DNA of 40,412 nt from a virus, in IMG/VR virus record IMGVR_UViG_3300027747_000111, positions 1 through 40,412 of that record, one strand, 5' to 3'. Each line of letters opens with the position of its first letter. Position 1 is the first letter of the stretch. A program made the position numbers and the translations under genes. Of this stretch, positions 1-40,412 are shown one piece after another. Below the pieces are notes generated by a model. That model was not told where the DNA came from. It made no database searches and saw only the letters and a program-made list of their open reading frames with translations.

Positions 1-1
1 T

Positions 2-1366
2 ACATTAACTTTTGATAATAACTTAGCTATATCTGGTGGAATAGTTACTCTTCATCCATATATCTTTATTTATGGAAACGATGGGTTGATACAGAACTCT
101 GGTGCAGGTAATGCTAACGACTGGGTTTCTGCTACTTCTAATGCTACAAACGTAGCTACAGGTAAGATTGTCCAAGGTTTGCCAGTTCGTGGTGGATCTA
201 ATGCTCCATCAGGACTGTTCTGGAGTTTGGATAGCGTTATTCGTGTTTCTTATACGCCTACTACGGTGACTGTAGGTGGTACTGCAGTATCTTTTTATTG
301 GAGATATGACTTGATTACAAGTCAGTCATCAATTCTTTCTTCTCAGTCTGTAATTGAGTACGATGGTGTCTTTTATTGGTGTGGTGTAGATCGATTTATG
401 CTTTATAACGGTGTGGTCAAAGAGATTGAAAACACCATGAATCAGAACTACTTCTTTGATAATTTAAATTATGCTCAAAGGCAAAAAGTTTATGCCACCA
501 AAGTTACTCGTTATGGAGAAATATGGTGGTTTTATCCCAAAGGTGACTCTACAGAGTGTAATGATGCCATTATCTTTAATGTGCGTGAGAAGTGTTGGTA
601 CGATGCAGGCATAGCTGTGGGTTCACAAAGGTCAGCAGGGTACTTCTCTCAGGTCTTCCACTATCCTATCAATGCTGATTGGAACGTAAACCTCTCAGGA
701 GGCGTTAATGGGTTTTCTATCACCAATGGTGGTTCAGCCTATACCAATGGTACTTATGTTGCTGTAAACCTTACTGGAGGCACTGGAACAGGTGCTCAGG
801 CTATTGTGATTGTCACTGGTGGTGCTGTAACTACAGTCTACATAACTAGCCATGGTTATGGTTACTCAGTGGGTGATGTATTAAGTGCCTCTACAGGCTC
901 AGGTACAGGGTACATAGGTACAACAGGTTCTGGCTTCCAAATGACCATTACCACCACCATGCAATTTGTTTCTCTTTATCAACATGAGATTGGAACAGAT
1001 GCTGTTAAGGGTGGCAATGCTACAGCCATTTATTCTTTCTTTGAGACCAGTGACTTAGGATGGGTGGGAGGAGGCCCTTCGCAACCTCAACCTATAGGCC
1101 AAAACAATTGGTTAAGGATAGAGAGGCTAGAGCCTGACTTCATTCTTTCAGGCACCATGGACTTGTACATCACAGGTAGACCTTTTGCTCAGTCTACTGA
1201 CTATGTGTCTGGGCCATACACCTTTGATCAAAACACGAACAAGATAGACTTAAAAGAACAACGAAGAGAGCTAAGACTTAGATTTGTCTCCAATGTCTCA
1301 GGTGGCAATTACCAACTTGGTAAGGTAATTGTGGGTGCAGATATTGGCGATGTAAGAGGTTATTAA
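2..1366 (+). CDS. Tail nozzle / packaged-DNA stabilisation protein (P22 gp10 / T7 gp12-like), 5' partial
   Basis: The reading frame is open from base 2, giving 454 visible residues. A TTG at 86 is only an internal codon, because residues such as SGGIVTLHPYIFIYGND precede it in frame. The motifs GVFYWCGVDRFMLYNG, NQNYFFDNLN, RYGEIWWFYP and NVREKCWYDAG fit the beta-rich nozzle proteins that plug the podovirus portal after packaging; this is family recognition, not a search result. At about bases 698-955 lies a Gly/Thr-rich segment (AYTNGTY, TGGTGTGAQA, GYGYSVGDVL) resembling a beta-sandwich repeat of phage fibres, apparently inserted in the nozzle body. The stop overlaps the next start (TAATG). 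The N-terminus lies outside the window, so the full length is unknown. Confidence 0.75.
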   Translation, partial: TLTFDNNLAISGGIVTLHPYIFIYGNDGLIQNSGAGNANDWVSATSNATNVATGKIVQGLPVRGGSNAPSGLFWSLDSVIRVSYTPTTVTVGGTAVSFYWRYDLITSQSSILSSQSVIEYDGVFYWCGVDRFMLYNGVVKEIENTMNQNYFFDNLNYAQRQKVYATKVTRYGEIWWFYPKGDSTECNDAIIFNVREKCWYDAGIAVGSQRSAGYFSQVFHYPINADWNVNLSGGVNGFSITNGGSAYTNGTYVAVNLTGGTGTGAQAIVIVTGGAVTTVYITSHGYGYSVGDVLSASTGSGTGYIGTTGSGFQMTITTTMQFVSLYQHEIGTDAVKGGNATAIYSFFETSDLGWVGGGPSQPQPIGQNNWLRIERLEPDFILSGTMDLYITGRPFAQSTDYVSGPYTFDQNTNKIDLKEQRRELRLRFVSNVSGGNYQLGKVIVGADIGDVRGY

Positions 1367-1629
1367 TGGCTACTAATGCTTTAAATGTTCAAGCCCTAAT
1401 TTACGATCCTAGGTATCATGACTTCCAATCTTGGGCATCCTTGATGTGTGAGGCATTTGCTAGTAATCAGTTAGAAATACCTGATGACCAAACAGATTGG
1501 CAATCATGGGCTTTAGGAATGAAAGCAATTGACTTGTTTAACAACGAGGCTATTCCTTCGCCTTATGAGTTTGATAATTGGGATGAGTGGGTACAACAAG
1601 TAATTAACGCTTATCAACCGAGAACATAA
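1366..1629 (+). CDS. Small acidic virion-cassette protein, unknown function
   Basis: This 87-residue acidic protein is rich in tryptophan (four DxW/QxW-type positions such as DWQSWA and NWDEWV) and is probably all-helical. It has no signal peptide, membrane segment or known catalytic motif. It starts inside the stop of the nozzle gene and ends immediately before the next ATG, so it is translated as part of the tail/ejection cassette. That position suggests a virion or assembly role, but the sequence gives no direct clue. The start is fixed by the 1-base overlap. Confidence 0.7.
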   Translation: MATNALNVQALIYDPRYHDFQSWASLMCEAFASNQLEIPDDQTDWQSWALGMKAIDLFNNEAIPSPYEFDNWDEWVQQVINAYQPRT

Positions 1630-4600
1630 ATGGCAGAACAATATTCATCACAACAGATAGCTGATTACATCAAAGGTCTACAAGATCAAGGTGGGACTAA
1701 TGCTGACATTGCCGCCGCAATGGATCAGTTTGGCGTATCTGTAGCTGATGTAGCTAATGCAACAGGTGTTGATCAAAAAGCAATTCAAGATGAATACAAC
1801 AGGGTCACCAATACTACAACTGCACCTTTGAGTTCACCAGTTTACACTAGCCCATCTCAAGTGCTGAATGGATTGCAAAGTGGTGCATTAGATCAATCCA
1901 ATGTTTCTGGTGCATTGCAACAAGTGGCAGAAGGAGATTTATCTACTAACCCATCTCCACTAAACCTTTTTTCTGACACAAGCAATAAAGCACCTACGAC
2001 AGCAGATTCAATATGGCAAGACTCAAGTGATATTTTTAAAAATACTTATGACACCATTCAAACAGGTAAAGCAACAATAAAAAATGCTCTTGTTGATGAT
2101 GGTGAAGGTTTTCTTGTAAACCAATTTGGATTGAGAGATGCAAATGGAAATTTGATAACAGATTATGTAATAAATCTTGGCAATAACATATATCAAATAC
2201 CTTCAAGCTCAACTGGTGGAAACATGAACACATTTGTTTATGTTGACCCTAAAACTGGAAATGTACAACCTGTTTCTGATCCATCAACACAAGTTGTTTA
2301 TAGTCCAGGAAACTCTGGATCATGGGCAAAAGGTGTTTTAAAAGACTTAGGCCCATTACCTGCTATTTTTGCAACGGTCACTGGTAATCCTGAGTTAATT
2401 CCATACATCAGTGCAGGTAGCACTGCGATCAATGGTGGGAATGTTCTGGATATTGGAAAAGCATTTGTACTTGGGAGTGCGGCTCAAACATTAGCTCCCA
2501 TGGCAGGTGACTTTGTTTCTGGAGCAACAGGAAGCAATATTCTTGGTGGTGCTGTACAAAGTTTAACTTCTTCTGAAATAGGTAGTGGTGGCAAGGCTGA
2601 TCCATTAAAGGCTTTGGTAAGTGGAGGTATTAGCTCTGCAATTCCTGCTGTTGCTAGTCAAGTTGAAGGATATAACGATTTAACCAAAGCTCAACAAGCA
2701 ATGGTTAACAATGCTATTGCAGGCGTTTTAACTGGACAAAAACCATCACAACTTGCTATTAATATAGCAGTAGCATCAGCCAAAGCAACAGTTCAAGATT
2801 TTAAAGACACACAAGCTGAACAAGATGCAATAGATAAAAGTACAAACGCAAAATATACTGGGTCAATATCAGATTTTAATAGTTTACAGAACTCTGCTAT
2901 TAATAACACAATTAATCAGCAAAATACATTTGATGCATCGGAAGCTTCTGATGTAATGTCTGCACAAAAAATGGCAGATGATGCAGGATATAACAAATTT
3001 ACATTTGGTGGAAAAACTTATACATCCAATCCTACAAGCCCAACAGAAAATGTAGTTAATGATGCAATAACAAAAGATATTCTTAGCAGTCAAGTATTTG
3101 ATGCAACTAAAAGCAAAACTCTTGATGATGCATCTAAAGTTGCTGACAATGCAGGTTACCATCAATTTACATGGAATGGAGACACTTATACAATAAGCCC
3201 TCCTAGCCCAACAGAAAAAGATGTTTTATCTGCTACAACTCCTACAGTTACAAAAGTAACTCCAAAGGCAACTAAACCAGTTAGTGAGTGGGATACCAAT
3301 GCAGGCCCTAAAGCAGGCATGATTAGTGAATGGGACACTAACACAGGCCCTAAAGCAGGCATAAGTAGCCTTGACCCTCGTTCAGTTAGATATTCTGGAT
3401 TTGATACCAATCAAGCTGTTTTAAATGCTAGTGACCAAGCTAATAAAGAGTTAATTAAGAATTTAGGCAATACTACAGACCCATTGACTGGTCAAGCAAT
3501 ATATAACATTAATACAGGTGATACCTTAAAAGAATCTGATCAGACCAATCCTTTGAATGTAATTAAGGCAGGATTTAGTCAAGCAGGTTCTGATATTGCA
3601 GGTTTAGGTGTTAGAGGTGCTCAATTATTAGGCAGTACTTTAGGATTTGATACTAGTGGATTGAACAAAGTACAAGACCTTTTAGCTAATTCTGCATCAA
3701 CAGGTATGAACAAGCTTGTTGGTCAAGAAAAGAATGTAGCAGGAGCTATTGCATCCACCATTGAGTCTGTTGGCTCTGCAATGGTGGGAGGCCCCTTGGC
3801 CGCAGTCCCTACCATGGGTGCTATTGTTGCCAATAATTCATGGGTGGAGGGTGCTAAAGCAGGTTTAGATAACACTCAGAACGCTATTCGCACTACGTTA
3901 ATGTCTTCAGCAGAGATGATAGGGGAGGCGATAGGAGTGCCGGGGATGAGCAAGCTTCTGAAAAGCCTACCTGCTACTGCCTCAACTGCAGACATGATCA
4001 ATGCTGTAAAAAGCTTTGTTGGTATTCAAGCCAATGAACAATTAGCAGAACAAGTTACGACTGCCATGCAATTTGGTGTAGATAAGATTAAGGGTATTGG
4101 GTTACACCAAGATGCAAGCTTAGAAGATTATTTAAAAGCTGTTAAAGACACTGCTGTACAAACTATTTTGACCGTAGGTGGTGCTCATGCCATGGTGGGT
4201 GGTGCTAATGCAATAGGTCAGGGTGGTTCTAACTATGTAGCCACAAACGATCAAACCAATACACCTGTTACTGCTCCAACGATTACCAATGTAGGCAATG
4301 TTTCTAAAGTCAATGGTGGTATGTCAGCCAACGACACTAGCCAAAATGTTGTAAACATTACTCCTACTGTTCAAACAACAAATCAAGCCCCCACAATTGG
4401 GTCTTTGGCTTTAGCTCCATCTTTTAACCCTGATATAGCCACCGAGACTCATGTTGATCCTGAGACACAAGTAAAAACTGAAACTCAGATTGATCCTGAA
4501 ACCAAAGTACAAACTGAAGTTACAACTGATCCTAATACACAAGTTCAAACTCAAACAGTTACCAACCCAAATACCAAAGTTGAGACCAAGACTGTTGTAG

Positions 4601-5877
4601 ATCCTAAAACAAACACTAAAACAGAAGTTGTTAATGACCCTAAAACAAATACCAAGACTGAAGTCGTAACCAATCCTGATACCAAAACAGAAACTAAAAC
4701 TGATACAAAAACAAATATTGTTGAAAAAACAGTAATAAACAATCAGACAAACGAACAAACAAAAACAATTACTGATCCAACAACAAACACTAAAACTGAA
4801 GTCGTAACCAATCCTGATACTAAAACAGAGACTAAAACTGATACAAAAACAAATATTGTTGAAAAAACAGTAATAAACAATCAGACAAACGAACAAACAA
4901 AAACAATTACTGATCCAACAACAAACACTAAAACTGAAATTGTTGTAGATCCTGTTACCAATACAACGACAACTACTGTTATAGACTTAAAGACTGGTGA
5001 AATTATTGATCCACCTACAGTAGTGGTCACGCCTCCCAAACCTCCTGTAGAACCTCCCAAGCCCCCAGTAGAACCTCCTAAACCCCCAGTAGAGCCTCCT
5101 AAACCTCCAGTAGAACCACCCAAGCCTCCTGTGGAGCCACCTAAGCCTCCATCTGAGCCTCCAAAGCCTCCAGTAAAGCCTACGCCTACTCCTAGCCCTA
5201 CTCCAACACCTACTCCGACACCTACTCCTACAACAACAAAAACACAGCCAAGTACAGTTTCCCCATACATTCCTCAGGGTGGGCCGGGGCACATTCCCAA
5301 TCCAATCGTTGAGTCCTTACTCAAGACTTACATGACAAAGAAAGCATTTCAAGATCCATTGGCTAAACTAGAAGCCTTGGCTAGAGAATCACAGCAAAGC
5401 GAGAAATCTATGATTGATCCACGATTAGCAAGCATTCTTCAACAAAGAAGTGCTCCTCAAGACTCTGGTTACTATAGGTATGGTCAAGAGCCTCAGTCTG
5501 TAGAAGATGTTTTATCTTTAAAAGATATGACAGGTCAAACTTATAAAACTGGTGGTCATGTAAAACCTTTAGCCCATCTTTCTGGTGGAGCGTTGCCTGT
5601 TGTTAACAATAGACACGACTTTAGGCAAGGTGCCCATGTAGCAGGAGAAGGCGATGGTACTTCTGACGATATTCCTGCTATGTTGGCTGATGGAGAGTTT
5701 GTATTCCCTGCAGACGTGGTCTCAGCCTTAGGAAATGGCTCTACCAAGGCAGGGACTGACAAACTGTACGAAATGATGCATTCCATTAGGGCTAGGGCTA
5801 GAAAAGCTCACCCTAGCGATTTGCCACCAAATGCATTAAAATCCCCTCTAGACTATCTGAAAGGTAGGAAAAAGTAA
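1630..5877 (+). CDS. Very large repeat-rich virion protein (1415 aa)
   Basis: The N-terminus (about 1-60) is helical and HTH-like (QQIADYIKGLQ, IAAAMDQFGVS). The middle alternates Gly/Ala-rich hydrophobic stretches with polar repeats. Two copies of an AGYxxFTxxGxTYT..SPTE motif and a doubled SEWDTNxGPKAG motif lie around residues 440-580. Residues about 1010-1101 are a 46-residue Thr/Lys/Asp-rich sequence present twice. Residues about 1135-1200 are a PPKPPVE repeat followed by PT repeats, which should form a stiff rod. The last ~110 residues (GDGTSDDIPAMLADGEFVFP, then a basic tail) look like a globular domain seen in podovirus virion proteins. Likely role, from context: internal/ejection protein or tail-associated spike. 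It starts directly after the previous stop, and its own stop overlaps the next ATG. Confidence 0.7.
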   Translation: MAEQYSSQQIADYIKGLQDQGGTNADIAAAMDQFGVSVADVANATGVDQKAIQDEYNRVTNTTTAPLSSPVYTSPSQVLNGLQSGALDQSNVSGALQQVAEGDLSTNPSPLNLFSDTSNKAPTTADSIWQDSSDIFKNTYDTIQTGKATIKNALVDDGEGFLVNQFGLRDANGNLITDYVINLGNNIYQIPSSSTGGNMNTFVYVDPKTGNVQPVSDPSTQVVYSPGNSGSWAKGVLKDLGPLPAIFATVTGNPELIPYISAGSTAINGGNVLDIGKAFVLGSAAQTLAPMAGDFVSGATGSNILGGAVQSLTSSEIGSGGKADPLKALVSGGISSAIPAVASQVEGYNDLTKAQQAMVNNAIAGVLTGQKPSQLAINIAVASAKATVQDFKDTQAEQDAIDKSTNAKYTGSISDFNSLQNSAINNTINQQNTFDASEASDVMSAQKMADDAGYNKFTFGGKTYTSNPTSPTENVVNDAITKDILSSQVFDATKSKTLDDASKVADNAGYHQFTWNGDTYTISPPSPTEKDVLSATTPTVTKVTPKATKPVSEWDTNAGPKAGMISEWDTNTGPKAGISSLDPRSVRYSGFDTNQAVLNASDQANKELIKNLGNTTDPLTGQAIYNINTGDTLKESDQTNPLNVIKAGFSQAGSDIAGLGVRGAQLLGSTLGFDTSGLNKVQDLLANSASTGMNKLVGQEKNVAGAIASTIESVGSAMVGGPLAAVPTMGAIVANNSWVEGAKAGLDNTQNAIRTTLMSSAEMIGEAIGVPGMSKLLKSLPATASTADMINAVKSFVGIQANEQLAEQVTTAMQFGVDKIKGIGLHQDASLEDYLKAVKDTAVQTILTVGGAHAMVGGANAIGQGGSNYVATNDQTNTPVTAPTITNVGNVSKVNGGMSANDTSQNVVNITPTVQTTNQAPTIGSLALAPSFNPDIATETHVDPETQVKTETQIDPETKVQTEVTTDPNTQVQTQTVTNPNTKVETKTVVDPKTNTKTEVVNDPKTNTKTEVVTNPDTKTETKTDTKTNIVEKTVINNQTNEQTKTITDPTTNTKTEVVTNPDTKTETKTDTKTNIVEKTVINNQTNEQTKTITDPTTNTKTEIVVDPVTNTTTTTVIDLKTGEIIDPPTVVVTPPKPPVEPPKPPVEPPKPPVEPPKPPVEPPKPPVEPPKPPSEPPKPPVKPTPTPSPTPTPTPTPTPTTTKTQPSTVSPYIPQGGPGHIPNPIVESLLKTYMTKKAFQDPLAKLEALARESQQSEKSMIDPRLASILQQRSAPQDSGYYRYGQEPQSVEDVLSLKDMTGQTYKTGGHVKPLAHLSGGALPVVNNRHDFRQGAHVAGEGDGTSDDIPAMLADGEFVFPADVVSALGNGSTKAGTDKLYEMMHSIRARARKAHPSDLPPNALKSPLDYLKGRKK
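4657..4932 (+). repeat. Two tandem 138-bp coding repeats
   Basis: Copy 1 is 4657-4794 and copy 2 is 4795-4932. They are nearly identical, with a few third-position changes, and each encodes 46 residues beginning TEVVTNPDTKTETKTDTK. Divergent shorter repeats of the same TxVxxDPxTxTxT pattern precede and follow. The in-frame length and silent differences indicate a real coding repeat that expands by whole units. Confidence 0.9.
5032..5232 (+). repeat. Proline-rich repeat tract (PPKPPVE)n then (PT)n
   Basis: A roughly 18- to 21-bp unit encoding PPKPPVE is repeated about seven times, followed by alternating Pro-Thr codons. Synonymous codons vary between units, so the repeat is kept at protein level. 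Such tracts form extended polyproline-like linkers. Here the tract separates the Thr-rich repeats from the conserved C-terminal domain of the 1415-residue protein. Confidence 0.9.
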
Positions 5878-6986
5878 TGGCAGACATATTTTCAGGTATT
5901 GCACCACCCAATGTCAATACTACACAAACCTCGCAGACCATAGCTCCTGCCCAGTATTTGGGATTTTTGAGTAATTTGGGTACTGCAGGAACTAGTGCTT
6001 TAAATCCTAATCAAACTCTTGAAGGCAATTTAAATGCAGGTGCTCCCTATGTTGCACCATTGTCTCAGTTGCAAAATAACATTTATGGCACTCCCGAAGG
6101 TCAAGCAAATACTCAAAATTTATTACTAGCAGGTTTGAATCCACTAAATGCAGGAGCACAAACAGCACAGAATGCATCTCAAAACATAGGTTCTAGTCAG
6201 ATCAATAACTTTTTGAACCCTTACACTAATGCAGTTAACAGAAATTTAGAGACAAATACTGCACAAAATATTAATCAAAGCATCTTACCTGCTTTACAGG
6301 CCATGGGAGTATCTTCAGGTAGTACAGGTTCACAGAGGCTTATGAATGCTACTGGGCAGACCCTTGGAGGCATTCAACAAGGTTTGGGTGCTCAGGAGTC
6401 TGCCAATATGTCTCAAGCCTACAAAGATGCTGTAACACAAGCCCTCCAACAACAACAGAACCAAGGCCAAATAGCTAATGTACAAGGTCAATTAGGAACA
6501 GGGCTTGAGAGCGCAACAGTTCAGGGATTAAACGCAGGAGCAAGCTTAGGAGCACAATCACAGGCCCAAAACCAAGCACTGATCAATGCACCTTTGAATA
6601 CTGCTACTAATGTGGCAGGACTTCTTAGGGGTTATACAGTACCTACAGCAACGACTCAAACCTACTCTGGCCCTGCATCTAGTTATGGGGCTTCTCCATT
6701 AGGTCAAATAGCAGGACTAGCTTCATTATTCGCAGGTGGTAACAATAGCGCTGTAAGTGGCATAAAAAGCTTGTTTAGTGGCTCTGGCAGTGGTGGTCTA
6801 TTCAAGTTTAACTCTGATGGTAGTGCTGATTTAGGTGGTGGTTTGACTTTAAACTCTGATGGAACAATCAGTGGTGGATCAAGTACTTCTAACACATTTA
6901 GTAATGCCAATTCTCCAACTAATGCTGAAATTGAAGCATCTTGGGGTGATTTTGGTAAACCCAACAATCCCGGCATGATCGACTAA
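5877..6986 (+). CDS. Gln/Asn/Ala-rich virion protein, probable ejection protein
   Basis: This protein has 369 residues, low in charge and very rich in Q, N, A, G and S. The segment around residues 112-165 (FLNPYTNAVNRNL, then ALQAMGVSSGSTGSQRLMNA) follows the NPY...helix...GSR pattern of internal or ejection-type proteins in podovirus tail cassettes. A Gln-rich helix (QALQQQQNQGQ) follows, and the C-terminus is Gly/Ser-rich with NSDG repeats. No enzymatic motif is visible. The start overlaps the previous stop by one base (TAATGG). An RBS-like AAGGA lies in the 9-base gap before the next gene. Role inferred from context and composition. Confidence 0.7.
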   Translation: MADIFSGIAPPNVNTTQTSQTIAPAQYLGFLSNLGTAGTSALNPNQTLEGNLNAGAPYVAPLSQLQNNIYGTPEGQANTQNLLLAGLNPLNAGAQTAQNASQNIGSSQINNFLNPYTNAVNRNLETNTAQNINQSILPALQAMGVSSGSTGSQRLMNATGQTLGGIQQGLGAQESANMSQAYKDAVTQALQQQQNQGQIANVQGQLGTGLESATVQGLNAGASLGAQSQAQNQALINAPLNTATNVAGLLRGYTVPTATTQTYSGPASSYGASPLGQIAGLASLFAGGNNSAVSGIKSLFSGSGSGGLFKFNSDGSADLGGGLTLNSDGTISGGSSTSNTFSNANSPTNAEIEASWGDFGKPNNPGMID

Positions 6987-6995
6987 GGACTAAAT

Positions 6996-8669
6996 ATGGC
7001 ATTACCAACTTTAAATCCTAGCGTTATTGGTGGTGGAGACCCAAGAAGAACTTATCTATCTACAAATGAGATTATGAGTCAAGTTACTGGTGCTCCTCCT
7101 ATGGGACAACCTCCTGCTCAATCAGGTCAGTATGCACCTTTGACTCCTCCTGCACCTCCTGTTCAAGAACAAGCTCGTGGAGCAAGTGTAGAAACTCCAT
7201 TGGCTCCATTGGCTACGAAAACAACCGAGCCATACAAGAACAAGTATGATCAAATATATGATGAAGCTGAACAATTACTGTCTAAGTCTTTAGAGCAAAA
7301 ACAACCCTTTAGCAACATGGGTTTGGCTTTATCTAGAGGCTTCTTTAGACCAACTAAGACAGGTAGTTTTTTTGAATCTTTAGGTAACGTAGCTGAAGAA
7401 GTTGGAAAATCTCAAGATCAAGAAGCTAGAGAAAATGTAACTAATCTACAAGCTAGGATGGCGTTAGCTCGTCAAGGATCTGAGCGTCAGCGTGAAAAAG
7501 ACATTGAAGAAACTATGGGCAACTTGTATCAGCAGACTCCCAAAGGTCTGAGGATGAGTCCAGAGATGGCTATGAAACTAGCCTCTATTACTAAAGATCC
7601 AAAGTTCTTGCAACAATTGATTGCAGAACAAAAACAAGAAGCATTGTCAACAGTTGGTAATCAATTGATTACAACCACACAATATATTAAGCCTGATGGC
7701 ACTGTAGAAGCCAAGTTCAAGATCAACCCTGCTAAGTTTGGTGAGTATGTCAAGCTAACTGGAGATCCATTAGGTGCTTCTGAAAAACTTGCAGATGCTA
7801 TCAAAAAAATGAGAGCAAGTGGAATGATAGGTGAAATGGGGGATACGTCCAACCCATTTGACACCTTGAAGTTGACTGCTGAAATGCTAGGCAAACAAGG
7901 TGAGGGATATAAGGGTTTGATTGACCATTACTCCAAGCTTGCACCATCCATGGATCCAGAGACTGCGGCTAAGAAAGCCACCGAACTCAACCAACAAATG
8001 CAACAGCACTTGGACAGAAACGCTCAAATGGCTAACGCCATGATGATCGCAACGACCAATCAGGCTATAGCTCAATCACAACACGCTTTTGCAAATCAAT
8101 TGAAACAATCTGAAATTGATAGAAAGATTGAAGAAGCTAAAGAAAAGAAAGATTTGAAAGAAACCGATAGACTGGAAAAACTTAGAGCACAAGAAACGCC
8201 TTTGAAAGATTTAGCTTTCAAGGCTGAAAGTTTGAGAAATCACCCCGGCCGTTCTACTGGTACGTTCCCTGTTCTTGGTGGTGTTTTGTCTAAAATTCCT
8301 ACATTGGAAGCTAGAGACTTTGCAAATCAACTTGAAAGTTTAAAATCTGCAAGTTTTATTGCAAACATTCAAAGCATGAAAGGTTTTGGAGCTTTGTCTA
8401 ATGCTGAAGGTTCTAAGATTACCAACTTAATAACTACTCTTGATCCACAAGGATCCAAAAAAGCTTTTGATGCATCTCTAAACATGATTGATCGTTATGT
8501 AAGAAATGGTATTGAAAATATCAATAGACAGAGTAGGGGTGAAAAGCCAGTTTTCCTTGAGCCAGATGAATTATTAAAAGGTTCATCAACTTCTTCTCAA
8601 ACTCCTACACCATCTCCTATGCCCCAAATAGGTGGATTCAAAATCATTGGTGTTGAAAAGGCTAAATAA
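6996..8669 (+). CDS. Probable internal virion / DNA-ejection protein (557 aa)
   Basis: After a Pro/Gln-rich N-terminus (about 35-75) the protein is almost entirely helical, with a strongly charged coiled-coil stretch around residues 375-405 (KIEEAKEKKDLKETDRLEKL). The segment near residues 445-475 (ARDFANQLESLKSA, MKGFGALSNAEGSKI) resembles the LKGxGALSxxEG motif I associate with podovirus ejection and internal core proteins. The C-terminus is again Pro/Ser-rich. It follows the previous gene after 9 bases with AAGGACTAAATATG as RBS and start, and overlaps the next ATG by one base (TAATGG). Function is inferred from family pattern and cassette position. Confidence 0.65.
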   Translation: MALPTLNPSVIGGGDPRRTYLSTNEIMSQVTGAPPMGQPPAQSGQYAPLTPPAPPVQEQARGASVETPLAPLATKTTEPYKNKYDQIYDEAEQLLSKSLEQKQPFSNMGLALSRGFFRPTKTGSFFESLGNVAEEVGKSQDQEARENVTNLQARMALARQGSERQREKDIEETMGNLYQQTPKGLRMSPEMAMKLASITKDPKFLQQLIAEQKQEALSTVGNQLITTTQYIKPDGTVEAKFKINPAKFGEYVKLTGDPLGASEKLADAIKKMRASGMIGEMGDTSNPFDTLKLTAEMLGKQGEGYKGLIDHYSKLAPSMDPETAAKKATELNQQMQQHLDRNAQMANAMMIATTNQAIAQSQHAFANQLKQSEIDRKIEEAKEKKDLKETDRLEKLRAQETPLKDLAFKAESLRNHPGRSTGTFPVLGGVLSKIPTLEARDFANQLESLKSASFIANIQSMKGFGALSNAEGSKITNLITTLDPQGSKKAFDASLNMIDRYVRNGIENINRQSRGEKPVFLEPDELLKGSSTSSQTPTPSPMPQIGGFKIIGVEKAK

Positions 8670-10435
8670 TGGCTGATGCAATCTACAAAGTACAAACTCC
8701 TGATGGTTCTATCTTAACGATACAAGGCCCTGAGGGTGCTACGCCTGAGCAAATAGAGAATGTTGCTCGTGAGCAATACATGGCACAAAAAGCTCCCACT
8801 GACACAAGTGGAGGAGCCGCCACTGGTGTCTTCCCACAGATGACTGGTCGTAGGCAATTGCAAGACACTGAGCGTTCTGCCAATATGCCTCAAGCTGTGG
8901 CTGAGTCTGCTCTTGCAGGATTGATGTCTGCCCCTGCCGCACTTGCTCAATTTGCCAATGTACAGGCTCCTGCTGACATAGTGCAAAGGCTTAGACAACA
9001 CGCATCTGATATATCCTATCCTGCAGTATCTACAGCAGGTTCTTTGATGGGTGAGGGTGCTATGGTTGGCCCTTTAGCCATGAAAGCTTATCAAATGGCA
9101 GGCAAGATACCAAGTGCTTTAGGTAAGTCAGAGTTATTCAAATCTGGCATTGGTGGATTGACTTCTGGTCTTTTAACACCTACAAAACCTACAGATAGTT
9201 ATGGTGAGTTCTTAGAAGAGAAAGTTCCTGCTACATTGGCCTCGACTGCAGGAGGTGCCCTTGTAGGTAAGGGTACGCAGATGTTGATGAATCCCAAGGT
9301 TACGCCTGAGATGCAGAAGTTGATTGATATGGGGATCAAGGAGTTTACCCCGGGGCAACTCGCAGGGCAGATCCCCTTCATTGGCAAAGCTCTTCAAAAT
9401 ACCGAGAAGCTTGCTACCAGTATGCCCATATCAGGTATGCTGATTCGTAACGAGCTTGAGAGCGTCAACAAGAGCATGAACAAAGCTGTTGCTAACGAAG
9501 CCTTAAAGCACATTGGCGAACAGTTGCCAAAAGGTATTGAGGCAGGCACAGAGATGATGTCTTTCTTAAATAACAAGGTTAACAACTCTTACACTAACAT
9601 AGCCAATAAGATTGACTTTACGCCTAAACCAAATACCCTGTCTAATTTAGCAAGTGTTGAAGTAAATGCTTTGAGGGGTTTACATCCTGATAAAAAAGAA
9701 GAATTTGCTTCTATTATTAAAGACAATTTTTATACGCCTTTGCTTCAAGGAAATTACAAATTAACAGGCCAACAATTCAGGGATGCTGAGAGTGATTTAG
9801 GCACATTAGCTAAAGACTTAATGAGTGGTAGTGACGCACAAAATAGAAGGCTTGGTAAAGCTGTAAGGGCATTTCAAGAGGGTTTGAGGGATGAATTAGC
9901 TAATGTCAACCCTGCTCATGCCAAAGAACTTAAAGGCATCCACGAGTTCTTCAAAAGGTATTTAAGAATAGAAGATTCTGCTAGAAAGTTGGGGGCAGAA
10001 GGAAGCGTATTTACTCCATCTCAGTTTGCCTCCTCTACCCACAAGATGGGCACAAACGCCCAACAAGCCACCAGAACTGGCCTGATGGAGCCACAAGCAG
10101 AAAACATTAAGAATGTACTTGGCCCAACATTGCCTGATAGCTTTACAGCACAGCGTTTAATGACTGGGCAAGGTATGGGTAAGCTTGTGGGAGGAACTGC
10201 TGTAGAGGGGCTAAGTAACACAGTTGCAGGATTGGGTATGCCTTTGGCATTAACTGGTTCTATGTACAATCCAGTTTCTAGAAAACTATTATCTAATGTA
10301 GTTACTTCACCAAGGCCACAATTTGTTAAGAATGCCCAACCTTATGCATCTAGTGGATTGTCTGCCTTAACTGGTATGAGCAATGCACAGCCTGATTTAA
10401 CAGACTTAGGGACAATCAATGTCCCTTCTAGATAA
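8669..10435 (+). CDS. Probable internal virion / ejection protein with N-terminal GATPEQ domain
   Basis: The first ~36 residues (YKVQTPDGSILTIQGPEGAT, then PEQIENVAREQY) form a small module common at the N-terminus of phage ejection and large virion proteins. The rest (to residue 588) is helical and Ala/Gly-rich, with hydrophobic segments around 70-100 and 505-530 but no lytic transglycosylase or protease motif that I can see. It is the last gene of the + strand late cassette and ends 31 bases before a strong terminator. Together with the three upstream genes it probably makes the proteins injected ahead of the genome. That role is inference. Confidence 0.65.
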   Translation: MADAIYKVQTPDGSILTIQGPEGATPEQIENVAREQYMAQKAPTDTSGGAATGVFPQMTGRRQLQDTERSANMPQAVAESALAGLMSAPAALAQFANVQAPADIVQRLRQHASDISYPAVSTAGSLMGEGAMVGPLAMKAYQMAGKIPSALGKSELFKSGIGGLTSGLLTPTKPTDSYGEFLEEKVPATLASTAGGALVGKGTQMLMNPKVTPEMQKLIDMGIKEFTPGQLAGQIPFIGKALQNTEKLATSMPISGMLIRNELESVNKSMNKAVANEALKHIGEQLPKGIEAGTEMMSFLNNKVNNSYTNIANKIDFTPKPNTLSNLASVEVNALRGLHPDKKEEFASIIKDNFYTPLLQGNYKLTGQQFRDAESDLGTLAKDLMSGSDAQNRRLGKAVRAFQEGLRDELANVNPAHAKELKGIHEFFKRYLRIEDSARKLGAEGSVFTPSQFASSTHKMGTNAQQATRTGLMEPQAENIKNVLGPTLPDSFTAQRLMTGQGMGKLVGGTAVEGLSNTVAGLGMPLALTGSMYNPVSRKLLSNVVTSPRPQFVKNAQPYASSGLSALTGMSNAQPDLTDLGTINVPSR

Positions 10436-10466
10436 TTCCTTGTAGTTGCCATTGCAAAGGAACTTT

Positions 10467-10491
10467 GGGGGGCGTGTGCCCCCCTTTTTTT
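10467..10491 (+). terminator. Strong rho-independent terminator ending the late + strand transcript
   Basis: GGGGGGC (10467-10473), loop GTGT, GCCCCCC (10478-10484), followed by seven T. The stem is seven perfect GC pairs. On the minus strand the hairpin is followed by AAAGTT, so it works as an intrinsic terminator only for + strand transcription. It separates the late genes from the convergent early operon, whose last gene ends at 10490. Confidence 0.92.
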
Positions 10492-10705
10492 ATCCATTTC
10501 CTTGAGCATCTACAAGATCGTCAAATGCATCAAACTCTGACCTTTCTCTAGGATGCTCATTAAAAGTTAATTTCTTTGCAAAGTCTCTAACCGTCCTATA
10601 CCTATGAGCATCCTCCAAAGACCTTTGAATGTGTACCAGTAGGCTTGGAAGTGTTCCTTCCCATTCCTCCCCTATTAGCTCCACAACAAACTCTTTTGGA
10701 GTCAA
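10490..10705 (-). CDS. Small hypothetical protein, last gene of the minus operon
   Basis: A 71-residue helical acidic protein with no recognised domain. It starts at TTG, and the TTG shares bases with the TGA of the upstream gene (TTGA). GGGG six bases upstream serves as RBS, so translational coupling is likely. The 3' end touches the terminator of the convergent late genes. Confidence 0.6.
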   Translation of the reverse strand: MTPKEFVVELIGEEWEGTLPSLLVHIQRSLEDAHRYRTVRDFAKKLTFNEHPRERSEFDAFDDLVDAQGNG

Positions 10706-10932
10706 AGGTTACCCCTTTTGTCTTTAAGAGCTTGAGCTACTTCAACATTAAGAGTCTTAACAAAGCCAATACACATATCCCTCTCAACTCTGGCAATGTT
10801 AAAAGACGCAAACATGATCACTTTGTCTGCAAAATCCAACAACTCGTCAAAGTCGTAACCTTCTACATTGTCCATTTTTGATTGAAAAAAGACTTGTTTG
10901 ATGTCTTCTTCACTTACATATTTATTTTGCAT
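10702..10932 (-). CDS. Small hypothetical protein (76 aa)
   Basis: Charged, probably helical protein (YDFDELLDFADKVIMF, ARVERDMCIGFVKTLNVEVA) with no recognised family. AAGGAAG lies six bases before the ATG, inside the end of the upstream gene, which it overlaps by 11 bases. The next gene starts in its stop codon. It belongs to the early minus-strand operon. Confidence 0.65.
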   Translation of the reverse strand: MQNKYVSEEDIKQVFFQSKMDNVEGYDFDELLDFADKVIMFASFNIARVERDMCIGFVKTLNVEVAQALKDKRGNL

Positions 10933-11260
10933 TTTTACTTCCTTTTGGTCTGCTTACTTTGCGTGGTTTGTGTTTTGCAATCATATCTCTAAGATCTGCT
11001 TGAAACTGATCTATCTCAACATCTCGAATTTCTAATTCTCTTTGTTTATAGATGTCAATTGTCTCTAAAAGAGTTTTGTTAGCCTCTCGAAGGTTTTCTA
11101 TCTGTCTATCTTCTGCTGTTTCTATGAATTCAATTTCAGATTTTGTTAGTTCGATGCATTCATCAATGTAGTCAATTATGTCTTTATTGTTTTCTTCAAT
11201 TGCTTTTTTTATGTACATTGTTTCTGCGACAGTAAAATACAATTCAACTTTTTTTTCCAT
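10922..11260 (-). CDS. Coiled-coil protein with basic AT-hook-like tail
   Basis: A 112-residue protein. Residues about 15-95 are highly charged and predicted to be a continuous coiled coil (KAIEENNKDIIDYIDECIEL, EIEFIETAEDRQIENLREAN). The last 17 residues are basic with the core SRPKGSKN, which resembles an AT-hook (R/K-P-R/K-G). A DNA-binding or nucleoprotein role next to the exonuclease and SSB-like genes is therefore possible but unproven. RBS AAGGAT lies six bases before the ATG and overlaps the end of the exonuclease gene region. Confidence 0.65.
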   Translation of the reverse strand: MEKKVELYFTVAETMYIKKAIEENNKDIIDYIDECIELTKSEIEFIETAEDRQIENLREANKTLLETIDIYKQRELEIRDVEIDQFQADLRDMIAKHKPRKVSRPKGSKNAK

Positions 11261-11268
11261 TTTGATCC

Positions 11269-12024
11269 TTACTTGTGTTGATTTTTAAGTTGCCAATAGT
11301 TCAATAAAGAGAGAAACATTTGCTCACCCCTCTTTAAATCTTCTTCTGACCATTCCACTATCTTGCAAAGCCCTTGATCAATGACTGATACAAAGACATT
11401 TGCACATCTAGCTTTAGGTAATCCAAGTCCTAGCCTGTAGGCTGACAACTGGAGTAACTGCTCGTCATACGCCTCCACTTTTGATGGATCGACAAACTCT
11501 TTTGTTTTGAAGTCAATTACAATTCCGTCACCATCTTTGGTGTGGAGATCGACCTTTCCTCCAAATCCTGCCTCATGGCAGAAAGACTTTTCTGTAGACC
11601 ACTCAGGAGACCCAAAATGCGCCCTGACAGCCTTGTCTACCCCTGCCTGATAGTCCATAAACTCTGCAAGCATGATCCCTTCGTAGAAGCTTTCTAAGGC
11701 TCCATGAATGGTGGTTCCACGCTCTGAGGCCATCTTTGCCTGTTCCTTAGAATCCTTTACGATTCTCTCGATAAAGTCTTTTTCAGTCTCATCACGACCT
11801 CTCGTAATGGTCATGCAAGCCAACATCATTTGATTGAGCTTCCAAGCCTCCAGTGCAGGGCGTGAGGCTACAGCCAAGACTGTAGTCACTGAGGGCACTA
11901 AGTTAAGTTTTCTAGCATCTCTTAGGGTGGTAGCCCTAGGCGAGCCATTCTTTGCTATTACGGTATAGGCAGGCTTTCCCTCCCTGTCATACCAATGTTG
12001 TGATTCTGATGCTCTAACTATCAT
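11269..12024 (-). CDS. PD-(D/E)XK exonuclease, RecB/Cas4-like
   Basis: A 251-residue nuclease. The motifs appear in family order: RGTTIHGALE (102-111), GFGGKVD with Asp159, DFKTK (171-175, the Asp-x-Lys pair), and QLLQLSAY (189-196). Together these are the metal- and DNA-binding core of phage RecB-like exonucleases. It probably resects DNA ends for single-strand annealing recombination with the SSB-like protein of the same operon. The chosen start at 12024 has AAGGA seven bases upstream and gives the usual family N-terminus. A longer in-frame start at 12186 would overlap the upstream gene by 173 bases and is rejected. The 11-base overlap with the upstream gene suggests coupled translation. 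Confidence 0.85.
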   Translation of the reverse strand: MIVRASESQHWYDREGKPAYTVIAKNGSPRATTLRDARKLNLVPSVTTVLAVASRPALEAWKLNQMMLACMTITRGRDETEKDFIERIVKDSKEQAKMASERGTTIHGALESFYEGIMLAEFMDYQAGVDKAVRAHFGSPEWSTEKSFCHEAGFGGKVDLHTKDGDGIVIDFKTKEFVDPSKVEAYDEQLLQLSAYRLGLGLPKARCANVFVSVIDQGLCKIVEWSEEDLKRGEQMFLSLLNYWQLKNQHK

Positions 12025-12382
12025 GTTGTTCCTTAAAAAGTGATCCGTATTCTCTAACGTAGGCATCTTTTTTAGCTGTTTTGCAAAGTTTAAAAGACCA
12101 TAATCCAGCTTTTTCTGGATAACAAAGGTCAAAAAGTCTTGCCAAATAAGGAGAAGAATGGTCACTAATTTTCCATTCCGTTCCATTTTCGCTAATAGCT
12201 GAATGATGTCTCAATACATGAAGTATTGTTCTTGCTGAGTAGTGTTTGAAACCTTTATTGTGAATTTTGATTGCTTCGTTACAAAAAGCGTTCCAAACGT
12301 GTTCATTTTTTTGAATCCACTCTACAAACTCATCTGAAAACAAATGTCTGTTTTCTTTGATAATGTGAAGTAAATGATCCAT
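12014..12382 (-). CDS. Conserved phage protein of unknown function next to exonuclease
   Basis: A 122-residue protein. The pattern FVEWIQKNEHVWNAFCNEA, KGFKHYSARTILHVLRHH and SSPYLARLFDLCYPEKAG matches a widespread phage and prophage family: an N-terminal 'W..F...A' helix, a 'HYSA..I...R.H' helix, then 'N..Y.AR.F...P'. I know no function for this family. It lies between SSB-like and exonuclease genes, which suggests a recombination accessory role. No good Shine-Dalgarno precedes the ATG, which sits three bases after the SSB stop, so translation is probably coupled. Confidence 0.7.
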   Translation of the reverse strand: MDHLLHIIKENRHLFSDEFVEWIQKNEHVWNAFCNEAIKIHNKGFKHYSARTILHVLRHHSAISENGTEWKISDHSSPYLARLFDLCYPEKAGLWSFKLCKTAKKDAYVREYGSLFKEQHDS

Positions 12383-12384
12383 GA

Positions 12385-13017
12385 TTAAAAAGGCAAGTCA
12401 TCGTCTATGTCTGCCAAAGGAGAAGATTTAACAACTCCTTTTCCTGCATACATTGCCCACTCAGGGCTACCCATAATCTTGTCCTTTAGACCCTTGCTAA
12501 AAGTCTCAAATAGCACCATATCAGGATCTGCTAGTGTAAAGATCTGATTGGCGTTCACAGGCTTAGGAAGCCCTGCCTGTTTGATCATAGATGGCACAGG
12601 AGAGATGGTAGATACATTGGCATACACTTTTCCATTTACGTCCCTATGGATCACATTGAGCATACCGTATTGATTGAGGATGGACTTGAGGTCAAAGCGT
12701 TTAGCTTCGGAGTCTGTCCAAGGTTTGTTCCTCCAAGACTGTAAGTCTTTCCTGAGGGTAGCATTCTCTGCCCAAGATAGGGTATAGTTCTTAAAGATAG
12801 CCATGGGTTTGCCATCATCAGTGATCAAGGGAAGTCCCTCGTCATCTTCTCCAAAGAGTTCCCAACCAACCATAATCTTGCGTTGGACTTTGATCTCTCC
12901 CATGTACTCAGACTTCTGTGAGCCAAGGTCAATAATTCTGTAACAACGAGCCAAATGTGACCCTGCAGGTACGTTTTTAAAGGTACGTTCTTGATTGCTT
13001 TCTACATAAAAATTCAT
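12385..13017 (-). CDS. Putative single-stranded DNA-binding protein
   Basis: A 210-residue protein with an N-terminal beta-rich part (AGSHLARCYRIIDLGSQ, KIMVGWELFGEDDEG) consistent with the OB-fold phage SSB-like proteins found beside exonucleases. The C-terminus DIDDDLPF is the acidic tail ending in Pro-Phe typical of SSBs, which recruits partner proteins. It should protect ssDNA during replication and recombination and work with the exonuclease downstream. Its ATG overlaps the stop of the preceding 54-residue gene (ATGA). The assignment rests on the tail, operon context and pattern recognition. Confidence 0.7.
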   Translation of the reverse strand: MNFYVESNQERTFKNVPAGSHLARCYRIIDLGSQKSEYMGEIKVQRKIMVGWELFGEDDEGLPLITDDGKPMAIFKNYTLSWAENATLRKDLQSWRNKPWTDSEAKRFDLKSILNQYGMLNVIHRDVNGKVYANVSTISPVPSMIKQAGLPKPVNANQIFTLADPDMVLFETFSKGLKDKIMGSPEWAMYAGKGVVKSSPLADIDDDLPF

Positions 13018-13178
13018 GATATATCTTTCTGAAGTTGTGTTAAAAATTTGATTACTTGTTCAAGTTCTTTTGGTGGTAAGTTTTTGGCTCTTGCTTCTAT
13101 CTCCCATAAGTCTGCTTCGATGTCGTCTTGCTCGTTAAAAATCTCTTTAAAATCTTCGTAAAAAGTTCTGTTACTCAT
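13014..13178 (-). CDS. 54-aa hypothetical protein
   Basis: A short ORF with start ATG (complement of 13176-13178) and a stop that overlaps the SSB ATG as ATGA. It encodes 54 residues, helical and charged (FYEDFKEIFNEQDDIEADLW, LPPKELEQVIKFLTQLQ). It overlaps the upstream gene by 8 bases and has GGAG about 12 bases upstream. The exact fit between two neighbours with stop/start overlaps at both ends is the main evidence that it is real. Confidence 0.7.
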   Translation of the reverse strand: MSNRTFYEDFKEIFNEQDDIEADLWEIEARAKNLPPKELEQVIKFLTQLQKDIS

Positions 13179-13392
13179 ACTTCCAACTCCTTAAAATTTC
13201 TTCTGTTTTCTTGTTTGACCATTTAACTGGTTCGCTGTTGTCAAGGACTGATTGATATTGATTTTCAATGATGTAAGCTAAGTCTTTTAAAACATCTGCT
13301 TTTACAATCCAATCTACTGTTAAAAATTCTTCTGTAAACTTTATTTTGGTAATGTCTGAATTGGCATTCCATGAAACTGATAGTACTTTCAA
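13171..13392 (-). CDS. Small hypothetical protein (73 aa), TTG start
   Basis: I place the start at TTG (complement of 13390-13392). GGAG lies six bases upstream, and the TTG forms a TTGA overlap with the stop of the preceding small membrane protein. A TTG four codons further upstream is possible but lacks this spacing. The product (MKVLSVSWNANSDITKIKF at its N-terminus) has beta-strand character at the start and a charged helix at the end. No family recognised. Confidence 0.6.
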   Translation of the reverse strand: MKVLSVSWNANSDITKIKFTEEFLTVDWIVKADVLKDLAYIIENQYQSVLDNSEPVKWSNKKTEEILRSWKYE

Positions 13393-13487
13393 TGTGGTCT
13401 CCAAATTAAAAAATCAAATGTTAAAACAATGATTGCCAAAAGAAAGACAACCCTGCTTACTTTTTCTACAAGTTGGTGTTTGTTCAT
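13389..13487 (-). CDS. 32-aa single-span membrane protein
   Basis: The ATG overlaps the stop of the upstream gene (ATGA). The product has a short basic N-terminus (MNKHQLVEKVSR) followed by one hydrophobic span (VVFLLAIIVLTFDFLIW) and stops at the TTGA overlap with the next gene. Overlaps at both ends, plus the clear amphipathic layout, support it. Function unknown. Small membrane proteins in phage early operons often act on the host envelope or in exclusion, but nothing here shows that. Confidence 0.6.
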   Translation of the reverse strand: MNKHQLVEKVSRVVFLLAIIVLTFDFLIWRPH

Positions 13488-13702
13488 GTTTTTTCCCATG
13501 ACATTAAGACAGTGACAAAAATCATGACTGCAACGCAATACAAGCTAAACCAACCAGTCCTTCTTGGTGACCAGTCGTGTTCTATGCCTAGTAAAATTGC
13601 TTGGATACGCTCTTCATCTCTATTGAGAGGACAAGGTTTTAGTTGATAGTAAGACCCAATCTTGAGTCCTGACTTAGTTGTATAACAAGGTACTTTTTCC
13701 AT
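13484..13702 (-). CDS. 72-aa protein with C-terminal membrane span, first gene of the minus operon
   Basis: The start is set at the ATG at 13702 because GGAG lies six bases before it. A longer frame begins at 13738, inside the likely promoter. Residues 1-45 are polar (SGLKIGSYYQLKPCPL) and residues about 50-67 are hydrophobic (WFSLYCVAVMIFVTVLM), giving a C-tail anchored topology. It is the promoter-proximal gene of the minus-strand early operon and is followed by a second tiny membrane protein. Function unknown. Confidence 0.6.
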   Translation of the reverse strand: MEKVPCYTTKSGLKIGSYYQLKPCPLNRDEERIQAILLGIEHDWSPRRTGWFSLYCVAVMIFVTVLMSWEKT

Positions 13703-13736
13703 GTGTGCTCCAATAACCTGCTTATGCAGTACACAC

Positions 13737-13765
13737 ATCTTAGCATGATCTTAATTTAAAGTTAA
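13737..13765 (-). promoter_or_regulatory. Promoter for the minus-strand early operon
   Basis: On the minus strand: TTAACT (complement of 13760-13765), 17-base spacer, then TAAGAT (13737-13742) with an upstream TGC, giving an extended -10. Transcription would begin near 13730 and leave about 28 bases before the first start codon. The surrounding DNA is very AT-rich. Read by eye only. Confidence 0.55.
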
Positions 13766-13809
13766 GTAATACTTGATTCAATTACATGGTTATTTTTAAC
13801 TATAAGTTA

Positions 13810-13818
13810 TGGTATGAT
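13810..13818 (+). promoter_or_regulatory. Extended -10 promoter for the rightward control transcript
   Basis: TGG followed by TATGAT (13813-13818), five of six consensus bases, forms an extended -10. The -35 region is weak. The start would fall close to 13825, that is at the first base pairs of structured element A, so the whole 13.82-14.06 kb structure would lie in the 5' leader of the HTH gene. It diverges from the minus-strand promoter 45 bases away. Confidence 0.45.
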
Positions 13819-13822
13819 CTGT

Positions 13823-13895
13823 TTGTTGGTAAATTGGTTTAGCTCCGAAGGTCTCGAAAGAGGTGTACCTAACCCTGCTTTATGGGAGCCAACAA
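13823..13895 (+). ncRNA. Structured element, copy A (candidate leader RNA or DNA cruciform)
   Basis: TTGTTG (13823-13828) can pair with CAACAA (13890-13895). Stacked directly on it, GCTCC (13842-13846) pairs with GGAGC (13885-13889), leaving a 13-base 5' bulge ending GGTTTA. Inside lies AGGT-CTC-GAAA-GAG-GTGT-ACCT, a hairpin with a GNRA tetraloop. Copy B repeats the frame GTTGG...GGTTTAGCTCCG...ACCCTGCTYTATGGGAGC. Part of the block looks like a tRNA D-arm, but there is no T-arm, so it is not a normal tRNA. A leader RNA is likely because it lies just after an extended -10; an origin or operator role is also possible. Confidence 0.45.
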
Positions 13896-13984
13896 CCAAC
13901 ACGCATGGGGATTGGGCAAATCAGGGCGAACCGTTAATCGTACTTGTGATGCTATCTTGACGGATCAGTCCCCATCCGTGTTGG
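13896..13984 (+). ncRNA. Long hairpin between the two structured copies
   Basis: CCAACACG (13896-13903) pairs with CGTGTTGG (13977-13984). After one C/C mismatch, ATGGGGA (13905-13911) pairs with TCCCCAT (13969-13975), a 15-bp near-perfect stem closing a 57-base loop. A smaller CCGT/ACGG stem (13931-13934 with 13960-13963) lies within. The GTGTTGG arm is also the 5' arm of copy B, so hairpin and copy B cannot form together, which could act as a switch. A 66-residue ORF crossing this block looks like chance. Confidence 0.5.
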
Positions 13985-14060
13985 CGAAGCGGTTTAGCTC
14001 CGTGGGAGAAGATATTAAAGAGTGTTGTTCCCCCTACCCTGCTCTATGGGAGCGCCAACA
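13979..14060 (+). ncRNA. Structured element, copy B
   Basis: TGTTGGC (13979-13985) pairs with GCCAACA (14054-14060) and GCTCC (13997-14001) with GGAGC (14049-14053), with an 11-base 5' bulge ending CGGTTTA. Compared with copy A, two extra bases on the 3' arm are matched by a T-to-C/A-to-G change on the 5' arm, so pairing is kept. The inner part (GTGGGA...TCCCCCTAC) differs from A. Copy B ends 18 bases before the ATG of the HTH gene, placing the RBS (AAGGAT) just outside the stem. Confidence 0.45.
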
Positions 14061-14078
14061 ATTAACAAGGATAAAAGA

Positions 14079-14282
14079 ATGAATTTAAAAGAATATTTCA
14101 AAGAAGAACCTAAAGGAGCCATCAGTGAAATGTCAAAGTATTTAGGCATCACTGCAACTTGGTTGAGTTTAATTATTCATGGGCGTAAGCAACCAAGCCC
14201 TAAACTTGCAAAAAAGATTGAAGAGGCAACCATAGGGTTAGTCACTAAAAAAGATTTGAGACCAGACATTTTTTTAATGTAA
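14079..14282 (+). CDS. Cro/YdaS-like helix-turn-helix regulator
   Basis: A 67-residue protein. The run ISEMSKYLGITATWLSLIIH, GRKQPSPKLAKKIEEAT is a Cro/C1-type HTH: helix 2 'MSKYLGI', turn, recognition helix 'TATWLSLIIHG', then the 'PSP.LA..IE.AT' helix usual in YdaS/Cro-like proteins. It would bind operators in the divergent region or at the palindrome at 18022. The start has AAGGAT eight bases upstream. A longer GTG-initiated frame from 14022 runs through the structured element and is rejected. No companion CI-type repressor gene is visible. Confidence 0.75.
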   Translation: MNLKEYFKEEPKGAISEMSKYLGITATWLSLIIHGRKQPSPKLAKKIEEATIGLVTKKDLRPDIFLM

Positions 14283-14287
14283 GATAT

Positions 14288-14360
14288 TGAAAACATGGAT
14301 AGGGTAGCTCCCGAAAAGACGATTCTTTCACCGTCCTTCCATTGTTTCTTTCAGTGAAAG
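14288..14360 (+). promoter_or_regulatory. Structured leader before the DUF1376 gene
   Basis: The 84-base gap holds several overlapping inverted repeats: ATGGA (14295-14299) with TCCAT (14338-14342), GACG (14318-14321) with CGTC (14332-14335), and CTTTCAC (14325-14331) with GTGAAAG (14354-14360). The last two cannot all coexist with the first, so alternative folds are possible. TAGCTCCCGAA (14305-14315) echoes the TAGCTCCGAA core of copy A. The final stem ends six bases before the ATG and could mask ribosome binding. Confidence 0.35.
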
Positions 14361-14366
14361 CGACCG

Positions 14367-15150
14367 ATGAAAGCAGGTATGCATTATTTTAATTTTCACA
14401 TAGGTGACTATAAGTCACACACGCACCATTTGACCCCAATAGAAGATCTTGCTTATCGCAGGCTTTTGGATCATTATTATCTTCACGAGGAACCCATCAA
14501 ACAGCGAGAAATTGCTCGTCAGATAGGCTTGCGTGAACACGAGCAAGAAGTGCTTTCAATACTCGAAGAGTTTTTTGTGTCTACAGAAGATGGGTATATT
14601 AACCATCGTGCTGATAAGGAAATTGAGGAATATCATGGCAAAAAGGAGCAAGCATCTAGGGCAGGTCGAGCATCTGCTCAACAGAGAGCCAACAAACGTA
14701 CTACTGATGTTCAACAGACGTTTAACGAGCGTTCAACGGACGTTCAACCAACCAATAACCATAAACCAATAACCATAAACCATAAACCAGATAGAGAGAA
14801 AGCAACTAGCGTTGCTTGTCCACCAACTGTGGATAACCAAGTTTGGTCTGATTGGTTACAAATACGGAAATCCAAAAAACTTCCGATGACCGAAACTTCT
14901 TGGGAGCAAATACAAAACGAGTTCCGAAAATGCAACTTGTCTGACCAACAAGGGCAACTTGTCTGACCAACAAGGAGTTCAATATTGTTGTCTGTCAAAC
15001 TGGGCATCTTTCAAGACTGCTTGGTACGAAAAGAACCTTCAGGAGCAAGACTCTGGATTGTCTAAAAGGGCACAAGCTAGTAAAAAAGTTCTATCTGGTT
15101 TAACTCGTGGACTTATAGGAGAAAAAAATGTCACATTACTCGGAACTTGA
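14367..15150 (+). pseudogene. DUF1376 (YdaU-like) replication protein, frameshifted by a 22-bp duplication
   Basis: The N-terminal ~95 residues (MHYFNFHIGDYKSHTHHLTP, EDLAYRRLLDHYYLHEEPIK) are a clear DUF1376 domain found in phage replication initiator-type proteins; ATG 14379 may be the true start. A Gln/Thr-rich linker follows. As read, the frame stops at 14966 (199 aa). An exact tandem 22-bp repeat at 14932-14975 shifts the frame by one. Removing one copy joins it to the frame ending at 15150, giving a 253-residue protein with a W..Fk..W type C-terminus (LSNWASFKTAWYEKN) normal for the family. So it is either a mutated gene, an assembly error, or two separately read products. Confidence 0.8.
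14932..14975 (+). repeat. Perfect 22-bp tandem duplication
   Basis: The 22-base unit beginning GCAACTTGTCTG occupies 14932-14953 and again 14954-14975 without a mismatch. Its length is not a multiple of three, and it breaks the DUF1376 frame exactly where the two halves would otherwise join. Confidence 0.95.
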
Positions 15151-15520
15151 TTCTTGCTCTCAGGATGAGGGTCTTGACTACATTTTCACTTACATGAGTG
15201 CTGTATATGGAAGCTCTTTTGACAGACACTTTGAAACTTCTGAGCCTCAAATGGTCAGAAAGATTTGGATGGAATTGATTGGCAAATTTTTAACTTTTAA
15301 GCCCTCAATGGATTTTGCCTTGAAACACTTGCATCCTGAGTTTCCTCCCTCTGCAATCAAGTTTAGGGATTTGTGCAACTTAGGCCCATCTTTGCCACCA
15401 ACACAAACCTTGATTGAGTACAAGCCCAAGATTTTTAATCAAGAAGAACAGGAAAAAGCCAAGTCTGAAGGTCTTGAAAAGATGAAAGAACTAAAAAAAA
15501 TGTTTAGAGGGAGATTCTGA
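15128..15520 (+). CDS. Possible helicase-loader / P-like replication protein
   Basis: A 130-residue protein. The layout 'YIFTYMSAVYGSSF...MVRKIWMELI...ALKHLHPEFPPSAIKFRDLCN' resembles the C-terminal module of lambda P-like and related replication proteins ('Y.f..m...YG..F', 'W...l', 'P.PP....F..lC'). The rest is charged and helical (KAKSEGLEKMKELKKMF). Its position directly after the DUF1376 initiator-like gene fits a replication pair. The start overlaps the downstream frame of that gene, with AGGAG eight bases before ATG. The function is a family-level guess. Confidence 0.5.
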   Translation: MSHYSELDSCSQDEGLDYIFTYMSAVYGSSFDRHFETSEPQMVRKIWMELIGKFLTFKPSMDFALKHLHPEFPPSAIKFRDLCNLGPSLPPTQTLIEYKPKIFNQEEQEKAKSEGLEKMKELKKMFRGRF

Positions 15521-15732
15521 TGTACGAAGACAATCATTTGATGTGTTCTGCCAATGGTTGCCCCAACTTTTGGACTGTCAAAATGGGTAAACCCCTATGT
15601 TCTGCCCACCAGTGGGGTGACCCTTCCGAGTGGGGTGTTATAACTTCTAGACTTAATGCTCAAAAACTTGCTACACCTCAGCCAAAGTCTATTTCAAATT
15701 ATTACGAACCACTGAATGGAGACCCATTTTGA
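15520..15732 (+). CDS. Small putative zinc-binding protein
   Basis: A 70-residue protein with CSANGCPNFWTV (Cys-x4-Cys) and LCSAHQWGDP (Cys-x2-His), a treble-clef or zinc-knuckle-like arrangement found in a family of short phage proteins beside replication genes. The second half is low complexity. It starts within the stop of the upstream gene (TGATG) and ends in a TTGA overlap. Molecular role unknown. Confidence 0.65.
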   Translation: MYEDNHLMCSANGCPNFWTVKMGKPLCSAHQWGDPSEWGVITSRLNAQKLATPQPKSISNYYEPLNGDPF

Positions 15733-15999
15733 ATTACTATCAAGCCCAAGATCTTTTAGACCAAATACGTCATGGACACAATGCACCACCCTTCCTCATT
15801 GACAAAGCCCTCGAACTTACAGGTGATCTGTGTGACAGAACATTATGCAAAAATGGCCATGAATCAGGGATCTATCGACCATGCGAGACTGAGAGTCAAG
15901 GAACTGGAACAAGACGAGACTGGAATGTGGGTGGGTTTGGGCAAAGCAGTAGCTCAAAGGCTCAAGGAGTTAAGGGATGAAGCTAATTGTGGGAATTGA
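15729..15999 (+). pseudogene. Helical phage protein, apparently frameshifted by an extra TGTG
   Basis: From the TTG at 15729 (TTGA overlap with the previous stop) the frame gives MNYYQAQDLLDQIRHGH...IDKALELTGDL, a pattern known from small betaproteobacterial phage proteins. It then runs into a low-complexity tail and stops at 15980. In the +1 frame from about 15835 the DNA encodes a convincing helical end (TEHYAKMAMNQGSIDHARLR, MWVGLGKAVAQRLKELRDEA) that stops at 15999. Deleting TGTG at 15831-15834 joins both into an 88-residue protein. The frame-1 stop makes a neat ATGA overlap with the RuvC start, so a genuine 83-residue product cannot be excluded. Confidence 0.55.
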
Positions 16000-16438
16000 C
16001 GCAGGACTCTCAGGTGCTTGGGGGATGATTGATCTCCATGGAAAGTACTGGTCTTGTGGAGATATGCACCACGATGAGAATGGAGTCTTAGATACCGAAA
16101 AGATTTGGGATGAGATGGCTCAAGCTCGTGATGGTCAAGACATTGTCGTGGTCTTAGAAAAAGTCCACTCAATGCCAAAACAAGGATTGAGTTCTACCTT
16201 TAAGTTTGGAATGGCATTTGGAGGTGCCTGTAGCCTCGCCAGACGCTTTAAAACAGAGGTGTTGATGGTCACCCCTCAAGTTTGGAAAAAATTGCTTAAA
16301 TTGAGTTCTAGCAAAGATGAAAGTTTAGAAATGGCTAGAAACTTGTTTCCTAACGCACCTTTAACCCTCAAAAAACACAATGGACGTGCAGAGGCTTTAT
16401 TAATATCAGAATTTTTTAGGAGAAAAAATGATAAGTAA
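15977..16438 (+). CDS. RuvC-like Holliday junction resolvase
   Basis: A 153-residue RNase H-fold nuclease. GIDAGLSGAWG provides Asp8, VVLEKVH provides Glu61, and HNGRAEALL (134-142) matches the last motif with Glu139. These are the acidic metal ligands that cut four-way junctions. In many relatives the last motif reads HDGRAD; here the first Asp is Asn and the second Glu, so activity may be altered. It would resolve recombination or replication branches before packaging. The start overlaps the preceding gene, and the next gene begins 11 bases before its end. Confidence 0.85.
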   Translation: MKLIVGIDAGLSGAWGMIDLHGKYWSCGDMHHDENGVLDTEKIWDEMAQARDGQDIVVVLEKVHSMPKQGLSSTFKFGMAFGGACSLARRFKTEVLMVTPQVWKKLLKLSSSKDESLEMARNLFPNAPLTLKKHNGRAEALLISEFFRRKNDK

Positions 16439-16820
16439 ATACACAATTGGAAGCAAAATCCATCAAGCGCTATGCAAATTGGAAAATCTTGCGATGGATT
16501 CTTTAACACTTAGGAAGTCCATAGACTTTAAAGAATCAACAAATATTTTTGATTTACACATTATTCAACCATTGGTTAACGACCGAATGATCTCAAGGGT
16601 TGACACAGTTTATAAAATAACTCCTGTTGGCATTTCTCGTTTAGACAACATGGGTAGATTTGTTAAGAAAAAACTTCAGAGAAAAGAAAAAGTTGTATGG
16701 ACAACGTACACACACAAAGAAGTTGAAGCTGTTAGACCCCATGCAGATGACCACTTTAAATGGGCAAGCAGACGAGGTAATCAACTTTTTTACAGAGATG
16801 GGAGAGTAGCAAATGTCTAG
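16428..16820 (+). CDS. Winged-helix-like conserved phage protein
   Basis: A 130-residue protein. Residues about 8-85 read as helices plus a beta pair (IFDLHIIQPLVNDRMISRV, YKITPVGISRLDNMGRF), typical of a winged-helix fold. The C-terminus (PHADDHFKWASRRGNQLFYR, DGRV) is a short signature that I recall from related betaproteobacterial phages. DNA binding is plausible but not shown. It has a strong AGGAG five bases before the ATG, inside the RuvC gene. Confidence 0.6.
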   Translation: MISKYTIGSKIHQALCKLENLAMDSLTLRKSIDFKESTNIFDLHIIQPLVNDRMISRVDTVYKITPVGISRLDNMGRFVKKKLQRKEKVVWTTYTHKEVEAVRPHADDHFKWASRRGNQLFYRDGRVANV

Positions 16821-17154
16821 AACTATCGATCCACACGATTCAATAGATTTTATTTATAAGAATGGTGCTGTTTTTGGAATTGCTAAGTCAGAGAGAGTTT
16901 ATGCTGATGAGCTTAGGAAGACAATCAAGGCAGAGCTTATGGTAGAGGCTCTAGAAAAGGGCATGGAGGCTGTCAACGCACAAGAGAGGTACGCATATAG
17001 CCACCCACGCTACAAAGCTCACCTAGGAGCCATTAAAGAGGCTTATCAGGAAGAAGAAACGCTGAGGTGGCAATTGATTGCCGCACAAGCTCGTGTAGAG
17101 GTCTGGCGTAGTCAAGAGGCCAGTAACCGAGCAGTAGACAAGGCTACGGTGTAA
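16813..17154 (+). CDS. Conserved helical phage protein, unknown function
   Basis: A 113-residue protein, mostly one long charged helix from residue 30 onward (VEALEKGMEAVNAQERYAYS, WQLIAAQARVEVWRSQEASN). This is a common small phage protein near recombination genes, without an assigned activity as far as I know. GGAGAG precedes the ATG by six bases. It overlaps the upstream gene by 8 bases and is followed after one base by the GNAT gene. Confidence 0.65.
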   Translation: MSRTIDPHDSIDFIYKNGAVFGIAKSERVYADELRKTIKAELMVEALEKGMEAVNAQERYAYSHPRYKAHLGAIKEAYQEEETLRWQLIAAQARVEVWRSQEASNRAVDKATV

Positions 17155-17155
17155 T

Positions 17156-17704
17156 ATGGAAAATATAAGTGATGATTTGGGAGTTGTTCGTAGAGCAACA
17201 CTTATTGATTTGCCTTATGTTATTTCTTTGTCCAAAAAAGAAAGTCACAGTTTAGGTTTTATTCCAAAAATGGCTTACGAATCAGCAATTACAGGTATTA
17301 AAACAGGTGATAGATGGAGTAATGTTTGCAACGACAAAATGTTTGTTATCGAATGTAATGGTGATTTAGTAGGCTTTTGTTTGGCAAGTTTTGGAATTCC
17401 TAATGCTATTAGTAAAAAAGGAAAAATAGCTCAAATTTGTTTACAAACAGACGCTAGAAAATTTTTGCGTGGCAGAAAGCTATTAGATGTTGTTGTTGAT
17501 TATGGTAAAACGCAAGGTACATTTGCTTTTAGTGCAGGTTGTGCTGATGATTTGGAATCCAATTTGTTTTGGAATGCTATGGGATGGATAAAAATTGCTT
17601 CTAGGTTTGGAATTAGCCACAAAAATACTTGGAAGCAAACAAGCAAAAGACCTATAAATGTTTACAGATATGATCCCTCAGATTTTTTATTGGCACTAGC
17701 ATGA
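17156..17704 (+). CDS. GNAT-family N-acetyltransferase
   Basis: A 182-residue protein with a GNAT layout: beta1 'GVVRRATLIDLPYVISL', an acceptor-side helix region, beta4 'FVIECNGDLVGFCLASFG', then 'KIAQICLQTDARKFLRGRKL' where the Q/R-rich turn and helix bind acetyl-CoA pyrophosphate, and the C-terminal 'LFWNAMGWIKI' strand-helix. The substrate is unknown. Phage GNATs may modify host proteins, tRNA or toxins, and nothing here decides. It is AT-richer than its neighbours, which hints at separate acquisition. The RBS is weak. Confidence 0.75.
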   Translation: MENISDDLGVVRRATLIDLPYVISLSKKESHSLGFIPKMAYESAITGIKTGDRWSNVCNDKMFVIECNGDLVGFCLASFGIPNAISKKGKIAQICLQTDARKFLRGRKLLDVVVDYGKTQGTFAFSAGCADDLESNLFWNAMGWIKIASRFGISHKNTWKQTSKRPINVYRYDPSDFLLALA

Positions 17705-17982
17705 ACAACAACCTGTCAGCCAAGGAGAGGGCTTACATCGGACTGGTCAAGGAACTTCCCTGTTCAGTCTGTGATGCCCCTCCCCCTAGCTCTGCACACC
17801 ATGTTAAGCAGTCGTGCCAGTACACAGTCGTGGCTCTCTGTTGGGACTGCCACCAAGGGCCAACTATGGGGTGGCATGGGCAAAAAAGGATGTGGGCTAT
17901 CAAGAAGATGGAGATGATGGATGCCCTAAACATCACTGTAAAAAGGGTAATAACCCTACTGCAAGGTGGGGAATTAAAATAG
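17701..17982 (+). CDS. HNH-like putative endonuclease
   Basis: A 93-residue protein with Cys21-x2-Cys24 (CSVC), AHHVKQ (His33-His34), ALCWDCHQGP (Cys47-x2-Cys50, His51) and GWHG (His59). This is the zinc-stabilised HNH/treble-clef pattern of small phage nucleases related to Ref- and YbcO-type recombination factors. It would nick or cut DNA during recombination. The start ATG shares bases with the TGA of the GNAT gene. It is the last gene before a new promoter. Confidence 0.75.
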   Translation: MNNNLSAKERAYIGLVKELPCSVCDAPPPSSAHHVKQSCQYTVVALCWDCHQGPTMGWHGQKRMWAIKKMEMMDALNITVKRVITLLQGGELK

Positions 17983-17986
17983 GTGT

Positions 17987-18014
17987 TTGACAAGCATTAA
18001 CTTTCTGTTAAGAT
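17987..18014 (+). promoter_or_regulatory. Strong sigma70-type promoter
   Basis: TTGACA (17987-17992, consensus), 16-base spacer, TAAGAT (18009-18014) with TGT in front, giving an extended -10. Transcription would start near 18021 and read the accessory gene cluster from 18058. A perfect palindrome lies at the start site, so the promoter is probably regulated. Confidence 0.75.
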
Positions 18015-18021
18015 TCGTATC

Positions 18022-18035
18022 ACTGGATGTCCAGT
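18022..18035. promoter_or_regulatory. Palindromic operator-like site
   Basis: ACTGGATGTCCAGT is a perfect inverted repeat (6-bp arms, 2-base centre) sitting at positions +1 to +14 of the promoter. A dimeric repressor bound here would block initiation; the phage Cro-like protein at 14079 is one candidate. As RNA it would have a 2-base loop and so is unlikely to be a hairpin. I saw no second copy in the window. Confidence 0.5.
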
Positions 18036-18057
18036 TTTATTTGAAAAGGAAATTAAC

Positions 18058-18351
18058 ATGAACGCAAACGACCTCACCCTCTCCCCAGTAGACACACTTG
18101 GCGAATTACTCGCTCGCATTGCAGAACTCACAGCACAAGCAGATGCAATCAAAGACAGCATCAAAGATAAAGCATCCATGGGTGGTGCTAAGGTAGTTGA
18201 AGGTGCTCTGTTCAAAGCCACATACATTGAGTCCAATCGCAAGACCACAGACTGGAAAGCAATTGCAGAAATTTACAACATTCCTGACGAGGTGATCATT
18301 GACAACACCAAGGTCACAGCAGTGTTCTCAGTCAAAGTAACTTCACGTTAA
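18058..18351 (+). CDS. Conserved accessory protein, unknown function (97 aa)
   Basis: The N-terminal half is an amphipathic helix pair (LGELLARIAELTAQADAIKD). The C-terminal half has a strand-rich pattern (GALFKATYIESNRKTTDWKA, NTKVTAVFSVKV) that I recall from small phage proteins often listed only as hypothetical. First gene after the promoter at 17987, with AAAGGA seven bases before the ATG, so probably well expressed. Its codon use is richer in C-ending codons than that of its neighbours. Confidence 0.7.
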   Translation: MNANDLTLSPVDTLGELLARIAELTAQADAIKDSIKDKASMGGAKVVEGALFKATYIESNRKTTDWKAIAEIYNIPDEVIIDNTKVTAVFSVKVTSR

Positions 18352-18361
18352 AGGAAATACC

Positions 18362-18631
18362 ATGACAAGAGCAATCATCAAATCAGCAATGGCAATCAGT
18401 GAGTTGGCTTACTCATTGGACAACATCTCTACTGATGACAAAAAGCAAATTGAAGACTACACCGATGCAGAAATATTGCATGAGGCCAAATATGTTTTAG
18501 GATTATTCACCGATCCAAATGAGTCACACTGGAATGCAGAAGACTTGCGTGGAGAAAATGGCGAATCTCAGCAAAAGTGGGCTAAGGCTGAAGTACGCAA
18601 ACTCCAAGCATTCATCAAAAAATATAGTTAA
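18362..18631 (+). CDS. Accessory hypothetical protein (89 aa)
   Basis: A helical, acidic protein (KKQIEDYTDAEILHEAKYVL, QQKWAKAEVRKLQAFIKKYS) with no recognised domain. It has a good RBS (AAAGGAAATACC before ATG) and follows the previous gene by 10 bases. A UUCG hairpin lies just after its stop. Confidence 0.65.
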   Translation: MTRAIIKSAMAISELAYSLDNISTDDKKQIEDYTDAEILHEAKYVLGLFTDPNESHWNAEDLRGENGESQQKWAKAEVRKLQAFIKKYS

Positions 18632-18638
18632 ATCAACT

Positions 18639-18652
18639 GCCCCTTCGGGGGC
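18639..18652 (+). terminator. UUCG tetraloop hairpin between accessory genes
   Basis: GCCCC-TTCG-GGGGC makes a very stable 5-bp stem closed by a UUCG loop. No T-tract follows (TACAAAGG), so it is more likely an mRNA stability or processing element, or a weak attenuator, than a full terminator. The next gene's RBS (AAAGGA) starts five bases after it. Confidence 0.5.
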
Positions 18653-18667
18653 TACAAAGGAACAATT

Positions 18668-18856
18668 ATGAAAGACTTAAACACAATTATCCACAACGAA
18701 GATGGCGTAAGAGTATCTATTGATGAGTTTGGTGAAAACGTATGGCTTGGTCTTCAAGCTCATAATGCTACTTTTAGCACTCAATTTACTCGTGACGAGG
18801 CAGAGCAGTTGTTGGCTGGCCTACAAGCCATCTTGGCAAAAGAGGTGACAGCATGA
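18668..18856 (+). CDS. Small accessory protein with TRDEA motif (62 aa)
   Basis: The N-terminal ~38 residues are beta-like (DGVRVSIDEFGENVWLGLQA). The C-terminus FTRDEAEQLLAGLQAILAK is an amphipathic helix. The same FTRDEAxQLLxxLQxxLxK helix is encoded again at 19046-19144, with an 18-base DNA identity (18784-18801 with 19074-19091), pointing to a local duplication. Function unknown. It overlaps the next ATG (ATGA). Confidence 0.65.
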   Translation: MKDLNTIIHNEDGVRVSIDEFGENVWLGLQAHNATFSTQFTRDEAEQLLAGLQAILAKEVTA

Positions 18857-19053
18857 ACGACATGAACAACTTGTTTAACGAAGTTGAGGCCGAATTGCTC
18901 AAGCAGTTCAAGGCCATCACACCAGAGCAGTTGGCGGAGGACGAGCGCCGTCGGCAAGTTAAGCGTGAGTACGAGGCACTGCACACCCCCATCGAGACCG
19001 ACGAAGACCGAGCCAACACCGACGAGTATCCAGAGGAGTTTGATGATGAATAA
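18853..19053 (+). CDS. Acidic accessory protein (66 aa)
   Basis: Very acidic helical protein (NEVEAELLKQFKAITPEQLA, DEDRANTDEYPEEFDDE) with a high share of GC-rich codons (GAC, GAG, CAG) unlike its AT-rich neighbours. It is translationally coupled to the upstream gene by an ATGA overlap. The extreme C-terminal acidity could suit DNA mimicry or protein binding, but that is speculative. Confidence 0.65.
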   Translation: MNDMNNLFNEVEAELLKQFKAITPEQLAEDERRRQVKREYEALHTPIETDEDRANTDEYPEEFDDE

Positions 19054-19144
19054 ACAGGAGATTGACGAGATGATGTTTACTCGTGACGAGGCAAAACAAT
19101 TGTTGTTGGCCTTGCAAAAAGTTTTGACTAAAAAAAATGATTAA
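19046..19144 (+). CDS. 32-aa TRDEA-motif peptide
   Basis: ATG at 19046 (or 19043) with GAGGAG seven bases upstream. The product MNKQEIDEMMFTRDEAKQLL continues to a Lys-rich end. It matches the C-terminal helix of the 18668 gene and looks like a shortened duplicate that kept only this helix. It overlaps both neighbours, as is usual in this cluster. Confidence 0.55.
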   Translation: MNKQEIDEMMFTRDEAKQLLLALQKVLTKKND

Positions 19145-19253
19145 CAGCTTTTACAACATTATTTCATGGGTGCTCATCCTGGCAGGGGTCATGGGCGTTT
19201 TTACAATGTCAGCCATAATTTTTTGGTTAATGTACGAGGAGATGAACAAATGA
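19137..19253 (+). CDS. 38-aa single-span membrane protein
   Basis: ATG at 19137 shares bases with the TGA region of the peptide before it, and the stop at 19253 overlaps the next ATG. After a short N-terminus (MINSFYNIIS) there is one long hydrophobic span (WVLILAGVMGVFTMSAIIFW), then LMYEEMNK. Overlaps at both ends support translation. No lysis gene is recognised elsewhere in the window, so a holin-like or host-envelope role is conceivable, but size and context do not prove it. Confidence 0.55.
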   Translation: MINSFYNIISWVLILAGVMGVFTMSAIIFWLMYEEMNK

Positions 19254-19444
19254 AAACAACAGACAAAGAATTTGAAATGCTTGACAGACACCTTTTAGGG
19301 TGGCGTAAAAGACACATTAATAATAGATTAGAGAAAGATGTGTATGATGTTGACAAGCTGTTCATTGAATCAGGGTGGTACAGCGAGGGTCAAATAAACA
19401 ACTTATTAAAGAATCATAATGAAAGAAAAAATGATTCCAAATAG
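19250..19444 (+). CDS. Small hypothetical protein (64 aa)
   Basis: ATG at 19250 forms an ATGA overlap with the membrane protein, and GAGGAG lies eight bases upstream. The product (KEFEMLDRHLLGWRKRHINN, FIESGWYSEGQINNLLKN) is charged and helical with no recognised family. A longer frame from 19166 has no RBS and covers the membrane protein gene, so it is rejected. Confidence 0.6.
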   Translation: MKTTDKEFEMLDRHLLGWRKRHINNRLEKDVYDVDKLFIESGWYSEGQINNLLKNHNERKNDSK

Positions 19445-19456
19445 AGGATGTAAATC

Positions 19457-19897
19457 ATGAAAATTGAACTAAAAAGACTTACAAACAATGATGATGGAAG
19501 CTGTAATGCAGACCTTTACATTGATCAAGAAGGAACTAACTTTATTGTTCGTTATGGAATAATTTCTGCCCTGAAAGATGCAATTGCAATTGCTAAAGAG
19601 GAGTACACGCCTGTGGACGAGCCAAAAACAACAAAACAATCTATGAAAGAAGAGATTGAGTCTATGCGTGAGATTCTTTATTACTACGACATAGAACTTA
19701 GACAAAAGAACGAACTCATCACAAGGTTACAGAAAGAGCCACTTTCCGAGGAGAGAGTCCATGCCTTATACAGGCATGAGATGGACTGGAGGAAGTTTGC
19801 GAGAGCAATAGAGCTTGAGCATGGTATTGAGCCTATCAAAGAGTCTGAGAAAGAGTTAGCAATAACTTTTCTAGATGAAGATGGGTATTATGACTAA
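19457..19897 (+). CDS. Hypothetical coiled-coil protein (146 aa)
   Basis: Residues 1-45 are beta-like (MKIELKRLTNNDDGS, NFIVRYGIISALKDAI), residues about 58-95 form a coiled coil (MKEEIESMREILYYYDIELR), and the acidic C-terminus ends DEDGYYD. RBS GAGGATG sits upstream. The layout is a common one among small phage accessory proteins; I know no function. The next gene starts 8 bases before its end. Confidence 0.6.
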   Translation: MKIELKRLTNNDDGSCNADLYIDQEGTNFIVRYGIISALKDAIAIAKEEYTPVDEPKTTKQSMKEEIESMREILYYYDIELRQKNELITRLQKEPLSEERVHALYRHEMDWRKFARAIELEHGIEPIKESEKELAITFLDEDGYYD

Positions 19898-20426
19898 AGA
19901 CGAAGCATTACGCCTTGCATTGAAGGCGTTGGAAAGAAGTGTGGCGACTTGTCTTGACCCATATTCGCATGAGCAAGTAAAAAGCCGTCCCGAACACTTT
20001 ATTAATCAAGCCATTACTGCACTGCGTCTTGCTATTGATGTGCAAAACATGGCATCTAAATCTACCTATAAAGAACAACTAGAAACAAAAGATGAACCTG
20101 TATCGTGTGCTGAATGTGGTGTTGGTGGTGGCTATGCCCTATATTGCGTTGCGTGTGCTGAAAAGTTTATTGCACAAACAGAAACAAAAGATAAGCCTGT
20201 GGCAACAGTCATATCTGAATCGGGGGCAAATGTAACACATTCTTGGTGGCATGAACCTGCATTGCCAATTGGCACAAAACTGTACACCATCCCACCACAA
20301 CGCACATGGGTAGGACTAACACCCCAAGAAAGAGATGAAATACAAGAACAAGTGTATGGCGCAGTGCCACATCATGTAGCTTTTCATCACGCCATTGAAG
20401 CCAAACTAAAGGAGAAAAACACATGA
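19890..20426 (+). CDS. Zinc-ribbon phage accessory protein (Ea-like)
   Basis: The start at 19890 gives MTKDEALRLALKALE, the standard opening of this phage family; an ATG 15 bases upstream is possible. CAECGVGG...YCVACAEKF (two Cys-x2-Cys pairs) is a zinc ribbon. LPIGTKLYTIPPQRTWVGLT is the 'PLYT.PPQR.W.GLT..E' signature seen in many modular phage proteins of unknown role. Length 178 residues. A modular, possibly regulatory or antihost protein of the accessory cluster; ATGA overlap with the next gene. Confidence 0.65.
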   Translation: MTKDEALRLALKALERSVATCLDPYSHEQVKSRPEHFINQAITALRLAIDVQNMASKSTYKEQLETKDEPVSCAECGVGGGYALYCVACAEKFIAQTETKDKPVATVISESGANVTHSWWHEPALPIGTKLYTIPPQRTWVGLTPQERDEIQEQVYGAVPHHVAFHHAIEAKLKEKNT

Positions 20427-20665
20427 ACTATAAGAACAATCTAAATACACCAGATGAGTTGATTTTAACAATTACAGACATAGTTAACTTATTAAAAAAT
20501 GGTAAATTAATAAGCCACAACTTAAACATATATTTTAATCCTAAGAAAAAGTTTACTGGTCTTGATGCAGAAGACAAAATTGAAATGATGAAAAAATTTA
20601 AAACATCTAATGCAATTAAACTGATTGAAATAGTAGAACTTAGACTCAAGGATAAGAACACATGA
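20423..20665 (+). CDS. AT-rich small hypothetical protein (80 aa)
   Basis: Lysine- and isoleucine-rich helical protein (TITDIVNLLKNGKLISHN, KIEMMKKFKTSNAIKLIEIV). Its base composition is distinctly AT-richer than both neighbours, a sign of separate acquisition. It is coupled to the upstream gene by an ATGA overlap. An ORF on the opposite strand over the same span is a shadow, because only the + frame has coupling and an upstream RBS (AAAGGAG). Confidence 0.6.
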   Translation: MNYKNNLNTPDELILTITDIVNLLKNGKLISHNLNIYFNPKKKFTGLDAEDKIEMMKKFKTSNAIKLIEIVELRLKDKNT

Positions 20666-20695
20666 TACAATTAACAAAAGATTAAGGGATGGCAA

Positions 20696-20977
20696 ATGAG
20701 CAAACCAATGAGCGACTTCCAAAGGCAGTTTTTAGCTAAAGGGACTGGTCAGCAGTTATTCACTGAGCACGAGTTTAACGAAAAGTTAAGCCAAAAGATG
20801 GCAGAGATCATGGCAGTAGCTATTGATACTTCAAAGACAGCAGTAATGATTGAGCGTGAGGCTTGTGCAGAGAGGGTTCAAAGCTTGGCAGACTTAGAAG
20901 ATGAAGGTGAGGTATGCACAGCCCTCAAGAATGCTGTAGAGGCCATAAGAAATCGCATACCTTCTCAGAGACAGTAA
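20696..20977 (+). CDS. Small phage protein with REACAERV motif
   Basis: A 93-residue helical protein. The segment VMIEREACAERVQSLADLED, then ALKNAVEAIRNRIPSQ is the 'IEREACA..c......A..IR.R' helix pair present in many modular phage early proteins. It probably folds as a helical hairpin. Function unknown. Last gene of the accessory cluster; a promoter overlaps its 3' end. Confidence 0.65.
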   Translation: MSKPMSDFQRQFLAKGTGQQLFTEHEFNEKLSQKMAEIMAVAIDTSKTAVMIEREACAERVQSLADLEDEGEVCTALKNAVEAIRNRIPSQRQ

Positions 20978-20996
20978 ATAACATTTGTGGTATAAT
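20968..20996 (+). promoter_or_regulatory. Promoter with consensus TATAAT before the packaging genes
   Basis: GAGACA (20968-20973), 17-base spacer, TATAAT (20991-20996) with TGG in front, giving an extended -10 with all six consensus bases. The start would be near 21003, only about eight bases before the ATG of the next gene and just past its GGAG, so the first gene would be leaderless or is served by read-through. The main target is probably the terminase and head operon. Confidence 0.6.
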
Positions 20997-21010
20997 TTGG
21001 AGAACTAAAG

Positions 21011-21292
21011 ATGACAAAAACATCGACTATTGAATCAATTAAGACTCCTTTAATAAAAAAATCCAAAATAATGGTTCCAACTCAAATTGTAGTTGACGCA
21101 AAGACTACTAAGGCACCAGTACCAAAAACTCCAAAAACAGAAGAGGTCAGCGATTTAGAGTGGATGAATTGGGTACAGTACGCCCAAGCAAGACTTCAGT
21201 TCCTCGAAAACAAACTCTCAGAAACAAGTACAAAGCTCGAAGAACTCAAAGAGACCAATAAATCATTACAAAAGAGATTGCTACAAGGATAA
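21011..21292 (+). CDS. Hypothetical protein with C-terminal coiled coil
   Basis: A 93-residue protein. Residues 1-45 are basic and low complexity (Lys/Thr/Pro). Residues 46-93 form a coiled coil (QARLQFLENKLSETSTKLEE, LKETNKSLQKRLLQ) with a W-rich start. GGAG is nine bases before the ATG. Located just before the small terminase gene, it might be a packaging or DNA-binding accessory, but this is only position-based. Confidence 0.6.
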   Translation: MTKTSTIESIKTPLIKKSKIMVPTQIVVDAKTTKAPVPKTPKTEEVSDLEWMNWVQYAQARLQFLENKLSETSTKLEELKETNKSLQKRLLQG

Positions 21293-21407
21293 TAATCATT
21301 TAAACTACATACTGCATAAGACTTTAGATAGGGAATGCAACAATGACCCAATATTATTGTTAGCATCCACTAATTTATCTGAAGTAGATTAACTTAGAGG
21401 TAATGTC
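21293..21407. other. AT-rich gap before the terminase genes
   Basis: No ORF of note. It contains the inverted repeat AACAAT (21339-21344) / ATTGTT (21356-21361) and a CAATATTATTG palindrome between them. A packaging recognition (pac-like) site is often found near the small terminase gene, but no feature here proves one. Confidence 0.3.
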
Positions 21408-21755
21408 ATGACAGTAGGTCAGAAAACAGGTGGTAGACAGGTAGGAACGCCCAACAAGGCTACGCAAGAGGCTAGGCAGGCCATAGCTTCATTTGTGGAT
21501 GGAAACGCTCATAGGCTCACTGAGTGGCTCGACAAGGTAGCTGATGGAGACCCAGAGTATGAGATCAAGCCCAATCCTGCCAAAGCCTTTGAACTCTTCC
21601 AGAGCGTAGTGGAGTATCACATTCCCAAACTAGCTCGTTTAGATCACACTGGTCAAGTGGATGGTCATATGACGATAGATGTCAAAGCCAAGGAAGTGGT
21701 GGCTGACTTGGTTAAGAACATCGAACTCAAGCGTCAGTTGAAAAATGCAGACTGA
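21408..21755 (+). CDS. Terminase small subunit
   Basis: A 115-residue protein. The N-terminal GGRQVGTPNKATQEARQAIA is the 'GR..GTPNK.T.EAR' motif of small terminase-like phage proteins, followed by helices and a C-terminal helix (EVVADLVKNIELKRQLKN). It should recognise phage DNA and hand it to the large subunit, whose gene overlaps it by 11 bases. GAGG plus AAT spacing lies upstream of the ATG. Confidence 0.8.
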   Translation: MTVGQKTGGRQVGTPNKATQEARQAIASFVDGNAHRLTEWLDKVADGDPEYEIKPNPAKAFELFQSVVEYHIPKLARLDHTGQVDGHMTIDVKAKEVVADLVKNIELKRQLKNAD

Positions 21756-23181
21756 CATTCTGGATGACATTCAAGAATACTTAGAGAACCCAGAACTTCA
21801 GGCAAACCTAAATCATTTATCCCTAGAGGAGCTTACAGCCTTCAAATGGCACATGAGTTGGTTAGCCAACGCCCATGACCATCAGATTGTCCCTTCAGGG
21901 GATTGGTGGAACATTTGGCTCCTATTAGCAGGTAGGGGGGCAGGGAAGACCAGAACAGCGTCAGAAACAATTGGAAGGTGGGCATGGGAGACTCCTAACT
22001 CTAGGTGGCTATGTGCAGGCCCTACCTCTAGTGACGTGAGGGGAACCATGTTTGAGGGGGACTCTGGACTCCTGAATGTTATCCCCCAAGAATTGATCAA
22101 AGACTACAACAAGAGCTTTCACGAGCTTTACCTGACCAATGGCTCCTTACTGAAGGGTATCCCTGCCTCAGAGCCTGAGCGTTTCAGGGGAGGCCAGTGG
22201 CATGGTGCTTGGTGCGATGAGTTAGCCGCATGGGACTACATCACAGACGCTTGGGATCAAATCCAGTTTGCAGTACGCCTAGGCGCCAAGACAAGGATAA
22301 TCTGCACCACTACGCCTAGACCAAAGGACTTGATCGTGGACTTGGTAGGTAGGGATGGGGATGATGTGGTGGTGACCACAGCCTCGACCTACACTAACCT
22401 AGCTAACTTAGCACCCTCATTCAGAAAGCAGATCCTCCAATACGAAGGCACCAAATTAGGAAAACAAGAGATTTATGCTGAAATCCTAGATCCTGAGGAC
22501 ACTGGCATCATTAAGAGGTCTATGTTCAAGCTTTGGCCTTCTGGTAAAGCTTTCCCTAAGTTTGAGTACATTGTCCAAAGCTACGACTGTGCAACCTCAG
22601 AGAAGACTCAGAACGATGCCACTGCTTGTATAACCCTTGGAGTCTTTAAACCCACTGATGGCCCAATGAGTGCCATGGTGATCGACTGTTGGCAAGATAG
22701 ACTCCAGTACCCTGATCTACGCCCCAAGGTCAAAGAAGAGTTCGAGGTGGTGTTTGGCGAGGGTAAGGACAAGAAGAGGGTGGACTTGATACTAGTGGAG
22801 GACAAGTCAGCAGGCATTCAGTTGATCCAAGACCTTCAGAGAGCACATTTGCCTGTTCGGGCTTATAACCCGGGTCGCATCGACAAAGTCCAAAGGCTCA
22901 ATGTGGTCAGCCCTGTCATAGTTCATGGTCGAGTCTGGATACCTGAGAGTGGTAAGAACAAGGGCTTTGTCAAAGACTGGGCAGAAGGCATGGTCAGCCA
23001 AGTCTGCGCCTTCCCTGAGTCTGCTCACGATGATTATGTAGATGCCATGACCCAAGCTTTGAGGTTCCTAAGGGACACTGGATGGTTAGATGTTGATGGG
23101 CCAAGGCCAGATGACTACGATGAAGACGATTATGTGGACTCAGGAATGGCTAAGTCCAAAGGCAACCCCTATGCACAGTAA
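21745..23181 (+). CDS. Terminase large subunit
   Basis: A 478-residue packaging motor and nuclease. Walker A GRGAGKT (63-69), Walker B AWCDEL (155-160) with the catalytic Glu159, and the ATPase coupling motif CTTTP (187-191). The RNase H-like nuclease domain has SYDCA (Asp281), LVEDKSAG (Glu352) and HDDYVDAMTQAL (Asp429/430/433). All motifs are in order and spacing is normal. It docks on the portal and fills the capsid. The start overlaps the small subunit gene, so synthesis is coupled. Confidence 0.95.
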   Translation: MQTDILDDIQEYLENPELQANLNHLSLEELTAFKWHMSWLANAHDHQIVPSGDWWNIWLLLAGRGAGKTRTASETIGRWAWETPNSRWLCAGPTSSDVRGTMFEGDSGLLNVIPQELIKDYNKSFHELYLTNGSLLKGIPASEPERFRGGQWHGAWCDELAAWDYITDAWDQIQFAVRLGAKTRIICTTTPRPKDLIVDLVGRDGDDVVVTTASTYTNLANLAPSFRKQILQYEGTKLGKQEIYAEILDPEDTGIIKRSMFKLWPSGKAFPKFEYIVQSYDCATSEKTQNDATACITLGVFKPTDGPMSAMVIDCWQDRLQYPDLRPKVKEEFEVVFGEGKDKKRVDLILVEDKSAGIQLIQDLQRAHLPVRAYNPGRIDKVQRLNVVSPVIVHGRVWIPESGKNKGFVKDWAEGMVSQVCAFPESAHDDYVDAMTQALRFLRDTGWLDVDGPRPDDYDEDDYVDSGMAKSKGNPYAQ

Positions 23182-23240
23182 GGTAGACCAAAACCCAAAC
23201 CCTAGTCATAATAGGTGTATTCCCACCCTACGAGGTCAGA

Positions 23241-25328
23241 ATGGCTGATGCACTACTAAGCGGTGTCTTGCCCGCTATTTATTCCTTTGGCGATAGGGCT
23301 AAACGCCAACTCAAAGACCTTTTGTCTAATCCATCTGGAGTGGTGCAACAAGCTTCTGGTCAACTCATTGACAATCAAAAGCAAATTGCAGACTTGCATA
23401 ACCAAGCTTTTGGTGATTCACGCAATCCACTCAAAATCACAAATAGACAAGCATTCAATGAATTGGCTGACAAAGCGACCAATTCCATGATGGACATGAA
23501 TGCAGGTGTGATTAAGCCTAAAACAGCAAAGTCATTAGGTCTCCGTCCCTCGGAATTTGATGCTTATCAAAAGGCTTTTGAGCAAATTCAAGAGAGTGGT
23601 GGCATTCCTAGATCGATGAAAGAAGTTGCCAAGCTTACAGGTAAAGAAGAAGACATTGCTCGTTCTATGATGACAAACCCTGTTTTTAAGGCCAAGGGAT
23701 TGGAGCAAATACCTGTTAGCTCAGTAGAAGAAGCATTGGCAAATAGAAATAGATATAGGGCAGAGCCTGCAAGAACCCCCGGCCCTAAAGCCTCTGAGAA
23801 AGAATGGGCTGAATGGGGTGCCAAGCATGGTGTCAATATGAGTGTCAGCCCTGATGTGCCACTTGGTATATCTGACTTGACTACGGGCAGAGAGGTGAAG
23901 ATTCCCGGCGGTCTTGAGGGCACTTTTACCATACCTGATATGTTCAAGATCAAGGCAATGAATATTGATCCAAATTCTTTGCCCAAAGATGTGCATGATC
24001 AATTGATGAAGAAGTTCATTAGGACGCATAAGATTGAAAATCCAGATGAAGTGGATATGTTCAATAGGCTGAACTTTGCTCTATTGTCTCCAAATGCTCC
24101 ATTGACTCCCAACGAGTTCTTAGCACAAAGAGCTAGACTTGTGAACATGGATGAGCTAAAGGCTTTAGCAGGTCGTGTTGGAGAGCCAAACTTATCTAAG
24201 ACTGCTGATTTGCAATTGGGCACTGGAGCCGCAGGTCGTGGTGGTATGGGTGTTTCAGGTACAGCAGATTTAGGTAATCAGGCAGTATTGGCTAAGTTAA
24301 TATTAGATAAACCTGAAATGTTTAAGCTTCAGCCTAATGAGACTATGAGGGATGTGACCACAAGGGTTATGAATCAGGTGCCGGGTCTTGGGCCAAAGAC
24401 TGCATCTTTAGGTACACCATGGTTAGACCTCGAAAAGGCCAACACTTCTGCTGTTGACTTGCATATGATCAGAAACTCATATAAACAAATGTTGGATGAT
24501 CCAGATGTGGGTGAGGCATTTAGGGGAAGAATGTCAGCACTTTTGGGTACTAAACCTACTACAAAAGCAATATTAGAAGCAGATCCTAATAAAGTAGAAG
24601 ATGCCGCCATAAACGTAATTGGTGGCACACAAATGGGAAGAATGTATAGATTGAAGAGTGGTGAACTCAATGATATTCCTAGTGTTGCAACACCAGAAAA
24701 ACTTGCTTATGAGCCTAAAACATTTCAAGATTTCAATCCTTTCTACAGCAAAGTAGTTGATTATGTTGATCAGTCAAGAGGTCAAAATCCAATATTAGAG
24801 TTGTTTCCTGAGCAATGGCGTAAATGGGATATGTATCGTGGGCGTATTGAACCCCATGAGTTTGCCCACCCAGACTTTAGAAAGCTTCCAAGGCAATCAT
24901 GGTCTGAAATGGCTGATGCATTGCAAGCACATAAGAATGCAGGATACACACAAGCTAATTCTCCAGTAATGAAAAAAAGTGATTGGCGTGAGCTTTATTA
25001 TGGAGGCCATTTGCCTTTGCCAATCTTAGGTGCAGAAGCAATTAGAGAAGCACAGCCTGAGCCTGAAATGAAACGTGGTGGAAGTGTGTCTATCAGTAGT
25101 AACCCTGACACCATGTTTATGGAACTGGCAGACAGGAAGTTAGCTAAAGGTGGTGCAGTCCTTAGCTTAGAGACCAATCTGCCTGCCTTACCTAAGACAG
25201 ACTATCACTCAATAGACAAGTTAATGGCACACATATCTAAAGAACACAAAATACCACCACAAAAGCTACACGATGACTTTGTTGCAAAGCACCATATGAC
25301 ACCAGATACATGGATTAAAAGGAAATAA
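23241..25328 (+). CDS. Large virion-associated protein with HhH-GPD-like motif
   Basis: A 695-residue protein between terminase and portal. Residues 376-410 read VMNQVPGLGPKTASLGTPWL...TSAVDLHM, matching the helix-hairpin-helix and following Asp of HhH-GPD DNA glycosylases (LPGVGRKTA...VDTHV in endonuclease III), with Lys386 and Asp406 kept, 20 residues apart. Upstream GGMGVSGTADL and downstream ILELFPEQWRKWD, RIEPHEFAHPDF belong to the same phage family as I recall it. The C-terminus has KRGGSVSI and AKGGAVLS. Possible role: a polyvalent protein packaged or injected with the genome. Enzymatic activity is unproven. Confidence 0.65.
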   Translation: MADALLSGVLPAIYSFGDRAKRQLKDLLSNPSGVVQQASGQLIDNQKQIADLHNQAFGDSRNPLKITNRQAFNELADKATNSMMDMNAGVIKPKTAKSLGLRPSEFDAYQKAFEQIQESGGIPRSMKEVAKLTGKEEDIARSMMTNPVFKAKGLEQIPVSSVEEALANRNRYRAEPARTPGPKASEKEWAEWGAKHGVNMSVSPDVPLGISDLTTGREVKIPGGLEGTFTIPDMFKIKAMNIDPNSLPKDVHDQLMKKFIRTHKIENPDEVDMFNRLNFALLSPNAPLTPNEFLAQRARLVNMDELKALAGRVGEPNLSKTADLQLGTGAAGRGGMGVSGTADLGNQAVLAKLILDKPEMFKLQPNETMRDVTTRVMNQVPGLGPKTASLGTPWLDLEKANTSAVDLHMIRNSYKQMLDDPDVGEAFRGRMSALLGTKPTTKAILEADPNKVEDAAINVIGGTQMGRMYRLKSGELNDIPSVATPEKLAYEPKTFQDFNPFYSKVVDYVDQSRGQNPILELFPEQWRKWDMYRGRIEPHEFAHPDFRKLPRQSWSEMADALQAHKNAGYTQANSPVMKKSDWRELYYGGHLPLPILGAEAIREAQPEPEMKRGGSVSISSNPDTMFMELADRKLAKGGAVLSLETNLPALPKTDYHSIDKLMAHISKEHKIPPQKLHDDFVAKHHMTPDTWIKRK

Positions 25329-25330
25329 TT

Positions 25331-27943
25331 ATGGCTACTGAAATGCCTATTGAACAAGACTACCAACGCTTTGTGGATGGCGTGTCTGAGCCTGCAGAGG
25401 ATGGTAGCGTCACTGTTGACCTTCCTGAGGATGGCGTGTCTGAGCCTGCAGAGGATGGTAGCGTCACTGTTGACCTACCTGAGGAAGAGATGGACATCGA
25501 GGAACTGCCTGATGGCTCTGCAATTATCACGACTGATGACTACCAAGGCCCTGAGGAGGACGAGGACTTCTACCAAAACTTGGCTGAGGAGTTTGATCCC
25601 TATGAGCTAAACCGTATTGCTATGCGTTATGTAGACCTCGTAGAGAACGACAAGCAGAGTCGTGAGGAGCGAGACAAACAGTACGAAGAAGGATTGAAGA
25701 GAACAGGGTTGGGTAAGGATGCCCCCGGAGGGGCTAACTTCCTCGGAGCTTCCAAGGTAGTCCATCCCATCATGGCTGAGGCTTGCGTAGACTTTGCCTC
25801 CAGAGCCATCAAGGAGATGTTCCCACCTGATGGCCCAACTAGAACAAAGATTATTGGTGATGTTGACAAGAAGAAAGTTGAAGTAGCAGAGCGTAAACGT
25901 GACTACATGAACTGGCAGTTAACAGAGCAAATCGAAGAGTTCAGGGACGAACAAGAGCAGTTACTGACCCAACTTCCTCTTGGTGGCTCACAGTACCTCA
26001 AAATGTGGTATGACGAAGGCAAAAAACGTCCCTGTACAGAGTTTGTGCCCATAGATAACATCTACCTACCCTATGCCTCAGGCAACTTCTACACTGCCCA
26101 AAGGGTGACTGAGGTCAATACCATTACCTCTTGGGAGTTCCAACGAAGGGTGGACTCAGGTCTCTACAGAGACATCAGTATGATCAGAGCGTCTGCAGAG
26201 CCTGAGATGAGCTACGCTGAAAAAGCAAACGCCAAGATCGAAGGTAAGAAATTTCAAGACAATGACGATGGAGTCAGGAACGTATTCCACATCTATACAT
26301 GGCTAGAGATGGATGAAGACAGACGCACTAAGGGCGAGACTGCTCCTTACATCATGATGATTGATGAGTTAGACATGAAGTGCGTTGGCCTCTATCGGAA
26401 TTGGGAAGAGGGCGATGAGACCATGACCAAGTTGGATTGGCTTATAGAGTTCAAGTTCATACCTTGGCGTGGAGCTTATGCGATTGGATTGCCTCATCTC
26501 ATTGGGGGACTGTCTGCGGCTCTCACAGGATCGCTTCGTGCTCTCCTAGACTCTGCACATATCAACAATTCAGCAACAATGTTGAAGATCAAGGGTGCGA
26601 GGATGTCTGGTCAAACCCAACAAGTTGAGGTCACTCAGGTGGCTGAGATTGAGGGTGCCCCGGGCGTTGACGATGTACGCAAGATAGCCATGCCCATGCC
26701 TTTTAATCCTCCTAGCCCAGTGCTGATGGAGTTGTTGGGTTGGCTCACAAATGCGGCTAAAGGGGTGGTGTCCACCTCAGAAGAGAAGATTGCAGAAGCA
26801 GGCAACAATATGCCTGTAGGAACAGCCCAAGCCCTTATCGAACAAGGTGCTCACGTCTACTCAGCCATCCATGCCCGATTGCACGAGTCACAAGCTCGTG
26901 TCTTGAAAGTTTTGGGTAGGCTGAATAGATGGTATCTAGATGACCAAAGACGTGGTGAGATGGTCGTTGACTTGGACATCCATAGGGAAGACTTCAAGCG
27001 AAACACTGATGTTATACCAGTCTCTGATCCACATATTTTCTCTGAAACCCAGAGAATGGCTCAGACTCAGGCTGTGATGTCCATCATGGCTCAGTACCCA
27101 CAAGCTTTTAACCAAAAGGCAGTGCTTGAGCGATTTTTGAAGCAGATGAAGATACCTCAGATCAATGAGTTAATGATCATGGAGCCTGTAGAGGACATGA
27201 TTGATAGCTCACAAGAGAATGTCTTGATGATGACTGGTCAGCCTGCTAAAGCATATGACACCCAAGATCACCTTGCTCACATACAAAGTCACTTAGATTT
27301 CTATCAAAATCCAGTGTTTGGTGGTGCAAACCCATTGATCATGCCTTCTTTGATACAACCTATGGTCACTCATATACAACAACACTTTGGTATGTGGTAT
27401 CAATCTAGGATGAATGAGTATGTTGAGAAGGCCATGAGGGGCAAGATGATTGACTACGACAACCCTGAGATTACTCCCAAGGCTGACAAACTGTATGCAT
27501 TGGCCTCTCAGCACGTCCAACAAGACTCTGAGCAGACATTTGCCCACGTTATGCCCATTTTCCAACAGATGATGCAACAAATTCAGCAATTAAAACAGCA
27601 AGCACAGCCCCCAATGGACGCTGACGCTCAGGCTTTGGTGCAAACTTCTATGGCTGAGACACAGCGTAGGGCACAAAAAGACCAAGTTGACGCTCAAATG
27701 GCTCAAGCCAAGCTAGTTAATAGCCAACAATTGGAACAAGCCAAGCTAAAAGCTGATGCTGACAAGTTTATGGCTGAAAAACAGATGGATTTAGCTATAA
27801 ATACTGAAGATAACCGCACCAAAGAGCGTATTGAATCTGCAAAATTGACCCATGAAGGGGGCAAATTGCAACACGAGCAGGTGAAAACTGCACTGGGACT
27901 TGAAAACCAAGCTCAGAACTTTCTAGGAGGACAAAATGTCTAG
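25331..27943 (+). CDS. Portal protein
   Basis: An 870-residue podovirus-type portal. Recognisable segments are FLGASKVVHPIMAEACVDFA, EMFPPDGPTRTKI, LPLGGSQYLKMWYDEG and FVPIDNIYLPYASGNF, the clip and wing region of large P22/T7-type portals. The C-terminal ~120 residues are a Gln/Ala-rich coiled coil (barrel-like). The N-terminus carries an 18-residue sequence twice in tandem (residues 16-33 and 34-51). The portal nucleates capsid assembly and is the DNA gate. AAAGGAAATAATT provides the RBS. Its end overlaps a 50-residue gene. Confidence 0.9.
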   Translation: MATEMPIEQDYQRFVDGVSEPAEDGSVTVDLPEDGVSEPAEDGSVTVDLPEEEMDIEELPDGSAIITTDDYQGPEEDEDFYQNLAEEFDPYELNRIAMRYVDLVENDKQSREERDKQYEEGLKRTGLGKDAPGGANFLGASKVVHPIMAEACVDFASRAIKEMFPPDGPTRTKIIGDVDKKKVEVAERKRDYMNWQLTEQIEEFRDEQEQLLTQLPLGGSQYLKMWYDEGKKRPCTEFVPIDNIYLPYASGNFYTAQRVTEVNTITSWEFQRRVDSGLYRDISMIRASAEPEMSYAEKANAKIEGKKFQDNDDGVRNVFHIYTWLEMDEDRRTKGETAPYIMMIDELDMKCVGLYRNWEEGDETMTKLDWLIEFKFIPWRGAYAIGLPHLIGGLSAALTGSLRALLDSAHINNSATMLKIKGARMSGQTQQVEVTQVAEIEGAPGVDDVRKIAMPMPFNPPSPVLMELLGWLTNAAKGVVSTSEEKIAEAGNNMPVGTAQALIEQGAHVYSAIHARLHESQARVLKVLGRLNRWYLDDQRRGEMVVDLDIHREDFKRNTDVIPVSDPHIFSETQRMAQTQAVMSIMAQYPQAFNQKAVLERFLKQMKIPQINELMIMEPVEDMIDSSQENVLMMTGQPAKAYDTQDHLAHIQSHLDFYQNPVFGGANPLIMPSLIQPMVTHIQQHFGMWYQSRMNEYVEKAMRGKMIDYDNPEITPKADKLYALASQHVQQDSEQTFAHVMPIFQQMMQQIQQLKQQAQPPMDADAQALVQTSMAETQRRAQKDQVDAQMAQAKLVNSQQLEQAKLKADADKFMAEKQMDLAINTEDNRTKERIESAKLTHEGGKLQHEQVKTALGLENQAQNFLGGQNV
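25376..25483 (+). repeat. 54-bp in-frame tandem duplication in the portal gene
   Basis: Copies at 25376-25429 and 25430-25483 differ at one base only (CTT/CTA). They encode DGVSEPAEDGSVTVDLPE twice. In-frame and with a synonymous difference, this is a recent but real duplication rather than an assembly join. The core DGSxxVDLPE also occurs once near the N-terminus of the scaffold protein. Confidence 0.95.
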
Positions 27944-28088
27944 TGATGCAGAGCAAAAAGGCGAATTAGTTCGTCAACACAAGCGTATCGCTATGGGCGA
28001 AAAGCTTGATGGCACATCTTTAAAGGGCAAAGGCGATACAAAGCCAACTAAACCACAAGGAGGACTAGCACAAGCAAAGAAAAAATAA
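27936..28088 (+). CDS. 50-aa basic protein in the head operon
   Basis: A perfect AGGAGG five bases before the ATG marks this small gene, which overlaps the portal stop and ends directly before the next ATG (TAAATG). The product is basic and flexible (LVRQHKRIAMGEKLDGTSLK, Gly/Lys/Gln tail). No domain; perhaps a small virion or assembly factor. Strong RBS and tight packing are the evidence that it is translated. Confidence 0.7.
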   Translation: MSSDAEQKGELVRQHKRIAMGEKLDGTSLKGKGDTKPTKPQGGLAQAKKK

Positions 28089-28283
28089 ATGATCTCTATA
28101 ACTCAAGTCATCAGCGTTACTAAGGCACGCCAAGCTGAAATAGCTTTTTCTCTTGGAGCAGGAAATGCTTCTACATGGGAAGCGTACCAACGTATGGTGG
28201 GTATTTATTTGGGGCACCAAGAAGTTTTGGATGCCATTAACAACTTGTTAGATCAAGAAGAGGAAAAAGAGAATGAGCGATAG
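28089..28283 (+). CDS. 64-aa hypothetical protein in the head operon
   Basis: A helical, acidic-tailed protein (SITQVISVTKARQAEIAFSL, EVLDAINNLLDQEEEKENE) of a type common between portal and scaffold genes in related phages. It begins at the base after the preceding stop and overlaps the co-chaperonin gene by 11 bases. Function unknown. Confidence 0.65.
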   Translation: MISITQVISVTKARQAEIAFSLGAGNASTWEAYQRMVGIYLGHQEVLDAINNLLDQEEEKENER

Positions 28284-28704
28284 CACCGTAGCTTCTAGCG
28301 AAGCTGAGATAAATTGGGCCTTTCCAGTTGTAGATCCGGGAGCGAAGCCATTAGGTGGAAGAATCTTAGTTCAACTCAGAAGAACTAAGACGAGAACGAC
28401 TAGTGCAGGGATCATTTTGGTTTCAGAGACCAAAGAGACTGAAAAGTGGCAAAACATGGTAGCTAAGGTCATTGAGATTGGCCCTCTAGCATTCAAAAAC
28501 CGAGACACTATGCAAGGTTGGCCTGAAGGCTCATGGTGTGAGGTTGGAGACTACATCCGTGTCCCAAAATGGGGTGGTGACAGGTGGGAAGTTGAAGTTG
28601 AGGGTGAAAAAGACGAGGATAAAGCCTTGTTCATGATCCTAAACGACCACGAAGTCATAGCCAAAGTCACTTGTGATCCACTAGCAATGAGGGCGTTCAT
28701 ATGA
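28273..28704 (+). CDS. GroES-like co-chaperonin (Cpn10 family)
   Basis: A 143-residue protein with the Cpn10 fold pattern: PLGGRILVQLRRT as first strand, a mobile loop at about 38-58 holding the GroEL-contact tripeptide in SAGIILVSET (IIL, as IVL in GroES), then VAKVIEIGP, VGDYIRVPKWGG and FMILNDHEVIAKV as the last beta strands. It would cap host GroEL and help fold the major capsid protein, as T4 gp31 does. Its place between portal and scaffold supports that. GAGG precedes the ATG, and the end overlaps the scaffold ATG (ATGA). Confidence 0.85.
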   Translation: MSDSTVASSEAEINWAFPVVDPGAKPLGGRILVQLRRTKTRTTSAGIILVSETKETEKWQNMVAKVIEIGPLAFKNRDTMQGWPEGSWCEVGDYIRVPKWGGDRWEVEVEGEKDEDKALFMILNDHEVIAKVTCDPLAMRAFI

Positions 28705-29642
28705 GCACAGAAACAACAGAAAAGTTAGACATTAACGTAAAAGAAAAGGTTGATGGTTCAGCATTGGTCGATCTTCCTGAGGATTTAATGCCTGAGGAAG
28801 AAGAACAAAAGGCTGAGGGTGGTTCAGTTCCTGATGATGGTGGAGAAGACCATCCAGATGACACCCAAGCCATTCGTGATGCTAGACGAGCAAAGCGTAG
28901 GTACAAGAAAGAGATAGCCAAAGCCACTTCTAGCGAGAAGGAAGCCCAACTGAACCTTCTTAGAAGACAAAACGAGGCTCTTATGGGGCGTCTAGCAGTT
29001 GTGGAGCACAAAACCCACAGTGCAGACTTAGCTCGTATAGACAAGGCTATTGAAGACCAAGAGCTTAGATTGCAGTATGCCAAGATGAAGATGTCTGAGG
29101 CCATGCAAGTAAGTGATGGTGATGCTTTTAACAAAGCACAAGAGATGTGGGACGAGACTAGGACAGCTATTAGAGACTTAAAAGGCTTTAAAGATGCTCA
29201 GGTCAGACCACGTCAAACTAACAATATTCCTGATCCAAAGGTTCAGAAGCACGCATCTGACTGGATGGAGAGGAATTCTTGGTACAACCCCAATGGGACT
29301 GATACCGATTCAAGAATCGCCAAAGTAATTGACGAAGACCTCGTCAAAGAGGGTTGGAATCCTTCTGATTCCGAATATTGGGATGAGTTAGATAATCGCT
29401 TGTCAAAGCGTATCAACCCTAGATACAATGACGATATGGACGGTAAACCGTTTGTTAAGAGACCAAGGAGTGTGCAGACTGGCACTGGACGTGAGACTGT
29501 TTATGGTTCTTCTAACCGAACTCAAATCACGCTAAGACCCGAACAGGTTCGAGCGATGAAAGATGCAGGTTTCTGGGATGATCCTCAGAAGAGAGCCAAG
29601 ATGATCAAGCGATATGCCCAAGAAGCTAGAAATAACACTTAA
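28701..29642 (+). CDS. Scaffolding protein
   Basis: A 313-residue protein with an acidic disordered N-terminus (Glu/Asp-rich to residue 55), a long charged coiled coil (about 57-155; KRRYKKEIAKATSSEKEAQL, LQYAKMKMSEAMQ) and a basic C-terminus (QKRAKMIKRYAQEA) that would bind the capsid protein. This layout and the position just before the capsid genes are typical of podovirus scaffolds. The N-terminus has VDGSALVDLPEDL, shared in part with the portal N-terminus. Translation is coupled to the co-chaperonin. Confidence 0.8.
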   Translation: MSTETTEKLDINVKEKVDGSALVDLPEDLMPEEEEQKAEGGSVPDDGGEDHPDDTQAIRDARRAKRRYKKEIAKATSSEKEAQLNLLRRQNEALMGRLAVVEHKTHSADLARIDKAIEDQELRLQYAKMKMSEAMQVSDGDAFNKAQEMWDETRTAIRDLKGFKDAQVRPRQTNNIPDPKVQKHASDWMERNSWYNPNGTDTDSRIAKVIDEDLVKEGWNPSDSEYWDELDNRLSKRINPRYNDDMDGKPFVKRPRSVQTGTGRETVYGSSNRTQITLRPEQVRAMKDAGFWDDPQKRAKMIKRYAQEARNNT

Positions 29643-29658
29643 CTAAGGAATCAAACAA

Positions 29659-30201
29659 ATGGAATCACGTTTAAAAAAATCTTTAACTGCAGGTGGTCGT
29701 GAAAGTCGTGCTAGTCAGGATACCACTAGATTACCTCCAGAAGAGAAGTTCATGAGCGCACAAGAGCGTCGCAAGATGTGGAGTGAGGAATGGACACAGA
29801 GTGCTTTACCCAAAGTACCTGAGATGCCGGGGTGGCATCTGTGTTGGCTGTCAACTACCAACAGCTACGATAGCATTGATAAGCGTATGAGATTAGGTTA
29901 TATCCCTGTGAAAGCAGACGAGATGCCTCATTTTGAGAATTACAAAGTCAAAGCAGGAGAGCACATTGGTTTTATTGCCTGTAATGAAATGATCTTGTAT
30001 AAACTTCCTATGGACATTTATCAAGACGTGATGTTACAGATGCACCATGAGGCACCCAATGAGGAGGCTGAGAAGATCAGAGTCCAAGTTGAGCAACTTC
30101 AAGGAACAGACAGTTCAGGCAGAAGTCTTACTGACATTGAAGGCGATGGTCTAAAGCAGTTAAGCCGAAAAAATGTTCCCAATCCCATATTTCATGGGTG
30201 A
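29659..30201 (+). CDS. Head-region protein of unknown function (180 aa)
   Basis: The N-terminus is basic (MESRLKKSLTAGGRES), then WHLCWLSTTNSYDSIDKRMR, LGYIPVKADEMPHF and AGEHIGFIACNEMILYKLPM form a mixed alpha/beta domain that I recall from related podoviruses between scaffold and capsid genes. The C-terminal helix is charged (EEAEKIRVQVEQLQG). Role unknown; possibly a minor head or assembly protein. AAGGAA lies about nine bases before the ATG. Confidence 0.65.
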   Translation: MESRLKKSLTAGGRESRASQDTTRLPPEEKFMSAQERRKMWSEEWTQSALPKVPEMPGWHLCWLSTTNSYDSIDKRMRLGYIPVKADEMPHFENYKVKAGEHIGFIACNEMILYKLPMDIYQDVMLQMHHEAPNEEAEKIRVQVEQLQGTDSSGRSLTDIEGDGLKQLSRKNVPNPIFHG

Positions 30202-30223
30202 GGATTTTTAACAAGGAGTTATT

Positions 30224-30851
30224 ATGTCATCAACTAACGCTCCATTTGGTTTACGTCCTGCGTTCCACCCCTCTGGTCTGGATCGTGCTCAGGCGTTAGC
30301 CAATGGAGTTCCACCCCTCTGGTCTGGATCGTGCTCAGGCGTTAGCCAATGGAATTACGTCTGGTTATTCTTCAAATATCTTGAAGGGTCAGCCAGTAAA
30401 ATACAGTGCATCAGCAGGTGTCATCGTAGTCGCATCAGCAGGAGCCGCATGGTCTGGGGCTTTCGCAGGTGTCGAGTGGACTGATTCTACTGGTCGTAGG
30501 CGTGTAAGTAACTATTGGCCTGCCAGTACTACTTTCCTCACAGGTTCATGTGTGGCCTATTTCTACAACGATAACAATATCGTTTATGAAATTCAGTCAG
30601 ATGCAACCATCGCTCAAACCTCTATTGGTATTGAGTACAACTTCTCCAATACAACTGCAGGTTCTACTACTACTGGCTTGTCTGCTTGCACCTTAGGTGT
30701 ATCGACAGCAATTGGTAGTGGATCACAAGGTGATATGAGAGTTGTTGATATAGCCCCCTATCCAGATAATGCATGGGGTGATTCATATGTAGTGCTTAGA
30801 GTAGTGAATGCTTATTCACAATTCTTTGGTAACTTCACTTCAGTAGCATAA
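30224..30851 (+). pseudogene. Capsid-region virion protein, frameshifted by a 46-bp duplication
   Basis: The frame opens with MSSTNAPFGLRPAFHPSGLD and, as read, derails into an Arg/Ser-rich tail stopping at 30484. In the +1 frame the DNA continues ANGITSGYSSNILKGQPVKY...YPDNAWGDSYVVLRVVNAYS to a stop at 30851, a beta-rich protein. An exact 46-bp tandem repeat (30262-30353) explains the shift; with one copy the protein is 193 residues. It resembles head decoration or fibre-type proteins encoded just before the major capsid gene. AAGGAG precedes the ATG. An intact head gene is expected, so the duplication needs checking. Confidence 0.8.
30262..30353 (+). repeat. Perfect 46-bp tandem duplication
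   Basis: The 46-base unit starting GTTCCACCCCTCTGG occupies 30262-30307 and 30308-30353 with no mismatch. It adds 46 bases (1 mod 3) to the coding sequence and so breaks the reading frame of a virion gene. Exactness and position right at the frame break indicate a very recent event or an assembly artefact. Confidence 0.95.
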
Positions 30852-30864
30852 GGAGGACTGAACC

Positions 30865-31779
30865 ATGGCCGCACCAATGCGAAGTACGGACTTTAGATCC
30901 ATCGTTGAACCCATTTTGAATGAGTGCTTTGATGGCGTTTATGACCTCCGAGAAGATGAATGGTCTCGTGTTTTCCGTGAACAAGAGGGCATTCCTAGAA
31001 ACTACCACGAAGAGCCAGTCCTTTATGGATTTGGAGCCGCACCCCAACTGCCTGATGGAACACCAGTGTCCTATCAGCAAGGTGGTGTACTCTTCCTCCA
31101 ACGCTATGTATACAATGTGTATGGCCTCGCCTTCGCATTGACCAAAGTGTTGGTTGAAGACGGTGACCATATTCGTATCGGTCAAGTGTATGCTCGACAT
31201 CTCGCTCAGTCATTGATTGAGACTAAAGAAACTCTCTGTGCAAATATTTTGAACAGAGCATTCAATAGTTCTTATGTTGGTGGTGATGGCGTATCGTTGA
31301 TCAACACTGCTCACCCAATCGTGAGTGGATCGTTCAGCAACCAATTGGCTACATCAGCTAATTTGTCTCAGACATCTCTTGAACAGATGTTGATTCAGAT
31401 TCGCCAAGCTGTGGACAACAATGGTAAGAAGATTCGTTTGGTTCCACGACAACTTGTAGTGGCCCCCGGCAATATCTTCCAAGCTGAAGTACTGTTGAAA
31501 TCTGTGTTGCGTACTGGTACAGCAAACAATGACTTGAATCCTATTAAGTCTATTGGCTTGCTTGACGAGGGTGCCGCAGTTATCTCCAGATTGACTTCTG
31601 CCACTGCATGGTGGGTACAGACTGACGCTCCTGAGGGCATGAAGCTCTTAATGCGTAGACGTTTGGAGAAGACAATGGAAGGTGACTTCGAAACGGACAG
31701 CATGAGATATAAAGCCACCGAGCGTTATATCCCCGGCTTTACCGATCCTCGTGCCCTTTACGGTACAGCAGGCGTTTAA
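30865..31779 (+). CDS. Major capsid protein (HK97-fold, gpT-like)
   Basis: A 304-residue protein. [16 protein letters not shown] and the P-domain/A-domain pattern [65 protein letters not shown] match Mu gpT-like and podovirus coat proteins. It builds the icosahedral head with the scaffold; folding may need the GroES-like protein. AGGAGG lies nine bases before the ATG, the strongest RBS in the head region, and a terminator follows the gene, consistent with very high expression. Confidence 0.85.
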
Positions 31780-31788
31780 GCCTAGAAA

Positions 31789-31819
31789 GGGAGGGGGTCA
31801 AACCTCTCCCTATTTTTTT
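31789..31819 (+). terminator. Rho-independent terminator after the capsid gene
   Basis: GGGAGGGG (31789-31796) pairs with CCTCTCCC (31803-31810) with one G-T pair and a six-base loop. TATTTTTTTA follows. It would limit transcripts after the capsid gene, so that capsid is made in excess over downstream tail genes, with some read-through. Confidence 0.88.
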
Positions 31820-31853
31820 ATTAACTTGTCAAGCTTTTCAAGGAGAAGACAAA

Positions 31854-32828
31854 ATGCCTCAATTTTCAGATGATCTATTCTTAGGCCCTGCCCAAACTTA
31901 CATGGGTACGGGTATTCGCCCCTACACAACCACATTTACTGGCTCAATGTCTACTACGACATTGACCGTGACTGCATTGTTGCAAGGCGCACCAATTGTC
32001 ATTGGTATGTATGTTGACGGTACTAGCGTGACCGACGGTACATACATTACTGCTTTTGGCACAGGAACTGGTGGTACTGGTACCTATACCATTAACCAAT
32101 CAGTAACTGCATCAAGCACCACAATGATTGCTCATGGCAACATTGCATTTGATGATCCATCTCCAATGGATTTAGGTATTGGCCCATTGGGTCGTATCTA
32201 TGTTTGGGATGTGGCGCCTCAAGCAGCAGTGACTAACAACATTGCTGCGTCGCAGACAACAACAACCGCTGGTCAAGCGGTCACACTAACAGCAGGCACT
32301 TCAGTTAAATCTGTTGTACGCCAAGACGGTACAACTGTATTGCAGTTAGATTTACCTCGTGCTGTCAAAGTAAATTCTTCAACAACTGCTCGTGCATTCA
32401 CCGTCACTGGTTATGACTATTATGGTCAACCTATGAGTGAATTGATCACTGTAGTAACCGCAGCAACTGCTGTCACTGGTTTGAAAGCGTTCTTCCAAAT
32501 CTCTGGTATCACAATATCAGGTTCTGCAACTGCTGTTGTAGTCGGTACAAGTGATGTGCTTGGTTTGCCAGTTCGTGTGTTTAACGTAGCATACATTGCA
32601 AGCGTTAAGTCAAACAACACATTGGCGCAAGACGCAGGCACTTTTGTTGCAGCAGACACTGCTACAGCAACCACAGGTACTGGTGATGTTCGTGGGACTT
32701 ATGTACCAGCGACTGCATCAAACGGTATTGTTCGCACAGTGATGGGTATATTGTGCCCAGGTATTGCAGTTGGCCCTAACGCTACTCGTGTTGGTGCTCT
32801 TGGTGTCAACCAAAACTTAGTATCCTAA
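31854..32828 (+). CDS. Beta-rich virion structural protein (324 aa)
   Basis: A Thr/Ala/Val-rich protein. Residues about 27-95 are a phage fibre/decoration-type module ([39 protein letters not shown]) apparently inserted between [18 protein letters not shown] and [20 protein letters not shown]. The rest reads as beta strands, without enzymatic motifs. Likely a head or connector surface protein. The DNA differs from its surroundings: four GCWGC sites and one CCWGG site lie here, although none or almost none exist in the 31.8 kb before it. AAGGAGAAGACAA provides the RBS. Confidence 0.7.
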
Positions 32829-32840
32829 TAGGAGGCCAAA

Positions 32841-34067
32841 ATGGGACAATTTAAACCAATGGTGAAGATGGAGACCACTGAGCCTTCAGTTGAACTGAAG
32901 CTCAAAAAAGGTGGTCATGTTTCCATGAAGAAAAAGTCTGAGCATGGTCACAAGATGATGGATGGTGGTATGGCAGGGCCAATGATGGCTCGTGGAATGC
33001 CTCCTGCTATGATGGCTATGGCTCCTAAAAAGCCTCCAATGGCTATAAGACGTAGGGCTATGACAGCCATGCCTACTGCTATGCCTACACCTGTGATGAA
33101 AAAAGGTGGAGAAATGGAGTCACCAAAAGAGCACAAAGCTGAAATGAAAGAAATGGGCAAGATTGAGAAAGAACTCAAGCACCATGAATCCATGAAGGCT
33201 AGTAAAGCTCATAAGGGTCTCAAGTCAGGTGGACAAGCATCAGGTGAGATGATTGATGCTGATGAAACCAAAACTACCATGAAAGGCAATTTAAAGCCTT
33301 ACGAAAAAACTAAAATGGATACTTCCAAGAAAGACAGTGCTCATGGCACTGGTTCTGTTAAGAAAGGCAATGGAGGTGGTTACAAGAAGGGTGGATCTAT
33401 TAACTCAGAGACTTCTTCTGGTGATTACGACACAACTTTGGTTCATCAAGCCAAGCCTGACAATGCTAATGGTACTGGTGGCGTAAGAATGTCCAACGCA
33501 GGTGGTTTTAAAAAGGGTGGAAAAGCCAAATATGCCATAAGTGGTAACGTAAACAAGTACGCTGTTGACAATGTTGTTGGAACTCCTAAGGGCGTGACCA
33601 ATACAACAACTGGTGCTGTTAAAGAGTCAAATGGTGGTGGTTACAAGAAAGGTGGTGCATTAAAAAAGCACTTCGCCACGGGGGGCAGTGTTAATCGCAC
33701 TGGTCATGCCGTGGCAATGCCACAAGGACAAAAGCCTGCATCTAAGCCAGTTCACATAAACCAATTATCTGGCACCTTTAAAAAGGGTGGTAAGGTCATG
33801 AAGTTTAGTGGTGAAGAAGGCAGTGCTGTTTCAAAGCCTCCAGTAAATGACTTATCTAAAGGTGCTTTTGACAAGACACTCCAAGGTGTATACAACGAAG
33901 ATATGGATACTGCTAAGTACATTAGAAGTATTCCTTCAAAGATATACCAAGGAGCTAAAAATCTGATGGGTATGAATGAAGCCAAGCCTGCAGGCAGTGT
34001 TACCAAGAGTAAAGAATCGGTAACTGTAACACCTGCTAAAAAGCGTGGTGGTAGTATTAAGTGTTAA
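32841..34067 (+). CDS. Basic Met/Lys/Gly repeat protein with KKGG motifs
   Basis: A 408-residue, strongly basic, low-complexity protein. Residues 35-95 are Met/Pro-rich. Then four imperfect repeats end in GGGYKKGG or GGFKKGG (about 165-186, 208-228, 255-273, 310-318). The motif K/R-x-GG plus a small or hydrophobic residue occurs at least eight times here, and also in the 1415-, 695- and 99-residue proteins. No enzyme motif. Likely a DNA- or capsid-binding virion protein or a substrate for processing. RBS AGGAGG lies seven bases before the ATG. Confidence 0.65.
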   Translation: MGQFKPMVKMETTEPSVELKLKKGGHVSMKKKSEHGHKMMDGGMAGPMMARGMPPAMMAMAPKKPPMAIRRRAMTAMPTAMPTPVMKKGGEMESPKEHKAEMKEMGKIEKELKHHESMKASKAHKGLKSGGQASGEMIDADETKTTMKGNLKPYEKTKMDTSKKDSAHGTGSVKKGNGGGYKKGGSINSETSSGDYDTTLVHQAKPDNANGTGGVRMSNAGGFKKGGKAKYAISGNVNKYAVDNVVGTPKGVTNTTTGAVKESNGGGYKKGGALKKHFATGGSVNRTGHAVAMPQGQKPASKPVHINQLSGTFKKGGKVMKFSGEEGSAVSKPPVNDLSKGAFDKTLQGVYNEDMDTAKYIRSIPSKIYQGAKNLMGMNEAKPAGSVTKSKESVTVTPAKKRGGSIKC

Positions 34068-34072
34068 GCAAG

Positions 34073-34092
34073 GTGGGGGCTTAGGCTCCCAC
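34073..34092 (+). terminator. Hairpin after the KKGG protein gene
   Basis: GTGGGGGC, loop TTAG, GCTCCCAC: an 8-bp stem with one G-T pair. The following TCTTCATT is only weakly T-rich, so this is probably a partial terminator or a 3'-end stabiliser rather than a full stop. The next RBS (GGAG) starts about 9 bases later. Confidence 0.5.
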
Positions 34093-34110
34093 TCTTCATT
34101 GGAGATAATT

Positions 34111-34530
34111 ATGGCAATTACAGCCACATCGCAAACAATATTTGATGGCGAGAGAATCGCTATTATGAAATTTTATGCAACAATGACTGCGACCGAAAAT
34201 GAGTCTGCTGTTGTAAAAGTTAACCCTGCAAATTTAACTGCATCTAATGCAGGTGGTGCTTGTGATGCTGTAAGCATTCTTAAAGTAACTGCATTAACGC
34301 ATGGACTTGAGGTTCAGATGAATTGGGTTGCAACAGCACCTGTAGTCATTGAGACTATTCCACAAAATAATGCGTACACGCAAGATTATTCAAGTTTTGG
34401 TGGATTAACAAACAATTCAGGATCAGGAAAAACTGGATCTATTTCTTTTACTACTTTAGATGGTGGTGCAGGAGATTCGTATACAGTCATTCTTGAAATG
34501 CAAAAACATTACGTCAATCCTATGGGCTAA
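34111..34530 (+). CDS. Beta-rich virion protein (139 aa)
   Basis: The start at 34111 has GGAG eight bases upstream; an upstream in-frame ATG at 34045 lies inside the previous gene and hairpin and is rejected. The product (MAITATSQTIFDGERIAIMK, HGLEVQMNWVATAPVVIETI, DSYTVILEMQKHYVNPM) is a single beta-sandwich-like domain similar to small head-tail or decoration proteins. Exact role unknown. Confidence 0.65.
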   Translation: MAITATSQTIFDGERIAIMKFYATMTATENESAVVKVNPANLTASNAGGACDAVSILKVTALTHGLEVQMNWVATAPVVIETIPQNNAYTQDYSSFGGLTNNSGSGKTGSISFTTLDGGAGDSYTVILEMQKHYVNPMG

Positions 34531-34532
34531 TC

Positions 34533-34832
34533 ATGCCAAGCAAATCACCTGCTCAACATAAACTGATGGAAATATCTGCCCACACCAAGGGTGGATATGG
34601 TGGCGTACCACAAAAGGTAGGCAAAGAATTTGTTAAGGCTGATGAGGGTAAGAAGTTTGCCAAAGGTGGACTTTATGCCAATATTCATGCAAAACAAGAA
34701 CGTATAGCCCATGGTTCTGGTGAACATATGCGTAAAACAGGATCTAAAGGTGCTCCAACTGCAGATGCTTTTAAGCAATCAGCTAAAACTGCAAAACATA
34801 AGGGGGGTGGAAAAGTCTGCCCTTGTTGGTAA
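34533..34832 (+). CDS. Small basic phage protein (99 aa) with KGG motif
   Basis: The sequence MPSKSPAQHKLMEISAHTKG, GKEFVKADEGKKFAKGGLYA, NIHAKQERIAHGSGEHMRKT and GSKGAPTADAFKQSAKTAK follows a conserved pattern recalled from many aquatic podoviruses. It is basic and probably DNA- or virion-associated. It ends CPCW. It overlaps the next gene as TAATGG. Function not known to me. Confidence 0.7.
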   Translation: MPSKSPAQHKLMEISAHTKGGYGGVPQKVGKEFVKADEGKKFAKGGLYANIHAKQERIAHGSGEHMRKTGSKGAPTADAFKQSAKTAKHKGGGKVCPCW

Positions 34833-35083
34833 TGGCAAAGAATCCTTCATTAGCAATAGGTCGTGGCGAGAAACTTCCTGTAAGCAAGGGAGCAGGTTTA
34901 ACAGCCAAAGGTAGGGCTAAGTACAACAGAGAGACTGGAAGCCATTTAAAAGCTCCACAACCTCAGGGTGGTGCTAGGAAAGATTCGTTTTGTGCAAGGA
35001 TGTCAGGGGTAGTTGCTCACGCAAAGGGAGATGCTCCAAGAGCAAAAGCATCACTCAAGCGTTGGAACTGTTCTGGTTGGTAA
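34832..35083 (+). CDS. DUF6321-like small basic protein
   Basis: The start at 34832 (TAATGG overlap) gives MAKNPSLAIGRGEKLPVSKG, then GLTAKGRAKYNRETGSHLKA and KDSFCARMSGVVAHAKGDAP, the signature of DUF6321 proteins of tailed phages. 83 residues, strongly basic. Its role is unknown; it usually accompanies the small KGG protein, as here, just before the tail adaptor gene. Confidence 0.75.
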   Translation: MAKNPSLAIGRGEKLPVSKGAGLTAKGRAKYNRETGSHLKAPQPQGGARKDSFCARMSGVVAHAKGDAPRAKASLKRWNCSGW

Positions 35084-35092
35084 GGAAAACAA

Positions 35093-36166
35093 ATGGCATA
35101 CTCAGGTACAACAGGTCAAACAGTTGTCAGCGTACAGACAGTTATTGATCACGCTGTGCGTAGGTGTGGGAAGTTAGCTGAGGAGATTACGTCTGAACAG
35201 CAGATAGCCGCACGAGAGAACCTGTACTTTCTTCTGTCCAACATGATGAACAGAGGTATTCAGTACTTTGCTGTTACTAAGTTAGTCCTTGGATTAAATG
35301 CCAATCAATATATGTACAACTTGCCTGCAGGGGCAAATGATGTATTGAATGTTCTCTACAGAACAATGGCTAGACCTAATGGAAACTACACCTCTAGTGC
35401 AGGTGGTTCAGTTGCAAACATCTATGATGGCAATGTAGACACTTATGCACAGCAATCTTCAGCAAATGGTAACTTTACAGTAGTCTATGGAACTAATGAC
35501 CCACAATATATTGGCTCTATTGGTTTCATGCCTTACATTTCTGGTGGTGGTAGTGCAACTTGGAACTATACGCTACAGAGTTCAAGTGATGGAACAACAT
35601 GGACTACGCTATACACTGGTACTAATGTCGCTGTGACTGATTTGCAGTGGGTGTGGCAAGACATAGACCCCGGGGCCAACGTAGCTTACTACCGTATGCA
35701 AGCCACTGGAGGGACTACCTTAGCTCTTCGTGAGCTTTATTTTGGCAACAACAGTCGTGAAATCACGATGTCTAGGCTAAATAGGGACGATTACACCAAT
35801 TTACCTAATAAAAACTTTACTGCTAATCAGCCATTTCAATTTTACTTTGAGAGAAACATTCCATATCCTACTTTGGCTCTATGGCCTGTGCCAAATACCT
35901 ATTTTGTACAGATGACTGTATGGTATTCAGCCTATATTCAAGATGTTGGATCACTTTCTGGTCAATTAGCTATACCTCAGAGATGGTATGAAGCAGTTAT
36001 TTTTATGTTAGCCCATAGGATGAGTTTGGAATTGCCAACAATTGACCCAACACGCATACCTTATTTAGAAAAAATGGCTGATAAATTCCTCTACGATGTT
36101 GAGCAAGAAGAGAGGGATAAAAGCCCTGAGTACTTCAGCCCAAACATTTCAGTTTATACGAGGTAA
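35093..36166 (+). CDS. Tail adaptor (P22 gp4 / T7 gp11-like) with inserted discoidin-like domain
   Basis: A 357-residue protein. The N-terminal helices (VIDHAVRRCGKLAEEI, ENLYFLLSNMMNRGIQYFAV) and C-terminal part (LALWPVPNTYFVQMTVWYSA, IPQRWYEAVIFMLAHRMSLE) make the head-to-tail adaptor that binds the portal. Residues about 95-218 are a separate beta-sandwich with F5/8 type C (discoidin) features: NIYDGNVDTYAQ, YIGSIGFMPYISGGGS, WNYTLQSSSDGTTWTTLY and YYRMQATGG...LRELYFGN. Such domains bind sugars or surfaces. The adaptor sequence resumes right after it, so the domain looks inserted. AAGGAAAAC before ATG is the RBS. Confidence 0.8.
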   Translation: MAYSGTTGQTVVSVQTVIDHAVRRCGKLAEEITSEQQIAARENLYFLLSNMMNRGIQYFAVTKLVLGLNANQYMYNLPAGANDVLNVLYRTMARPNGNYTSSAGGSVANIYDGNVDTYAQQSSANGNFTVVYGTNDPQYIGSIGFMPYISGGGSATWNYTLQSSSDGTTWTTLYTGTNVAVTDLQWVWQDIDPGANVAYYRMQATGGTTLALRELYFGNNSREITMSRLNRDDYTNLPNKNFTANQPFQFYFERNIPYPTLALWPVPNTYFVQMTVWYSAYIQDVGSLSGQLAIPQRWYEAVIFMLAHRMSLELPTIDPTRIPYLEKMADKFLYDVEQEERDKSPEYFSPNISVYTR

Positions 36167-36177
36167 AAAGTATTACT

Positions 36178-36693
36178 ATGACTACTACCTCAGTATATTG
36201 GATCAAAGCACCTCATCACTCTGATATGTTTTCAGAGGGGTATATTGGTGTGTCCAAAAATGCTGAGAATCGTTGGAAGTATGGGCATCATTGGGCATTC
36301 AAGCAAGGCAAGCACGATAACCCAATATTAGTCAATGCTGTCAATAAGTATGGTTGGGATAACTTGGTCAAGCAAGTTGTTTTAATTGCAGATGAAGATT
36401 ACTGTTACGACATTGAGAGCAAGTTGCGTCCTTCTGAGAGTATTGGTTGGAACATCAATGTAGGTGGCACAAAACCTCCTGTTACCAAACCTAGAGGGGT
36501 AGACTACGTTAGCCCATTAAAAGGCGTACCAAGACCCACACCTTGGCTTGTTGGCAAATCTAAGCCTATGCCAGAAAACTTTGGCAGTCTTGGTGGCAAA
36601 GCAGGCAAGGGTCGCAAACAAACGCCTGAGCAGATCGCCAAGCGTGTTGCATCTCGTAGGGCTACATTACTAGCGCAAGGGAGAACTGTGTAA
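36178..36693 (+). CDS. GIY-YIG homing endonuclease with NUMOD3 motif
   Basis: A 171-residue protein. SVYWIKAP replaces the GIY part, GYIGVSKN (21-28) is the YIG part, then Arg32 in NRW and Glu80 in YDIESKLRP are the catalytic Arg and Glu, and WNINVGG closes the nuclease domain. The C-terminal KGRKQTPEQIAKRVASRR is a NUMOD3-type DNA-binding repeat. Free-standing enzymes of this kind cut relatives lacking them and spread their own gene. It sits alone between tail genes, with a weak RBS. No intron boundary is visible in the neighbours. Confidence 0.8.
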   Translation: MTTTSVYWIKAPHHSDMFSEGYIGVSKNAENRWKYGHHWAFKQGKHDNPILVNAVNKYGWDNLVKQVVLIADEDYCYDIESKLRPSESIGWNINVGGTKPPVTKPRGVDYVSPLKGVPRPTPWLVGKSKPMPENFGSLGGKAGKGRKQTPEQIAKRVASRRATLLAQGRTV

Positions 36694-37040
36694 TGGGAAT
36701 CTTCTTAGACACTCTTGGCAACGCAACATTATCTATTGCAATTTGCGACAGGTGCAAGATGAAGCGTGCTCATTCGGTGATGAGGAGCGACCCAAACTTT
36801 CCCGGACTTCGTGTGTGTGACCAAGGCTGTGCAGATAATATGGATCCCTACAGGTTAGCCGCACGCCCTACAGAGAGAATAACCATACGCTTTCCTCGTC
36901 CAGATGATAGTATTGCAGTTGTTCCAGATGCAATTGAGACCACAGGAACTACCCAGTATGACTTGTCTCCAGAACAAAATACTCAGACCCCACAACAAAA
37001 TGGTAACTTGGACACTTTGAGTCCATCAGCAGGACAATGA
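36693..37040 (+). CDS. Conserved tail-region protein with CxxC...C zinc-ribbon
   Basis: A 115-residue protein. MGIFLDTLGNATLSIAICDR, CKMKRAHSVMRSDPNFPGLR and VCDQGCADNMDPYRLAARPT: Cys-x2-Cys and a later Cys-x3-Cys form a probable zinc ribbon, followed by ITIRFPRPDD and a disordered Gln/Thr/Pro tail. I recall this pattern between adaptor and fibre genes in related podoviruses, without a known role. It starts within the stop of the homing endonuclease gene (TAATGG). Confidence 0.65.
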   Translation: MGIFLDTLGNATLSIAICDRCKMKRAHSVMRSDPNFPGLRVCDQGCADNMDPYRLAARPTERITIRFPRPDDSIAVVPDAIETTGTTQYDLSPEQNTQTPQQNGNLDTLSPSAGQ

Positions 37041-37041
37041 C

Positions 37042-38916
37042 ATGGCAAATGTAACCATCACGCAATTACCAACAGCAAGTGCTCTAACAGGCACTGAGGC
37101 AGTTCCAGTCGTTCAAAATGGGGTAACTGTACAGACAACCACAGGAGCTATCCAAGCTACTTCTAACCTGTCTACTTACCCCTTCTTGATGACTCAAGCT
37201 ACAGGTGCTTTGGGTTCATCTAGATACATCACCACAGGTGCAGGAATGACCACTGTAGATGGTGGTGCAGGCTCTACTTTTGCTATTAACTTGGTTGGTG
37301 CTCCTTTGGCCTTGGTGACCTCTGGAACAGGTTTCCAAGTTAAGACAGGCAGTACCACATTGATTAACAGATCAGTTGCTGTATCTGGCTCAGGGCTTTC
37401 TATATCTAATGGCAGTGGTATTAGTGGTGACCCTACAATTAGTTTGTCAGGGATTATGGCTAATTTTGCCTCAGTTTCAGGCACAGGACTGTTAACTGTA
37501 AGTGGGACTGTTGTTAGTCAAACAACCATTACAGGTACTGCCAATTCAATTACTATTACCAATGGTAATGCCTCTGGTGGTGCTCCAACAATTGCAATTG
37601 CTGACAACCCTGTTTTAACAGGTACTTCAGGATTGACTATCCCTGCAGGCACAACTGCTCAAAGATCAGGCTCTAATGGTACTTTAAGGTATAACACCTC
37701 AACAGGTACCTTTGAGGGTTATGCTAATGGAGCTTGGGGCGCAATAGTAACAGGTTCTGGCGTAACTTCTATTGCAACTGGAACTGGTTTAACTGGTGGC
37801 CCAATCACATCTATAGGTACTATTTCTTTAGCCAATACTGCTGTAACGGCTGGTGCTTATACCAATGCAAACATCACTGTTGATGCTCAAGGTAGGATTA
37901 CTTTAGCTGCGAATGGAAGCGCTGGGGGGGTAACAACGTTTCAAACATCACTGAGTGGGTTAACACCTTCAACTGCATCTACTGGAGCCATTACTTTGGC
38001 TGGTACTTTGGGTGGTTCAAGTGGTGGAACAGGAGTTAATAATGGTTCTAGCACAATCACTATAGCAGGTAACTTGACCCATTCAGGTGCTTTTACGCAA
38101 AGTTTTACGGCTACAGCTAACACTGCGGTAACATTACCAACAAGTGGAACTTTAATTTCAAGCGTAACCGCTTTGTCAGGTGCAGTTACAGGAACGCCAT
38201 CAAGCACAACTTATTTGCGTGGAGATGGTACTTGGGCAACTATAAGCACAAGTTCAGGAACGGTTACTTCAGTATCGTTTACAGGTGGAATAATATCGGT
38301 GGCAACGGCTACCACAACCCCTGCTTTGACAGTCGCTGGTACTTCAGGTGGTATTGTTTATTTCAGTTCAGCAAGCACATGGGCATCTAGCGCAGTATTA
38401 ACTGCGAATGCCATTATGATTGGAGGGGGTGCAGGTGTTGCTCCAAGCACCATAACAACTGGAACTGGTGTTGTTACTGCTTTAGGCGTGAATACAGGCT
38501 CTACAGGAGCTTTTGTAGTCAATGGTGGGGCATTGGGTACACCAAGCTCTGGAACCGTTACAAACCTTACTGGAACCGCCTCTATCAACATCAACGGCAC
38601 TGTAGGCGCAACAACTGCAAATACAGGAGCGTTCACAACGGTATCAGCAACTGGTGTAATAACATCCACTTTGGCAACTGGTACTGCACCGTTCACGGTA
38701 GCTAGTACGACTCAGGTGGCTAACTTGAATTCTGCAACTTCTGGAACTGCAACAAATGCAACCAATGTGGGATTGTCTGCAGGTACTGGGGCAACAAATT
38801 ACTTGACATTTAGTGCATCTGCTACAGGTAATCAACCTCTTACAACAAACACATTATTGACTTACAATTACACAAATAATGCGCTCACAGCAGGCATCAA
38901 CGGAGGAACATTCTAA
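37042..38916 (+). CDS. Tail fibre-like protein, mosaic (624 aa)
   Basis: The N-terminus (MANVTITQLPTASALTGTEA, VPVVQNGVTVQTTTG) is the usual virion-attachment start of aquatic phage fibre proteins. The remainder is a Thr/Gly/Ser-rich chain of short beta repeats (TGTGLTGGPI, SGTVTSVSFTGG, TGAFTTVSATG) typical of trimeric fibres. No receptor enzyme is seen. DNA style changes after about 37.75 kb (more GCG, CGG, and the first GCWGC site since 32.65 kb, at 37906), suggesting the distal part was exchanged. Opposite-strand ORFs over this gene are repeat shadows. Ends in a TAATGG overlap. Confidence 0.75.
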   Translation: MANVTITQLPTASALTGTEAVPVVQNGVTVQTTTGAIQATSNLSTYPFLMTQATGALGSSRYITTGAGMTTVDGGAGSTFAINLVGAPLALVTSGTGFQVKTGSTTLINRSVAVSGSGLSISNGSGISGDPTISLSGIMANFASVSGTGLLTVSGTVVSQTTITGTANSITITNGNASGGAPTIAIADNPVLTGTSGLTIPAGTTAQRSGSNGTLRYNTSTGTFEGYANGAWGAIVTGSGVTSIATGTGLTGGPITSIGTISLANTAVTAGAYTNANITVDAQGRITLAANGSAGGVTTFQTSLSGLTPSTASTGAITLAGTLGGSSGGTGVNNGSSTITIAGNLTHSGAFTQSFTATANTAVTLPTSGTLISSVTALSGAVTGTPSSTTYLRGDGTWATISTSSGTVTSVSFTGGIISVATATTTPALTVAGTSGGIVYFSSASTWASSAVLTANAIMIGGGAGVAPSTITTGTGVVTALGVNTGSTGAFVVNGGALGTPSSGTVTNLTGTASININGTVGATTANTGAFTTVSATGVITSTLATGTAPFTVASTTQVANLNSATSGTATNATNVGLSAGTGATNYLTFSASATGNQPLTTNTLLTYNYTNNALTAGINGGTF

Positions 38917-39830
38917 TGGCACAGTCAGGCTATACACCAATCATAACGTACAACAGTGGCACGACCACAAATGTACCTTTAGCGGCTAATTTAGCATCGG
39001 GTGAGTTAGCAATTAACTACGCTGATGGCAAATTGTTCTATAAGGATAGTGGTGGAGTTGTACAAACTATTGCATCAAAAGCAGGCAACATAAATGTTTC
39101 ATCATTTAGTGCAGGAACAACTGGTTTAACCCCTAACACAGCAACAACTGGAGCAGTAACGCTTGCTGGAACATTAGCTATTGCAAATGGTGGCACAGGA
39201 CAGACAACAGCATCTGCGGCTTTTAATGCTTTGTCTCCTATCACCACAACAGGTGATTTGATTCTTGGTAATGGAACTAATAGCGCAACAAGATTGGCAA
39301 TAGGTGCTAACACATACATTCTGACATCGAATGGAACTACAGCTTCTTGGGTAGCTCCTACTGCTGGCGTTTCTTTATCCGCCAACAATACTTGGACGGG
39401 CACACAAACATTTAACGGTACGTCAAGCATATTTGGTACGGTGTTGCTCGACTCTGCTGAAACTGTCAATGTGGTAGCTTCTGCCCCATCTTCAACAACT
39501 AATTACTATGTTCAAAGCGGATCAGTTCAGTATTACACATCTAATGCAGCGAACAACTGGACGCTTAATATTGCGTTTTCTAGCGGAACGTCATTAAATA
39601 CGGCATTGACTACAGGCCAATCAGTCACGTTTACTTTAGTCACAACTCAAAGCACTACGGCTTATTACAACAGCGCAGTCACAATAGATGGAACATCAGT
39701 CACGCCTAAGTGGATTGGTGGTGCGCCTACTGCGGGTAATGCGTCAGGATTTGATGTTTATAGGTTTGCCGTTATCAAGACTGCAAGTGCAACATATTCT
39801 GTTTTAGCTTCATTAACACAGTACAAATAA
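38916..39830 (+). CDS. Tail fibre-like protein (304 aa)
   Basis: MAQSGYTPIITYNSGTTTNV, LAANLASGELAINYADGKLF and YKDSGGVVQTIASK form a module I recall at the N-terminus of many aquatic phage tail proteins. GLTPNTATTGAVTLAGTLAI, ANGGTGQTTA is a second common fibre repeat. The C-terminal ~140 residues (TVNVVASAPSSTTNYYVQSG, PKWIGGAPTAGNASGFDVYR) form a beta domain likely at the tip. It contributes to the adsorption apparatus. One GCWGC site (39546) lies here, as in the neighbouring fibre genes. Confidence 0.75.
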   Translation: MAQSGYTPIITYNSGTTTNVPLAANLASGELAINYADGKLFYKDSGGVVQTIASKAGNINVSSFSAGTTGLTPNTATTGAVTLAGTLAIANGGTGQTTASAAFNALSPITTTGDLILGNGTNSATRLAIGANTYILTSNGTTASWVAPTAGVSLSANNTWTGTQTFNGTSSIFGTVLLDSAETVNVVASAPSSTTNYYVQSGSVQYYTSNAANNWTLNIAFSSGTSLNTALTTGQSVTFTLVTTQSTTAYYNSAVTIDGTSVTPKWIGGAPTAGNASGFDVYRFAVIKTASATYSVLASLTQYK

Positions 39831-39832
39831 TC

Positions 39833-40412
39833 ATGCCATTACAAGAAACATCAGGTAATTCAACGCAAGACGCTTATGGTGGCGGTGCTGCAGCGGTTGT
39901 TAATTACATCGAGGATGTGTTTAGCACTTACCTTTACACTGGTACAGGTGCAGCACAGACAATTACTAATGGTATTGATCTAGCTGGTAGCGGTGGGATG
40001 TTATGGTTGAAATCTAGGAGCAATGCTTATTCTGCGTGGATTACAGATAGCGCAAGGGGCGTAAGTAAAGGTTTAGCTCCTTCACGCACATCAGCACAAA
40101 CAACAGATGCTAGTGCGGTAACGGGATACACCGCTACTGGATTTACTTTAGGAACTGATGGCGGGGGTTCTAGTAATACAACAGGGTCAACACAAGTCTC
40201 ATGGACATTCAGAAAACAAACTAAGTTTTTTGATGTTGTGACGTACACGGGGGATGGGGCTAACAGAACAATATCACATAATCTTGGTTCTGTTCCTGGT
40301 TGTATTATTATTAAAAAATATGCTGGTTCTACATCTAATTGGGGTGTTTATCATACTTCTGTAGGTAATGGAACTTGTTTGTTTTTAGATGACACAGGAA
40401 CAGGCGTAACAA
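39833..40412 (+). CDS. DUF7483-like tail protein, 3' partial
   Basis: ATG at 39833 begins MPLQETSGNSTQDAYGGGAA, and the frame stays open to the last base (about 193 residues visible). YIEDVFSTYLYTGTGAAQTI, GGMLWLKSRSNAYSAWITDS, RKQTKFFDVVTYTGDGANRT and ISHNLGSVPGCIIIKKYAGS match the lectin-like tail domain annotated as DUF7483 in aquatic phages. It is probably a receptor-binding or tip protein. Three GCWGC sites (39887, 39890, 39950) and a CCWGG (40295) lie in it. The gene continues outside the window. Confidence 0.75.
   Translation, partial: MPLQETSGNSTQDAYGGGAAAVVNYIEDVFSTYLYTGTGAAQTITNGIDLAGSGGMLWLKSRSNAYSAWITDSARGVSKGLAPSRTSAQTTDASAVTGYTATGFTLGTDGGGSSNTTGSTQVSWTFRKQTKFFDVVTYTGDGANRTISHNLGSVPGCIIIKKYAGSTSNWGVYHTSVGNGTCLFLDDTGTGVT

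Follow-up and report, generated by a model that had tools for sequence, protein, structure and literature searches.

The OGG2 enzymes (Tm1821, PDB 3n0u; M. jannaschii, 3knt) are proteins of about 205 aa in which a helix-hairpin-helix (HhH) hairpin carrying a lysine is followed by a catalytic aspartate, with no Fe-S cluster, and their C-terminal lysine acts as the sensor telling 8-oxoG from G (PMC3397491). In endonuclease III (Nth), the hairpin and the aspartate lie in the motif LPGVGRKTA...AVDTH (K120 and D138), and this enzyme carries a 4Fe-4S cluster. Base excision also has a part in the conflict between phages and their hosts, as seen with Brig1, a glycosylase that bacteria use in defence and whose target is phage DNA (PMC11078745). 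The polyvalent proteins (Iyer et al. 2017, PMC5512222) are large multi-domain phage proteins encoded near packaging genes, which have been proposed to be injected together with the DNA. ART-PolyVal and PBECR5 are among their named domains, and the word glycosylase is absent from the main text of that article.

The locus examined here lies in an uncultivated viral sequence (IMG/VR record IMGVR_UViG_3300027747_000111), of which the whole stretch of 40,412 nucleotides that was analysed is termed the window. Between the TerL and portal genes, a long ORF, termed the carrier, starts 59 bp past the TerL stop, and the portal gene starts 2 bp past the carrier stop. The features are the following:

21745..23181, + strand: TerL (terminase large subunit; Pfam Terminase_6N 9e-21, Terminase_6C 1e-9; phrog_38 4e-26)
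23241..25328, + strand: carrier ORF, 695 aa, Cys-free, between TerL and portal
23241..23522, + strand: N-terminal conserved part, residues 1-94, kept in the sister phage L007 despite a different central module
23535..25004, + strand: predicted HhH-GPD glycosylase-like module, residues 99-588 (AF2 model, Foldseek match to OGG2, family alignment)
24087..24113, + strand: loop SPNAPLTPN, residues 283-291 (54-sequence alignment)
24378..24407, + strand: helix-hairpin-helix VPGLGPKTAS, residues 380-389, with the predicted catalytic K386 at 24396-24398
24453..24467, + strand: VDLHM, residues 405-409, with the predicted catalytic D406 at 24456-24458
24855..24869, + strand: HEFAH, residues 539-543, resembling the metallopeptidase HExxH (HEVMF in distant relatives)
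25041..25325, + strand: C-terminal linker/tail, residues 601-695, with the KRGGSVSISSNPDTMFMEL and KGGAV motifs
25331..27943, + strand: portal protein (phrog_1216 1.2e-17)

The glycosylase-like module is the single recognised module of the window's carrier, and sequence libraries do not name it. Searches of Pfam, NCBIfam, PHROGs and PDB sequences with the module gave nothing significant, the sole PHROG match of the carrier (phrog_10346, E 9e-9) being limited to residues 617-694 of its C-terminal tail. With the Pfam HhH-GPD model (PF00730), the window gave nothing at E<=10, whereas 14/14 control genomes were positive, and the best helix-hairpin-helix signal in Pfam was PF00633 (HHH), at E 0.11 only. 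Sequence searches are generally weak in this superfamily, as endonuclease III itself reaches human OGG1 only at E ~0.3-1. The best PDB sequence match, a benzoyl-CoA reductase (E 0.02-0.8), was dismissed, the alignment covering mainly a Gly-rich stretch.

The initial annotation had proposed that VPGLGPKTAS and VDLHM match the core of endonuclease III-type glycosylases, in which Lys386 and Asp406 are kept. Both motifs are indeed present in the ORF, and a regular expression combining them matches once among all window ORFs of at least 60 aa, while shuffling these ORFs, to a total of 22.9 million residues, produced no match. This expression was composed after the motif had been seen, so that the shuffle test is a loose bound on chance, and the stronger argument is conservation across the aligned sequences. 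From IMG/VR contigs we collected 125 module sequences, including overlapping loci of the same contigs, which reduce to 44 non-redundant ones (the window's and 43 others, with 48-95% identity to the window's). K386 and D406 are invariant in 125/125 of them, as are S283, G382, H539, E540 and H543, among others. More distant relatives were reached by using the motif EPHEVMFPG as a DNA pattern, which retrieved 30 loci with ORFs of up to 2693 aa, homology then being tested separately. These ORFs do carry a homologous module: 10 non-redundant sequences, lying inside giant phage proteins, have 27-36% identity to the window's (E 1e-34 to 1e-53; hhalign probability 100%), and their active-site region reads approximately G(L/F)xxKxxSF..VWQDPxxAxISAxDRHM. 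In two of these distant relatives (L142 and L157), a methyltransferase-like stretch (VNADIGGGRFDNATEFL...) is found directly N-terminal of the glycosylase-like module. When near and distant sequences are aligned together (54 non-redundant ones), 38 positions never vary, among them G382, K386, S389, S403, A404, D406 and M409, as well as S283, P284, L288 and N291 of the loop. The motif is thus real and not a product of chance, and the claim that both catalytic residues are kept, which their loss in homologues would have undone, stands in 125/125 near sequences and in 54/54 when the distant ones are included.

The nearest named entry is A0A6J5LUD9, an uncharacterised protein of an uncultured Caudovirales (53% identity, TM 0.87). 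A tblastn search of isolate phages with the module and four of its relatives gave no match, a plasmid search returned only an irrelevant amidase, and two scans of GTDB genomes, which were seeded with exact peptides and may overlook divergent copies, did not find the module. Since it was found neither in isolate phages nor in GTDB genomes, contigs of uncultivated viruses are the only source of the family in this analysis.

The structural prediction is in line with the proposed fold and active site. AlphaFold2, run on the 490-residue module with 44 sequences, gave a model with a pLDDT of 92 and a pTM of 0.90, in which the hairpin is formed by helix 271-281, VPGLG and helix 287-297 (module numbering), while D308, which is D406 of the ORF, caps and starts helix 309-320. 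When this model was compared by Foldseek to 350,542 PDB chains, the OGG2 enzymes came out at the top (3n0u, probability 0.97; 3knt, probability 0.91). These top matches are members of the HhH-GPD superfamily and would fit a six-helix core in the module, though their E-values (0.07-0.15) and their TM-scores (0.47-0.51, on the target only) are weak. The modest E-values may be partly due to the length of the module, more than twice that of OGG2. EndoIII (EndoIII-1), ROS1 and AGOG were among the weaker matches. In the search of viral models, weak matches were obtained to a 3-methyladenine glycosylase of a medusavirus and to an EndoIII of a halovirus. The glycosylase-like fold that the initial annotation had proposed is supported, its nearest structural relative being OGG2 and not one of the three enzymes named there for comparison (EndoIII, MutY and AlkA). 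The isolated core (residues 224-473) gave a poor model when predicted alone (pLDDT 66), so the predicted fold depends on flanking segments that are absent from known glycosylases; EndoIII-3 came first in the Foldseek search of this core model (probability 0.25-0.30), to which we give little weight as the model is poor.

Profile comparisons place the residues in the same register. Against a three-sequence alignment of EndoIII, hhalign gave P-values of 1.6e-4 to 3.1e-4, pairing K386 with K120 and D406 with D138, compared with 0.69-0.79 in the reversed control; the E. coli EndoIII query sequence was confirmed by a full-length match to 2abk. When the profile was built from the distant relatives alone, there was no match to EndoIII (P 0.10, control 0.12). 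A hairpin with a lysine, a G/P-rich loop and then an aspartate are found in the sequence, in the modelled secondary structure, in the hhalign register and in the invariance across the family. We consider the HhH-GPD fold class highly probable, and the module sequences very probably form an undescribed HhH-GPD glycosylase-like family.

TerL and/or portal genes lie within ~4 kb on the same strand in 38/43 non-redundant module contigs. The contigs fall into four groups: one has the order TerL-module-portal, as in the window, two share the order module-TerL-portal but differ in their TerLs, and the last has TerL-portal-module. Between group representatives, the TerL and portal proteins are mostly without significant similarity (the exceptions being one TerL pair at 36% and one portal pair at 41%), and the modules are 57-80% identical. 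On the module tree, the four groups need about the minimum number of changes, which implies that transfers of the module between lineages were few and old rather than constant. A replacement of the module is seen in the sister phage L007, whose TerL and portal are 97% and 96% identical to those of the window: residues 1-94 and ~601-695 of the carrier are kept, and the middle differs. L008, with a portal at 93%, has still other modules in place. Since both carry other modules, the locus is a polymorphic cargo site, and residues 99-588 are a mobile module. The alternative cargo of L007 (approximately L007:5283-6700) displays MGHSVRGY and IKGKGN motifs, MGHCVGGYC being found in L008 and L013; this type of cargo recalls PcfJ, and Pfam gives no match for it.

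Other relatives carry the module within larger proteins. In L016 (TerL 91% and portal 90% identical to the window's), a 1715-aa ORF has the module followed by ART-PolyVal (E 1.4e-12), and in the 2595-aa ORF of L140, it is accompanied by a weak ART-PolyVal as well as by PBECR5 (E 2e-22). The carriers thus show the disparate and exchangeable domains of polyvalent proteins (these two fusions and the swap in L007), and they are phage-encoded and close to portal and terminase genes; the module is a new kind of polyvalent-protein module. The C-terminal linker/tail of the carrier is also found between modules and at the ends of other polyvalent-type phage proteins. Its repeated form, (K)(K/R)GGxVxISxNPDTMFMEL, at 25077-25160 in the window, recurs between modules and at protein ends, also in L016, L008, L009 and L013, and a 408-aa ORF of the head-gene region (32841-34067) contains ~8 GG-type repeats, several of them KKGG, resembling these inter-module linkers. 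The recurring GG linker may serve the head protease as a tag for processing or packaging. A homing endonuclease-like ORF (phrog_314) lies among the late genes at 36178-36693.

Another feature of the carriers is their composition. Cysteine occurs at no module column in any of the 125 sequences, and in the near-family carrier ORFs as a whole, only 15 of 35,005 residues are Cys (0.043%); the other ORFs of the same contigs have 883 in 84,467 aa (1.045%), a 24-fold difference. The distant family follows the same trend (10 Cys in 42,992 aa for the carriers, 271 in 38,186 aa for the other ORFs), and no Cys at all is present in five carriers that are 2002-2595 aa long, one of which is truncated at a contig end. 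In the window, four adjacent ORFs at 1630-10435 (1415, 369, 557 and 588 aa, 2929 aa in total) are also Cys-free, and the four are likely internal or ejected virion proteins; the one at 6996-8669 has a match (E 1.3e-23) to phrog_2534, which is described as 'released from the phage upon host infection'. From this we infer that selection against cysteine accompanies ejection, although further long late ORFs of the window (28701-29642, 37042-38916 and 38916-39830) are Cys-free as well. The near-total lack of cysteine in the carriers may be a general sequence signature by which other ejected phage proteins could be recognised. Taken with the linkage to packaging genes, the polyvalent fusions and the module swapping, the exclusion of cysteine points to a packaged and injected polyvalent protein, and we hold the packaging and injection of the carrier to be rather likely.

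The explanation that we favor, with a probability of roughly 0.6, is that residues 99-588 are an HhH-GPD DNA glycosylase/AP-lyase, carried as the interchangeable cargo of a late-expressed, packaged and injected protein of the polyvalent type. The fold class, the invariance of the lysine and the aspartate, the module swapping and the packaging-gene linkage give it computed support, while catalysis, packaging and injection are what we infer. Catalysis by the module is a good deal more probable than not; for the fold class, catalysis and packaging with injection to hold all together, the odds are close to even. The N- and C-terminal parts that the carriers share would direct the protein into the head, from which it would enter the cell together with the DNA. 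By analogy with EndoIII and OGG (PMC11754123, PMC3397491), a base would then be flipped out while the SPNxPLxPN loop intercalates; other HhH glycosylases have a DNA-intercalating Gln or Asn at the corresponding loop position (PMC3397491), and SPNAPLTPN may be such an element. D406 would activate the attack on the flipped-out base, a Schiff base between K386 and the sugar would arise as the base is released, and the strand would be nicked by beta-elimination. Between an early repair of phage DNA that enters in a damaged state and an attack on host or defence-modified DNA, we slightly prefer the former.

That second target defines the alternative that survives best, a sub-case of the favored explanation: an active glycosylase/lyase injected early as a weapon or counter-defence against base-modified or damaged host DNA, or against an element protected by modified bases. 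The co-occurrence of the module with effector-type ART and PBECR nuclease domains and its polymorphism between sister phages speak for such a role, and Brig1 illustrates that glycosylases can be weapons in the opposite direction. Neither a host nor a substrate nor linked modification genes were found for it, though, and the link to the avoidance of C5-type sites that the initial annotation had put forward had to be given up. CCWGG is indeed scarce in the window (4 seen, 51.4 expected), as is CGCG (0 seen, 18.0 expected), while GCGC and ACGT are at half of their expected number. CCWGG is equally avoided where the carrier ORF lacks the module (1/12.9 seen/expected in L007, 0/18.0 in L008), and is not avoided in several phages that bear it (50/49.1 in L120, 80/71.0 in L128, 77/65.7 in L132, 112/104.6 in L084 and 122/122.3 in L092), so that avoidance does not follow the module. 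A weapon or counter-defence seems less likely than not.

Less probable still is a DNA-binding module derived from HhH-GPD, without glycosylase activity, that would act next to TerL and portal in packaging or in the assembly of the head. The module usually lies near these genes, and segments outside the core (PGGLEG and EQWRxWDxxRxRxEPHE) are conserved as strongly as the active site; this would nevertheless leave unexplained why both catalytic residues are strictly invariant at 27% identity. Moreover, the module is dispensable, as L007 replaces it with TerL and portal still 96-97% identical, and it pairs with several unrelated TerL and portal genes. The HEFAH motif could suggest a zincin-like metallopeptidase, as the near family never varies at H539, E540 and H543 and metallopeptidases are frequent in polyvalent proteins (PMC5512222). 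This reading, which we consider very improbable, is weakened by the AF2 model, where HEFAH lies outside a regular helix, by Foldseek, which has no peptidases near the top, and by the distant loci in which the second His is replaced (HEVMF), an observation that shows existence only, since it was with this motif that the loci were retrieved. That an unrelated protein resembles glycosylases by chance, to which the lack of a significant match in sequence libraries might lend credit, is on computation equally unlikely, the shuffles, the K/D invariance, the fold match and the profile register all being contrary to it.

The favored explanation, a glycosylase/lyase delivered as injected cargo, can finally be set against the known systems. 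OGG2 is the best PDB fold match of the module and shares with it the hairpin lysine, the aspartate that follows and the lack of an Fe-S cluster, but there is no detectable sequence match, and the module is viral, spans ~490 residues and is embedded in a polyvalent protein. Its HhH core is internal to the module, itself within a 695-aa ORF, so the C-terminal Lys sensor of OGG2 is absent and a specificity for 8-oxoG cannot be assumed. The motif of endonuclease III is found in register, whereas the 4Fe-4S cysteines of endonuclease III and MutY have no counterpart in the Cys-free module, which has large extra segments. The carriers resemble polyvalent proteins in their size, their multiple domains and their location, and the relatives of the module share ART-PolyVal and PBECR5 with them, yet no Pfam model matches the module itself. 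Brig1 likewise excises bases from DNA in phage-host conflict, but the module is encoded by the phage. No description of an injected base-excision enzyme as interchangeable phage cargo appears to exist among the reports that we found, which treat base-excision enzymes and injected polyvalent proteins only apart, while this locus joins them. If the module is active, a base-excision enzyme would be delivered from the virion. Somewhat tentatively, at slightly under even odds, we see here a Cys-free viral glycosylase/lyase family used as a swappable virion effector, which would excise bases at DNA entry either to mend the phage genome or to cut modified host or rival DNA. A module that uncultivated phages conserve, and that had no annotation, gains a testable name.
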